A stretch of 64,000 nucleotides of DNA from Psococerastis gibbosa. Taxonomy: Eukaryota > Arthropoda > Insecta > Psocodea > Psocidae. Under the pieces are notes generated by a model. The model searched no databases and was not told the DNA's origin. It worked only from the letters and a program-made list of their open reading frames with translations. The position numbers were made by a program, and so were the translations under genes. Numbering within the stretch: position 1 is the first letter of the stretch; every line of letters begins with the position of its first letter. The stretch covers positions 3,844,001 to 3,908,000 of the forward strand of contig OZ020485.1 in assembly GCA_963971405.1 (NCBI GenBank), written 5' to 3'. Below, one piece after another: positions 1-64,000 of the stretch.

Positions 1-1259
1 TTTCGGTAAGTAAAATGCAATTTGCCAGTTTTGTGCCAACCTGTTAGGGTTAGGCCAAGCTTTTATTTTTTTTTATTTATTTATTAAGGTTTTATTTTTA
101 ATAAATCCAGTTAAACTATATCTTATGTTATTAATACCGATTTAATGAAGCCCCTTATAAAAATACAATTATGAAGATTCTTGACCATCCAGAGTCGAAT
201 CGACAGTTGCACAAGTTGCAGTGAGATTCAAAGTAATACAAATAGCCACCCAAGAAGATTGCAGGGGTGCTGCTACAATAACGCGATATGAAATCTCTCT
301 CTACCCTAATTCCTGAAGGTAAACTTAATCAGGCTGTACAAAGGTGTGTCAGTAAGACCGCCCTTACAAATGCTTGACTCATTGTATCACAGTTAAGGCC
401 AAGCCCAGCTTATAAATGTAAAACTGGTCAAAAAGGAACGGAAAGGATTGACTAGACGTAGGATATTTATTAAGTACAGTATATGCAAGTTAACTTGTTA
501 TAAATTCCTTTCCTTGACGTCAATAACATTACTGCTGATTAAAAGCTATTAAAAACTGCATTGGTACATACCGGAACCTAAGCCTTATGTCCCTGGGAAT
601 TGGTAACAAGTCGGCTTGTAGTTTATGAGTTTGTTATAATGTTTACACATTTACTTTGCTTTCTACAGGATTCCAAATATGGGAACAAAACGGAGAGTCA
701 GCTATGTATGCTCCCGCCACGTAGAGCCAAATTAGTTAATGGAGTTAGGAAATCGACGATATTTAGTGGTACGTACCTACTACATTCTGAACTGTTCTGA
801 TATTGGTATTACAGCTATTTTGGGCTGTTATTGCCAGTAGACTAAATTAAATAAGTGCATAATATCAGGCTAAACTAATTGTCTTCGATTAAAGTTACAC
901 CTATCATGTCCTACAATAACCCACCATGTTTCGTTCACCATTTCCATGAGAGTCCCTATTCTAAATTAAAATTAAAGAAACAAAACAATAACCAATTCAT
1001 GCAGAAACCTGTAGGTACAAGGTAAAAGTAAAATATTAATAAATGCGTGGCCTTTTCAAAACCGAACCAGTACTTAGTAGTTTAAGTAGAAGCTTACTCC
1101 TAAACGCCCTCAAAACAATTTTCTTGTAGGACTATCAACAAATTAATGCACTTTGTACCTTTACCAGCATCACGTGCTTCAACTCTTTTCAGAAGCAAGG
1201 AGTCAAGAGGTTTTTCTGTTTATAGTATGTTGTGCAGAACTTATTGCTCCTAAGTGTAT
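1..1259. other. Stretch without a recognisable gene
   Basis: AT-rich sequence. I see only short open frames with no recognisable domain and no clear exon boundaries. A poly-T/A rich patch lies near position 65-105. No repeat family was recognised here. Confidence 0.5.
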
Positions 1260-1270
1260 AACTACTAAAA

Positions 1271-1414
1271 ATGGCGACGAGAAATCGTTCAAGGCGCAAA
1301 GCAGAAGTATCCAAATCTCTGCTGGACTGCATAGAACTCCGAAAGGAGCAAGCCTGCCAGAGACATCAAATCGAACAAAAGAGACGCATTCAAAGACATC
1401 TTGGGAAAACTTGA
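1271..1414 (+). CDS. Short unrecognised open frame (47 aa), possible exon or LINE linker
   Basis: A 47-residue frame begins with ATG at 1271 and ends at TGA 1412-1414. It is rich in Arg, Lys and Gln and looks helical and basic. A good 5' splice-site consensus (GTAAGT) lies at 1428, just downstream, but the frame stops before it. It may be the decayed linker between endonuclease and reverse transcriptase of the LINE that follows, or a small host exon. I do not recognise the protein, so treat it as a candidate only. Confidence 0.2.
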   Translation: MATRNRSRRKAEVSKSLLDCIELRKEQACQRHQIEQKRRIQRHLGKT

Positions 1415-1634
1415 TTTTAGAAAAGACGTAAGTAAAGCAACCCGTTTTGTATCGAGTCTGAATAATAATCATAATAATAATAATAAGCAACAACAGCTAC
1501 CACTCCGAGGAAGAATCAAAGATTAACAACTCGCAAGCAAATCGCAGAAGCCTTATGCAAGCAATTTCAAAATTGACAGAAGGGCAAAAGCCAAACTAGT
1601 TAAGAGCCCCCTGCCTCAGTGCCTCGACAGAAAG

Positions 1635-4190
1635 ATGACGTGCATCTGTCTACAAAATTTTACATTTTTGGAGGTAGAAGCAGCCTTTGCTCAAACCAAG
1701 AAAAATATGGCTGCAGGCATCGACGGCATTTTCCCTGAAATGGTTATTAATCTGGACTATAGTGCTAAGGAAACATTACTAGAGTTTATAAACCTGACGT
1801 GGAATTCCAGAATTCTCAGCCAATAGAGAAAGAGTGAAGTCATCCTACCTCTCTGAAGAAGGGAAAGGACCCATGGAGGCTAGACAGCCATCTCCCATTT
1901 CGCTCACCAGCTCCTTATGCAAGGTCGCAGAGAGAATGGTATTAAGCAGATTGCTCCTTCCATTCATCTACTTCGGCGGCCTAGACGATGCACAAGCTGG
2001 ATTCAGAAAACACAGGAACACTACGGACCAGGTAGTGGACTTCACGCAACACGTTAAGGACGCTTTTCCCCGAAAAATGTCCACTGTCTCAGTCTTGGTG
2101 GACCTGAAAGCAGCTTGTGACACCGTATGGAGAGTATCCCGCTGAAGATGGCCATAAATGGCTTCTTCTTCTTCCCCCTTAGTGCCGCGTGCGCACCGTG
2201 GGAGGTCGCCTCGAACCCATTTCCTGAAATCGCCCTGGTCGGACGTTAACACCTTGAGCTCGGCCATTGCTTTCCCTCTTGCTCAGGCGAGTTGTTCAAT
2301 CCTTTCCTAGAGAGTTGTCCTCGGTCTGCCGATGGGTCTTCTTCCTTGCGGCCTTGCTTCCGCCAACCTCCGGGTGGTCCTGTTTTCGTCCATCCTTTGG
2401 ACGTGGCCGAACCATTGCATCTGCTTGTTCTTGTCCATAAATGGCATCTATAGTAAAATCTTCTACTGGATAAATTCTTTCATGGCTAATGGCACTGAAG
2501 AGTACTTTTCCATAGCAAAACATCGAAGCTCCGCTTGCAGCGGCAAGGACTAGCCCAAGGGGCTGTCATCAGTTGTCAACTCTTCAACTTGATGATAAAT
2601 GACGTTCTGAACACCATCCGAGCTATGCCAGGCGTTGAAGCTTTGGTATATGCTGATGACTTACTCATCTGGGCATCCAGCAGCAACCTGAAAAGCCAGG
2701 AATCTGTCCTAAATGAAACATTGAGAACCTCGCGAAAGGGGCTACAAGCAACTCTGTCTCACCGTTAGCTCCGATAAAACGGTCAGCCAGGTACTCAGCC
2801 TGTTAACGAAACAGCCTGAAGGCAAACTTACCCTCAAAGACGCGGAACTGGAGCAGCAGGATGCAACGAAATATCTGTCGATTGACAAGAAAATAACTTG
2901 GAACTCCATAGCTGACAATGCCTGATAGAGGTGCTGTCTATTTAAAGGTCCAACAGCTACAAAATAGGGTGCCACTCAAGACGTGCTGACATCCACGTAC
3001 AAAACCAATATTCGCCCCATACTCGAGTACGGTAGTGAAGCCACTGTAACAGCGAGTGCCAATACTACGCCAAAACTGCATGTTGCCCAAAATGCGTCAC
3101 TGCGAATTATCACTGGTGCCCCAAAGTCTACACCTAAGCTGCCACGGAAGTCCAGACCCATGCAATGCCACAGAGAAAAAGCCGCACTTAACTTTTGAGA
3201 AAGACAAAAACGCTTACTGCCCCTAAAAAGGACCCAATATAGAAAAGCTGCTTCCCGGCTGAAAAGAAACTCAAGTTACTGATCATGGCAGACTCCATAA
3301 GAAAAAAAAATACGACATACTACTGGGTGAAGCAGCGCCTTCCCCCTGCCAACAACAAGCCTTTCCCTCGCTTCCAGCTGCTGAGCTGCACCTAGTCAAT
3401 CACGATCTGCTAAAACACCTATCCACTGATGTTGCTCTGCTTTAGAGACCGTTCATACTAGATACGCAGCAAAAGAATGGCTCCACATATGTATACTGCA
3501 ATGGCCTCTCCATCCTTTACCTGAAAAAAAAAGAGCAGGTTTTGTGTCCGAAGCTTTCCAAGCCGCAGTGCCTGTAGGTGTACCTCTGGGCTCTGACCAA
3601 CTACGACGGAGATATTGCAACAGCATGAGGCCGCTAAAAAATTGTAAGAAACAAGAGACATTAAAAATAAAGTAGCGTTCCTGATTGATTCTTGCTCTGA
3701 GTAGCAACCGTGCCACGGTTGTGAAATAGCAATAAACTGCCGCACGCTGCTATCAAATTTGCTAGAGGGTGGATGGCACATGGTTCTGCAGAGGATTCTC
3801 AGCCATGTAGGAATCGGCGGCAACGAAAAGGCGGACGAGCTGGCCAAAATTGGAGTAGCCGGCCAGTACACTGTCATACACCTCCGCTAAATCCACCATA
3901 GCCAGAGCTGTAAGGGCATGGGTCAGAAACCGCCACAGACATACAAGCGCAGGAAAAAACTGGGCCACCCTTATAGACTCGCCAATACTCCGGTTCCTTC
4001 CTAGGGCAGTGAGCGTTGCTGTTTTCAGGACCACCACCGGCCACGACTACCTTCCTTCCCCCTGCATCGCATCGGGGTCTTCGGACGTCTGTCCCCTGTG
4101 TAAAAGTGAAATGAACGCAAAACATCGACCCGAGTGCCCAGCCCTGTCCTAATGCAGTGTCGTCGTATATGCTATATAGCATAAATATAG
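1635..4190 (+). pseudogene. Decayed non-LTR retrotransposon (RT, RNase H, zinc knuckle; I/R1/Jockey-like)
   Basis: A 5'-truncated, frame-broken LINE. From left to right it shows reverse transcriptase start motifs (AAGIDGIFPEM near 1700), the finger/palm motif FRKHRNTTDQVVDF (about 2005), a QGLAQGAVISCQLFN block (about 2540), the catalytic YADD (about 2648), the RT thumb segment with NIRPILEYGSEA (about 3008), an RNase H end motif HVGIGGNEKADELAK (about 3805), and a terminal CCHC-like knuckle CPLCKSEMNAKHRPEC (about 4090). Several stops and frame changes separate the blocks, so it cannot encode an active protein. The 3' end (around 4155-4180) resembles the 3' end of the LINE remnant at 38.3-40.2 kb, which suggests one family. 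The clade is inferred from the presence of RNase H and the knuckle and was not tested by phylogeny. The copy is interrupted at 2163-2434 by another LINE. Confidence 0.8.
2163..2434 (-). mobile_element. 5'-truncated LINE tail inserted into the LINE above, with 11-bp target-site duplication
   Basis: The 272-bp insert is flanked by the direct repeat ccataaatggc at 2152-2162 and 2435-2445. On the minus strand it reads as the extreme C-terminus of a LINE polyprotein (QWFGHVQRMDENRTTRRLAE, then a G-R-x-x-G-R-P-R motif) and ends in a GAA-repeat tail next to the left duplication copy. Removing it restores continuity of the host LINE reading (KMAING then IYSKIFYWINSF). This is a target-primed reverse-transcription product by all criteria visible: 5' truncation, simple-repeat tail and target duplication. 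Confidence 0.85.
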
Positions 4191-4811
4191 TACTTCCTTT
4201 TTCATATCGGTATTCTCTGAAACTAGAGGTGGGGAATTTTTGCTTACTTTGCTTTTTGTTTCAGTCAGAGGTTACAAAATAATCTACTAGGGCCAAGCCG
4301 GCAACAGTTCAAACAGAGTTGGAGTCATTGTTGAAGAAAGCCTGTAAAATTCAGTAGCTGAGGTGACCAGGAAGAGCGACCGGGTGATGCATTGTAAGTT
4401 TCTATTTACTGACGAAGCAGTAGTGCTGAACGTGATAAGTGGATACGTGTAGCGACGAGAAGAAAATCCTAGTCTACTTGAACTTCGATGAGCTTATAAT
4501 GACTACTGGATATTGAAATGGTTTTTTAAGAGCCGACTTAAATAGGCATGTTGGTCACGAGAGAACTGGCTACTCCACAGTACATGGTGGGGAAGGTTTC
4601 GGAGCGAGAAACAAGGAAGGCGAGAGGATCCTGGAATGGGTTGAGACGCAGTAACTACATATATGTAACACCATGTTCAAGGAGAGACAAGAGCACTTAA
4701 TCACCTATAAGAGCGGAACGCACCAGGCGCAGATGCTGAGGCGCAGAGATAGACCTGCATGCATGAACTGTAACGTGATTCCAGGGAACTGCGTCTTTCC
4801 GCAGCAGTGGA
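4191..4811. other. Stretch without a recognisable gene
   Basis: Sequence between the LINE 3' end and the Penelope-like copy. No domain, repeat or RNA motif was recognised. Confidence 0.4.
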
Positions 4812-5515
4812 CAGAAGAATCCGGGCTTATAAATAGGCCGTGGTCGATTTGAAAGTATGCTTCCAAACGTTTCGTCATCAACTGTGGTCAACATCTTCAG
4901 TGACACTAGTTATACTACTAAAATTATATCGCGGAGGTACCGTAGCAAATGATTGAGTTGGTGCAGGTATGGTTTGTTGCGCATACGTTCTCGTTTCTGA
5001 TTGCTGTGATTGGCCCATTGGCGTCATTCTCTTGGTTGTTGTTTTGTTGAGGGCTGGATACCATATTCTATTTACTTTTAATCCTTCTTCCTTTCTGTTA
5101 AAGTTTGGCGGATGTTTGTAAATTTCTATGGCCTCCCTGTATAGTCGGGGGAAGTACGAAGCCGTGGTAGAGAGTATTGTAGCCTGCCCAAAACGTACAG
5201 TATAGGCTGTATGGCCTGTTTGTGTTAACGCATGCTCTGCAATTGCAGACCTCTCTGGCTGAAGAAGGCGACAGTTACGTTTGTGTTCATCTATCCTTGT
5301 TTTCAAGCCTCTTTTTGTAGTCCCTGGCATCTTTGGCCGATCTGAGTAAGCTGTTTAGTTGTTGTGTAGGTTTGAATATTGTTTTCACATTGTGACGTCG
5401 AAAGAGTTTACCTATGCGATCCGTCACATTTTAATGAAAGGAAGTTGGACCAATCCCATCGTGGCTGCTGGTTCCTGCCGGTCGGTTGTATCACGTGGTA
5501 GCCGTATTGCGTGTT
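4812..5515 (-). mobile_element. Penelope-like element, 5'-truncated minus-strand copy with GIY-YIG domain
   Basis: The minus-strand frame at 5330-4878 encodes the C-terminal part of a Penelope-like polyprotein: the segment after the GIY-YIG core, with TKRGLKTRIDEHKRNC, a helical region and a C-terminal stretch YREAIEIYKHPPNFNRK. The upstream part (5340-5515) matches, in reverse complement, the linker before GIY-YIG in the plus-strand copy at about 6175-6360. The 3' UTR reaches the family's end near 4812 and contains a hammerhead motif. This copy and the next one are arranged head to head, with their truncated 5' parts meeting around 5515-5540. Fully functional coding capacity is absent because the reverse transcriptase is missing. 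Confidence 0.85.
4858..4906 (-). ncRNA. Hammerhead ribozyme motif (Penelope-associated)
   Basis: On the minus strand the core CUGAAGA (4901-4895) is followed by an imperfect stem II, then GAAA and a palindromic mini stem III ACGU. CUGANGA-stem-GAAA is the invariant hammerhead core, with position 7 free. Penelope-like elements are known to carry type I hammerheads with very short stem III. Stem II here has mismatches, so activity is uncertain. Confidence 0.6.
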
Positions 5516-5549
5516 TTTTTTCTCGCTCTGAGTACCCATTCGATTGTTG

Positions 5550-6555
5550 TCGATCCAATCAAGGAAACATTGGAATTGATAAAAGAAAAATTCACTGACG
5601 ATATCACCCAATGGTTCCACCATGTGCTGACGAAGACGTATTTCCAATGGAATTTTGGCCTTATATTAACAATTGGACGGAATGGCAATGGGTAGTAATA
5701 TAAGTCCGGTAGTGGCTAATTTCTATATGGAATTCTTCGAAAAAACGGTATTGAACTCAGCTCCTCTGCAACCGAAATGCTGGTTTCGATATGTGGATGA
5801 TACTTTTGTGATATGGAGTCATGGCCCAAGAAAACTTAATCAATTTCCTGAATCATATCAACCTGATTCACCCGAAAATACAATTCACGATGGAAAAAGA
5901 GATTAATGGTCAGCTGTCGTTTCTTGACTTGTTGGTAATAAAGAAAGAAGGCGGAACTCTAGGGCATACAGTAATCCGTGAACCAGCACATCATGATAGG
6001 TACCTAAACAAGAACTCCAACCACCATCCGAGCCAAAAGGGCGCCATGATAAAGACGGTTATTCACCGTGCCAATAGAATCTGTGAACACCGGGCACTAA
6101 AAAAAGAACTAAACCACTTAGACATTGCACTACAATCGAATGGGTACTCAGAGGGAGAAATAAAAAGCACGAAACGGCCACCGCGTAATGCAACCGATCG
6201 TCAGGAACCAGCAGCCACGATGGGATTGGTCCAACTTCCTTTCAATAAAAATGTGACGGATCGCATAGGTAAACTTTTTCGACGTCACAATTTGAAAACA
6301 ATATTCAAACCTACACAACAACTAAACAGCTTACTCAGATCGGCCAAAGACGCCAGGGACCCACTGACATCAGCAGGCGTATACAGAATTCCGTGTACAT
6401 GGGGTGAAGTCTACATAGGTAGGTACCACAAAAAGAAGCTTGAAAACAAGGATAGATGAACACAAACGTAGCTGTCGCCTTCTTCAGCCAGAGAGGTCAG
6501 CAATTGCCGAGCATGTGCTAACACAAACAGGCCATAGGTACTGTACGTTTTGAGC
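5550..6555 (+). pseudogene. Penelope-type reverse transcriptase / GIY-YIG endonuclease, broken
   Basis: Three frames carry one protein. The first (5550-5645) reads DDITQWFHHVLTKTYFQWN, an RT finger/palm block. The second (5673-5830) has SNISPVVANFYMEFFEK and the catalytic YVDD. The third (5821-6459) has NHINLIHPKIQFTMEKE and INGQLSFLDLLV, typical of Penelope RT, then a linker and the GIY-YIG start GVYRIPCTWGEVYIGR (about residues 186-201 of that frame). The remainder (TRIDEHKRSCRLLQPERSA) continues in yet another frame to about 6555. The RT N-terminus is missing. In a working element RT and the GIY-YIG nuclease together carry out target-primed reverse transcription in the nucleus; this copy cannot. 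Confidence 0.85.
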
Positions 6556-6704
6556 AGGCTACAATGCTCTCTACCATGGCTTCGTACTAGCCCCGACTAC
6601 ACAGGGAGGCCATAGAAATTTACAAACATCCGAAAACCTTTAAAAGAAAGGAAAAAAGATTAAAAGTAAATAGAATATGGTATCCAGCCCTCAACAAAAC
6701 AACT

Positions 6705-6853
6705 ACATTTTCTGGCCATGCTTCGAAGGACATGTAAAGCAGGTGGTCCCGGGCCTTCCTAGTTGAGTGTAAGAGGTGTAAGAGAGGGGTTTAGAACCCT
6801 AACTCCGCTAGTTTGGCTTAGTAATAGAACAAAAAGTCCTTATTATTTATTTA
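6705..6853. mobile_element. 149-bp insert inside the plus-strand Penelope-like copy
   Basis: Comparison with the minus-strand copy shows colinearity up to caacaaaacaac (about 6702) and again from aaagagaat (about 6854). The intervening 149 bp is unique to this copy and ends in a T/A-rich stretch (tattatttattta). It could be a short 5'-truncated LINE or SINE fragment on the plus strand. No target duplication longer than a few bases is obvious and the family was not identified. Confidence 0.5.
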
Positions 6854-6984
6854 CAAAGAGAATACGCCAATGGGCCAATCACAGCAATCAGAAACGAGAA
6901 CGCCTGCTCAACAAACCATACCTACACCAACTTAATCAGTTGCTACGGTACCTCCACGATACGATTTTAGTAGTATAAGTGTAC

Positions 6985-7036
6985 GTAGTGTCACTGAAGA
7001 TGTCGACCGCAGTTGTTGACGAAACGTTTGGAAGCC
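6985..7036 (+). ncRNA. Hammerhead ribozyme motif (Penelope-associated), well formed
   Basis: Core CUGAAGA at 6994-7000, one unpaired U, a 6-bp stem II (gucgac pairing with guugac across a 7-nt loop), GAAA at 7021-7024, then the self-complementary mini stem III ACGU and the expected cleavage nucleotide near 7028. Stem I can form from uca (6991-6993) with ugg (7028-7030 region). All invariant core bases are present. Short palindromic stem III suggests it works as a dimer, as described for Penelope and retrozyme hammerheads. Confidence 0.7.
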
Positions 7037-7082
7037 TACTTTCAAATCGACCACGGCCTATTAGCCCGGATCCTTCTGTTCA

Positions 7083-8770
7083 TTTAAAGCCCTTGAGCCT
7101 AAGATAAGGTGGTTTGACCTATCCAGAGATGGTATACGTGACTCCTTCAGCCAGGAAGGCACGAGGAAACTGCCAACTTTGAACGACCAATAGGAGGCGT
7201 TAACTATCAAGAAGCTATGGCAAAACATTGAGGCTGCTCTACTGTCCTCAGGGTCGGATGTGCTGGGAAAGACTAAAGGTGGCAAGCTAGTTCAGAAAGA
7301 TACGTGGTGGTGGAACGAAGATGTGCAAAGCAAACTGACTGATAAAAAGAAGTCATACAAGGAATGGCAAAAGTCGAAATCAAGGGCCGACCATGAGTGC
7401 TACACGGTCACTAGACGAAGAGCGAAAAGAGCCGGAGCAGAAGCCAGAGACACAGAGGAGTGACTGAATACCCGAGACGGAGGCCAAAAAATATTCAAGA
7501 GCTAAGAAAAGGCTGAGCGATAAACAGGACATTGCCCAGACAATTATATGTATTAAAGACAAGCAAGGAAGAGCCCTTACCCAAAGGGAGGCCATTAACT
7601 AGTAATGGATGGAGTACTTTAGTGAAATTATGAATGTTGGAAACCCAAGAACCCAGGTCCTAAATGCTGAGGAACGTAACAATGAAACAATACCACAGAG
7701 GCAGAAGTGAAAGAAGCACTAAAGAAAGCACTAAAGAAAGCTATGGCAAATGGCAAAACCACGGGACCTGACAGCTACCCCATTGAAGCTTTCAAGGCAC
7801 TTGGGGCAACAGGAGTAACTATAATGATCAAATTCATCAACAAAATCCTTTATGACCCGCAAATTCCAGATCAATGATGAAAAGAAAGGGGGACGTGTAA
7901 TCCTGCGGAAAATATCGACCCATAAAACTGATTAGCGATGAAGTGGACTGCGCGAGTAAGATCCAAACTGGAGAAGGACATAACAGAAAACCAACTTGGC
8001 TTCATTGAAGGGCAAGGGACCACCGATCACCTCAGGACCATGCAGGATAAAAAGGAACCACTCCACCTAGCCTTCATTGACCGCAAAAAAACTAAGTACA
8101 TGGAAAGTGGAGGGGTACTTGATGAGCACACTGTTGAAATAGAAGGCGCTCAGCTCGAAAAAATGAACAATTTTAAATACTTAGGGTCCACCCTAAAAAT
8201 GGGAGGTGGGTGTGAAAAGGACGCTTGCAGTCGAATCTCGATAGGCTGGCTGAAGTGGCGAGACATGAGTGGTTTCCTAACAGACAGGAAAATGCCCAAA
8301 AACTAAAAGGGCTACTCTACAAGCAAGTGGTTAGAACTACCTTGATTTATGGCTCAGAGTGCTGGGCCTTGAGAAAGGCCGAAGAACAAAGACTGCATGT
8401 GGCCGAGATGCGGATGCTGCGACGGTCCGTGGGCTTCACACTAGCTGATAGACGCTAAAACGAAGAAATAACAGCTGAAATGAAGACCGCAAACATAGTC
8501 GGATAAAGCGCGGGAACGGCGACTATCATGGTGGGCCCACGTTGAAAGAAGGCGGCCAGATAAGCTTATCAGACGGATAAAATGTATCGAAGCCGAAGGA
8601 AAGAGAAGACGAGGACGGCCTAGGCTGACGGTAAAAGCGAAAGCCCGCCAAGACCTCAGAACTGTAGGAGCAACCGCAGTCGAAGCCCAGAATCACAGAG
8701 TGGAAAAGAACATGCCGTATCACTGACCCCTCCTAGTGATAAAAGCGAGGAAAAAATAAAAAAAAAGTCT
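7083..8770 (+). pseudogene. RTE-like LINE remnant
   Basis: A frame-broken LINE starting at the end of the Penelope-like copy. Recognisable blocks are KIRWF (about 7105), TWWWNEDVQSKL (about 7302), the KAMANGKTTGPDSYPIEAF segment (about 7740), KYLGSTLKMGG (about 8178), YKQVVRTTLIYGSECWAL (about 8318) with AEMRMLRRSVG, and the C-terminal helix-rich tail containing WWAHVERRRPDKL (about 8530) and GKRRRGRPR (about 8605). The catalytic YADD region is deleted: sequence jumps from the fingers (FIEGQGTTDH) to the thumb. The copy ends with an A-rich tail near 8755-8770. The C-terminal tail resembles the one in the small insert at 2163-2434, though they are not the same family. Confidence 0.75.
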
Positions 8771-8957
8771 GAGGTCGCTCAGCCGCGCCGCTGTCAGATA
8801 TTCTCACCACTGTCCCGTTATCACAAGTGATAAAAGTTCAAGTTCAGGTACTGGCAATATTTTAACTTTTTGTGCAAATCGGAGCTGGTTACGGCATATA
8901 ATACGGCTTAAAATTGTAGAAAGAATGAGACGGAACTGATCCACAATAACATATATT

Positions 8958-8996
8958 AACAGTGACCGGTTTCGGTAAGATACCATCATCAGACAT
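8958..8996 (-). ncRNA. Hammerhead ribozyme motif, left arm
   Basis: Minus-strand reading: CUGAUGA (8992-8986), a stem II formed by ggua and uacc around ucu with one extra U, GAAA, then the self-complementary ACCGGU stem III and a C at the predicted cleavage position. All invariant core bases are present. Confidence 0.7.
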
Positions 8997-9201
8997 AAAC
9001 AAACAAATGAAACACGCCATTCTATACATACCATGGGGGGTGGGGGATACAATATTAATTGGTAGGAGGTGGGCGGGGTTGGGAACATGACCTTAGGAGT
9101 GGGGAGCAATTTTCCAAAATTGCTCCCCACTCCTAATGTTATGTTCCCAACCCCGCCCACCTCTTGGTATGCATATAATGGCGTGTTTAATTTGTTTGTT
9201 T

Positions 9202-9240
9202 ATGTCTGATGAGGGTATCTTACCGAAACCGGTCACTGTT
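9202..9240 (+). ncRNA. Hammerhead ribozyme motif, right arm
   Basis: CUGAUGA at 9206-9212, stem II (ggua / uacc around ucu), GAAA at 9225-9228, stem III ACCGGU (9228-9233) and C9234 at the predicted cleavage site. The flanking gu and ac can close stem I. It is the mirror partner of the motif at 8958-8996. Confidence 0.7.
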
Positions 9241-9534
9241 AATATATTTTATTGTGGATCAGTTGCGTGTCATTCTTTCTTTCAACAATTTTAAGTTTGA
9301 TGAAGTTCCACGAAGTCACACGAGAATCTCACTATGATATAATACGGCTTTGAATGTATGAAACTGTTTTTCTGGGGGTGTCCGAACGACTCTTAAGTGT
9401 TCATCTATTGTTTCAGCAAGTGATCGCGCAGCTGTCAGACGGCGCCATTAATGCCACTTTGACCTACTCAAACAAAGGGAGCCGATGAACCAATGGAGGA
9501 GCAATGTAAATTCAATTTTTATGAAGAGCCAGTA

Positions 9535-9740
9535 GAATCCGGGCTGAAGGGCCGTCGTCGAAATGAAAGTGAACTTCCAAACGTTTCGTCAACATCTGCG
9601 GTTGACATCTTCAGTGGCGCTGCTTAGACTTCGAAGGTTGTAGCTCGGTGCCTCCGTAGCGAGTGACTGGGTAGGGGGCTGCGCACTGACCTTTATACCG
9701 GGACGTTGTTGTTGTGTTGAGAGCTTTAAGTTCTAAAATT
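9535..9740 (-). mobile_element. Penelope-like 3' UTR fragment
   Basis: In reverse complement this matches the family 3' region from the CAACAAAACAAC block to the terminal CCCGGATTCT. It is more diverged than the neighbouring copies. It lacks coding sequence. Confidence 0.65.
9573..9618 (-). ncRNA. Hammerhead ribozyme motif (Penelope-associated), perfect 6-bp stem II
   Basis: Minus strand: CUGAAGA (9614-9608), one U, then gucaac and guugac form a perfect 6-bp stem II across cgcagau, followed by GAAA (9587-9584) and ACGU. The complementary arms are preserved although the surrounding copy has drifted. Confidence 0.7.
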
Positions 9741-9857
9741 TATAAGTATGTCGCCACTGTTGCTGTATTACGCATTTACGTGTCAATATTTTTGCTTCAA
9801 CGAGAAGTGTTCAATTATTCTTATTAGCCTACATATTACCATGAAAATTAAGGAGAC

Positions 9858-10058
9858 AGAAGAATCCGGGCTAATAGGCCGTAGTCGATTTGAAAGTAGA
9901 CTTCCAAACGTTTCGTCAACTGAGGTCGACATCTTCAGTGGCACTACGTACACGTACACGTACACTTCTAAGGTTGTATCGCGGAGGTGCCGTAGTGACT
10001 GACGGACAGACCCGTGCAGGTATGGTTGGTTCGGTGCGCAGGTGCTCTAGTTTCTGAT
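9858..10058 (-). mobile_element. Penelope-like 3' UTR fragment, minus strand
   Basis: Reverse complement of the family 3' UTR from the ACGAGAACG-like region to the terminal CCCGGATTCTTCTGTC. It contains a short tacacg tandem run (about 9948-9966). It abuts the plus-strand fragment at 10066, forming a second head-to-head pair. Confidence 0.75.
9901..9944 (-). ncRNA. Hammerhead ribozyme motif (Penelope-associated)
   Basis: Minus strand: CUGAAGA (9938-9932), one U, stem II gucgac/guugac closed by the 4-nt loop cuca, then GAAA and ACGU. Core bases are intact. Confidence 0.7.
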
Positions 10059-10065
10059 CGTATTA

Positions 10066-10392
10066 CCCCCGACTACACAGGGAGGCCATAGAAATTTATA
10101 AACATCCGCAAAACTTTTAACAGAAAGGAAGAAGGATTAAAAGTAAATATGGTATCCAGCCCTCAACAAAACAGCAACAAAGAGAATGACGCCAACCAGA
10201 AACGAGAGCGCCTGCCCACCACACCTGCACCGGTCTATCTGTCAGTTGCTACGGTACCTCCGCGATACATCCTTAAAGTGTACGTGCACGTAGTGCTACT
10301 GAAGATGTCGACCGCAGTTGTTGATGGAACGTTTGGAAGCCTACTTTCAAATCGACCACGGCCTATTAGCCCGGATTCTTCTGTCCCCTTGT
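10066..10392 (+). mobile_element. Penelope-like 3' fragment, plus strand
   Basis: Begins in the C-terminal coding part (the segment encoding REAIEIYKHP) and runs to the family end at about 10392. The hammerhead equivalent at 10299-10335 is decayed: CUGAAGA is kept but GACGAAACG has become GATGGAACG, losing the GAAA core. Confidence 0.8.
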
Positions 10393-10629
10393 TAGACTCC
10401 GGCCGTGAAAGTCTTCGTTAATACACCATGAGAATTGTTTTCGTTACTTACCTGCTGTTTTGTTTTATTACCTTTGGAAAATTTAATGCAGTTTTATTCA
10501 TATTTATAATAAAGAGTCAATAGTTTAGAGATTTATCATATAATAAATTATTTTACCTTAATCCGTGGCGCTACAGCCTGGTTAGGGTCTTGACTTGGTA
10601 AAGGTTAATGGCAATGGTGTAATACTATT

Positions 10630-11175
10630 TAACAAAGGGTTAGTTGGACTTACATTGCCTGTTTGTTAATAGTCATTAAAGAATAGTCATCGAATAGTTA
10701 GAGCGGAGCCCATTGTCAGGGGAAGGGGGTGAAGTTTTGAAAGTGGGTGCTACTCCCATCATCATCGTTAGTAGGACTGGTTAGGTTTCTGACCGACTGA
10801 CTCATTGCTCCTGTATTCTACTCTGAATTAAAAAAAGAATAAAAAAAATTATTGAGTAAATCCCATCCCCTCGAGGATTCAAACTAAATTTTACCGTTCT
10901 CCCGATAGAAATGCAAGTTCTCGACCACGGCCCTCGGCGAGGAAAATCCTGAAGGGGATCGGATTGACTTAATAAATCATAGTAGAATACAAGAGCAATT
11001 GAAACCATCAGGACTTAGCCTGATGCTGGGAGTAGCACCCACTCCCGAAACGTCACCCCCTCCCGCTGACAATGGGCTCTACCCTAATTATTTCATGACT
11101 ATGAGAGCCATGTCGCATACTCATGACTATTAACACTACAGACAACGTAAGGCTACCTGCCTTTGTTCAATTGAC
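10630..11175. repeat. Imperfect fold-back element
   Basis: Left arm about 10630-10880 and right arm about 10955-11175 are inverted copies, for example agcccattgtcag (about 10707) against ctgacaatgggct (about 11068), and gtgggtgctactccc (about 10743) against gggagtagcacccac (about 11028). The centre holds the palindrome-like gaggattcaaac and cctcggcgagg region. No coding sequence; most likely a non-autonomous fold-back transposon. Confidence 0.7.
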
Positions 11176-11439
11176 TTGTTATAAAAGGCTTGAAATTGGT
11201 CTTGCTCTTATGCTGCCTTCGTTTGAAATGTGGAAATCCCAACGCTAGGCTGGTTGGAAAACGCCGAGAAATACTTCATGCACCTCGTCGCACGTAACTG
11301 CGTAACTTGCCAGTTGGCAAGTGTCCAGAATGGGCTTGGTGCGACAGCGCGCGCCTAAAACAATAACCAAACATTCTATTGGAACTACCAAATGAATAGT
11401 TCTCGTCGGCAAACCGAAATTCTATAATCAGTATGCTAT

Positions 11440-12290
11440 AGTAAATATTTCTATGATTGTCTCAAATAACTGTTGTTAAAGGTTTGATATGTGAGATTAT
11501 TACTTAGTTCCCTGAACTCGTCCAAGCTGTAGAGTGGACATTCCTTCCTTCTCCTTGAAAACTCTTTATTAGTAAGGCTGATGGGCGGGGCATTGTAGTA
11601 CCTAATTGCCGAGTTTGCTAATGATGCGACAACCGACTCAGCCTGCATTTGGGGTAGGCGTTTCATAGTCTGAACTTTATATATATTCGCGTGTCCATGA
11701 AAACGAGCATATAAGTGGGTTGTCCAAAATCGAGCAGCTTGGACGGCTTTGACGTTTGCTTCATACAGATCGTCTGTTTCAACCTCTCTATAGCAGCAGC
11801 AGCAGCTGTGGCTCGTCTGATTGTTGGGGGAGCAAATTACAGCTATTGGGTACATCTTGCTCAGCGGTGTAGGTTTGAGACAGCCCGTTAGTCTATGATT
11901 CGCACCGTTTCGTTTAGAGCAACATCCACCTCTTTTGGCATGAACCGAGTTGTGCGCGCAGGAACTGCGTATTCTCCCGCTGAGAAGCAAAACCCAAGTG
12001 CAGAGATTCTCAGTGTTCTTGTCTCTGTCAGACTGCTTATTGCGGAGATGAAAATAGATGGATTTGATTTCAGTAAGTTGTTCTTATAATACTTACAAGC
12101 TAGGGTACCAAGGGCCAGTTCCAACTCGTGCTGAACCGCCTCGAACGTTTCGTCTTGTGCTGCAACAGCTGCGTCATCGGCATGTACAAAGTGTTTATTG
12201 AACCCTGTCGTGGGATGATCCTTAGTGTAGATAGGAGCTAATATCCCATCTTGGGGAGGCTGTTCTTTTGGGTTCTTCACCGACTCTTTC
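11440..12290 (-). pseudogene. 5'-truncated LINE fragment (RT C-terminal half)
   Basis: The minus-strand frame from 12280 reads ILAPIYTKDHPTT, then the catalytic block HFVHADDAAVAAQDETFEA and ALGTLACKYYKNNLLKSNPS, then SALGFCFSAGEYAVPARTTR and DVALNETVRII, which are palm-to-thumb segments of Jockey/CR1-type reverse transcriptases. A stop at about 11888 and frame changes follow; the continuation (RLTGCLKPTPLSKMY) lies in the overlapping frame 11990-11451. The 5' end is cut in the RT palm and the 3' end is near 11440. Not functional. Confidence 0.75.
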
Positions 12291-13348
12291 TGAACGAGAT
12301 AGTTTTCTCAAATAAAAAACAAACAAATTTGAAAAATTAATTAATGTTACGTTCAATAAATGGAAATGATGTTAACTTGTACATACCCTACCTACAAGAG
12401 AATTATAAAATATAGGTTATGATAACAATCTATTCAAGTAGAGTATAGGTACTTTATGTCCGAGGCTGGCAGACAGCAACCCATTATGGATTCAGCGTTA
12501 GACCTAATTAAATGCATTGGTAGAGATGCCATTGATATAATTATTGAAACAGTAAAATATGTTAAACCCCATTTCATAATATTATAGGCTAGTTTCAAGT
12601 TAAGCAATGTTTAACTGCATAATTATATAAGTACTTCAGGTGGCGGGTAGAAGTGAAATGAAATTAGCATAAGTTAGCTATGATTTCCCTCATTCATGTT
12701 TGCCTTCGCATCAGGCTGATTATGATTATTAAGTTATTGTACTGTAATGCATGTTTGCATTAAACAAAACAGTAAGGTATACAGGTTGTGCAATGCGTAG
12801 GCTGATTGCTGAAGATATTTCACGCCAATAGATATTTGCACTATGTTCACAAATCACTACAACAATAAAAACAATAATAAATAGGTGAAGTGGTTAGGTT
12901 AGGTTTAGAAACTACAGACGATGACGCATTATAGGGCCAATACTAGTAAAATAAGGTACTTACAAGTATTATCTGACAACTGAGTTACATTCAATACCAT
13001 TTTTATTTGCTTCAGCAGCAAATTACTTAAAAGAAACATCGTTAAAAAAAAGCCCACATTGGCAGTACATGTACAGCGGGCATTTTATTTTTATGTTTTG
13101 TTTACACGTCAAGGTCTCCAGGAATGATTGAAAACTAGGATTCTATGCTTAGCTTTTAAAGTGCGCAATAGTCTCCACAAGCTGAACATTAAATTTTAAT
13201 GTTTCTCTTGTGGAGACTATTTCGTCTGCTAGAGCTCCGCCCCTTCCGCCATTTGATAACGGTTAATTTCCAATCTAGGGAATATAGATCGTTTAGAATA
13301 TTCGGTTCTAAAAAGAACGCCATGCAAAATGCCATGCAAAACGGCCAC
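12291..13348. other. Stretch without a recognisable gene
   Basis: AT-rich sequence with no supported gene. A short ggttaggttaggttt run at about 12893 resembles arthropod telomere-type repeats (TTAGG) but is only two or three units long. Confidence 0.4.
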
Positions 13349-13530
13349 GCCACTTACGTAAAACAAGTTCTTACTCCACAGAAAATAATGGGAACGCACG
13401 TTATTGAAAGATCGCCACTTACGTAAAACAAGTTACTACTCCACGGAAAACAATGGGAACGCACGTTATTGAAAGATCGCCACTTACGTAAAACAAGTTC
13501 TTACTCCACAGAAAACAATGGCAACGTGTT
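13349..13530 (+). repeat. 65-bp tandem repeat, about 2.8 copies
   Basis: Units start at 13349, 13414 and 13479, each beginning gccacttacgtaaaacaag and containing aatgggaacgcacgttattg. The units differ by only a few bases; the third is partial. Short inverted motifs (acgt, cacgt) lie inside each unit. Confidence 0.9.
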
Positions 13531-14419
13531 GTTCATAATATGTTTTACTTATTTTTACATTAGCTAAGTATGGGGGAAAATGATCTTCAAATTTCAGACA
13601 GATTCAGACTGGATCCACTAATCAGTGCACTGATACTTAGATTAAATAAAGCCTAACAGTTTTCTAAATGTGCATCACTTGCTCACAGACCAATGTATAT
13701 AAAAATGCTTTTACATACGCTAAGCAAGCCACACTGGGGTCTAACTTAATGCAACAACTGCGGGCCACCACGTAACGGTCGTTTGTCAACTCATTGTTGT
13801 AGTTTTTAGTTTTTCCTAATCTTCGAAATTTATGGTTTTTTCTCAACCAAAAATAAGTAGGCCTATAAGCTTTATTTGGATTTTTTTTTGCGCCTGTACC
13901 AGGTGATAATTCCAATAAAGTTGCATTTTGTATATGCTATGACTGCCTACCGAACTTATAATAAATTATGCATGCACATTATCACAGCCCACAACCTTAC
14001 CAACTTGTATCCACCAAAGCACAACCAATTCAAATCAACAACAAACTTGATTGTGGCGGTCAGTGAGGGAGCATGATAGTGCAATAAATATCTTATTCAG
14101 TCTATTATTATTATTATTATTACTGTATTTAAAAAACGTGACGAAGCATTAGAAACGGGGATAGTCGTTCTGAAATCCATTTTGTACCTTTGGCACATTT
14201 TTAAAGATTGGCAATAAGCACTAAACAGCCAGGCCAGCTACCGTTGTATATTTTATTTATGCGTAGGTACCGGTACCAATGCGAGATTAATAACACTGGA
14301 ACTTTTTAACCACATAATTCATCGAGAAGGAACCTATAATATGTCAGTTCCATATAGTAGTAGGCATGGGCCCACAGAAAGTCCTTCAAAAATTACTAAC
14401 TAACCAAAGAGTATAAGAG
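13531..14419. other. No gene recognised; TTA microsatellite
   Basis: AT-rich intergenic sequence. A trinucleotide run (att/tta, about seven units) lies at 14103-14125. Short open frames here have no recognisable features. Confidence 0.4.
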
Positions 14420-14604
14420 AGACCGTGCCCAGGTTTTTGTTTGGGGGGGGGGGGGGGGGTCTCATGATTGGTTTTGATCTCAATTTTTTTTATATTATTT
14501 TTGCTAGGGCCTATGGAAAGTCCATTCTGTCCAGTGTAAAGCCCCCTTATTTCGGATGGGGTCCGGAACCCTTGCACCCCCCCCCCCCGTCTGGACACGG
14601 CCTT
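14420..14604. repeat. Small element with G-run / C-run ends
   Basis: Bounded by ccgtgcccag followed by a 17-G run (about 14443-14459) and by a C run followed by ctggacacgg (about 14590-14602), which are inverted versions of one another. About 185 bp long, similar in layout to the insert at 39393-39573. Likely a non-autonomous terminal-inverted-repeat element; family unknown. Confidence 0.4.
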
Positions 14605-15166
14605 GATTATAAGAAAGAACGAGAAAGTAAGAAACATGTAGAAAAAACGGAATTACTTTGTCCCAACTCCCAAGAACGATTCCTAAAAGAACGCTTATTA
14701 AGAACCGTTCTGCCCCACCTCTGCTAAAGCCACGTTTTAAAATTGCCGCCAATTTTCAAAATAATTTTATCTTCCCAAATAATATTTCCTACTACTTATA
14801 TAATAATAACTGGGCTATGAGGAAACCTTTGGGGTGGCCGGTGGTCAAAATGATTGATTCCGGGATTTACCCATTTTGAAGTACCAGGAACCCATAAAAG
14901 TAATTTTTATCAAATTGTTGGTCTGTCTATTCGTCGATGTGTGGGCTTTGGGGGATTTGAATGAAATTTTCGTTTACGTTTAGAATCACAAAAATAATTT
15001 TTTACTTATTTTGGGCGCACTGAACTTCAAGTAAGCATTTTGTCACTTGTCAAGGCAAACTTAGTGCATCAGAGGATTACACAAATCCAGATTGGAAGCA
15101 ATAAAAAAAAAATGGGATAGCAGACGATGCCGTGGCATCTTCTCCTAGGTCTCGTGTTCTGGAATG

Positions 15167-15815
15167 GTCTATTACTCCCAGAACTCAGAAGCAAACTATC
15201 AAGGGGCAAGCGACCCCCCGCATTTTATTAACATTAATAACCACTACAATATATGTGAATTTAAAAGAAATCGTTGGAGCCGTTTTTGAGAAATAATTTT
15301 TTTAGGCGTTTTTTTGGGAATAAAACCACCCCACCCCCAAATCTGCTACCACGTCAATATCACCATTACTATCACTATTGGCGCCTTATGAATACCGGTA
15401 CCTATATAGCAACACCGTCATCGCATTATACTCTCTTGTATTATTTCTTTCCAATTTGTACGTAGATTCCGAGATTTCAACAGAATTACACGTTGATGTC
15501 CCAGGAACCAAAAAAAGTGGTTTTTACGAAATGTCTGTCTGCCTGTTCATCGATTTCCGGGCAAACTACTCGGCCGAATTTGATGAAAATTTGAATGTAG
15601 GTTCACAAAAATCATACCTCGGAACCAATTTTTTCATTTTGGGCTAGCTCAATTTGGAGGGGGGGGGGTTTATTCTCAAAAATCTCCAAAAAAAATATTT
15701 CTAAAAAACAGCTGCAACGATTTCTTTTAAATTCACATATATTGTAGTCGTTATTAATGTTAATAAAATGCAGGGGGTCGCTTGCCCCTTGATAGTTTGC
15801 TTCTGGGAGTAATAA
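15167..15815. repeat. Terminal-inverted-repeat element, about 650 bp
   Basis: Arms of about 160 bp (15167-15335 and 15656-15815) are inverted copies containing aaactatcaaggggcaagcg, ttattaacattaataac and aatttaaaagaaatcgttg. The 320-bp interior contains a block (about 15497-15650) that resembles 14882-15040 in direct orientation, so part of the interior is itself a dispersed repeat. No transposase frame is present. Confidence 0.8.
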
Positions 15816-16604
15816 AATAAAAATAACTCAATTTTCATGAAAAATTACTTAAAAATATTGTTTCTGTGGAACCTTTCTATCGATGATTTCTACCTTCAGG
15901 TACGTTTTAGGTGTTCAATAGAGTAACAAAACCGGACAGGTTGCATTCGAAAAAAAAAAAAAATATTTGGTTCTATGGGCAAAAAATTATTTTTTGAAGA
16001 AATTATGGAAAATTCACGCTCCAACACATTACGTGCCATGTGTCATTGTTACTACTGTTACAATGTATTGGTCTGTTCGTTCCAGAATATGCAATTGAGT
16101 TTTAAGGGGCTTTTAATATATTGAGGTGGACCTCCCCCCCCCCCCCCTCCCTCGAGGAATCTGAAATTTAATCATAGGGAAATTATTTACTATGAAATTT
16201 CACATTATGCCTATCTACTAATTTATAAATTGGAAAGCATGTTCGAGTAAACTCGGACCGGTTCTTATTATATTGGTCTGCCTTAATTTCCAGACGTCCC
16301 ACCCATTAATTCAATGCTTTTGGACCGAAAATGCGAGGCAACCTACAATTGAATTGTCAAGAAATAAATTTACACTAGATAGGATCACAGTCGCTTGTCA
16401 ATGCCCCCCCCCCCCCCCCGTTTGAAAAAAACCGCCACAGACCGGTATTAATTATTATTATTACTGTGGCATGAAGTCTATAAGTTGTAGATTGATAATA
16501 TATCCAGCAAAGTAGGTGTCTGGAGGTATAATAAAATGTAAGTTTTTAAACAATTATTGCATTGTAATACAATAGCAGGCAAACAAAAAGTTAAAAACAT
16601 AAAA
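15816..16604. other. No gene recognised; homopolymer runs
   Basis: AT-rich sequence with an A run near 15950 and C runs near 16133 and 16404. These runs resemble the ends of the small G/C-run elements seen elsewhere in the window. No coding signal. Confidence 0.4.
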
Positions 16605-16609
16605 GTTAT

Positions 16610-16793
16610 TGTTGATTAACATAAGATTAATTGTGCGCTCAAAACTGAACTTCTAACTAATTGGCGCGCTAAATTTGTTTAATTGTTGTAATGTTGTATG
16701 TCTGAATTATTCTGAGAAAAATAATGGAAATGACGGCATTTTGAATAAAATAAAGGAAATATTAGAAATTGGAATTGTTTAATGTTTTCAACA
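16610..16793 (+). repeat. BEL/Pao 5' LTR
   Basis: 184 bp, starts tgttgattaac and ends gttttcaaca. No difference from the 3' LTR was seen. A clear TGG-type primer binding site directly after it was not identified. Confidence 0.95.
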
Positions 16794-16816
16794 TAGTGAC
16801 AGGACATACTTGCAGT

Positions 16817-19800
16817 ATGGATGGTAAACGTCTCAAAGCTGAGAGGAAGGGATTGAGAAGGGCGTTTTCCGTAGCCGTCAGTAAATTTGAAGAAGCCGTG
16901 GCAAACAATGAAGGCGATGACATGGTGAGTTGCGCGTACAATCTTCTACATGATAAATTTGAGAGGCTCGTGAACATTCAACAACAGGCACGAGAGTATA
17001 TTACAGAAGCAGATTACGAAGATGATGTTAACACTTGCGAGGAATATCATGACAAAATGGTGAAGGCGACGTTTCAGAAGCAGAAGTGGGATAGCAATCT
17101 TGAGGGACGGCGAGGAAGAGAAGAAGGCTTCGGCAACATTGGTGAGAGGAACCAAGCTTATAGGCTTCCAAAATTAGAATTAGTAGCGTATGATGTTAAC
17201 CCAAAGAATTGGCTTTTGTTTTGGGCGCAGTACAAGGCTATTTTATGCAATGATAATTTAGGTGTCAATCAAAAATTTCATTATTTGTTAATGAGCCTTA
17301 AGGAGGGTTCCAAGGGACGCGAAATGATGATGATGTACCCGCAGGACGAAGATAATTTGAATAGGGCGGTTGAGGCGTTAAAGGAAAGGTTTGGCAGGGA
17401 CGATATTTTGATAGAGGTATACACCAGAGAGCTACTAGATTTAGTATTGAAGCATGAAAATTATTCTATGTCTGAACTATACGACAAAATCAGTTCACAT
17501 TTGAGGGCGCTAGCAAACCTAGGCATGACAACGAACAATTGTGCCTTTGTGTTCTACCCACTTGTAGAAAGCTGTCTGCCCATCGAGGTGCTACGAGCTT
17601 GGGAACGGCAGAGAAGAGGTAGATATGACAAAGGGAGTCACGAAAGCGTACGTAGCGATGGCGGCATCGACACCTACAACCCCCTAGATGAACTAATGAC
17701 ATTTCTGGCCGAGGAGGTACGGAGCGAAGAAAGGGTGGCATTGGCGTCAAGACCGATGGGGCAAGGGTCTGGGGACCGTGACGACATGGGCGCGGTAAGT
17801 ACCGTCACTTCCCTTACGACAACGGAGCGTTCTAATACAGGTAAATCACTCAATAACTGTTTGTTTTGTGAGCCAATAGTGGTTATGCATGCCAGTCAAG
17901 ATTGTATAAAGGCTCAGGGGCTCAGCCCTGTCGACAGAGATGCTAAAGTTGCTAAGAGTGGTGCGTGCTTCCGATGTTTACGCCGTGGTGGTCATCGGGC
18001 AGCGAATTGCAAAGTAAATATACGTTGTGTGATCTGTTCCAAGTCCCATTTTCCGCTCATGTGCAAAGAGAGACCTGTACTTAGTCGTGCTAGCGGTGAG
18101 CATACAGATAAATCGCTCGTTTGCTATGCGGGACAGCGGCACCCAACGTACTTAAAGACACTACTTGTCAGGGTTATTTCAGGATCTAGATCCCTGGTCG
18201 TGAGAGCATTGCTTGACGATGGCGCGCACCGGAGCTATGTAGCGCTGCCACTTGTTGAGATGTTGCAATTGAAGCCATCATCTCAGGAGTACGTCACTCA
18301 CGGGTTGTTTGGGGGCGTTGCGGGACCGTCTCGCCAATATGGAGTATATGATTTTGGGTTACAGGGACTTGCTAACACAGATGTTAAGAAAGTTTCTGCT
18401 CTAGGGCAGGATAAAATTTGCGACGATTTGTTAAGCCCTACTCCTTTGAGTGACCCAGAATTGTTCGTGAAATTGCGGAAGAGGGGTATTCAATTGACAG
18501 ATGTGGGTAGCGGTGAATCCCCAGCACCGATTCTGCTTTTATTAGGGGCGGATATGTTGGGTGGGTTACTCACTGGGCGCTTAGAAGTTTTAGACAATGG
18601 TATAGCCGCGGTTGAGACTGTTTTGGGGTGGAGCATAATTGGCAGTTCGCAACGTAAAGCGAAGGCTATGGTGACGCTGTGTATGAGTAATTTTTCTGCG
18701 CCACAAATGTGGGAACTCGATGCTATAGGAATCTCAGAGCCTATATTGCCCTACAAGAATGAAACTGACGATGCCTTAATCCATTTTAATAATACGGTAA
18801 CTAAGGATGATACTGGTAGGTTCATCGTGCAACTTCCATGGCTGGGAGGACACCCTCCGTTTAGAGATAACTTCGACATTTCATTCACGCGTTTGAAATG
18901 TATGACAGCCAAGTTAAAGAGGGATGGCCTGTATGAACAATATAACGAGATTTTCAACCAATGGGAACAAGATGGAATAATTGAAGCTGTGGCAGATCAC
19001 GATGACTATTATGACGATGCACCATCATTAAAGCACTATCTGCCGCATAGACCAATAGTGAAAATGCAAAGTGCAAGTACTAAAGTAAGGCCTGTGTTTG
19101 ACGCTTCGGCGAAACAACCGGGTTGTGCGTCGCTAAATCAGTGCCTCCTAAAAGGACCCAATCTGCTACAACAAATTCCTTCACTTTTGGTGAAGTTCCG
19201 ACTTAAAAAATTCGGCATCACAGCGGACATAAAGCAAGCATTCTTGCAGTTGTCGGTAGCTGCAAGAGATAGAGATGTACTGAGATTTCTGTGGTGGGAC
19301 AAAATAGGGAAAATAAAGATATATCGACATTGTCGCGTTGTGTTCGGTGTCAGTTCCAGTCCGTTCTTACTTAACGCTTGTATTGACCACCATTTAAATA
19401 ATCAAATTTCAGAGAACCCACGACTTTCGTCTGTCATTGAGGAGCTGAGAAGGTCATTCTATGTCGATGACTCGGTAACTTCTTGGGAGTCAGCAGAGGA
19501 CCTTAACTCGTTTGTACAGAACGCCAGTCAAATAATGGAAAATGCCAAATTTCATCTGAGGCGTTGGACCACTAACGCTCCTTGGATGCAGAAAGAGGGC
19601 ACCGGTGTTGCTATGGTGTTAGGAATGAAATGGGCTTTAGCAGAAGACAAAATATTTTGTAGTGCCATTGAGTTCAAACGCGAAAATGAAACACCAATGA
19701 CTAAACGGAAATTGTTAGCTTTGGTTAACGCCATATATGACCCGATTGGAATGTTATGTCCAGCTCTATTGGTGCCGAAAATAATTTTTCAGGATGCCTG

Positions 19801-21724
19801 GAAGGAAAGGTTGGAATGGGATGAGTCTCTTAGTATTGATCTACAGAAACGCTGCAAGGACTGGATGGATAGTCTGCACCTGATAGAGCATTGTCGTATT
19901 CCTAGACGGATTTCATCTGGAGAAGTTGATATTAATACCTCCACACTCCATGTGTTTTGCGGCGCTAGCCAGCGGGCTTATGGTTGTTGCATTTTCCTAA
20001 GATATGAGAAGGAAGGAGTTGTGTCTGTTCACCTTGTGGCAGCTAAGGCTAGAGTGGCCCCTCTGCAGGCCCAGACGATTCCAAGGATGGAGCTCCTTGC
20101 TGCATGCATTGGTGTCCGGCTGTGCGGCAGCCTAAAGAAGGCATTTAACTTTTCGATCGAAACTACCTTTTGGACAGATTCAATGACGGTGTTAGCGTGG
20201 ATAACGAACGCATTACCATGGGGTACCTTTGTGGGCAACAGGATAATGGAGATCAGAGCTGGTAGTAAGGCTGAGCAATGGAGACACACGCCTGGGAACC
20301 TGAATCCTGCCGATGTGGCGTCAAGAGGTTGCGGGTTCGATTATCTACTTGCAGCGAACTGGTGGTACGGGCCCGATTGGCTAAAAGAATCGCTAGAGTT
20401 TTGGCCACACTCTGAAATTCAGAACACTCCAGATGCTCTCAACGAGTTGAGGCAGCACTCAGAGGTGTCACATTTGTGCATGATAACTACAGAATCGTCG
20501 TTTTCTAATGAATTGATTCGTTATTTCAGCAACTACAATAAATTAATTAGGATGGTTGCCTGGATGTTACGATTTGGTTGTAACGCTAATAGGGGATCCA
20601 ATCTTACGAACAAAGTAACTGGACCGTTGAGCCTATCGGAGTTGGATAGAGCTGAAATCAAAATTTTTAGCATCATTCAGAGAGAATCCGATTGTGTCGT
20701 TCAAGGAATAATGACACATTCGCATGATGGGCTAATCAGAGTATCGTCGAGAGTGGTGAGTCAAGGCCCTGAAACTTCTCTCATAGTTTTGCCAAATGAT
20801 CATGAGATAGTGCGGTTGCTTATTGTGTATACACACAGCATTCTTTTGCATGCAGGCACTGGAACTACGCTAGCCAAGTTGAAAGAAAAATTTTGGATTA
20901 AGAAAGGAAGGCGAACAGTGGCACAGATTTTGTCGAAGTGTGTGGTGTGTCTGAAAATGTTAGCTAAAGGATGTCAAACAGTTGAGTCCAAACTTCCCAT
21001 GGAGCGGACGGCGACGAATTCTTGCGCATTCCAAATTACGGGTGTCGATTTATTTGGGCCCTTGTTTTTGAGGGGAGGTGGAAAGGTGTGGGGGGTTCTG
21101 TTTACGTGTGCAGTATTCAGAGCTATTAGACTTGAGTTAGTTGATTCGCTATCAACCGAATGTTTTGTTCGGGCATTAAGACGTTTTTTGGCCAGACACA
21201 GTCACGTTGAGATTTTATATTCGGATAACGGAACTAATTTTAAAGGTCTCTCGAATCAATTACGCGAAATTAATTGGAATGATGTTGGAGATTTTGCTAC
21301 GTCTCGGCGTCTGAAAATGGTTCAGAATCCTCCGGGAGCACCATGGTGGGGTGGATTTTTTGAACGTATGGTTGGGATAGTGAAGTTATGTCTGAAAAAA
21401 CAGCTAGGTAACGCTTACCTTTCATTTGACGAGCTTCGAACGTTATTTTGCGAGTGCGAGCAAGTCGTTAATGCTAGACCTCTTACGTACATATCTAATG
21501 ATTCTCGCGACTATAGGGCTCTGACTCCAGCTCATTTTCTAGAGGAAACCCCGGGGGAGGGAATTCCTGAACTCGATGTGCTAGATGCTGCTAGTTTAAT
21601 TAGTCGTGTGCGCTATATTCAGGGCATAAGACAGCAAATGAGAGACCGATTTACTAGAGAATATTTAAGTGAACTCGTACATAGGAGGAAGGGGAAGGAA
21701 ACGACGTTGAAAGTGGTGACATAG
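16817..21724 (+). CDS. BEL/Pao gag-pol polyprotein
   Basis: A long frame, about 1,635 residues from the ATG at 16817; an earlier in-frame ATG at 16769 lies inside the LTR and is less likely. In order: gag with a DUF1759-type segment (YDVNPKNWLLFWAQYKAI, about residues 122-140), cysteine-rich knuckles (CFRCLRRGGHRAANC, within about 348-420), aspartic protease LLDDGAHRSYV (Asp467 area), reverse transcriptase with RPVFDAS, ITADIKQAFLQL and the catalytic YVDD (about 882-885), RNase H, and integrase with an HHCC head, Asp near 1411, Asp in SDNGTNF near 1470 and Glu near 1516. Two oddities: the first RNase H catalytic Asp is Gly (FCGAS near 1049), and the frame ends at TAG 21722 before the integrase C-terminal domain, which continues in the next frame. 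Proteins of this kind copy and insert the element through virus-like particles. Confidence 0.92.
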   Translation: MDGKRLKAERKGLRRAFSVAVSKFEEAVANNEGDDMVSCAYNLLHDKFERLVNIQQQAREYITEADYEDDVNTCEEYHDKMVKATFQKQKWDSNLEGRRGREEGFGNIGERNQAYRLPKLELVAYDVNPKNWLLFWAQYKAILCNDNLGVNQKFHYLLMSLKEGSKGREMMMMYPQDEDNLNRAVEALKERFGRDDILIEVYTRELLDLVLKHENYSMSELYDKISSHLRALANLGMTTNNCAFVFYPLVESCLPIEVLRAWERQRRGRYDKGSHESVRSDGGIDTYNPLDELMTFLAEEVRSEERVALASRPMGQGSGDRDDMGAVSTVTSLTTTERSNTGKSLNNCLFCEPIVVMHASQDCIKAQGLSPVDRDAKVAKSGACFRCLRRGGHRAANCKVNIRCVICSKSHFPLMCKERPVLSRASGEHTDKSLVCYAGQRHPTYLKTLLVRVISGSRSLVVRALLDDGAHRSYVALPLVEMLQLKPSSQEYVTHGLFGGVAGPSRQYGVYDFGLQGLANTDVKKVSALGQDKICDDLLSPTPLSDPELFVKLRKRGIQLTDVGSGESPAPILLLLGADMLGGLLTGRLEVLDNGIAAVETVLGWSIIGSSQRKAKAMVTLCMSNFSAPQMWELDAIGISEPILPYKNETDDALIHFNNTVTKDDTGRFIVQLPWLGGHPPFRDNFDISFTRLKCMTAKLKRDGLYEQYNEIFNQWEQDGIIEAVADHDDYYDDAPSLKHYLPHRPIVKMQSASTKVRPVFDASAKQPGCASLNQCLLKGPNLLQQIPSLLVKFRLKKFGITADIKQAFLQLSVAARDRDVLRFLWWDKIGKIKIYRHCRVVFGVSSSPFLLNACIDHHLNNQISENPRLSSVIEELRRSFYVDDSVTSWESAEDLNSFVQNASQIMENAKFHLRRWTTNAPWMQKEGTGVAMVLGMKWALAEDKIFCSAIEFKRENETPMTKRKLLALVNAIYDPIGMLCPALLVPKIIFQDAWKERLEWDESLSIDLQKRCKDWMDSLHLIEHCRIPRRISSGEVDINTSTLHVFCGASQRAYGCCIFLRYEKEGVVSVHLVAAKARVAPLQAQTIPRMELLAACIGVRLCGSLKKAFNFSIETTFWTDSMTVLAWITNALPWGTFVGNRIMEIRAGSKAEQWRHTPGNLNPADVASRGCGFDYLLAANWWYGPDWLKESLEFWPHSEIQNTPDALNELRQHSEVSHLCMITTESSFSNELIRYFSNYNKLIRMVAWMLRFGCNANRGSNLTNKVTGPLSLSELDRAEIKIFSIIQRESDCVVQGIMTHSHDGLIRVSSRVVSQGPETSLIVLPNDHEIVRLLIVYTHSILLHAGTGTTLAKLKEKFWIKKGRRTVAQILSKCVVCLKMLAKGCQTVESKLPMERTATNSCAFQITGVDLFGPLFLRGGGKVWGVLFTCAVFRAIRLELVDSLSTECFVRALRRFLARHSHVEILYSDNGTNFKGLSNQLREINWNDVGDFATSRRLKMVQNPPGAPWWGGFFERMVGIVKLCLKKQLGNAYLSFDELRTLFCECEQVVNARPLTYISNDSRDYRALTPAHFLEETPGEGIPELDVLDAASLISRVRYIQGIRQQMRDRFTREYLSELVHRRKGKETTLKVVT

Positions 21725-22068
21725 TAATAGTCGAAAATGACAATAAGAAAAGAGTGCTTTGGCCTCTCGCTATTGTTATTGAGATCATGCCTGGACGAGA
21801 TGGTACTGTCAGAGTAGCCCGGGTGAGGACGGCTCAAGGCGAATTAGTGCGACCAGTTCAACGCCTGTATCCGCTTGAGATTTCATTTGGTGAACTGCCA
21901 ATGACTACAGGAGACGAGGTAAGAGCTGCAAATGCGAAAGAGCAACCGATAGGTTTTGAGACCTCATCAGATGATAAGGAACAAGGTGAGTGTGCACATA
22001 CTGCGGCGGAGTCCAAAACTACCAGAGCAGGTAGACTGGTTAAGGCACCTTCCCGATTGAACTGGTAA
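21690..22068 (+). pseudogene. BEL/Pao integrase C-terminal domain, frame-shifted
   Basis: In the frame one base back from gag-pol, the text reads SGDIVIVENDNKKRVLWPLA and then GTVRVARVRTAQGELVRPVQ, the DUF5641-type tail of BEL/Pao integrases. It overlaps the end of the main frame. The switch point lies in the purine-rich run at about 21675-21700. A one-base indel (mutation or sequencing error) explains it; a programmed shift at this place would be unusual. Confidence 0.8.
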
Positions 22069-22266
22069 TCGATAGGAGGGATAATAGTTAAGCATTTCTT
22101 TTTTAAGCTCAATGGTTCGTTACTGTAGTTTATTATTTGGGGTTATTAATACATCTTTTAGTTCATTGTAGGTTATTCTGGGAATTAATTGCTTTCATGC
22201 AATACAATAGGTTTCTCGTTTTCTTTTCTTTGGAACTCTTGTTGGGCTCATTCTTCTTTTTTTTTT

Positions 22267-22329
22267 TGAGGGGGAAGAATGTTGATTTAAGTTTGTTTGT
22301 TGGGTACGTTCTTTCTTCAGGGGGAAGAA
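22267..22329 (+). promoter_or_regulatory. Polypurine tract, present in two copies
   Basis: The purine block aggggg aagaat directly before the 3' LTR (22318-22329) is the expected plus-strand primer. The same block followed by tgttgatt also occurs 49 bp upstream at about 22268-22288, so the tract and the first bases of the LTR are duplicated. Confidence 0.7.
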
Positions 22330-22513
22330 TGTTGATTAACATAAGATTAATTGTGCGCTCAAAACTGAACTTCTAACTAATTGGCGCGCTAAATTTGTTT
22401 AATTGTTGTAATGTTGTATGTCTGAATTATTCTGAGAAAAATAATGGAAATGACGGCATTTTGAATAAAATAAAGGAAATATTAGAAATTGGAATTGTTT
22501 AATGTTTTCAACA
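22330..22513 (+). repeat. BEL/Pao 3' LTR
   Basis: 184 bp, same as 16610-16793 as far as read by eye. Followed by the target duplication gttat. Confidence 0.95.
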
Positions 22514-22518
22514 GTTAT

Positions 22519-24648
22519 GTCATAAGTTACCTTTAAATTCAGGGTCATCCGGTAATTGTAGATTAATTAGAGGTAGCCTGCGTCTGTTTAGAAAATGTAG
22601 TGTAATGTAACGAGTAACTTAATGATTTCATGGATATCTTTGGTATAGTACGTAAATCAAACTCATTTCATATCGCCCACATGCAGCCATTTAGGAAATT
22701 TGGTCATAAACTACCACATTTTCAGAACCGACAAATCACTAGCCTGGCTATACAAAAGATGTCCATTACAGGCTACCACATGGTTTATTTTTCCCAATAA
22801 AATGAAATTAGTATGTCCAGCGACCAAACGAAGTAACAGTACAGTGCAAGCTATTAAATCCAAAAATTAACTCAGGTCTAATACAATAAAATTTAAGCTA
22901 CTTTGAAAACTTTTTGCTATTTTCAAATTACTTGTATACAATGCTGTCAAGGAATTTATGAAAATCTCAGATCAACATTTTTAAGTCTTTCATGGACCTC
23001 TTTCGTATAAAAAAATGCCATTTAGAAATAACGTCAAAAATTCTAACGTTTTGATAGGCTGGCAGCAAGAATTTTCCTACATGAAAGAGGTCAATTCGAA
23101 CATTGAAATATTTAATAGTGAACTACAATGAACGTATACATTTTAGAAATGCTTGAGACCTATAGCAAATTAAAGAATTTAAAAATAATCATTGTATCGT
23201 AAGGGGGCGTTCAAAGAAACAGCATCGATAACGCGTCGGCCATACTGTGAAACATACTTCATGATACTACTACTTGTGAGGTACTGGGGTAGCCCAGGCT
23301 CACAATTAGGGGGTAGGACTTACTCGCAGATTATCTGTGGCGTCCCGCCGTCCCGGTGCTGGCGAAGAGAAGTCTGCCGGGCCCGACTTCTGCGCTGCGA
23401 TTAATGAATTAATATAATGGTAAAAATGGTAAAGGCGAATGCGAAAAGCGTTAATGTAAAAACAGCGCGGTGTGTGTGCCCGAAGACTGCAAGATTCGGA
23501 CTGACTCTTCCTCTGCTAACCAGTTGCCAACTCCGACAAACTTGCAAGTTTTGACACTACTTATAGTTATTCAATAGAGTTAGAATGTAAACAACAACAA
23601 ACAGCTGGCTACGATTGGCTGCAAGCATCTTGAAAATTGAGTTAAAGGCGCTGGTTTCACCTTTATTATTGTTGGACAATGCAAAGGCCATTAGTCTATA
23701 TTAATGTATTAATAAATTGACCATTACAACATTTTGAAAAATATACCAGCTTCGAACCAACTGTCTTGAACGCACAACATTATTTTGTATTTGCTTTTTG
23801 AAATCACTTCTCTTTATATAAAATCGTCTCCTTTGTAATATTTTGAACACATTGTAATGAGAGTTAACTTTGTAAAATATCACATAACGTTTTTATGCTC
23901 TCATTATAACTATCATTACAATCACTTTTCTTTACTTTTGCTGACTCTACAGTCCATTAAAACCACCACTGCAACCTCGTCATTCCGCTATCTGTCTCTC
24001 ACCATCCTCATCCAGTTGCGGACATTAAGTTTCCGGAGGTCGTCACTTACGTACTTTTTGAAATCACAATCATTAATAAGGACGTTGCTATATATGGCTT
24101 ACGTTATACTATGCAGAACCTGTACGGATTAATTGTAAGAGTGGGTCGAAAGGCCCCGAAATGGAAATATAAACAATTTTTTCTTGTATTAGTATAATTA
24201 TAAGTAGGTACGGTTATTTATTTTTATTTTTTAAAATATGTATTCAAAATATTACTATGTTAAAAAGGCGACGATTTAATTAATTTGTTAGTCATTTTGG
24301 CTACGGTAAAGAAGAGAAGTCAGGAAAAATAAATATCGAAAAAAGAAAGAAACATCATATTGTACGACATGTTTATTTATTTAATTTTTAAACCTTACAT
24401 GACTTTTCTCAATTCAACCCAGATATGATTATACCATATAAAAAATTAAAAATAACAAGACAGGAGTAGGCTGTACAAAATGAATGTGACCTCAAGAAGC
24501 AATAAAATACAAAGCAAATGAAGGGCATTTAAGGTCATTAATAATGAGATGCCCATTTTAAAATTGTGTCATCTCCTATCTTGACTTAAAATTTACAGGA
24601 AGGTCTAACCAGGCCTCATTTAATGTTAGAAATGTTCAAAAATACAAT
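22519..24648. other. Long stretch without a recognisable gene
   Basis: AT-rich, apart from a GC-richer island at about 23270-23400 that I could not assign. No exon, RNA gene or mobile element was recognised. Confidence 0.4.
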
Positions 24649-24894
24649 TTAGAATTCCATCTGGTAGCCTAGTTCATACCTTAGTTTGCGCAGCAATTGC
24701 ATCTTTATGGCGTAAGAAATACGAGGAAGATAACACACTTTAAAGCCAATATGGTTATACCTACAAAATTTATGTTGTGGAGTTGCGTATCGTAAGTCCA
24801 ATTGCCCAACAATTAATTCATTAACAATATAGGCTAATACATTGAGGCATCTGGGGAGATTTACAACCCGTAAGGACTTTTCCCTTCTTAGCAA
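24649..24894 (-). CDS. Unrecognised 81-residue open frame
   Basis: A minus-strand frame with a well-mixed composition (LRVVNLPRCLNVLAYIVNEL near its start, HKFCRYNHIGFKVCYLPRI in the middle). It could be an exon or a decayed gene fragment. I found no convincing splice signals and do not recognise a family. Confidence 0.2.
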   Translation of the reverse strand: MLRREKSLRVVNLPRCLNVLAYIVNELIVGQLDLRYATPQHKFCRYNHIGFKVCYLPRISYAIKMQLLRKLRYELGYQMEF

Positions 24895-25797
24895 CCCGTG
24901 AGTAATTAACTAGCAAGCACAGGTTTTGAGTTAGGAAAAATTAGGCACAAGCTCACTTTTGTATTTTGGTTCCTCAGTATTTGCTGAATCAAAGCTACCT
25001 TATTGATTGTTATATGACGCTATTTATGATCCTATGGGTCCCTAGTTGCTTGTTTTACTTATATGAAAACTGACATCGGTATTATGAGCGTCTGGAAAGG
25101 ATGCGTTGCTGGGGGAGGGGTAATCAGCATTTATTTTATTTCTTAATATGGGCGATTTTTAAACGAGTCGTCACTTTAGGCCTTAGGCTAACAGCTATGG
25201 CCTTTTAGTAAAGTGAATACCGTAATGCCTGTGCTAAAAATTAAAAACGGCACTTTAGCACTTGCCCCCATAACAAGTTTACGTACATAGGATTTTAGGG
25301 TAGTTTTAACTGGTCATTCAGCACATAGCGAGGATCCAAAATACAAAAGTTGAGCTTTGTAGGTATCTAATTTCTCTGAACTCATCCGATATAAGGTATT
25401 ATAAGCTTACTGAACTAAGATTGCAAATTACATACAATATACAATTAGGTCACATTAAAAAATACTAGTAGCTAGGTTAAAACGATCAATGTTATTAAAA
25501 AATGAAGACGACAGGGGAAAAACCGGTAAGGTGATCAAAAGTTGATTTTTCAGAAATCGAATTTTAAAGTTGAAAGTAGCCGTTTCTTCCCATTTATACT
25601 GTTTTTTCCCCAACGCCATTTGTGCAGAACCTTAGGTACTTGTTTTTCTTTGGTTTTGTTAGGTCATATAAAACTACATTAAAAACTGAACAGAATGCCA
25701 CCATTATCTCAATTTCGACCAAAAGTGCACCTTTCCGGTTTTCCCCCTGACGTCTTCAAATGTCAGTATTGTAGGAAGTTTGTACTACTTTCTTAAG
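24895..25797. other. Stretch without a recognisable gene
   Basis: AT-rich sequence downstream of the methyltransferase-like gene on the minus strand. No supported feature. Confidence 0.4.
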
Positions 25798-25803
25798 TTT
25801 ATT
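25798..25803 (-). terminator. Probable poly(A) signal AATAAA
   Basis: AATAAA on the minus strand, 32 bp past the stop codon of the methyltransferase-like gene. Confidence 0.55.
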
Positions 25804-25834
25804 TACTTCATATACAGTAACTGTCAGAAATACA

Positions 25835-28800
25835 CTAATAATGCAACTTTTGAAGGCGGAAAAAAGGAAGGGGGGCATCCTGCAGACCGCACCAATGCAT
25901 AACCATTTCAGCCAGTTCCACAGCAGTTGAATTCCGTTCTTGTGAATTTCTAAAATGAAACTCAAGACCTTCAAAATCCCAAAACCAGAAATTATTTACG
26001 CAATAAGTGAAATCAGATGTTGAAGGGAAACCATATGTTTCAGTGGACGTGCAGGGCTTTTCAGGCACTCCAGATTTTAGCATCTTAGCCATTTTACACT
26101 TTTTAGCTGGTAATATCGACGTAGGGGAACCCAGAATACCACAGACTTTCATGAGCAAATGGTTATGTATCTTGCAATACAAACCCAGCACAGCCTCATT
26201 ATTATTATCATCATTCATTACTGCTACCAAATGTTGCCACACTCGATTTATATCAATGGGTAATAAAAAGGTTTGTGCAACAATCAAATTGTCACGATGT
26301 CGCAGAGACTGGGAAAATGTTTGGCAGAGTTGTAGCCTCTCACCAGTCGGTAAGGCACGGATATCTTGCCCGCCTAAAAATGCAGCATCTATCAGATTAA
26401 ATATTTCAATTTCCGTTGCAGTATTCTCCAACTTTATCCCTGTTGTAATCTCTCCAAATACCACTGAGTTTTTAGGGATATTGAATGGGGAATTGCAAGG
26501 TACCCATATGTTTTTTACCAATTTGAACAAACGATCTTTGCCAAGACTCAGAAAAAGAGCAACTATGTTCCCAGTAAAACTGCAGAAATAGCCAACATGA
26601 CGATTCAACGTTTGCCGTGCATTATTAATTGACAGATCAGCAATAATTATGGGATAGTTTGCCTCAATGTTTCCACCAATAAGGGATTCAGCCACCTTAT
26701 TTGCTTGTCGCCCACGAATATTTGGATTTGGTGGATTAGGAATATTCCAAAGTTCACGACAAATTTTGCCCATTTCTTTCTGTTCTTTCTCTACTTTTGA
26801 CGGATCATTATAGAAATCAATGAGCTTCTTAAGTTCAACAATTTGAGCTTTTCCCAAGTTATTATTCGAATTGTACAGGTATTTAAAAAACCAGCTGCTC
26901 GGATCGGTGAGGACGTTAACGTCGAAAATGTACCGGACATCCTTATCTGCATTGCGTGCCTTAGCTAGTTCGCCGTTGACCAGATTCAAGTACCTAACTA
27001 CACCGTCAACCATATTTCGTTTACCTTTGCATACCAAAAACCGCTCCGAATTCGCAGGACGACTGGCGACGGGTTTATGAAGACTGATTTCATCAAAACA
27101 CAAGTGCATTAAATAAATCAAACCCGCGCTGAATGGCGTGAACAAGTCAAATAAATTGGTCATGAAAATTCCTCCCACCCGTACAATCTTCAAAGCAGTT
27201 AGACATTTGCATAATACCAAACGTTTGGAGACGATTTCCTGCACATTTTCTTTACCATGAACATTGTAGCCTCCGTCTGCTACCATAACATGAACGCCGA
27301 TGCCGTTAGTCATTTCCATGACTCGTTCGCATAAACTATTAACATTTTTTGCGCGATGAATGTTTCCATCGTCATTAGCACCATAAAACACATCGTAATT
27401 CCCAGGGTAACCATTCGCGAATTTGTCCAACTTTACTTGAGCTCCACATTTAGATGTGAACCCAATCCCTTTAGCCCACCAGCCTTTCCGCCAAAGAATG
27501 TAATCCGAGAGTCCTCCTGGGCCACAGCAAACATCAGCAAAGAACAGAAGCTCATTTGGGTTCACAAGAGAAGTTCCACCCCGGTCTTTAGGCTCAGTGA
27601 ACAAATAATCAAAATCATAATCCAAGTTAGCCATTTTTATGCCAGATCGATTACAAAATAGGCCATTTTCAATTGCTTCATGAACGTTCGCCCTGCATTT
27701 AGCCTTAATCTTTCTTTCCTGTGAAAAATCATCCATGGCGCTCTTTGTGGTAAGTAACTCGCTAAGAATAGCTGGGTCACAAAAAGAAGTCTCCCCCTCA
27801 ATTTCCATTCTCTTCAGATCCAAGCCTAAGTTAGGGAAAAGTTCCGGATACGATGGCGGAAACCTGCTTGACCCTTTAAGCCACACAACGCCTTTAGAAG
27901 AGATAGTAATGCCATCATCGAATTCCTTCGATTTCTTATCAGCATTGTTAGATGAACTCTTGGAACTTTTGGCTCGAGAGTTCATCTCCAATTTACGCCC
28001 CCTTGGCTTTTCTTTGCTGTCGAAGCCTCCATAGAACCCAATAGCCCCCGGAAAATTTTCAGACAAGTTTGACTTATTAAACAATGCTTTGTCTTTCTCA
28101 GTCATAATAAACCTAATGTCACCCAATTGCTTTGAGATGCCCATTCCATTTTTTAAATCACTAGTAATACAATTCATGTTGGTGACCAATTTGGCCTTCG
28201 GAAATGGTTCAGGAAAAACATACTCTGCTGTTGCATTCTCTTTAGCAATAGAAGTGGCTTTACAGCTATTAGTTTGATTATGATTTGTAACATTAATTGG
28301 TGCACTCAAATAATCAGCATAATCAACCTTTATAGTATCTTCGTACTTAACCACTGGTTCAAAGATAGCCCGTTTACAGTTTTCATTATAAGTAGAAGAA
28401 TCACAGCCACCGTTTTGCCAAGTATCAGTCTTCGGGAAATTACCCTTAGGAACAAAAGGCGACCCCTTTCCAACGTAATCAGTCGATAGATCAGTCTCGG
28501 AAGTAGATAGGCAACTCCCTGATTTTTTTTTAACTTTCTTACAACTAACAGAATCATCAATAACCCGAACCTCCTTAATACTTTCCCCATTTGTAAATAG
28601 TTTATCTTTAGGAGTAGCCATTACTGAATGGTCAGGAATTTCTAAAGTGGAATTTTTTTCACAATTAATTTTCACATTTCCATTAGTAAGGGAAAATGTT
28701 TTTACGATTGCTCCAGCGCTACCAGCAGACTTGACGCCAGTTTCGACCCTAGGCAACACCTTTTCTACTTTCCCATCATCCCTATCTTTAGCAGAACAAT

Positions 28801-29985
28801 CTGCTTTTACTTTTGACTTTACAAACAGCTTCTCTATAGCTGCATTTGAGATCATTTCAATCTTCTCAGCAAATTCACTCTCTGCAGTGCCATATTTTTC
28901 AAATGAAATACTTTTATTACGAATTGCCAACACAGAATCAATACTATTTCCATCAATCTTACTAATTGTTGCTGTTTGTAAAACAGGCGTCAGAAAATAA
29001 TCAGTAGTATCATCCTTCACAGGATTATTATTCATTGACTCAGCAGTGGCTTCAACTATAGGCTGAGTCCATGGTATGCCTAGTTCTACAAGTTTTCCCA
29101 CCTCCACGCGATTAGATTCTTTCATTCTGAATCTACGCAGATTTTTAGGCACTTCAATGTCTTTTACAATTTCTGCAATTCTGGCCATAACGGCATTTAC
29201 ATCTTTAGGTGAAATGGGGATATCCTCTGAAGTTTCCGGTACCTTGATATCTTTGTAATCCGAAGGTTCCGAAGACAATTCATCGGTGATTATGTAATTT
29301 TGACCAACATGAATCTGTTGGGACTGTGGACTATTTGGCTTGTGTGAATTCATAGTATCAATGCGCTGGTCCGCATTTCTATCAGTAGTGGATTCATCCA
29401 AGTGTCGGTTGCAAACGCTGCAGCATATACTTGAACTAAATTTATTCCTGTTGCTGCTTATATTCATATCCAAAGGACCAGGCTCCAAATTTTGCTGATT
29501 AATACTTAGTGAGATACCCTGCAATATATCACTATACAACTCATCTTTACCGTTCAGATGTCTTTCCATATCTGAAGCCAATTCGTTAAGAGTCAAATAC
29601 AAATCTTTCATGGGCAAAGAGTTGGCAGTTTTAAAAAATTGGACAGCACAGCAAACCTCATCTGGACGGTTACGATATGTAGGATTATTGTATTCAAATG
29701 TAAGCTGGTACCTGACAAAATTACCACCACCCTGTGGCAAATGAGACAACCAAACCTTTATCAAAACTTCACAGTATCTGGCTGCTTTAAAACTGGCAGT
29801 ATTTGTGGCAAGAGGTATTACGTTTCTGGGCAGGGCAAGACCTCCCAGTGTTGGAGGGATTATGAAGCCAACAATGTCTTCCTTCTTCCCAAATTTGCTG
29901 ATTTCTTCTCGCAATGCCAATGGAACGTCGTCTTTGAGAGTTGGTCGTAATTGGTTTATTAATGCGACAATGTATGCGGGGGTAC
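25835..29985 (-). CDS. Divergent CMTR1-type cap 2'-O-methyltransferase (FtsJ fold), large 3' exon
   Basis: One exon of about 1,380 codons. It opens after a 3' splice site (T-rich tract, TACAG at 29990-29986), so one or more upstream exons should lie to the right. Residue numbers below start at 29920. The C-terminal half matches human CMTR1 in order: KMANLDYDFDYLF (Lys near 761, first catalytic residue), the SAM-binding loop FADVCCGPGGLSDYILWRKG (about 791-810), ADGGYNV (Asp near 881), then FDLFTPFSAGLIYL and SRPANSERFLVCKG. Further on is a segment like the CMTR1 guanylyltransferase-like domain (IPKNSVVFGEI, AAFLGGQDIRALP). CMTR1 methylates the first transcribed nucleotide of capped mRNA in the nucleus. 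Here the second catalytic Lys (human K404) is Asn (near 922), so activity is doubtful. The middle (about 120-700) is low-complexity and Ser/Lys-rich. The N-terminus (GFIIPPTLGG and VRYQLTFEYNNPTYRNRPDEV) faintly resembles HNH-type DNA/RNA non-specific nucleases but lacks the usual His. No symbol is given because orthology is unsure. Confidence 0.75.
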
Positions 29986-30261
29986 CTGTAAAAAAAAAAA
30001 AAAAAAAATTGGATGTCTGTAAAGTCTGTTTACGGACGATAGCTTAACGTGGCAACTTCATAACAAAAAATTGATGAAAAGACTGCATACTTTTATGAAT
30101 AATAACATTTAATCATTTTTATTGAATTATCATTATTCTGTAAGAAGAAGTTAAATTAAATCTACAATTTAATTGATCCATAGTGAATGGTCGTAGTCCC
30201 ATATCGAATGATTTTTGGCCAGGACATGTAGGCTATTGGGCTATTGCTTCATCACGCACCT
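29986..30261. other. Intron of the methyltransferase-like gene, or flank
   Basis: Begins with the polypyrimidine tract (A run on the plus strand, 29990-30008). The next upstream exon was not identified. Confidence 0.4.
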
Positions 30262-30560
30262 GTGCCCAATCGAAGAAACGGATAATGAAACCTAATATAT
30301 GGCTGGGAAGAGAAAGAAATGTGGAAAAGCCCTTAAGTAGTTTGTATTTTATAAATTGATAATAACGCGGCCGAAAGAGGCCTATTTTTGTTGAAAATCA
30401 TGCGCACCCCCTGACGTTTCCACCCCCAAAGAAAAACCCCTTGATTGATCACCACATATATAGCATGGCCTGAAAGAGGAAGAATAGACGAAGACCTGGG
30501 TATAATTAAAATTGAAATAGGCCTTCTAAATCTGCCCAAAAAATTGTTTTAAACCCGCCC
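30262..30560 (+). repeat. Dispersed repeat, copy 1
   Basis: About 300 bp, aligned with 30838-31140 in direct orientation. Shared blocks include gcatggcctgaaagagga, agaatagacgaagac and tgggtataatt. The family is not recognised. Confidence 0.8.
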
Positions 30561-30837
30561 ATGCAATTTTAATGGTGTTGCTCGAAAGGAACTTTATCGT
30601 ATCATTTTTACAAAAGTTTATGTTCCGCTTGTGTTTAAGGTGTAAAGAGGGGAATTTGAAATTATATTTTATTTATACTTGTTTCAAACCTTAATTCATA
30701 CTGCTTCTAATGAGACATTAACAATTCATGTCGATTAAATTTTGCAGGCTGTGGAATTTTTTACTCTATGCATGTAATGGGAAAAGTACCCTTTCAACCT
30801 GTTTTTCGCCTAAACACGGATTGCTTACCAATTCACC

Positions 30838-31140
30838 TGTGCCCGAACAAAGAGACGGATAGTTAAACTGAATATATAAGTCCAGAAAGAGTAAGAAAGG
30901 TGGAAAAGAACTAAAGTAGTTTGAAGTTTTCAAATTGATATGAACACCTCCAAAAACGCTGCTGAAAAAGGCCTATTTTCGCTGAAAATCGGCAAATCCT
31001 CACGTTTCCTCCCTCGAAAGTCGAACCCTATCACATCAAATATCGCATGGCCTGAAAGAGGAAGAATAGACGAAGACATGGGTATAATTTTAATTGAGAT
31101 AGACCTTCTACATCTGCCCAAACAGTTGCTTTAAACCCGC
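30838..31140 (+). repeat. Dispersed repeat, copy 2
   Basis: Second copy of the 300-bp repeat, offset by about 576 bp. Divergence suggests an old duplication or two independent insertions. Both end near tttaaacccgc. Confidence 0.8.
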
Positions 31141-32584
31141 GAAACGGATGAGTGTCACACTTTTTCGTGCATGCACCCAGTGTTCCAGCCAGCGCTCATC
31201 GATTTATTAGACGTTGTCAAGTCATTACCATTAGCAAGGTGCCACGAATATTCGGCTAAATACCGAATACGGCACCAAAAACTAGTAAATAAGTAAAATT
31301 TACCGTTTTGCAGCATTGGAAAACCAAGTCCCGATTTATTAGTCGTAAATTGTGATTCATGAAAACTATTTGTAAGAATAGTAAAATAGTGTTTTTTTTT
31401 TCAACAATAATGCGCAAATGTTTCACCGAAAAACAAAATGAGTCCAACAGGAATGTCGAAAAATAGGTACAAAACAAGTGTTAGTTAGCCTATGTAAATA
31501 TTTTTATTGTAATGTGGAAATGCAGATGAATGCAGCGCATATCTTGGAGAGATCGTGTCCCTAATTCCGAGGCTGTTCTGAGACGCCAACAATATCAGCC
31601 ACTGAGGATGAGTTCCAAAAGTTACCGGCCACACACTGTATACCAAAACTAAAATGAACATGATTTTTATTTTATGACACCCTAAGATCGTGTTTGCGAC
31701 GTATCCGCATTGATGCCCTTTTTACATCTAATATGGAATACAGAAGCTTTGTAGTTTTGTATACAACATTCGAAAAAAACAGTCCTAAGTGTTTTCATTT
31801 TATCTGTGTAGGGGAAATGCATTGGATGCAAGGCATAACAAAATGGTGCAATCGAAAAGGTTACAGTGTCGTACAGTACCAAAACATTCCAAATCCATAA
31901 TTTTCTCATTTTGCGTGGACTATACACATGTCTCAGCTTGTCGCTAGCACTCGGTCGACATTGAAGTCAATTACCAATAAACAAACAGCCAAAACTCATG
32001 TGCAAAAACTACCAGTAATTTTTGAAACATTAATCGGGCAATGACCCTGATTACATGCTCGAGTATTAATTCACCCGCTACGCCCTTGTCTTTGATTTTA
32101 GCAGCTTTTGTTTTTTATTAATTTCTGTCGCAGAAGTAATTTTTTAAAATAAATGAAAAGGAGCAAAGCAAATAAACCACTATATCCAGGTGCAGTTACT
32201 CAGCCTAAGGGTAGGTGGACCATATATATATATATAGATATATATTATGTTGTTCTGTGAGGTGGACATGTAAGTAAAGTAAAGTAAAGTAGGGAAGGTA
32301 AAGTAAACATGTAAGTAAACAGGTTTCTTTATAGCATAATTCTTTAATAGAAACACTGTAGTTCTATTCTTCCATCTTACCTTACTGTTTCCTACTTTTC
32401 CTTAGGGTAAACCCAACAGATTGAATACCCATAATGTTTATATTGAACTATATGATTTGAATCTGAATTTAGGTACCGTATTACACTTTCGAATTTTTTT
32501 TGGACCCCTATTTATTGTCGTAATAGGGGTTATTGGAATGGGCCCCAAATTCGCCTTATGGAAAATTTTCTGTTTTTCGTCTTC
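31141..32584. other. No gene recognised; short simple repeats
   Basis: Contains an AT dinucleotide run (about 32223-32246) and an agtaa-type run (about 32272-32310). No gene is supported. Confidence 0.4.
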
Positions 32585-32819
32585 TTAGTCTTTCAGTTGC
32601 ATACCTGTTACTTTGTCCACCATTGTGACAATATTTGGGTCCATTTTCATGGCAAGATTCATTTTAAGTGCGAGATCACTGCGCAGATCTGGCTCAGAGC
32701 TCGGGATTGTCTTTGTAATACAGCTGCCTTGGACCGCTGGCAACCCGGAAATGTGCAGGTACTCAATTGAGCTTTCACCGGCTACGGCCGTGATTCTGAT
32801 GTGCTCTTCACTCTCCTCC
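32585..32819 (-). CDS. Candidate terminal exon, unrecognised protein
   Basis: Minus-strand frame running from a possible 3' splice site (TTCTAG at 32825-32820) to a stop at about 32585. It encodes about 78 residues including EEHIRITAVAGESSIEYLHI and ALKMNLAMKMDPNIVTMVDK. Composition and splice signal make it look like a real exon. It may join the candidate exon at about 32980-33165. No family recognised. Confidence 0.35.
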
Positions 32820-32979
32820 CTAGAATACATATTACATCACATAAATTAATGAATAGGCCTAACTATTTGCCTAATGATAATGGAATATACGGCGGCTAAG
32901 CTACACCGTTAAACTAAATTAACTCCATTAAAAAATGTATTATTACATAATTGATTCACGTTCCGTGATGAAACACCAG

Positions 32980-33165
32980 TATCCAGGATGATCGACTACG
33001 GTCTATCATCTCTGATTCTACAACTTCATCAATTGATATTAATTCATTTTTTATCGGTTTCATTTCAGAGAAAATCGGAGACTCCAACAAAATTTTAGGC
33101 GGTTTTGTATAACTTCGCATTTCAATCAATATGCAGTCTAGATGAGCTATCAAATTGTTACGTCC
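32980..33165 (-). CDS. Candidate internal exon, unrecognised protein
   Basis: Minus strand, beginning after TTCTTCTAAG (33166 boundary) and reading GRNNLIAHLDCILIEMRSYT then PIKNELISIDEVVESEMID. The donor end is not clear. It probably belongs with the exon at 32585-32819 in a small host gene. Function unknown. Confidence 0.3.
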
Positions 33166-33185
33166 CTTAGAAGAAATACTAGTAC

Positions 33186-34347
33186 GTACATTTCTTATGT
33201 TTATGTTTTTAGTTCAGTTACAATTGAATTGTATTGTACTACTGTATCCAAAATAATTCATTCATTCATTATTCAAATCTGTGAATCGTGAAAGACCACT
33301 CTTGAGCCTTCAAGCTAATAATGTTGCCACCAGCTGACGTCTTGTCATAGCGGCCTTTCGAAAGCACAGTTTTAAGGGATCTTGAAGCATATTGAAGAGT
33401 CAAAACTGGATCCTTTTTGCGGTAAGCTTTAATGAATTTAAAAGGATGACGATGTTGTGTCCATATTAAACAATTGTATGTTTTAGGTACATACTGTAGG
33501 TGCTATCTGTTTGAAAAATCTACAAGATGCTATTTTTATTTTATTTTTCTCCTACTGATTGTTTCTAGGGTATTGTTTATATGTTTTAAATTGTAATAAG
33601 TGATGTATTATTTGGACTGTGCCTGTTGGCAGCGCAATACAAGCTTTATTTATTTGGTCACCAAACTGTTTATTAAATGTTAAAACGCAATAGTATCAAC
33701 TAGAAATATTTAAAAATTATATTCGAAGAGAATATTTAAAAGGAAATGGCAAAAAGAATTCTAACGGCATTGCTGGAAATTACGGCGTGCCCAGGTAGCT
33801 TTTTATGAAGTCTCGTTTGTTAGCTCATTAGCTGACGAATGCTTCCAGACTGGTTGAAAATAAATGTGGTCCCTACGGCCTACACATACTACCATGGCGT
33901 TGGGCGCACTATTTTGTCTACATGTGGCTACAGCTACGGCACCTCTAACAAAACTATTCTAAACAGTGGTTTTCTATTATATGAAACAGCAGTTAACTTA
34001 CATTTCAAGTTCCAACGCCGATAGTAGGTAACTTTAACAGCTTTTAACTAGAGAATAAAATCTAGTGCAATTTTAATCGTTATGGACACCGACTTGAACA
34101 TGCGTCCGTCTCGGTCAAATAGCTCTGAGTATACCAAATATCTTTAAATACATTAATTTTTTATACTTAAATCAGTATTACTTTCCATTATCAAAAATAT
34201 TGCTAATGAACACATGTGCTTGTTATTAGTTTATTTTAGATTGAATTAAAAAATTAAAAGACAGACGCAACAACCACCAAACTTATTATATTATCAACGG
34301 CGGTGGGCGGCGACATCGGACATGACGGACATTCCCTTTCCCTAATC
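33186..34347. other. Stretch without a recognisable gene
   Basis: AT-rich. No supported coding, RNA or repeat feature. Confidence 0.4.
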
Positions 34348-35323
34348 CAGGGCTGCCGTTCGGAAAATTAAAATTATACGCAATGGAAGCGAAAAAGATA
34401 GGCAAAGATACGCAAGTTTAAAAAATAAAAAAAATAATGCATTATTTTTTTATTTATTGTTTTTTTTAATGTTTTCGTGCCCTAGTCGGTTATTTACTTA
34501 AAATTTTAATTTTTTACCTTCAAATTTCACACTTCCTTCTTGTTGGCAAAACTTTTTTCCCGCCAATTTTTGAAATCATCGAAATTTTCGCATGTAAACA
34601 TTTTAAACTTAAAAATTTAAATGCATGCATATGCCTAAGTTTAGCCAGTTAGTGGGATTTGATACTTTGTTCCCATTTCAATATTGGTTCCGGGCTGAGT
34701 AAAACATAGTTATTTCGGATGTGGTAACATGTCTAGAAGAAATATATAAGTATCCTAAAACCAGAAACTAGGACGCTCGGTCCACTGATTCTTCGGATTG
34801 GCTATACCGAAATTATAAGCGAAACATGGTATGATTAGGTCTAGTCACAGAGTTTTTAACATCGAGTGGCTGTAGTGTAGCCTGCACAAGATAAATACGC
34901 AATTTCGCTTGGTAAATAGTCCACAAAGGCTAAGTACAGAGATTGGACCGGGTCCAGGTATCCGTTCATCTATGCTGAAATGTGTAAGACTTCGAAATTT
35001 TTACGTTGGTACTTATCTCTGATAGTTGGCTTATGGTTAACGATCGCCCCGTAAGGGATATTATGGGTACCGCCGTCCCAGTTTATATATTTCTATGGTT
35101 TATATACCAACATATACCATCATATAACTCCCGCTAATTTTCAAATGCTAAAAAAATGGATTTTTTGTTATTGAATATTAAAGATTGCTTTCTCGCATTT
35201 TCTTTGTTCAAACTATATGAAATTATACGCAAATTATACGCATTTAACATTATACGCACAACGATACGCAAGCCTTCAAATTATACGCAAAATCGTATAA
35301 TTATACGGCAAACGGCAGCCCTG
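34348..35323. mobile_element. hAT-like non-autonomous DNA transposon with subterminal repeats
   Basis: Ends cagggctgccgtt (34348) and aacggcagccctg (to 35323) are perfect inverted repeats of the hAT type. Just inside them are many copies of attatacgca or its variants (near 34370, 34405, and at least five between 35221 and 35306), which resemble hAT transposase subterminal binding sites. The 976-bp interior has no transposase. The 8-bp flanks (ccctaatc and cccagggg) do not match, so the target duplication has decayed or the ends are shifted. Confidence 0.75.
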
Positions 35324-38289
35324 CCCAGGGGGCTGTCAACGCTGTATAAAATGGAATTTTGCCTTTCTTCCACTAAGAACCGTCTTCTGCTAAGTGGACG
35401 GAGATTATTTTTTCCGCACCGCGGCGCTTGCAGCGTTCCCGCTCAAATTCAAATTTTGGTCTGTAACATTTTAGTTGCCATATTCCAATGGAGATTAATA
35501 TTATTTTTTTTATATTCCATTATAATGACAGTTGACTGTATTTCAACGCTTATATTATGTAATGTGCCATTGGCAGTGTAAAGTCTAATAAGCTTACGTA
35601 TGATAAGTAGATAAGTATCGGTAATACAGTAGGCAGCGTTAGTCAATTGCAGTTCAAACGTTAAATTTCCACATTTCAATTTTATACATATACTTTTATA
35701 CTGTACTGAACATTCCTATTAATACGGTAGTTTATTTTTACTCTTTGGCGCTACAGTCTAGAGCCCGTAATGTCCTAAAAAACTTTTTCATAGCCCGTAC
35801 GTAGCACATTGTTTATTACTCTAGATTATTATTAGTAACCCATTCGTCCTATGTCGAATGCCTAATACCAACGACCAAAATTGATTGTTTTTTCCATTAG
35901 CAATCCGTTAAACGTCTTCGATGTCAACTTATACTATCTACTATACGAGGGATAATGGACACGATGAGAGAATGAGCCATGCTCAACATGGACAAAATGT
36001 ACATAGTCGTATGAATGACTTTACCAAGTCAAAACTGAAACCCATGAACGACCTTGGTCTACTAGGCAAGCCACAGCTACCCCGATGCCTTGTAGCCATT
36101 GCATCCGTGGTCGTCCCACTACTACCTATTCCTTCTCCCTAGGACTTATCACCCTTTTGACTGGCATATTATATATTCGTTCCACGTACCCACCCACCTG
36201 GCGTTTTTTTATATTTTATTTCGGCTCGTATTGGATGTTATTATAATGCGTAAGGCGGGTGATCGTTGCTACTGATTCACTACTCTCCTACCCTGATTTC
36301 CAGGCGCGGATCTACGGGGGGGCTATAGGCCCCCATTAGGGTCCTCAAAATGCGGAAAACTCCACTATTTCAGTTCTATTTTCCACAAATTTTCTCCCGT
36401 GGGAGACCCCCGGGCCCCCTCGTGCTCGATTGTATTAATTACCTATAACATAGGAGCCTAGCCTAAGAAATACAAATTATTGCAATATTTTTGATGGGAG
36501 GCTCGACAGCAGATGCTAATGCAATGCAATGCATGACAGATATATACATTAACCTAAAACCACTTTTTTTAGTTCCTGAGACCTCAAAACGCGTAATCAA
36601 CTGAAATCCCGAAGTAGAAAATTTCGACCATCAAAAAGCTATCGCTATACTACGTAGGCCTACAAATAGAAAAGCAATAAACAGAGATGGCTTGGAAAGT
36701 AATTACCTGTAAAGGATTTATTTCCTGCTGTTACAACACTTGGAGGTAGTTGTTTTTTCAGGGTTGTTGGGGTAGAAAATTGTGTGGCTATGTTTAAATG
36801 AATAAAAATGCATCAAGATTTGATTTTCTTCTAAGCATAGAGGCAATTTCCCTTCCCATTTAACAGACTTAGGACTGTCCAGAGAGAAAAGTCATAGAAA
36901 ACGGAGTCATGTAAGTTTGAGGTAACCTGTAACGAAGCACGACTCCTTATTTACAGCGTGCATGACTATTATCTCTGGGTATGGTTACAAAATGCCCCTA
37001 TGACCATGTTAATACACCAAAACAACAAACGGCGTTTGAACTGATTTCTTCAGTATATGTATATGTACGTACTTACAGAGTTTATTTCCTACATTCAAGT
37101 CAACCACTGGATTGGACAAAAAAATCTAGTGTCTCGTACTTATATCGGATTATCGGTCGGTATTACTTATATTTGTATTTTATTGGACTTTTACTGTAGG
37201 TCTGCTTGCAAATACAGGTACCTGCATATACAATGCACCTGTAAATGATACGAATTTCATTATGAGCGTATGGCTGATGGTTAGGCATTAACCACTTTAA
37301 AAATAAGTAATAATAATAATAATAATATAAACATACAATAAGGGACGCTTGAGCGAATTAATTCTGCACTTTGACTTGAAGAAATGTAGAAAATAAACCA
37401 GGCAAGTACGTACAGTACGTGCATAGAGAAGAAGTTAGTCAGCATCCTCGAAAGTTTTCCTTTTTTCTTTCAACAGATGAATCTGTCATCCTTTATAATA
37501 TTGCGGAGTAGCAGGCGTAGTGAGTTTTACAATCCCTTGCCAAGTGAAATTATTAACTTTATCCATAGACCTAAAAACAAAAAACCGTTATTAGAGGGGT
37601 ATTTGTAAAAACGGCTCAATCCATATAGGCTAAAAACAAAATACATATCTCTCTTACTATAAGTACTAACTTACGAAAGTCAATGCTTAACAAACGGGGT
37701 TTACCTACGAAAATAACACGTAAAAAAAGTAACACCTGCAGTTTAGATTAACTACTGTAAACATTTTTTTTTACTTTCATAGTAACATAATAAAATGTCA
37801 GGGAGGACCGCAGGACCCTTGGTCTGTAACAAGAAGGTGCACAAGACTAACATCTGGAAAGTGAAGAACTGAGTCTCCACCCCGTGGGAATAACAAGGCG
37901 CCTTAAAAGCATAGTAAAAAAAAATTAACACTAAATTTTTAACGACGAAAAATGTGCCATATTTTATGATTACACGTTATTTTTCAGCTGCAGTAGTTTT
38001 ACTAGAAATTTACACTGCTGCTACAATTATGTCCCAAAACCAGAAAGAAGTCACAAATCTGACTACACCATCACGCCGTACCGTATAATATAGCTTATGT
38101 CTAAAGGATTCTACTTGTACTTGGTACCTATAGTGACAAAAAATGGCCAGTGATTTTCTTTTGAAAGTTTTCACATTTTGGGGTAAGCTTTGCCTATGTT
38201 AAACCTTGTGGGCAACAGCGCCCGCTATTGAACTATACACTTACAGTACATTTAATTATCAATAAAAATTTTCTGTCTATCTGGAAATT
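35324..38289. other. Long stretch without a recognisable gene
   Basis: Includes a GC-rich block at 35391-35440 (agtggacggag then ccgcggcg) that recurs at 58952-58995, a small G/C-run repeat at about 36302-36420, and an aat-type microsatellite at about 37307-37326. No coding feature is supported. Confidence 0.4.
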
Positions 38290-40195
38290 CCTGAACTATA
38301 AGACTCCAAATCAACGGTGGTCCTGTTTTCACGCAAACATCGAAATCCTACAATTTGTGTGGATGGCCGATCCCTCAGCCTGCTATTTGACCGAAAATGC
38401 CTTCGAAAGCCACAAATTACCCAGATTCTGAGGACACGCGGCGTGAGGCTGAGCCTTTTGCGTGTATTTGCTGGCACCAGCTAGGGAGCACATCCTAAAT
38501 CAGTGATAATATTATACAAATCCAAAATATTGTCGGTAATAGAGTAGGCTATAGTGCGGTTTTGCTGCAAAAGTTAGCGAAGATGCATTATATTAAACTC
38601 GAACGGGTGCAATGGCGAGCAATTCGAATAGCCCTTGGAGCTATGAGAACTACTTCAACACAACTAACGTCTTAGAGGTAATGGCAGGTGCCAGTCCGTT
38701 ATGCATACGATTGAAATTGGTGACCATGAGGTAGCTGCTAAAAAGTTTGGCTACTGGGGCACAAGTTTGGAAATACTAGCTGCGTTTGGGCCCACAATCT
38801 ACTGGTTAATCTGTTGGGAGAAGCCGTGCAGTCCAGGGGAAAACTGGAGCACCTGCCTCAAAGGAGTTTTGAAATTGGTCGCTTATGTTCTCCCTTAGTT
38901 TGTCTGTATCTGCTAAATAGGTACCTTTCGGGGCATGCCTAAGGAGTTACTAAGCCAACTTTCAGGGAGTTTTGTGCCTCAGAGGGATTGGATTTTGTAA
39001 CACAGATTTACAGAGATGGATCTAGTTCACCACATGGGGTTGGGGCTGCTTCTTAAATTAAGGGTGGGCAACATAGGTCATAGATCAGTGGCATTGGAAA
39101 CAACCGCATCGCCCTTCACAGCAGAGCTTGCTGCCATCCGAATGGCAGGCGAGTTCATCAAATCAACTCGGGCAGGAGGAGATAGATTCGCAATCTTCTT
39201 TGACTCAGCGCAGCGTCTGCTCTTTTTTTTGCGGTTTTTGCCCAGTCCCAAAATCACCACATAGTGGTTAATGACAATAGAGGAGATTTAGCCGGTGATG
39301 GGTACAAAGTCAGATTGTACTGGGTGCCTGCTCATGTAATGTAATAATAATCATTCGTGTATTTTTTAACATTTATACGGATTTTGTATCAAGGGCGGAT
39401 CCAGCGAAAAATTTAGGGGGAGTTCAAAAATTGTATGTAAGTTTGAAAGGTAAATTTTTTGTTGAAAATTTGAGTTTTATTCAATTAACAACTTTTTTAA
39501 TACTACCATATGAATTTACTAATTTAGGGGGTCATGACCCTCCTGACCCCCCCCCCCCCCCTGTGGATCCGCCATTGCATTGCAATATTGCAGGTATCAC
39601 GGGCAATGTATAGAAGCCGATGGATGGGCAAAACTATACAATAATTCAGGTAGCCCGACCTACGACTATATTGATGTCAGGGACTGCCATAGGCCGATGC
39701 CGTCATGTGTGGCAGCAAATTGGGACTGCAATGAGAGAGGGCGGTACTGTCACTCAATCCTCCCCAGGGTGGCATGGTGGCATACAGTTGTCACGAGGCG
39801 TGGTAACGCCTGATATCTCGACACACCAGAACGAAGTGTCACCTGCAGTGAATGTCAATTGTGGACTCTACCTCTTGCGATCAGTGTGGCCAGCCGGAAA
39901 CGGTGGAACATATTTTATGGGATTACCAACGCGTGGATCTAGTCGCGAGTGATAGACTCACAGTTGCCATTCGTCAAGGTTTGGGGGACTCGGTCACGGA
40001 AGTAAGCGATGGCTCTTCAATTAGGGGTATCATCGGTCTTGCAATGCTTCACAAGGGAGTTGGACGATGTGTCACGATTTAGAAGTGACTAAGTTTGTGC
40101 TCCACCTCGGCCTGCTACATCAGGTTGCTGCAAGCCCATATTTCCAACATGGAGCACTGTGTTCCCACAAGCTAAGCTAGTGTCGTCTATGCTAT
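38290..40195 (+). pseudogene. 5'-truncated RNase H-bearing LINE remnant
   Basis: Begins in the RT palm/thumb: STVVLFSRKH (about 38310), LSLLRVFAGTS and AHPKSVI (about 38450-38510), VQWRAIRIALGAMRTT (about 38610) and LEVMAGASPL (about 38672). RNase H follows: TAELAAIRMAGEFIKS (about 39118), AIFFDSAQ (about 39191) and RLYWVPAHV / GITGNVEADGWAKL, which are split by an insert at 39339-39590. The end carries a CDQCGQPETVEHILWDY knuckle (about 39876). Several frameshifts break it. The 3' end (gtgtcgtctatgctata) resembles that of the LINE at 1.6-4.2 kb and passes into a TAGGA repeat, which is probably the element's own tail. Confidence 0.75.
39339..39590. mobile_element. Small non-autonomous element inside the LINE RNase H domain
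   Basis: It separates the RNase H motif halves PAHV and GITGNVEAD. The core 39393-39573 has inverted ends gggcggatcc and ggatccgcc and an internal C run, the same layout as 14420-14604. Flanking bases (39339-39392) may belong to an older insertion step. Confidence 0.65.
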
Positions 40196-40231
40196 AGGAT
40201 AGGATAGGATAGGATAGGTAAGGATAGTTAT
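40195..40231 (+). repeat. TAGGA pentanucleotide repeat (LINE tail)
   Basis: About seven units of ataggat-type pentamers right after the LINE 3' end, consistent with a LINE simple-repeat tail. Confidence 0.85.
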
Positions 40232-42605
40232 CAACTATAGGTATATATTAGACAGGTGAAAATCATACAAATAATGGAAAAATACAAAGGATCAGATATG
40301 CCTATGGGCGTAATACCTACCACCATCACCCTCATGAATTCGGAAAAAAAAAAAAAATGGAGGACCCGTCAGGAAGGATAGGACTCGGAGATTTGGTGTA
40401 GACATGGATTATCACTTTGGTCACTTCTTGGCTCGTGTGAAGGTATGTGAATTTTTGTGCTTGGTATACTACTGCGCTACTGCGTACATACTACTACATT
40501 TCGCATTCGCACATCGTCTGTTTTGGGTGAGAAAGCCTACTCCAGAGAACATAATGAAGAAAACTAGGTTGCTCATGGGGAGATGAGCTTCTATGTATCG
40601 GAATCTTATATTTCCCAGTTCAACCTCATTGCAAAATTGTCAATCTTAGTCAATTTTAATAGAACCTTTTTCAGTTGAGCCAATCCATTCTCAATGCAGC
40701 GGATTAGATGCACAAAATCGTTTCAATGTAGGGTTCACTGTCTATACCCCAGTAGACAGTGTGGAGTGGGTGAACTCGTTATAAATATAGAAAATTCTCC
40801 GCTCCCAGTTTTTTTCAGCGACAACTTTGTGGCTTGAACATTTTCTCAATGTCAATACAATAAAGCAACTTTTTTTCTAATATCTCAGGCAACAACTTAG
40901 CGCAAGAGCGTGGACCTTGAATTAGACGCTGTAAGGTCTATGTAGGTATACATCGGTATGAACGTAAAACTACGCAATTTAAACTCTTCACGCAATTTCA
41001 TCTGGGTACACTATTTCTGGTCTGAGTCTCAACGAGGCGTGGTGATTGAGGGTGGCATCATAGGCTATTGTACCAGATCATTGGCGTTTGATAGGTTAGG
41101 TTTATACAGACGATCGCTGTGGGGATGCTTGCAGTGCAGTTGAATGGACAATGGGCATCCCTTGACCACTGAGTGGGGTGTAGGTTGGGTTGTACGGGAG
41201 GTGATCGGTAGCTTGTCTACTAAAAGGACGATCGAAGCTTTGCCATGGAGTCAAGCTTTTGGAGTAGCGAGGCAGGTGATGAGGCAGATGGGAACATCTC
41301 GGCGCTCTGAATTTTCCAGAGAGGGCGATGGCACTAAATTGTCACATTTTAAGAACTACAAAGATCTACACCAACCAACGAACACATGGTAAAATTTGAC
41401 AGAAACAGTACATAGGTAATAAGGCCGATACTAAAAATTTAAGTGATGCTTATCGAGTTATTATCTTTATATATTTATAAATATATTCCTTAGTAGCAGG
41501 GGAGTACCAGCCGAAGAAGAAGATTAAAAATTCACTTTTTTCCTTTGACAATATTCATTGACAATTTTTCAAACAATACGATACTGTACATCGTAGCTAC
41601 TCAAGTTTTCACTTATCGAGTGATCTTGAAAAACATACTTTTATTTATTAATTCCTCATGATAAATTAATTATATTGATAATAAAGGCAAGCGTCACTTA
41701 AATTTTAAGTAGGTATCAGTCATTGTCTGATCGGGCCTACATGGTAGTTCACAAGCACATATCAGTTTTATTTCGGGGTAGGATTTTTTCCCAACAAGTG
41801 TTATTTTAGCCCAAAGCAAAATTCAACTATAGCTGTTGCCAAAATTACCATAATCAGGTATATGGTAACGGTAAGGTACCCTTCTGAAATTGGGGCCCCC
41901 TAGAAAGTTGAATAGGCGGATTGAACTAGCTACAGCCATTTTGTTGGACTAGGTTCAGAGTGTACAATACAGTTTATTAGTAATAAAAATTAAAAATATT
42001 TTGGCATTTCTACCAGTGAAAAACATTACTTTCTACCCAGCAAAAAATAGAAGCAAATAACGTTTAAGTCTACATTTTTAAATTTCGGGGTAGGAACGAT
42101 CCTTAACTCTGGGTACGTCCTTGGAAGTTTAAACATATGTTTGTTTCATTTATTAATTTGCTATACCTATGTGGCTATGAATCTGAATATGCTATGGTAA
42201 TTAGGTATGTGGAACTGGGTTTATTCTAAGAAGAGAGCATTTCAGTTCATATCGGTGATGTACAATTCGGGGTCGAAGATGAAAAGAAAGCTCAAGTCGA
42301 GCTAACTCATGGGGGCCTGGAACACTAAGAAAGGTGAACTATATGGAGATGACTTCTTAGTTTGGACAGTTGTGAGAAGGAAATACAGTATGCAGGCTTT
42401 ATATTATTATGAACAGGTGACTGGCACAAAGGGAGGGCTGTAAGGAAGAACAATAAATGAGGCCCTCTATTACATATATTTCTCATGAAAGATCTATCGT
42501 AGAGCGATAAACAAGACGTCATATAACCTAGAAAAAACAGTCGTCTATGCTTTGATTGATGTACATCATGTTGTCGTCGATTTTATAAAAATAATTCAAT
42601 GAGAA
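40232..42605. other. Long stretch without a recognisable gene
   Basis: AT-rich. Short frames only; no exon with domain or splice support. Confidence 0.4.
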
Positions 42606-43356
42606 CAGTGGCGTAGCCAGATTTTTTTTTTGGAGGGAGTCCAGTTTTCATGCAACATCAATACATAAAGTTTGCCCGTTTACGATAGGTTTTCGATTGG
42701 GGTGGTGTTTCATTTGGCGCCCCCCCCCACTATTTTGTTAAAATAGTAGAAAACTAGGAAAGCCGTCCTCATGGACGTTAGCATCTCCTACTTAGGGGCA
42801 TGATCTTAATTTCCCCACCCGAGGGGTTGGGGGCTGAAGGGGGGCCCGGGGTCCCCCCGGGAAAGGTTTGTGGAAAAATAGGCCTGAAATTGTGGAATTT
42901 AACACATTTTGATGCATATACGTCTTGTATTGCAATAGGTTAAACCTATTGTAATAATGTATAGGTTTTACAGCCGAAGAATAGTTTTGTAGATCTACTG
43001 AAAGAAAGGGGGGCCTGGGGGCCTTCCCCGGGGGAATTATTTTTGAAAAAGATGTAAAAATAGTCGAATTTACGCACATTGAATGCAGCTATGTTCATAT
43101 TTTTCATATGAAGAATATTACAGCTAACTAGGGGGGCCCGGGGGATACCGTGGGGAATGTTTTTGAAAGATAGGCCTGAAATAGTTTGTCGGCAAAAACA
43201 TTTTGATTTTTCAGACGGTAACATTAACAAAACTGGAAACAGGTGGACCGGGGTCTCCCCGGGGAATTTTTTTGAATAAATATCTGAAAAATTGTATGTT
43301 TTGCAAAAACAAAAATTCCGGACCCCACTGACCCCCCCCCCTTGCCTACGCCACTG
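42606..43356. mobile_element. Non-autonomous element with cagtggcgtag ends and internal GC-box repeats
   Basis: Ends cagtggcgtag (42606) and ctacgccactg (to 43356) are inverted repeats. The inside holds four degenerate direct repeats, each with a ccccgggg-type block followed by aatttttttgaaaaata and a cacattttgat-like motif (starting near 42838, 43009, 43131 and 43231). No transposase. The 8-bp flanks do not match. Confidence 0.65.
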
Positions 43357-44619
43357 TTAAGGGGGCTACAAGATATGGGTGTTTGATTGTTATGAGCGGC
43401 GCATCCGCAATCTTATCTAGGGCGGGCACAATCACTTTTTCTTACGTAAATCATAAATCTCGTAAATCGACTTTATAATGAAGTTTTGAAGATTGAAGAT
43501 TATAAATAAATTTTATTGAATTAAGCTCAAACTTCTTTATGGGCACCGGTATAGGCTGTACAGTAGATAGAAGAACTGGGTTATGAACCGGAAGGTCAAT
43601 GGAGGCTAGACGACATAATAGGAAACCCAACCGTATTGGTTACCGAGAGGGTAAAACGTGGTTGCCGGCCATGATGTCAGCCACGAAACCCTTTTGATAT
43701 CCACCATGGGAGTGTATGGGAGTACTCCAATAGCGTATTAGCGTCGAGTTTGTTGTTTCACAGTACCACTACACACTACAGGGGTTGATACACAGTATTC
43801 AGTAGTACGGAACTCTGAAACACCAGGCGAGCTACTTCACGAACATCCATTTACCTACTGATGATAGAAACGATAGGGGAAATATGCTGTACATATTCTT
43901 CTCAAAAGAGTTACAATATAGGGATTGGTTTGCAGCGAGTATTGCAGAGGCAGTCCCAGACCTCATAAAAGGGGGAGGCACTTGTCAGTGTCGTAACGAT
44001 AGGTTTTCGAAGGTGTAAATTGGTGCCTCTCCACCCACTTTCATAAAAGGAGTCAGGAGTCAGAAGGCTGAGTTATTGGGGTTTTACGCATTTTCAGAGC
44101 AATATTATATTATAGGTAATTAATGCAATTGAGCAGAGAGGGGGGGGGGGGTGGGCGAGGTTCTCCCCCGGGAGAAAAGTTGTGAAAACTAGGACTGAAA
44201 TAGTGGGGTATTACGCATTTTGAGGAACTTATGTGCCAGCATATTTAGTATATGCGAAATATCTCAATAGAACCCCATATAACACCACAGAATCTTGTTT
44301 TGAATTCAAACACTAAAAACTATTGAAACATGCCGATGTACTCAAGCTGACTTTAGGCGATCAGACCACTTCACTAACAAAAGCATTGTGTGTACAATTT
44401 AAGTTTGGAATCGAAACCAAATTCTCTTTTAGCCAAAGGGCTTGTCGTAAGCGGTAATGAAAATCTCACAAACATGGGAGACAATCTATATGAATCAGTG
44501 GGCAAAAATACGATATTTAAGCATTAATGATAATGTAGTGGGAAAGGCCTGGAAAAATATTTAGCGGACTTACATCCTTAAAAAATCTCCGACTATGTTC
44601 AGTTGCACTCTGTAGGCTT
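43357..44619. other. No gene recognised; one more GC-box repeat
   Basis: At about 44136-44240 lies another copy of the GC-box unit (gaggttctcccccgggag, then a tattacgcattttgagg motif) found inside the element at 42606-43356. Otherwise unassigned. Confidence 0.4.
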
Positions 44620-44800
44620 CTAAAATTGTATCTTAGAGGCTTCGCAGCAACTGAAACTGAGTTGCTACGAATCCTCAGAGACACAATTTTAGAAGACTAC
44701 ATAGCGTCACTGAATATGTCGACCGCAAATGTTGATAAAACGTTTGGAAGTCCACTTCCGGATCGACCAGGGTCCATTAGCGGGGAATTTACTGCTTTAT
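44620..44800 (+). mobile_element. Penelope-like 3' UTR fragment
   Basis: Matches the family 3' UTR from the GTTGCTACG block to about CCATTAGC. The hammerhead equivalent (44710-44745) is decayed: CUGAAUA and GAUAAAAC replace the core bases. Confidence 0.7.
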
Positions 44801-44877
44801 CATCGTACAATGGATATAAATTGCTAACAAAACCAAGCCATTGTAATAAAACGAGACTCGGAATGATTTTCTATGGC

Positions 44878-45138
44878 CTATACCATTGCATTGGCGGGCA
44901 CTTCTGCAATGCCACATTTCCACTCATTCAGCTGCTGTTTCATTGCAGCCAATTGAGAGCGTGACGGACTCGAAATTTTTTTAGGGGCGCATGTTTTTGG
45001 CCCATTCAAGACAACGTTGACAAAGTGAAGCATGTACAGACCACATTCATTGCCGTTCGTCTGCTGGGGAGCGGGACACATTTTAAAAGATATACTAGGG
45101 CCAATATTCTTTTGCAACAGGTTTTTGAAATTCTGGGC
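44878..45138 (-). pseudogene. C-terminal part of the THAP transposase-C48 protease gene, beyond the gypsy insertion
   Basis: Continues the frame of the gene at 55498-58677 once the gypsy element and one copy of the cgtt target duplication are discounted. It encodes 86 residues and then a TAG stop. It holds the second half of a Ulp1/SENP8-type protease: the Gln of the oxyanion hole and the catalytic Cys in PQQTNGNECGLYMLHFVN. The tail is Ser/Lys rich with a short helix (AAMKQQLNEWK). On its own the fragment has no start codon and no catalytic His or Asp, so it is inert while split. Confidence 0.9.
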
Positions 45139-45142
45139 CGTT

Positions 45143-47331
45143 TGTAAAATTCCTTCATATATGTCAAATGTGAAATTAAACTTTAATGTTCATTTCTGTT
45201 ACTCATACTCGTACATCTGCTATATTCTTATTAAATAAAACTGCTTGTGATGCTTATGCTTGCTTAACTTAGGAAAGTTAGATTCGGGAACTTAGGGAAA
45301 TGAAATAAACTACTTAGGGCTACTCTAGAAGGTAGCTGTTTTCTAACGGATGACCGGTCCTGATAAGACACTGAAGCCCGGAGCCTGATTAGCCTGGGAT
45401 TGGTGTTACGAAAATTAAAACGGGCTAGCTCAGACGACACCCAAGCTAATCCCACTCCGGCTTCAAACTACTCAACACAACTAGGGAAACGTGCAGCTAC
45501 CGAGGTCAAGCTCCCGATGAATCCGACAGAAACCCAGATCGCGGGGCGCTATACTCTAGAGCCGCATCCTTCCTCATGCGGAGACTCAACTCAGGGAGCG
45601 TTAAGGTCAGAAAGAAACCTGGACAAAATCTGCGACAACAATCTCTCTCTTCTAATGCAACAAAATATACAGTGCAATAATAATTTTTAAATTGAAAAAC
45701 AGCGCCAAACAGTAGCGGGTGCAGTAAGCTAAAACCACGTCTTAGACGGGGCAATAGAAACCAATATGGCCGAAATAGTCAACAAGATTACCGAGCCAGA
45801 GGAGCTCTTATTTTTATTTTAAAATTAACCGGAAAAACCCAGCCGGGAAAACTTTTCCGCTTTTTCCAAAAGCAACAAAACAAAAATAATGTGAGAGTGA
45901 CAAACGAAATTACTACGGTAAGTACAGTGAAAACAATACATTGACAACCTGGTGATCTAAGCACAGAGACGCTGCGTTTTTGCGCCAAAACAGAGACCTC
46001 TTTATTAAAATGTAATCAAAACACGAACCCGGGGCGCCAACCTACAATTTTGGAATGATTACTGCCAAACAAGGACCGGTAGACGTGCCCCTTTCCCGTA
46101 GGCAAGGATCGGGTCACACGCCTCAATTTTACGGTTCCAAAAGTGGCTGCAAACACCCAGCGTCCCTATTCTTAGACCACCATGTTGTAATTAGAACAAG
46201 AATGAACAGGCTCCCGAAGTTTGACAGCTCCAGGAGTGTCATCAGCTGATTATGACAAGACAGACAGCTCATCAAAATTACGTACGGACTAAATGATTTA
46301 GAAATGTAGGGGGTAGCAAAATTGCGCCCAGAACTTAGGAAAATTGACGAACTGGAAAATTATATAAAAGAAAAGAAGCTTACGGACCAGAGCTCACGGC
46401 AGGGTACTCGGCTTCCACTGGTAGGTGCAGGGCGCAGAGAGTGCATACTCCGCAGGGTGTAGTAGGCCCTAGGCAGGCCGTAGGTAGGTCGAAATATGCA
46501 TGGCTCACTCCATCTCGCCTATCCGAAAACCAGGCGGCTACCGGAGCCTAGTTGGTCAGGCTCCGGGCTGTGGCTCCCCAGCGACCGGCTTTAGGCCCAG
46601 ACAAGTTTTCCTACCCCATCATGGTGGCTGTTTTCAAGTGCTATGGAGGAAACAATTAATGATTATTTAGTGGTAGCTTGTCTTCCTTTCTTCCCCTGCA
46701 TATGGCCGAGCAGCTCCAATCTGACCTTCCTGTGACCTTGACGGTCTTTCCGACATCCGACGTGAAGATTAAGTAGCAAATTTTATATTTATTTTTATTT
46801 TGTGTTTTCCTCGAGCCACACCGTAATTACCTTAAATTATCTTAAATTCCACTTCCTCCTGATCAGACGTGGTTTGAGCCGGCAAGCATGCGTCATCGCG
46901 CATGGACGCATTTATCTAGGCTCCTACTTGTTTCGTGTATAATATTTATGCTTATTTTTCTTTTTCAGGGGTTTCTACCGGTTCTACGGCGGTACGTAAT
47001 TTCATAAATTAATAAAAACGGGGCTTACCACAAAAAATCAACCTCGACGCAACTCATCACCAAGAAAGTCAGAGAATGAGCAAGTTTGAGACTTGCCAGC
47101 TCACTTCGTCCTTATCCGGTCATATTAGCCACTTTTAGGCACCTTTTAACTCCCAAGTTGACTTCATGTGGTTACCCTCACCCCCCAAAAAACCCAATAT
47201 ATTATTTTGACTCGCCCCCAATTGTGTTTAATCGTGGTTAATGCTCGATTTATTCCCCTTTCGACTCATTTCCGTTTCGAGTTTCAAAGTATCCCCGCCA
47301 CTCACTCCGCGCTGTTTTTTAAATCATTACA
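45143..47331 (-). repeat. Ty3/gypsy 3' LTR (2,189 bp)
   Basis: Starts tgtaaaat and ends cattaca on the plus strand (TG...CA). Much longer than typical gypsy LTRs. It has short open frames of 63-96 codons on both strands with no recognised domain, and a plus-strand TATA-like tatataaaag at about 46361. Confidence 0.95.
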
Positions 47332-47345
47332 TAGCCCCCCCCTAT
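47332..47345 (-). promoter_or_regulatory. Polypurine tract of the gypsy element
   Basis: Minus-strand reading ATAGGGGGGGGCTA directly before the 3' LTR; the expected primer for plus-strand DNA synthesis. Confidence 0.75.
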
Positions 47346-47424
47346 ACAAAAAAAAAATGCGAAACCCGCAACAAAACCCAAGACAGCATTTTTTTTTTTG
47401 TTAAATAACCGAACCCACAGAAAA

Positions 47425-50400
47425 TTACAAGAAAGCAGGCTTTAAATTGTTAATCTCGTGACGACCAGCGTTAACCCCCTTTAATGTCTCCAGGATTACT
47501 TGATTGGTTCCAGCCAGCTGAGCTATCTTATATGGACCCTTATATTTCGGTTGGAGCGACCCTACAATTTGTTGGATCTTTGATGACTGTGGGAAGGCCT
47601 TGACCCAGACCAGCATCCCAGGTACGTATGGAGACTTCTTCCTCCTGAGGTTGTAGACGCGAGCTTGCGTCTCTTTGTGCTTGAGAACCACCTGAACAGC
47701 TTTGTTGTAAATTTTTTCTAGGTCCTCCTGTTTGTCCTGGAAATAGACGTGAGGCTCAATATCCTGCCCGTTTCCGTCTTGCAATGGCGAAGATAATGGG
47801 AAAAGAGGACGCAGTTCGTGGCCGTACAGTAGCTTCGCGGGGCTGAAACCTGTCGTGGAGTGCGGGACGGATCGTAAGGCCCTCTCAATTAGGGGTAAAT
47901 ACTTGTCCCATTCATTGTGTTTGCCCTTCATATAAATGGCCAACGCCGTTTTTATTGGTTTGTTCAGAACTTCGACGGCTCCGTTCTCCCATGGGGCGAA
48001 TCTAGGGGTGACGTGATGTGCGATCGAATGCTGTTGGCACCACTGCTGGAAATCTGCGGATGTGAAGCACGAACCACCATCTGAAATTAGGATTTCTGGT
48101 GCTGAATGCGCCGGTAATACGTCACGCTCCAGGATTTGGATGCACGCTGCTGACGTTGCTGCTTTGATGGGACGAACGTATGCAAATTTCGTAAACTGGT
48201 CCACCAATACGAAGATGTACTTATGGCGATAAGGGTGGGTGGTGGGATATGGACCCAATAAGTCAACATTGACTGTGGCAAACGGTTTGGGCGTGGGTGG
48301 CTTGAGCTTCATCTCGCCCACAGGACCCTGCAAGTTCGGTTTGAAACGAGCGCATTGCTGGCACAGCTTGCAATACCGCTTGCAGTCCAACAAAACACCC
48401 GGCCAATACCATGCCTCCAGAATTCTGTGCGCGGTCTTTTTGGCTCCCATGTGGCCGGCCTCATCATGACAAGCTTTTAAAATACGCGCGCGCTCGTGGC
48501 CAGGTACCACCCTCCTAATTACTTCCCTTTTGGTGACCGGATCGGTAATCTGCTTAAACAGCTTACCATTCGCGATCTGAAAACTGGGGTAGCAATCCGG
48601 GTGGGCAGTAACCTTGCGTACGAGCTCCTCGTACCATGAGTCAACATGCGCCTTTGTTTCATCGATTTCAAGGCTTGCCATAATGGGGTCGTCGTCCTCC
48701 GCGTCCATCTCGTAAGGGTTGCGAGACAGCAGGTCACATAACCCGTTCTCCACCCCTGGCGTGAACTGAACGTGGAACATGAAGCTACTCAGCCTCACTA
48801 CCCAGCGTTGCAGTAAAGAATTCCCCTCTCCCTTGTTCAACTTTGAACCGCCACTTCCTCCCTTGGTGACAGCTAGAAGCCACGGAATGGGGCTGTGATC
48901 GGTGATCAGTTTATTGCGTTGATCCGGTGGACTTCCCAAAAGGTAGATCCGGAATTTTTCGAGTCCAAAAATGGCCGCTAAGCACTCGCGCATCACCGCA
49001 CTATACCTCTGCTCCGATGGTTTGAGAGGCCTCGATGCGTAGCTAATGACCACAATGCTGTTGTTTTGGACTTGAGTACACACCGCAGAAATTCCTACGT
49101 TGGAAGCATCCGTCCGAATTTGAAAACCTAACTTAAAATCTGGCGTGCCCAACACTGGCCTCGAACACAATACATCTTTGATTTGTTGGAAAGCCGCAAC
49201 CCGTTCATCCGTCCACTGTAGAGAGGTGACTCCCTTCTTCAACAAATCGTTGATTGGCCGAGCCACTTCCCCGAGCTTTGGGATAAACCTCCGGAAAAAA
49301 TTAATGCAACCCATAAATTGGCGAACTTGTTTTTGAGTACGAGGCTGGACTATACTGCGGATGGCTTCAATTTTATCCTCGTCCGGCGAGATGGTGTTAT
49401 TCTCCAGCTTCACCCCAAGAAATTTGACCGACTGCTGGAAGTACCGGCATTTTTTCTTGTTGATAATGAGATTATTTTCTCGCAGGGCTGCAAACACGTC
49501 CCGTAACAGCTCCGCGTGTTCCTCTACGGTCTTTGTAGCTACCAAGCAGTCATCAAAATAAATGTAAAGACCGCGGTGCTTAAACTTGCCTAATATCGAA
49601 TGTATGATTTCGCTAAACTTATCCGGTAGCACCGCAAGACCCAGGGGGCAGTATTTCCACTTATATTGAACTCCGGCGACGGTGATTGCTGTATAGTCCT
49701 GGGACTCTGGACTGATGGGGACCGAATAGTAAGCATCCCTCAAATCTATTACAGACAACACGAACGCGTCCTGGATGCTTTCAATTATCTGGTTAATATC
49801 CGGAGAGATGCTTGACGTCCTCCGTAGGCGCGCGTTGAGCTGACGATAATCTATGAGGAGCCTCTGCTTGTTCCGGGCATAGTTAATGTGGAGAAAGGCT
49901 GGTGAATTCCACTCTGATTCGCCCCGCTCCAAAATGCCCCTTGACTCTAGGTCCTTGCAGATTTGAGCCGCTCTTTTTTCGTTTTCCGGTGGGAGGCGAA
50001 ATTGGCGGACGCGGACTGGTGGCAGACTCAAGTCCGGGTACAGCTTCAGTTGTCCAGCTGATGTCTTCCCCGTGCTCGACTTGAACGCTTCGTGCCAATA
50101 TTGAATCAAGTCCACGGCCCTTGAGACCTGCTCTGGCGTCATGGGGTACGTAAAACTACCCGCCTCAATACGCACTTCGTCGTCGCCTGTTGCCAGCTGC
50201 AAATCCGCCTCACAAATCTCGACACCTGCCAACGTGAGCTTCGGGTATGTAACCAACCTAATTTCCTCTGGTAGGGTCTGTGGTGGTAGAGGTTGTAGCA
50301 CCAACAATCGACCTGCCACGTCGATAGAGGCCTTTAATTTTAATAATAAATCAATGCCTATAAGGCACGGCTGCCGTAGGCCCTTGAGGAGGTAAAAGCG

Positions 50401-50646
50401 ATGGTTTACCATAAGGAACCCACTTGAACCCGCAGCCAGGCGGTTCCCACAAGCTCTGCATGAGAAGAAGAATCTGCCAATTTGACACGGCCAGACGTAG
50501 GCGTCACCCGAAAACCACTTGTCACTAAAATGTCCCAATAAGGGGCTGCTATTAAGGAAGAGTTGGCGCCCGTGTCGACCAACGTCGGAAAAAACGTTTC
50601 GCCTATTTTTATATGTAAAAAAGGTCGCTCCACAGGCCCTACACAT
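47425..50646 (-). pseudogene. Ty3/gypsy pol (RT, RNase H, integrase), frame broken at its 5' side
   Basis: The open frame is 1,073 codons, but the first roughly 80 residues are out of frame; the true protease lies in the neighbouring frame. In order: reverse transcriptase with LLIDYRQLNARL, VIDLRDAYYSVPIS and catalytic YFDD (about residue 362), RNase H starting FQIRTDASNVGISAV, and a spacer with the integrase zinc finger (HDEAGHMGAKKTAHR ... CKLCQQC, about 715-765). The integrase catalytic core follows, with Asp near 795, Asp in SDGGSCF near 854 and Glu near 890, then a C-terminal domain. It replicates the element through an RNA intermediate and inserts it. The break sits near 50410-50440. 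Confidence 0.9.
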
Positions 50647-50723
50647 GCCAGCTCGATATGCTATGGCGCCGGAAAGGTATAGTCCTTGATATACTCAGTA
50701 AACTCGGGATGTAGGGGGTCCAT
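50406..50723 (-). pseudogene. Ty3/gypsy pol 5' part with protease, containing an in-frame TAG
   Basis: From the ATG at 50723, 39 bp after the gag stop, the frame reads MDPLHPEFTEYIKDYTFPAP and meets TAG at 50663-50661. It then continues open with the aspartic protease FFPTLVDTGANSSLIAAPYW (DTG catalytic triad). It must change frame near 50410-50440 to join the RT frame. So pol of this copy carries one stop and one frameshift, unless these are sequence errors or recoding sites. Confidence 0.8.
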
Positions 50724-50761
50724 TTCAAGGGGCCTGCGCAGTGGTCCGGACCCGTCAGGAC

Positions 50762-52633
50762 TCACTGCTTGGCCTGGTCGTTTTTTATTTCCATTAAGGC
50801 CTCAACCTTCAGCGTAAGGGCTGCTAAGGCGCGTTGTAAGGCCAACATGTCCGCCTTTGGATCGGTGTTGTCGCTGGATCCGCGTTGAGCGGACTTCCAC
50901 CGTTTCGCCCTCTGACTTTGCGGGCACTCATGATGTTCATCGACACCCTTTTTCCCACAATAACGGCAAAAAACCCGGCGGGCGGCCCCACAATCTTTAA
51001 AAAAATGGTGTGGTGAATCACAATTAAAGCACAGATTCACTGCTGCTGCCTCTAATTTGCCGTCCGTATCGGCCACACTGACATACTGTAGTTTCGGCTG
51101 TCCCATATTCATTGTTGCTTCTATTTTTGCACAGGCTGCCTCGAGTTGCCGGAAACTGGAAACGTCCGCAAAAATCAGCTTCTCCCTGTACAGCGGCAAC
51201 AGGTTGTTACGCACAAGGTTTACCATCGTCGCCTCGTCAAATTGGACGGTCACTTTCCTGAATCTACTCCTAATATTCGCCAAAAATTCGACCGATCGCT
51301 GCCCCGGTGTCATTTTCTCCGACAGAATTTCTTGCAGTCGCGCTGCGTCCCCCCGGACGACCGTAAAAGCCTCCAGGAACTCCCCGCGGGCTTGACTCCA
51401 ACTCGTCAGATCCGGTAGGTGCACTTCGAACCATGTCTTGGCCGTCCCAGAGAGGAGATCTACCAAACAGGGATAGATCAACTCCATGGGAAGGCCAAAC
51501 AAATGTGCCTGTCTCTCAAAATCTACAAGAAAATCCTCCGGGTCTCCCCTCCCAGAGAAAGCGATTTCTCGGGACCTACAAACGCCCAGAAACTTCACTA
51601 GGGTCCGCCTGTAGTCCCCTAAGTCCGCCGAATTGCCCGACGGGTCGGACGCGCTGTGGCGACCGGACGAGGGCCCCTGTTGTTGCCAGGGCGGCGGTTG
51701 CTGCGGCCAAGGCGGCATTTGTGGTGGCGGATGGTGGGAACTCTGATGCTGCTGTGGTGCATGCCAATCTTGCGGCAGTTGTTGGTGCGGCGGTTGCCTA
51801 ACCGTCGCCCGAGGCGGTTGTTGAGTAGTCGGTTGCTGAGGTGGGACATTCCACTGTGGTGGTGTCTGTTGGGACACTGTCGCCCGAGACGGCTGTTGGG
51901 GCACTGTCGCCCGAGGCGGCTGTTGGGCAGTCTGCTGCCGCAGTGGAGCATTCCACTCAGGTGGCATCGGCTGTGAAGGCTGTTGAGATGCAACCGTAGG
52001 GGGGTCGAAGGGTTGGGGTGGGGGTAAAGGCTGGGTGGGGGCCAATCCCCGTAATGACCAAGGTGAGCGGCCTTGGCTGGCAGCTTGCTCCGTTGTCTCT
52101 TGCATAGACAGCGAAGTATGGCCTTGCGCATAAGAAGTATGCACCCTCTGTTCCCTAACCCTTTTATGTACACTAAACAACGGCGAACGAAGGGTATCAC
52201 TCCCCGGCTGCAAAGCCGCAAACTGCCGCTCACACTGTTTAAGCGCAGCCAACAGGGTGTTCAACCCTTCCTGCTCTACCTCAGGAACGGCAGAAAAGGT
52301 CGTTCGCAGCACTGCGGTGTTTGCAAACTCCGGCTGTAAATCCGCCCCAGGCACCCCTGCATAATCCAGCAGAGTCTGAGGTGGCTCTACTGTCGGTGCT
52401 GAAAGAGAAACGATGTGGTCGGCCGGATCTGTCAGTGGAAGGTTTTCAATCCCTGAGATGTGCAAGAGCACGTCGGGGTTGTCCCGGACCGCATCCCACA
52501 CTTCTCTCCGCAGTGCCGTGAACGGCCCATTCATATCAAAGGCAAAATCAGGGCGCAATTGTTGCAACTCTGTTGCTAACTCAAGCAACGCGTCATAATT
52601 GATCTGTTGTAGAAAAGACCGAAACGTCTTCAT
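50762..52633 (-). CDS. Ty3/gypsy gag
   Basis: 623 codons starting MKTFRSFLQQ. The N-terminal third is unassigned, the middle (about 190-330) is very rich in Pro and Gln, and a capsid-like segment follows (SGRGDPEDFLVDFERQAHLF, about 360-380, and a helical region to about 500). Two zinc motifs close it: CFNCDSPHHFFKDC (about 534-547) and a CRYCGKKGVDEHHEC knuckle (about 556-570). The product packages element RNA in cytoplasmic particles. Gag ends with TGA at 50762-50764; pol begins downstream in another frame. Confidence 0.85.
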   Translation of the reverse strand: MKTFRSFLQQINYDALLELATELQQLRPDFAFDMNGPFTALRREVWDAVRDNPDVLLHISGIENLPLTDPADHIVSLSAPTVEPPQTLLDYAGVPGADLQPEFANTAVLRTTFSAVPEVEQEGLNTLLAALKQCERQFAALQPGSDTLRSPLFSVHKRVREQRVHTSYAQGHTSLSMQETTEQAASQGRSPWSLRGLAPTQPLPPPQPFDPPTVASQQPSQPMPPEWNAPLRQQTAQQPPRATVPQQPSRATVSQQTPPQWNVPPQQPTTQQPPRATVRQPPHQQLPQDWHAPQQHQSSHHPPPQMPPWPQQPPPWQQQGPSSGRHSASDPSGNSADLGDYRRTLVKFLGVCRSREIAFSGRGDPEDFLVDFERQAHLFGLPMELIYPCLVDLLSGTAKTWFEVHLPDLTSWSQARGEFLEAFTVVRGDAARLQEILSEKMTPGQRSVEFLANIRSRFRKVTVQFDEATMVNLVRNNLLPLYREKLIFADVSSFRQLEAACAKIEATMNMGQPKLQYVSVADTDGKLEAAAVNLCFNCDSPHHFFKDCGAARRVFCRYCGKKGVDEHHECPQSQRAKRWKSAQRGSSDNTDPKADMLALQRALAALTLKVEALMEIKNDQAKQ

Positions 52634-53308
52634 ATTGATACTGATAATAAAATCTCACTAAGGTAACAAATAACTTATTGTAATTAACACTAAATTAATT
52701 TCCTGTTTCCAGGTATATCCCAAAGATAAAAATATTCAAGAACTTGGACGCACTCAAATTACATACAATATTCCGGGCTTAATCACCAAACCGGGAAGCC
52801 AAAATTCTCTATCTCAAGAGGAGCCAAAACAACCAGTCGCAAGAAGAACGCGACTAACAATCATTGTGTAATACTTAATGCTAGAACATTATAATAATAG
52901 CAGTATGTATTATAAATTATACAACCACCTACCTACATGTTTATTACTTAAAAACCTGTAAATTACAGCCTGTGATAGAGCGTCGACATACAGAAACTAT
53001 GTCTACTCCCACCACCGGCGGTAACCGTATGGGGAAAAAAAAGAAAAAAAATGTTCAGGATAAAATCACAGCAGTAAGGAGCCATGTCGGTGACAGAACT
53101 CCACCGATGAGCACCCAATACAACAGCGAATCATCCGGGAAGGAACAGCGATGGAAGGACAAAACCCCCTTCCCGCGACACCTTTCCGGATAATTTGAAA
53201 GCCTGATGATGAACCTGTATACGAAACGTGGCTACCAAGTGGAAAAAACATTAGAGAGGAAAGTTGTCACAGAATAGAGTCCAGGCACCTAAACGCGTAG
53301 GCGCCACT
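52634..53308 (-). other. Gypsy 5' leader
   Basis: About 675 bp between the primer site and the gag start, AT-rich with several short frames. No splice sites or RNA structure were assigned. Confidence 0.6.
53289..53306 (-). promoter_or_regulatory. Primer binding site of the gypsy element
   Basis: Minus-strand reading TGGCGCCTACGCG starts two bases after the 5' LTR. TGG pairs with the CCA end of a tRNA; which tRNA was not determined. Confidence 0.75.
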
Positions 53309-55497
53309 TGTAAAATTCCTTCATATATGTCAAATGTGAAATTAAACTTTAATGTTCATTTCTGTTACTCATACTCGTACATCTGCTATATTCTTATTAA
53401 ATAAAACTGCTTGTGATGCTTATGCTTGCTTAACTTAGGAAAGTTAGATTCGGGAACTTAGGGAAATGAAATAAACTACTTAGGGCTACTCTAGAAGGTA
53501 GCTGTTTTCTAACGGATGACCGGTCCTGATAAGACACTGAAGCCCGGAGCCTGATTAGCCTGGGATTGGTGTTACGAAAATTAAAACGGGCTAGCTCAGA
53601 CGACACCCAAGCTAATCCCACTCCGGCTTCAAACTACTCAACACAACTAGGGAAACGTGCAGCTACCGAGGTCAAGCTCCCGATGAATCCGACAGAAACC
53701 CAGATCGCGGGGCGCTATACTCTAGAGCCGCATCCTTCCTCATGCGGAGACTCAACTCAGGGAGCGTTAAGGTCAGAAAGAAACCTGGACAAAATCTGCG
53801 ACAACAATCTCTCTCTTCTAATGCAACAAAATATACAGTGCAATAATAATTTTTAAATTGAAAAACAGCGCCAAACAGTAGCGGGTGCAGTAAGCTAAAA
53901 CCACGTCTTAGACGGGGCAATAGAAACCAATATGGCCGAAATAGTCAACAAGATTACCGAGCCAGAGGAGCTCTTATTTTTATTTTAAAATTAACCGGAA
54001 AAACCCAGCCGGGAAAACTTTTCCGCTTTTTCCAAAAGCAACAAAACAAAAATAATGTGAGAGTGACAAACGAAATTACTACGGTAAGTACAGTGAAAAC
54101 AATACATTGACAACCTGGTGATCTAAGCACAGAGACGCTGCGTTTTTGCGCCAAAACAGAGACCTCTTTATTAAAATGTAATCAAAACACGAACCCGGGG
54201 CGCCAACCTACAATTTTGGAATGATTACTGCCAAACAAGGACCGGTAGACGTGCCCCTTTCCCGTAGGCAAGGATCGGGTCACACGCCTCAATTTTACGG
54301 TTCCAAAAGTGGCTGCAAACACCCAGCGTCCCTATTCTTAGACCACCATGTTGTAATTAGAACAAGAATGAACAGGCTCCCGAAGTTTGACAGCTCCAGG
54401 AGTGTCATCAGCTGATTATGACAAGACAGACAGCTCATCAAAATTACGTACGGACTAAATGATTTAGAAATGTAGGGGGTAGCAAAATTGCGCCCAGAAC
54501 TTAGGAAAATTGACGAACTGGAAAATTATATAAAAGAAAAGAAGCTTACGGACCAGAGCTCACGGCAGGGTACTCGGCTTCCACTGGTAGGTGCAGGGCG
54601 CAGAGAGTGCATACTCCGCAGGGTGTAGTAGGCCCTAGGCAGGCCGTAGGTAGGTCGAAATATGCATGGCTCACTCCATCTCGCCTATCCGAAAACCAGG
54701 CGGCTACCGGAGCCTAGTTGGTCAGGCTCCGGGCTGTGGCTCCCCAGCGACCGGCTTTAGGCCCAGACAAGTTTTCCTACCCCATCATGGTGGCTGTTTT
54801 CAAGTGCTATGGAGGAAACAATTAATGATTATTTAGTGGTAGCTTGTCTTCCTTTCTTCCCCTGCATATGGCCGAGCAGCTCCAATCTGACCTTCCTGTG
54901 ACCTTGACGGTCTTTCCGACATCCGACGTGAAGATTAAGTAGCAAATTTTATATTTATTTTTATTTTGTGTTTTCCTCGAGCCACACCGTAATTACCTTA
55001 AATTATCTTAAATTCCACTTCCTCCTGATCAGACGTGGTTTGAGCCGGCAAGCATGCGTCATCGCGCATGGACGCATTTATCTAGGCTCCTACTTGTTTC
55101 GTGTATAATATTTATGCTTATTTTTCTTTTTCAGGGGTTTCTACCGGTTCTACGGCGGTACGTAATTTCATAAATTAATAAAAACGGGGCTTACCACAAA
55201 AAATCAACCTCGACGCAACTCATCACCAAGAAAGTCAGAGAATGAGCAAGTTTGAGACTTGCCAGCTCACTTCGTCCTTATCCGGTCATATTAGCCACTT
55301 TTAGGCACCTTTTAACTCCCAAGTTGACTTCATGTGGTTACCCTCACCCCCCAAAAAACCCAATATATTATTTTGACTCGCCCCCAATTGTGTTTAATCG
55401 TGGTTAATGCTCGATTTATTCCCCTTTCGACTCATTTCCGTTTCGAGTTTCAAAGTATCCCCGCCACTCACTCCGCGCTGTTTTTTAAATCATTACA
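53309..55497 (-). repeat. Ty3/gypsy 5' LTR (2,189 bp)
   Basis: Same length and, as far as compared, same sequence as 45143-47331. Its outer end supplies the last nine codons and a TGA stop for the interrupted transposase-protease frame. Confidence 0.95.
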
Positions 55498-58400
55498 CGT
55501 TTGAAAGGCCACAGTTTCATTGGTTTTTTGTAGAGAGTCGATGTGATAAAAATCGCAACGCTTTTTGTAATACACTAACAAACTCCAGTGTGTGCCTCTT
55601 TCGCTTCCTTTAGCGTCATTTAATGGAAATAAAATTTTGTCAACAGTGCCAGCCAGTGCTGTAGTTAAATGAGTTTTAGCCATTTCCGGATTATTCAAAA
55701 GTAAATTACCAATTAGTGGATCAATCAACAAGAAGGATTTTGCATTTTTATTCGTTAGACATAAATATTCTAGATATCTATTGACGTCACTATCATCCAC
55801 CCATTGATCTAGATCACGATGCATGTTGGTGGAAGCATGACTATACCTTATGGGGCAAGGCACAACATTTTTTTTAACGAAAGTAGCCTGGCTTGCACTT
55901 TTCTTACGTCGCCATTTTTCTTCTCGTACCTTGGTACGGAACCTTTTGGCCTTAGCTTCGAAGAAAATTCGGCAAAATATGCGGCAAAAAAAGTGAGTTA
56001 CAACATTGCCGTGATTTGGACAAATATCCTCAGCTAAATCAATGGAGTTTAAAATTTCGTTCTCTACATCTTTACCTAATGTGTCTCTAGCTAAATTAAT
56101 ATTTTCTAAGTTGTCAGGGACCATTTCTTTGAAAACCTTGACAGCAATGTCCGTTATATCCATGAAGATTTTTGCTGGGTAAGAGAGAGATTTCGTATTT
56201 ATACGGAACTCTTTCAGTTCTATAAACTCCTGGCCAGGGAGAGCCTCCTCAGAAAACAAAGAGTCCGAACAGCCCGGGCAACCCTTGATTTCCTTCAACT
56301 TGGCAATTTCCTTGACGATGTAGCCGGTTACGTAAGGAAAAGCACCTTGTTCTGTAAATTTAACGGCATCAATCAATTTTAATCCGGAAACTATTTCATT
56401 TTCTTCTGTACTCAGGGCGGACATGTCTACAGCCGGCTGGGTATTCAACGTAGCACTAGGAATTTTCGGGTCTAGCCTTATAACAGTTTTTCCTACTTTT
56501 CCTGGAAACATGGACTGCACATCAATTAATAAATCGCTATTATCTTCTGCGCAATTGGAATTGGCGGATTTTACATTTTTAAATTGAGCAATGACATAAG
56601 ACTTAAGAGAACCAGTGAAATGGAACATATCAGGATTTCGATTGTGACTCCTTATTATTGAAAATAGGTTTTCAAGTGGATCTTGGTTGAAGTACCTGGT
56701 GCAGACAAAATCCATACCTTTTTCAGTAACTAGGTAGTGACAAATCTCTTTAAATGACCGAAGGGTTCTCAGCCATCCCTTGGTGAACCTTCCTTGCATT
56801 GCCCCCCCTCGGCTATTAAATCCTTTGAGCGATTGGAAAACAGTCATTGCTTTGAGCCATATTGAATTGTGATAACTTTCTTTGCTATATGCTACTCGGA
56901 ATGGTCTTCCCTTCAGATTTGTGACTGATTTGGCATTAACGCTGTCAAACAGCAAATTCATAAAATAGATGAACTTTGCTGTATCAGCCGCATCTGGGGA
57001 TATATCAAATTTGTTCGACTTATAAAGCATGCCACTGTAAACAGAATTACTAAATATCTGAGCGGCATGTCTTACCTTCATTCGCGGGATTTTGTCAGGA
57101 ATAATATGTTTATCAGTCAATTTTGGGGCTAGACGACACAAACCCTGATCGGCGGCGTAAAAATCAGTTACATCATTCCACGAAGCAATTTTCTCACGAC
57201 CGAGGTAAAAATCGTATTGTAATAAGTTATTTCTAGTTGATTTCAGCAAATGGGGAGGGTCAAAAATAATATGAACTTTTCGATTATCCACACAAAAATA
57301 ACCCAGATCATTAATCCCGCGAACAGTATTAAGTAGGAGCTGATTGGCTGCAGAAAGATTTGTAGCCCCTTGGTCACAGACGGTTGCTACAACCGTAAAA
57401 CCGGCATCATATGCTTTTCGGATAATTTCGGGAATAATTTCTATTAACATATTTGCACTTATCATTGCACTGGTAAAATAATAAGCCACTGGCATTTTCC
57501 AATTTGCCCTAATCCCCCTCAGCATGAACACTAAAGCATGGTCAGCCAGTTTACCCTGACGCCCTGTGGCTTCAGGACCGAAATCAACGAAACCGTCATA
57601 ACGACCCAATTTGTTATTATATGTAATTGTTGGGGATATAGCGATTTCATCATATACGAGCGTACATAGGCAATCTTCCGGTACCATACCCTCACTTCGC
57701 TTCTTTAGAACCTCGAAAATGAAATTGTTAATTCCCACCTCAAAGGGAATTTTTTTTATTAACCTAGATAGTGTCGACTGGCTCGGCAATGGCATGCTTT
57801 GAGCCATCATTTTATAACTACACTTACTCTTCTTCAAGAGGGTTGCAGCACTGGCTTTTTCCTCAATTGACCATCGCCGGCTCGTTTTTTTCTTCCTTTT
57901 ATTTTGGAACTCTCCCTTTAAAAAAAGCTTCATAAGTGGCGAAGCGTCTTCGGCCAACTTAATATGAGCTCCGCTGATAAGGGCTTTATTTTCCGCTCGC
58001 AGTTTTCTGACTTCTGCCTGGGACTTCTTGAGGGCTACCTGCAAGCTCTTCGCCAACTTATAAAGGTCAGATCGCGAAGGTGTCATAGAGCTTATGGGAT
58101 GACCAAAAAGAAGAGACCTCTTTGACAAAGGAGTTCTTCTTGCGCTAGGTCTTCTTGCGCTACGTGTGCATCTTGGGGTCTCTATCACTATTGGTGTTGA
58201 GTTATGTAGGGGTGAGGCGTAGGGACTACTACTACAATCGAAATGTTTAGAAAAATATGTGTGGTCCTCTGTAGGCGTATGTGCAATAAGGTCATCACTA
58301 TTTGAATCTAACTGTGGCAACTCAGATTTAGGCCTATTACTTTCCATGACGCTGGATAGATCGGAACAATGAGTCATAACTGAATCCGGTTCTAGGCCAA

Positions 58401-58677
58401 TCTCAACAAAACTGGACACCTCACAATTTGAGGGTATAAAAAATGTTGGTAAAGAATGTTTACGCAGCCTCCTTTCACCATGTTTACCAATTATAAATGA
58501 CTCATTTGCAAAATGCTTTGAGCAGATTTTAAATTGTCCCCCCATGTTGACATCAGTACAATTAAAATCCCACAGGTTGCGACTACAATCATGCATTTTT
58601 ATACCTTCCGTTTTACTTGAATTAAAACAGCCCACAACCGAGCAATATCGGACTCTTCTTTTGCTAGTTTTCGGCAT
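55468..58677 (-). pseudogene. P-type THAP transposase fused to a SENP8-like C48 protease (N-terminal part, split by gypsy)
   Basis: 1,069 codons, of which the last nine (55494-55468) come from the LTR. THAP zinc finger at residues 11-85 (CSVVGC, CSKHF, then LRKHSLPTFF in place of AVPTIF). A Ser/Thr-rich linker holds a coiled-coil segment (205-235). A P-element/THAP9-type catalytic core follows: Asp in VYDEIAIS (343), Asp in TVCDQGATNL (435), the FDPPHLLKSTRNNLL block (472-486) and Glu in FNQDPLENLFSIIR (669). A zinc-like C-terminal part (780-930) carries CPGC and CPNH. The C-terminus begins a Ulp1/SENP8-type protease: catalytic His in ERGTHWSLLVYY (1030) and Asp in YHIDSLQ (1047). The remaining 86 codons are at 44878-45138. 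Known families: P-type transposases cut and paste DNA; C48 proteases cleave ubiquitin-like tags such as SUMO or NEDD8. The fusion is an inference from one uninterrupted frame. The gene is intronless; no terminal repeats were found. Confidence 0.88.
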
Positions 58678-59372
58678 TTTTCTACTAAAACTAAAATATA
58701 ATAGTGCCCAGTTGAAAATGTAAACAAAACAATGTCAGTAATGGCTGGTAGGCTGGATGGTGTGCGTCCTTCAGTCCTTGATTTTGGACTATCTTTTTGA
58801 AAATATGCTTCAAATTGAGATTTTAGTGATAGTTTCAGAATTTGTAAAAAAATCATTACAATTTTTAAAATACATTTTATTCCCATTAATATTTAATTTG
58901 ACATTTAAATATTTACAAAAGAATTTAACTTGAGCTCTGTTGTTCAAGGAAAGTGGACGGAGAAAAAATTTCCGCTGCGCGGCGTGGCGCTGCTATCGCG
59001 AACTGAATCCCTATCCCGGTGACGAGTCTAGTTATCTGTTGTCTATGGCCCTGCCCTAATCTCAGGCCAGGCCAGGCCGGCCTTATTTTAGACCACAGAC
59101 AAAAGATAAATACAAATTTATTTATTTTAGTTTTAAATGTTTATTTATTGAATAAACATTACATTTTTAATATAATATCACTTAATTATATCATAATGAT
59201 ACGATAAAACTACACGTAACATTTTTGTTCACCATCTCAATAAATAATAAATTTTGTGTAGGTTTCATTGGCGCATAACGTGGGGAGAGACTAGTTTTGT
59301 GTCAGCCTTCCAGTAATGCTTTTATTATTAATTGAATAATTAATTAGTATTAGGCGGCTAATCCATCTGTTA
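58678..59372. other. Upstream flank of the transposase, no other gene
   Basis: Contains the GC-rich block agtggacggag ... gcgcggcg (58952-58995), similar to one at 35391-35440, which may mark an end of the transposon family. A short ggccaggccaggccgg run sits near 59073. Confidence 0.4.
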
Positions 59373-59604
59373 ATAATCCGTCATTTGTGCATTAAAAATT
59401 GATGAGATGTTGGTTTTTTAAGGAGACTATTATGTAGATACTTAACTTATCAATTATATATTAAGTTAAAATATGGTGGAGACTTTTTTATTGATATCTA
59501 CATATTTTAACTTAATTTATAATAGATAAGTTAAGTGTCTACATAATAATCTCCTTAAAACATATATCTTATCAATTTTTTTAATGCAAAAATGACGGAT
59601 TATT
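59373..59604. repeat. Fold-back element (about 232 bp)
   Basis: Arms of about 105 bp (59373-59480 and 59500-59604) are inverted copies, with ends ataatccgtcattt and aaatgacggattat. Matching inner blocks are ttaaggagactattatgtag and cttaacttat. No coding sequence. Confidence 0.8.
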
Positions 59605-59998
59605 GACCATTGGAATGTAATGAAATGATTTAGGTCTTTAACTATTAATTTTCAGTCTGCGTAGAGATGGTTCAGGCTTCGACAGCTTGTAGCCTAAGGG
59701 CTAAGTAATGTAGATTTGGTATAGTCTACAGGCTATATAGTAGGCTTATGTTGTTAATTAATAAAAACTAAGATGAAAGATGAAAAAAAAACTATATTGA
59801 CAGTCAGAATCAACAGGCACGAAGTGCTCTGCAGTATATAAAAAGATAATAAGTTGAAATGTTATTGATAATAGATCGCGCCTCACCGTTGAGTCACCGG
59901 CCCAAGCTATAAGTTGCATAGAATAATATTTACTATAGAATGCTAGTCGGTATGGGGCCGTCTGTGATTCCAAATAGGAAAATCACATGAGCCGAGTC
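59605..59998. other. Stretch without a recognisable gene
   Basis: AT-rich; nothing supported. Confidence 0.4.
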
Positions 59999-61309
59999 AC
60001 AAAATATTTGCGTCCCAGTTTTAACCAATCAAATTAATTTATTAAGAAACAATTGTGAGTGTATTCGAACGTTCTATAAAACTTCGCCTACTATTGGCTG
60101 CCTGTTTTGAAGTCAACATTAATTTTCAAAACAATAACAACGCAGCAGAAATGAGTGGGTTTTTGATAAACAAAAAATGATAAAAATTACTTATTGATTC
60201 AATCTCTACAGCAATACCTACTTTACTAATAAAATAAGTTCGGTTGTTGGATTGAAAACTGCAAACTATGCTACACATTATGCAAAGTACAGTAGGCCTA
60301 CAATAATACATCTAAAAGGTAAGTGAGAAATTTATATTAAACCCACAATAGCTTTAATTCTTCTTAAAGTGTTGCATTGTAGCCAAATTAAGTCACTTAG
60401 CACACTCCCCAAACACACCGAGTGCAACAAGTTACTGTACAACCTACGAGAAGCATTTTTAAGCCTTTGCACGCATGGGGCTTGCGAAGTAATAATTTGT
60501 GACAGTGACTTCCCTCTATGGGTCCACTGCAGCATACATTAAGTAAAACAAAATATGTTGTCTTATTTTAATTGGCATGTATCGGTAGACTAATATTATT
60601 GACATTTTTAGGGCAACAGATTTCGAGGAACAGGAGCAGAGGAGGCGTCTCGTCCCGCCACAGAAAATGTTGAAGCAAGGAAATTCGAGTGGAAACTTTA
60701 AGTTAATGCAAGACAATTTCTACCAGAAGGAAAAAAGTCAAAAATATTAGTTGTGTTCCTTTCTCTTCACTGTAAATTACTGTATATTTGTTGTTACATT
60801 AATGTTATTGCATTATGCTGTATTCTAAAAGCCTTTTCCATGGAACTCACCTTGAGTTTTCACTTGTCACCCATGGCTTACAGAGTCAAAAGGAAGGGAA
60901 CATGGTGGGTGTCACCGTATTGCGTTAGTGAGGAACTACCTGTCTGAATAAATAGGGGTTGTGAAAATGTCCAATACATGGTCTACTGTGACAGTATGCT
61001 AACACGACGCAAAGACTTTTTTTGCCACTTTCCCCATACAGGGTTTTGGTTTAAAATGCCAAACCCCCAGTGACCTGTACACGAAAAGGCCCTAATGAAT
61101 GCTTGCCGTAACGTAAAGTACAGTAGGTACTCTTTCTAAACTCATGTTGGAACATAATTTGAAGTATTTTATGTGATACTTCCATACATAAATACATACT
61201 GCGTAGGATACACTAGCATTTTTTTTTAAAAATATTCATTTACCATTGTACTGTAGATAGGCCTAGGTGTGCGAATGATACAATACATGTACGGACGCAA
61301 ATATTTTGT
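59999..61309. repeat. Possible terminal-inverted-repeat element (1.3 kb)
   Basis: The 17-bp sequence acaaaatatttgcgtcc (59999-60015) recurs as its exact reverse complement at 61293-61309. The interior contains no gene I can support. It could be a non-autonomous transposon, but no flanking duplication was identified. Confidence 0.35.
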
Positions 61310-61420
61310 AACTTCAATCCGGTGATTTCATGAAAAAAATCACAAAACCCTGAAAAACTGCATCATATGTATAAGCATAGGAATGCCAGTCTCCTTATTT
61401 CGATTGGCAGGCTATGATAA

Positions 61421-61563
61421 GGCACCCATTCCACATACGTACAACGTCAATGAAAATTATGAAATTGAAGGTGGTAGCAGACATTAAAGACATACTAAAA
61501 ATTCTGCTACCACCTTCAATTTCATAATTTTCATTGACGTTGTACGTATGTGGAATGGGCACC
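61421..61563. mobile_element. Snapback miniature element A
   Basis: Near-perfect hairpin: arms of about 58 bp with ends ggcacccattcc and ggaatgggcacc, an inner ggtggtagcag / ctgctaccacc pair and a loop of about 23 nt. Flanks taa (left) and tat (right) fit a TWA target but differ. Confidence 0.8.
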
Positions 61564-61694
61564 TATGTTGTGATTCCACGACTTATCTCCCCGCAGTCGA
61601 CGCCAATGATATTGACGTCATAATGCCCTGCCCTGGCCTGGCCTGAACGGGCCTGAGATTAGTGCTACTCGTGGGCGGCCATATTAATTGATAT

Positions 61695-62229
61695 GGTGCC
61701 CATTCCATTGACCGGCTAGGGCTATTTCCAAAACGGTGACGTGGTAGCAGACACTCAAGACTTAGCTGGCGTTTCCACCAACCTCACATTGCAGAATTGG
61801 CGGAAATGTTTATTTTCCTCTATGCCATAGTTAAAATTGATCAATGATCATACAATAAAATCACAAACAAACAAACTAAAATTAAAAAATGGCGTCATGG
61901 GATATGTAAAGTACAAACATTTTAATAGATTTCTATAAAAAGAAAAATTCTAATTTCCGTCATTGTCATTTGCATTCAGCAATGCGAGATCGATGGAAAC
62001 GCCACCTAAGGCCCCCATTCCACATACGTACAACGTCAATGAAAATTATGAAATTGATGGTGGCAGCAGAATTTTTAGTATGTAAAAATGTCTGCTGCCA
62101 CCATCAATTTCATAATTTTCATTGACGTTGTACGTATGTGGAATACCCCCCTAAGGGCTAAGTCTTGAATGTCTGCTACCACGTCACCGTTATTGGAAAT
62201 AGCCCTAGCCGGTCAATGGAATGGGCGCC
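61695..62229. mobile_element. Harbinger-like miniature element B
   Basis: Inverted ends ggtgcccattccattgac and its mirror (ggtcaatggaatgggcgcc), with arms of about 75 bp that include the block ggtagcagaca. Flanked by tat at 61692-61694 and 62230-62232, a 3-bp TWA-type duplication as in PIF/Harbinger elements. It contains element C. Confidence 0.75.
62010..62151. mobile_element. Snapback miniature element C, nested in B
   Basis: Hairpin with the same arms as element A (ccattccacatacgtacaac) but inserted in the opposite orientation: its loop is about the reverse complement of A's. Flanked by taa on both sides (62007-62009 and 62152-62154), a clean 3-bp duplication. Confidence 0.85.
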
Positions 62230-62473
62230 TATGAATGGGGTATACAGACATTTTTTTGCCGTATTTAGAATAAAACTAGATTTTATTTTACATATAAATT
62301 GATATAAATTGTTTTTAAATTTATTCTTACTTGGGAGTAAAATTCATTTATAAATTTTGCTTTTAAGGCAGGGGCGGCCATATTTGAACGTCACCGTTCC
62401 CGCCACCATAGTAAACAAAAACGAAAAAAATAATATAATCGTATTTCTTTTTACTTGGTTTTCCTAATTTTTC

Positions 62474-62677
62474 ATGGCAACTGCGAAAACTAATTATAAG
62501 TACTGTGATGTGCCTAACTGTACAAATACGACATTCCGTACGCCACAAAAACTGTTTTTGCATATACCTAATGATGGAAAAAGGCGAAGAGTATGGATCC
62601 AACTGATCCAAGCCACAAGACGCGATGAGGCTGTCAGTCCGAAGTCAACTCTGTTTTTTTGTGAAGTCCACTTCGAG
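62474..62677 (+). CDS. THAP-domain gene, exon 1
   Basis: 68 codons from ATG 62474 to the splice donor gag|gtaggt at 62678. It encodes the first part of a THAP zinc finger: YCDVPNCTNTTFRTPQKLF, the Trp of VWIQLI and the second Cys/His pair in FFCEVHFE. The intron is in phase 0. THAP domains bind DNA in transcription regulators and transposases. The exon lies just after the Harbinger-like cluster and about 3.8 kb from the THAP transposase; the proteins differ, so it is not a copy of that gene. Confidence 0.8.
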
Positions 62678-63214
62678 GTAGGTTTGCGTTAATTTCTACT
62701 CTTTTTTTCAATGAAATTAGTATTCAGCCGTAATATGCAGGCAGGTAATTTCTCCGACTGATGTAGGGTCTATGATGAATGACTACATAAACAATATACG
62801 TATTATGGTAGGGCTATTCTGTGGAGGAGACTTCATATTGACTTATTGGTTATTGCTAGGTTATGAAACTTAAATGTTGCGGCCGTACAAGATTCAATCA
62901 CTTTCTTCTGTCACTCTTAGCATAAGCGTAGATTTCTTTCGCTCACTAAATAGTGTAGCTCCCTAGCTCCTTCATTGCAATTTGCCGATACTGACACAGT
63001 TACAGTATATAACTGCGCAGCTCATTGTTGATTTGGACATTATATTTTTAGTCGGTTACTGGGCAATCAGTGCTCGGTTCATTTACAGCATTTATATGGA
63101 CCAGAGACCCACCGACCGCTTTCAACAAGCTGTCATTAATTATTAAAGTAGTAAAGTGGTTGTACTTCATTATATATTAGATTGAACTTACTGACGTGTT
63201 TTTTTCTGTACCAG

Positions 63215-63485
63215 TTGGAAGAATGCATTGAAAATTTAACTTATGTTAAATTAATGCACGGGCGAATGACTATAAAAAAAACAGCGATGCCAACTAAATT
63301 TGAATGCCAGTGCAGGCGCATCAACAAGTTTTTGGAGCCGACAAGACTTCTACTAGTGAAGAGGCGAAGGAAAGAACTTACAGCTTCGGCCGTAAATGCG
63401 CAAGTAGAAGCTCAAGCAGGGCCAAGTAATGACAATCAAAGCTGCGAAGATAGTTTGCCTATTATTGAAGACCATGATAGCAATC
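63215..63485 (+). CDS. THAP-domain gene, exon 2
   Basis: Begins after a clean acceptor (T-rich tract, ccag at 63211-63214) and ends at donor gtaagt (63486). It continues in phase 0 with LEECIENLTYVKLMHGRMTI and LPTKFEC-like MPTKFECQ, the C-terminal half of the THAP domain. A basic segment follows (LLVKRRRKEL), then a Ser/Asn/Glu-rich stretch. Further exons should lie beyond the donor, possibly outside the window. Together the two exons make about 158 residues. Confidence 0.75.
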
Positions 63486-64000
63486 GTAAGTAGAGTTTTC
63501 TATCATGTTGTTATGTTGCCTTCGTTTGGCAATCAGCATCTTCGCTGTCGATGATCATGCGGTAAACTTCCCGAGATATGTGTAATTTTATTGTAGGGCA
63601 TTTCTCCACTAACACATGAGGTTTAACACAGTCGACACAGTCATCGCCGTCCGCATCTTTTTTTCTTGCGGGAGGCAGACTGGGTGAGCCGAAATCTCTA
63701 AAATTCCATGAAGGCTCTTGACTATCATCATCATCATATCAATATTATAAAATTGCGCGCAGGAGGCTTCCCCTGGGGAAAAAGTATGTGAAATGCGGCA
63801 CGCCAGAATTAGTAGCGTTCACGAATTTTGATAGCAGTCGAGATTTTACAGTCTAATACTTATTTATAAAACTCCAAGCTCCGCCAGACAGCGACATGTT
63901 GCTCTCGTTCTAGGCGGGGGGCAGCTGGTCTCCCCTGCCCTCTCCTGTGGACGCCCATGGACATAATGTGTATTTAAACTGCGTTTATTTTTTACATTTT
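63486..64000. other. Intron or flank, no exon recognised
   Basis: Starts with the gtaagt donor. Contains an atcatcatcat microsatellite (about 63724-63736) and a GC-box-like unit (cttcccctggggaaaaag, about 63766) resembling those at 42.8-43.3 kb. Confidence 0.4.

Follow-up and report, generated by a model that had tools for sequence, protein, structure and literature searches.

Does the window, i.e., the whole 64,000-nt stretch of Psococerastis gibbosa DNA analysed here, hold a mobile element whose P-type transposase is fused to a C48 protease, and what might such a protease do? An earlier note had described a single frame without stop or intron that joins a THAP domain, a P/THAP9-type catalytic core and a C48 domain. 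The minus-strand frame 55468-58677 (ATG at 58677, stop at 55468-55470, 1,069 codons) does carry the THAP domain, the core and the His/Asp half of the protease, but the Gln/Cys half lies beyond a Gypsy retrotransposon, at 44878-45138. That is, the window copy is broken by a Gypsy insertion in its protease domain, such that the frame enters the Gypsy LTR at 55497 and meets a stop 9 codons later. The LTRs (53309-55497 and 45143-47331, 2,189 bp each) show 0 differences, so the disruption is recent, and a 4-bp duplication AACG borders the retrotransposon on both sides. The translation of 44878-45138 matches positions 1060-1147 of protein P0040 at 99%; the gene does start at 58677 and stop at 44878.

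We searched the genome from which the window comes (68 contigs, 409 Mb) for C48 and obtained 15 matches, two of them within 1,165-codon frames on contig 15. Both loci (L015, L016) hold the whole fusion frame, uninterrupted over 1,146 residues from ATG to stop; hence the absence of stop and intron, which fails for the window copy, holds for these two. Their proteins are a single residue apart (841, Ile or Lys). Pfam finds THAP, TNP and C48 together on the intact protein, with C48 scoring 37.6 bits (cut-off 20.7). The profile matches that had been proposed as a check are thus all obtained; in the window copy, which is broken mid-domain and offers only half of C48, that match (0.021) stays below the cut-off.

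The window copy, L015 and L016 share a common unit of 13,363-13,368 bp (E1), 99.86-99.97% identical over long matches. Beyond its edges, similarity between the copies is limited to short dispersed repeats, none longer than 376 bp. All three are bordered by perfect 8-bp duplications that differ from copy to copy (CTACTATG, GTTGCGAC, GGCAGGGC). The gene occupies the first 3.8 kb of E1. A scan of five ORFs of 103-141 codons in the 9.5 kb downstream gave one sub-threshold match (0.062) and thus no second protein, and Rfam returned no family at gathering score over the whole window. Positions are listed in Table 1.

Table 1. Features of the window copy of E1 and of the Gypsy retrotransposon within it (window positions; residues refer to the fusion protein).
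Feature	Position	Strand	Basis
Whole E1, 13,363 bp not counting Gypsy and its 4-bp duplication; starts CATAGACAACAG, ends GACAGCCCCCTG	35326..59047	-	similarity edges, 8-bp duplications
8-bp target-site duplication GGCAGGGC, transposase side	59048..59055	-	
8-bp target-site duplication GGCAGGGC, far side	35318..35325	-	
Left subterminal direct repeat TCTCCGTCCACTT, element positions 85-97	58951..58963	-	shuffle test
Right subterminal direct repeat TCTCCGTCCACTT, same orientation as left	35392..35404	-	shuffle test
Element-encoded part of broken frame, residues 1-1060	55498..58677	-	frame reading; remainder to 55468 is Gypsy LTR sequence
THAP zinc finger, residues 12-80 (Cys12, Cys17, Cys52, His55)	58438..58644	-	PF05485
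TNP RNase-H N-terminal domain, residues 313-447, with D343 and D435	57337..57741	-	PF21787, 1.2e-35
TNP GTP-binding insertion, residues 476-586	56920..57252	-	PF21788, 1.2e-14
TNP RNase-H C-terminal piece, residues 663-687, with E669	56617..56691	-	PF21789, 4.7e-4, below cut-off
First half of C48, residues ~954-1060, with His1030 and Asp1047	55498..55818	-	PF02902 partial, 0.021; alignment with other C48
Gypsy LTR retrotransposon, 10,355 bp, inside protease domain	45143..55497	-	LTR comparison; duplication AACG
Gypsy gag-like ORF	50762-52633	-	no Pfam match above cut-off
Gypsy pol	47425-50646	-	Pfam/ORF reading
Second half of C48, QQ1085-1086 and Cys1092 (QQTNGNECG), to the gene's stop codon	44878..45138	-	
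Part of E1 downstream of gene, ~9.5 kb, mobile together with the unit	35326..44877	-	copy edges, duplications

The fusion also recurs in divergent lineages. A complete element of a second subfamily, E2, lies on contig 20 (L011; 6,523 bp, 8-bp duplication CTCTGAGC), and its pieces match THAP, TNP and C48 of E1 at 35-63% protein identity. A single 438-codon frame of this element joins the P-element C-terminal domain to C48, the reading frame being broken at other points by frame changes and one TAG. L014, another copy of E2, is damaged and 93-97% identical to L011 over long matches; L030 is an E2-like deletion derivative. A degraded third lineage (L029), likewise a deletion derivative, has the fusion architecture in part; its C48 is 57% identical to that of E1 and 53% to that of E2, and the catalytic Asp is lost. 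In a decayed E1-related locus (L032), the match ends at residue 882, i.e., inside the P part, and no C48 was seen.

With regard to P relatives without the protease, a search of the genome with the full protein gave at least 46 matches (40 of 327 candidates were scored). Two of these families (L028 and L031, 29-31% identical) lack C48 and stop about where the linker to C48 starts in E1. Among the loci read, frames ending before the protease site occur in such more distant same-genome P families, and no intact frame of this kind, which the earlier note had named as a counter-case, occurs inside the fusion clade. None of 38 database P homologues has C48 (0/38), a count to be read with the fact that the C-terminus is possibly missing in many, since few are long (14/38 with at least 850 residues, 3/38 with at least 1,000) and some are marked partial. 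A database search that took the C-terminus of the broken copy as query returned only P0039, a C48 protein without a listed P domain. The same search with the intact copy's C-terminal part gave nothing at E up to 1; the method needs shared 5-residue words, so this empty result does not show the fusion to be absent elsewhere. A scan of IMG/VR with the C48 alignment produced 26 pattern matches, 0 of which were confirmed.

Is E1 a P element? Its THAP match is marginal (24.1-24.2 bits against a cut-off of 23.9), with C-X4-C and C-X2-H present. The two Asp and one Glu that had been read as the catalytic core are in place, and the columns of D343, D435 and E669 are invariant in a 39-sequence alignment (P0040 included). 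The nearest match of the core is the Drosophila P transposase. A tree built on residues 207-450 with 42 rows, which comprises P transposases only and no other superfamily, groups E1 with E2 (100/97) and places the same-genome families L028 and L031 next to them (98/93); a single gain of the protease would fit this tree.

The ends are less typical. P elements usually have terminal inverted repeats of 13-31 bp, which are taken as not phylogenetically defining. Both an exact-match search of the outer 120 bp and a gapped end alignment found no such repeats in E1 or E2. Exact inverted matches reach at most 8 bp in E1 and 6 bp in E2, lengths equalled in 183/1000 and 915/1000 shuffles, respectively, and 912/2000 (E1) and 1938/2000 (E2) random alignments were as good as the gapped ones; inverted symmetry at the termini is limited to CA...TG. 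The expectation that the fusion would recur with terminal inverted repeats is thus borne out for the recurrence, while the inverted repeats stay at chance level. What both subfamilies have are subterminal direct repeats in the same orientation, at similar distances from the element ends. The E1 repeat has 13 bp and that of E2, which differs in sequence, 22 bp, each a length reached in 0/1000 shuffles. These repeats are putative THAP-binding sites.

The 8-bp duplications are found in 3/3 E1 copies, the 1/1 complete E2 element and the short deletion derivatives at the three loci read. P elements leave 8-bp duplications (PMC7776569, PMC10983969), as do those of Anopheles (PMC1562414). Given the P-type core and the atypical ends, we speak of a P-type transposase and element, not of a typical P element. 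E1 is a P-superfamily-type DNA transposon with a single gene composed of THAP, a P/THAP9-type DDE core and a C-terminal SENP8-like C48 domain; this reading, together with the mechanism proposed below, is the best explanation, and as a whole we consider it rather probable.

The E1 family and its short derivatives have spread recently. For the left end of E1 we obtained at least 41 matches (40 of 230 candidates scored), i.e., three full copies, at least 35 rows at one 97% score and three others. Three of the 35 loci were read, and each holds a ~1.3-kb internally deleted derivative in which E1 positions 1-435 are joined to 12520-13365. The derivatives are 98.5-99.7% alike between loci and have perfect 8-bp duplications. 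One of the three loci is a tandem array. With 92-96% identity to E1 over their two parts, the derivatives stem from a slightly different element. They are the expected leftovers of a recently active transposase, although a related P enzyme without protease could be the mover.

We also asked what kind of protease E1 carries. The likeness to SENP8/DEN1 stands by sequence, where SENP8 is the best match of the C48 part, but is not exclusive by fold: in a structural comparison of the C48 model, SENP8/NEDP1 and NopD tie, and structures of NopD have been solved with SUMO and with ubiquitin. The model, built from an 8-row alignment, is of modest confidence (10-residue means of 61-87 over most of the domain), with lower values of about 32-66 for C48 in the full-length model. 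His, Asp, both Gln and Cys are aligned and retained in E1 and both E2 copies (L011, L014). Between E1 and E2, synonymous sites of the protease are saturated (pS 0.79-0.80), while pN is 0.32 (L011) and 0.29 (L014), which indicates that the protease has been under selection since the subfamilies parted. Respective pN values are 0.32-0.37 for the P C-terminal part and 0.23-0.25 for the TNP core; that is, between subfamilies the constraint on the protease equals that on the transposase tail. The fused gene is almost certainly real and selected, and the protease is likely to be catalytically active.

Direct capture of the host's SENP8 would be the simplest origin. The host has a SENP8-like gene (L019; SENP8 match 1.6e-37, 29% identical in the C48 alignment). 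In an 8-row C48 tree, however, the P domains join the C48 domain found at L012, a LINE-like locus (95/99), with L019 outside, and we rejected the direct capture. This grouping points to an exchange of the protease between mobile elements, in a tree that does not fix the direction and only weakly resolves the P rows among themselves (64/66).

As to mechanism, the THAP domain would guide the protein to subterminal sites of the element, and the RNase-H core would cut and rejoin the element ends. The tethered protease may remove ubiquitin-like tags (SUMO, NEDD8 or ubiquitin), either those on the transposase or those on other proteins present at the element and target site. In our judgement, the most likely outcome would be a permissive state of the transposition complex or of the chromatin around it, e.g., by undoing SUMO-dependent silencing. 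SUMO is a reasonable target since a SUMO ligase acts in piRNA-guided silencing in Drosophila (PMC7272611). Our tentative choice for the protease's main role is de-tagging at the site, directed against silencing or repair signalling. The full scenario is doubtful in its entirety, i.e., that a P lineage gained a SENP8-like protease, probably from another mobile element, disarms SUMO-dependent silencing by local SUMO/NEDD8 stripping and has swapped terminal inverted repeats for subterminal direct repeats.

A somewhat unlikely alternative is that the protease tunes the transposase itself, either by stripping NEDD8, SUMO or ubiquitin from its subunits or by cutting the linker after end pairing, with effects on assembly or turnover. 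It would fit a domain joined in cis through a linker that is predicted with low confidence (low pLDDT at 930-962), and the observed constraint demands only that the domain acts somewhere in the life cycle; against it, C48 is absent from the 38 P homologues found, many of them partial. Less probable still is a role in repair, where the protease might edit SUMO or ubiquitin signalling at excision and insertion breaks. Bao and colleagues suggested this for the Ulp1 domain of Ginger1, whose transposases have a similar C-terminal domain (PMC2836005), but P elements without a protease leave 8-bp duplications too. Very improbable is a captured domain that is tolerated without a role: parts of the protease are lost in degraded copies and deletion derivatives, yet at saturated synonymous sites the domain has stayed open with its catalytic residues kept. 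Finally, an accidental fusion of separate protease and transposase genes in the window copy, for which the 10 kb between the catalytic halves might speak, is rejected as practically negligible, given the uninterrupted frames in L015 and L016, the same fusion in the divergent second subfamily within elements bounded by 8-bp duplications, and the constraint on the protease.

P elements are among the best-studied transposons, for which structures, assays and genetics exist. A natural P transposase with a ubiquitin-like protease, recently mobile in its host, offers a direct test of why Mutator, Ginger1, Crypton and NeSL elements gained C48, and a single Cys mutation in this one protein would tell transposition and de-tagging apart. 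Should the protease counter SUMO-dependent silencing, transposons would have a built-in counter-defence against piRNA or heterochromatin pathways. In the full scenario above, the transposase would include an anti-silencing enzyme of the element's own, taken to its site by the DNA-binding domain of the protein. The direct repeats, similarly placed in E1 and E2 where no terminal inverted repeats were found, also have a bearing on end pairing by P transposases.

Compared with Drosophila P and the zebrafish THAP9-type element Pdre2, E1 differs by its C-terminal C48 domain and its 13.4-kb unit, by lacking terminal inverted repeats of 13-31 bp and by subterminal repeats that are direct instead of inverted. 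In the open-access literature covered (of longer result lists, the top entries), we found no report of C48 in any P element. The earlier note knew of no standard P-superfamily architecture of this kind either, but the fusion is less isolated than assumed there, since Ginger1 animal transposases already have a C-terminal Ulp1/C48 domain. SENP8/NEDP1/DEN1, the nearest cellular protease by sequence and, together with NopD, by fold, is a free enzyme and not fused. Ulp1-bearing Mutator-like elements have a transposase of the Mutator type, unlike E1.

The Mutator-like elements resemble E1 as cut-and-paste transposons with C48 (cited in PMC2836005). Ginger1 is closer in layout, an animal DDE transposase with C-terminal C48/Ulp1, but its transposase is of the Gypsy-integrase type with CCGG/CCGT-type duplications, in contrast to the P-type transposase and varied 8-bp duplications of E1 (PMC2836005). 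Cryptons F and S are also transposons that carry C48, but they use a tyrosine recombinase, and the CryptonS peptidase is on an additional protein (PMC3212892). NeSL and Utopia-1_TSP have an Ulp1-like protease as well; these are non-LTR retrotransposons with an N-terminal protease (PMC4640811). C48 is already known from Ginger1, Mutator-like, Crypton and NeSL/Utopia elements; within the literature covered, its presence in a P element appears to be new.

The protease domain of the P-type fusion gene (THAP, P/THAP9-type transposase and SENP8-like C48 protease) forms one group in the C48 tree with that of L012, a LINE-like locus elsewhere in the same genome. There, a viral-type SF1 helicase (PF01443, 5e-32) and a SENP8-like C48 domain lie within a single 1,130-codon frame, which is followed by the endonuclease/reverse-transcriptase frames. 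A different C48 type is found in L009, L010 and L013, i.e., as a 618-codon frame that is identical in L009 and L010 on separate contigs (0/1,854 bases differ) and, in L013, adjoining an RT/RNase H/zf-RVT frame. At L031, a more distant P family, the separate 201-codon frame after the transposase is GDSL/SGNH-hydrolase-like with a score below the cut-off (1.6e-5).

Noncoding DNA of the window's element E1 and of the second fusion subfamily E2 is hardly alignable outside a 44-bp stretch of 95% identity (window 36836-36890 vs. L011:6574-6617, L011 being a complete E2 element). No Rfam families were found in the window. At L033:58-3968, three 1.3-kb derivatives, i.e., internally deleted E1-like copies, are arranged head-to-tail and separated solely by the 8-bp GCTACCAG; the right end of an additional copy precedes them.

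Further features are listed in the table. Part 719-1247 of the minus-strand frame matches the cap methyltransferase CMTR1 (5e-104); the frame could represent either a host gene or a retrocopy. Within the nested repeats, outer 37-bp arms (86% complementary) enclose 60-bp arms (93% complementary); they perhaps constitute a small fold-back element.

Positions of features in the window and at two further loci of the genome
Feature	Position	Strand	Remark
BEL/Pao-type retrotransposon frame	window 16766-21724	+	PF05380, 3e-45
1,402-codon frame	window 25838-30043	-	CMTR1 match
Nested inverted repeats	window 59362-59614		~300 bp outside P element E1
L031 P transposase and downstream frame	L031:518-4362 (G000:C14:9451200-9455900)		transposase without C48, then 201-codon frame
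L012 LINE-like locus	L012:2186-8038 (G000:C21:240000-249900)		SF1 helicase and C48 frame, then endonuclease/reverse-transcriptase frames
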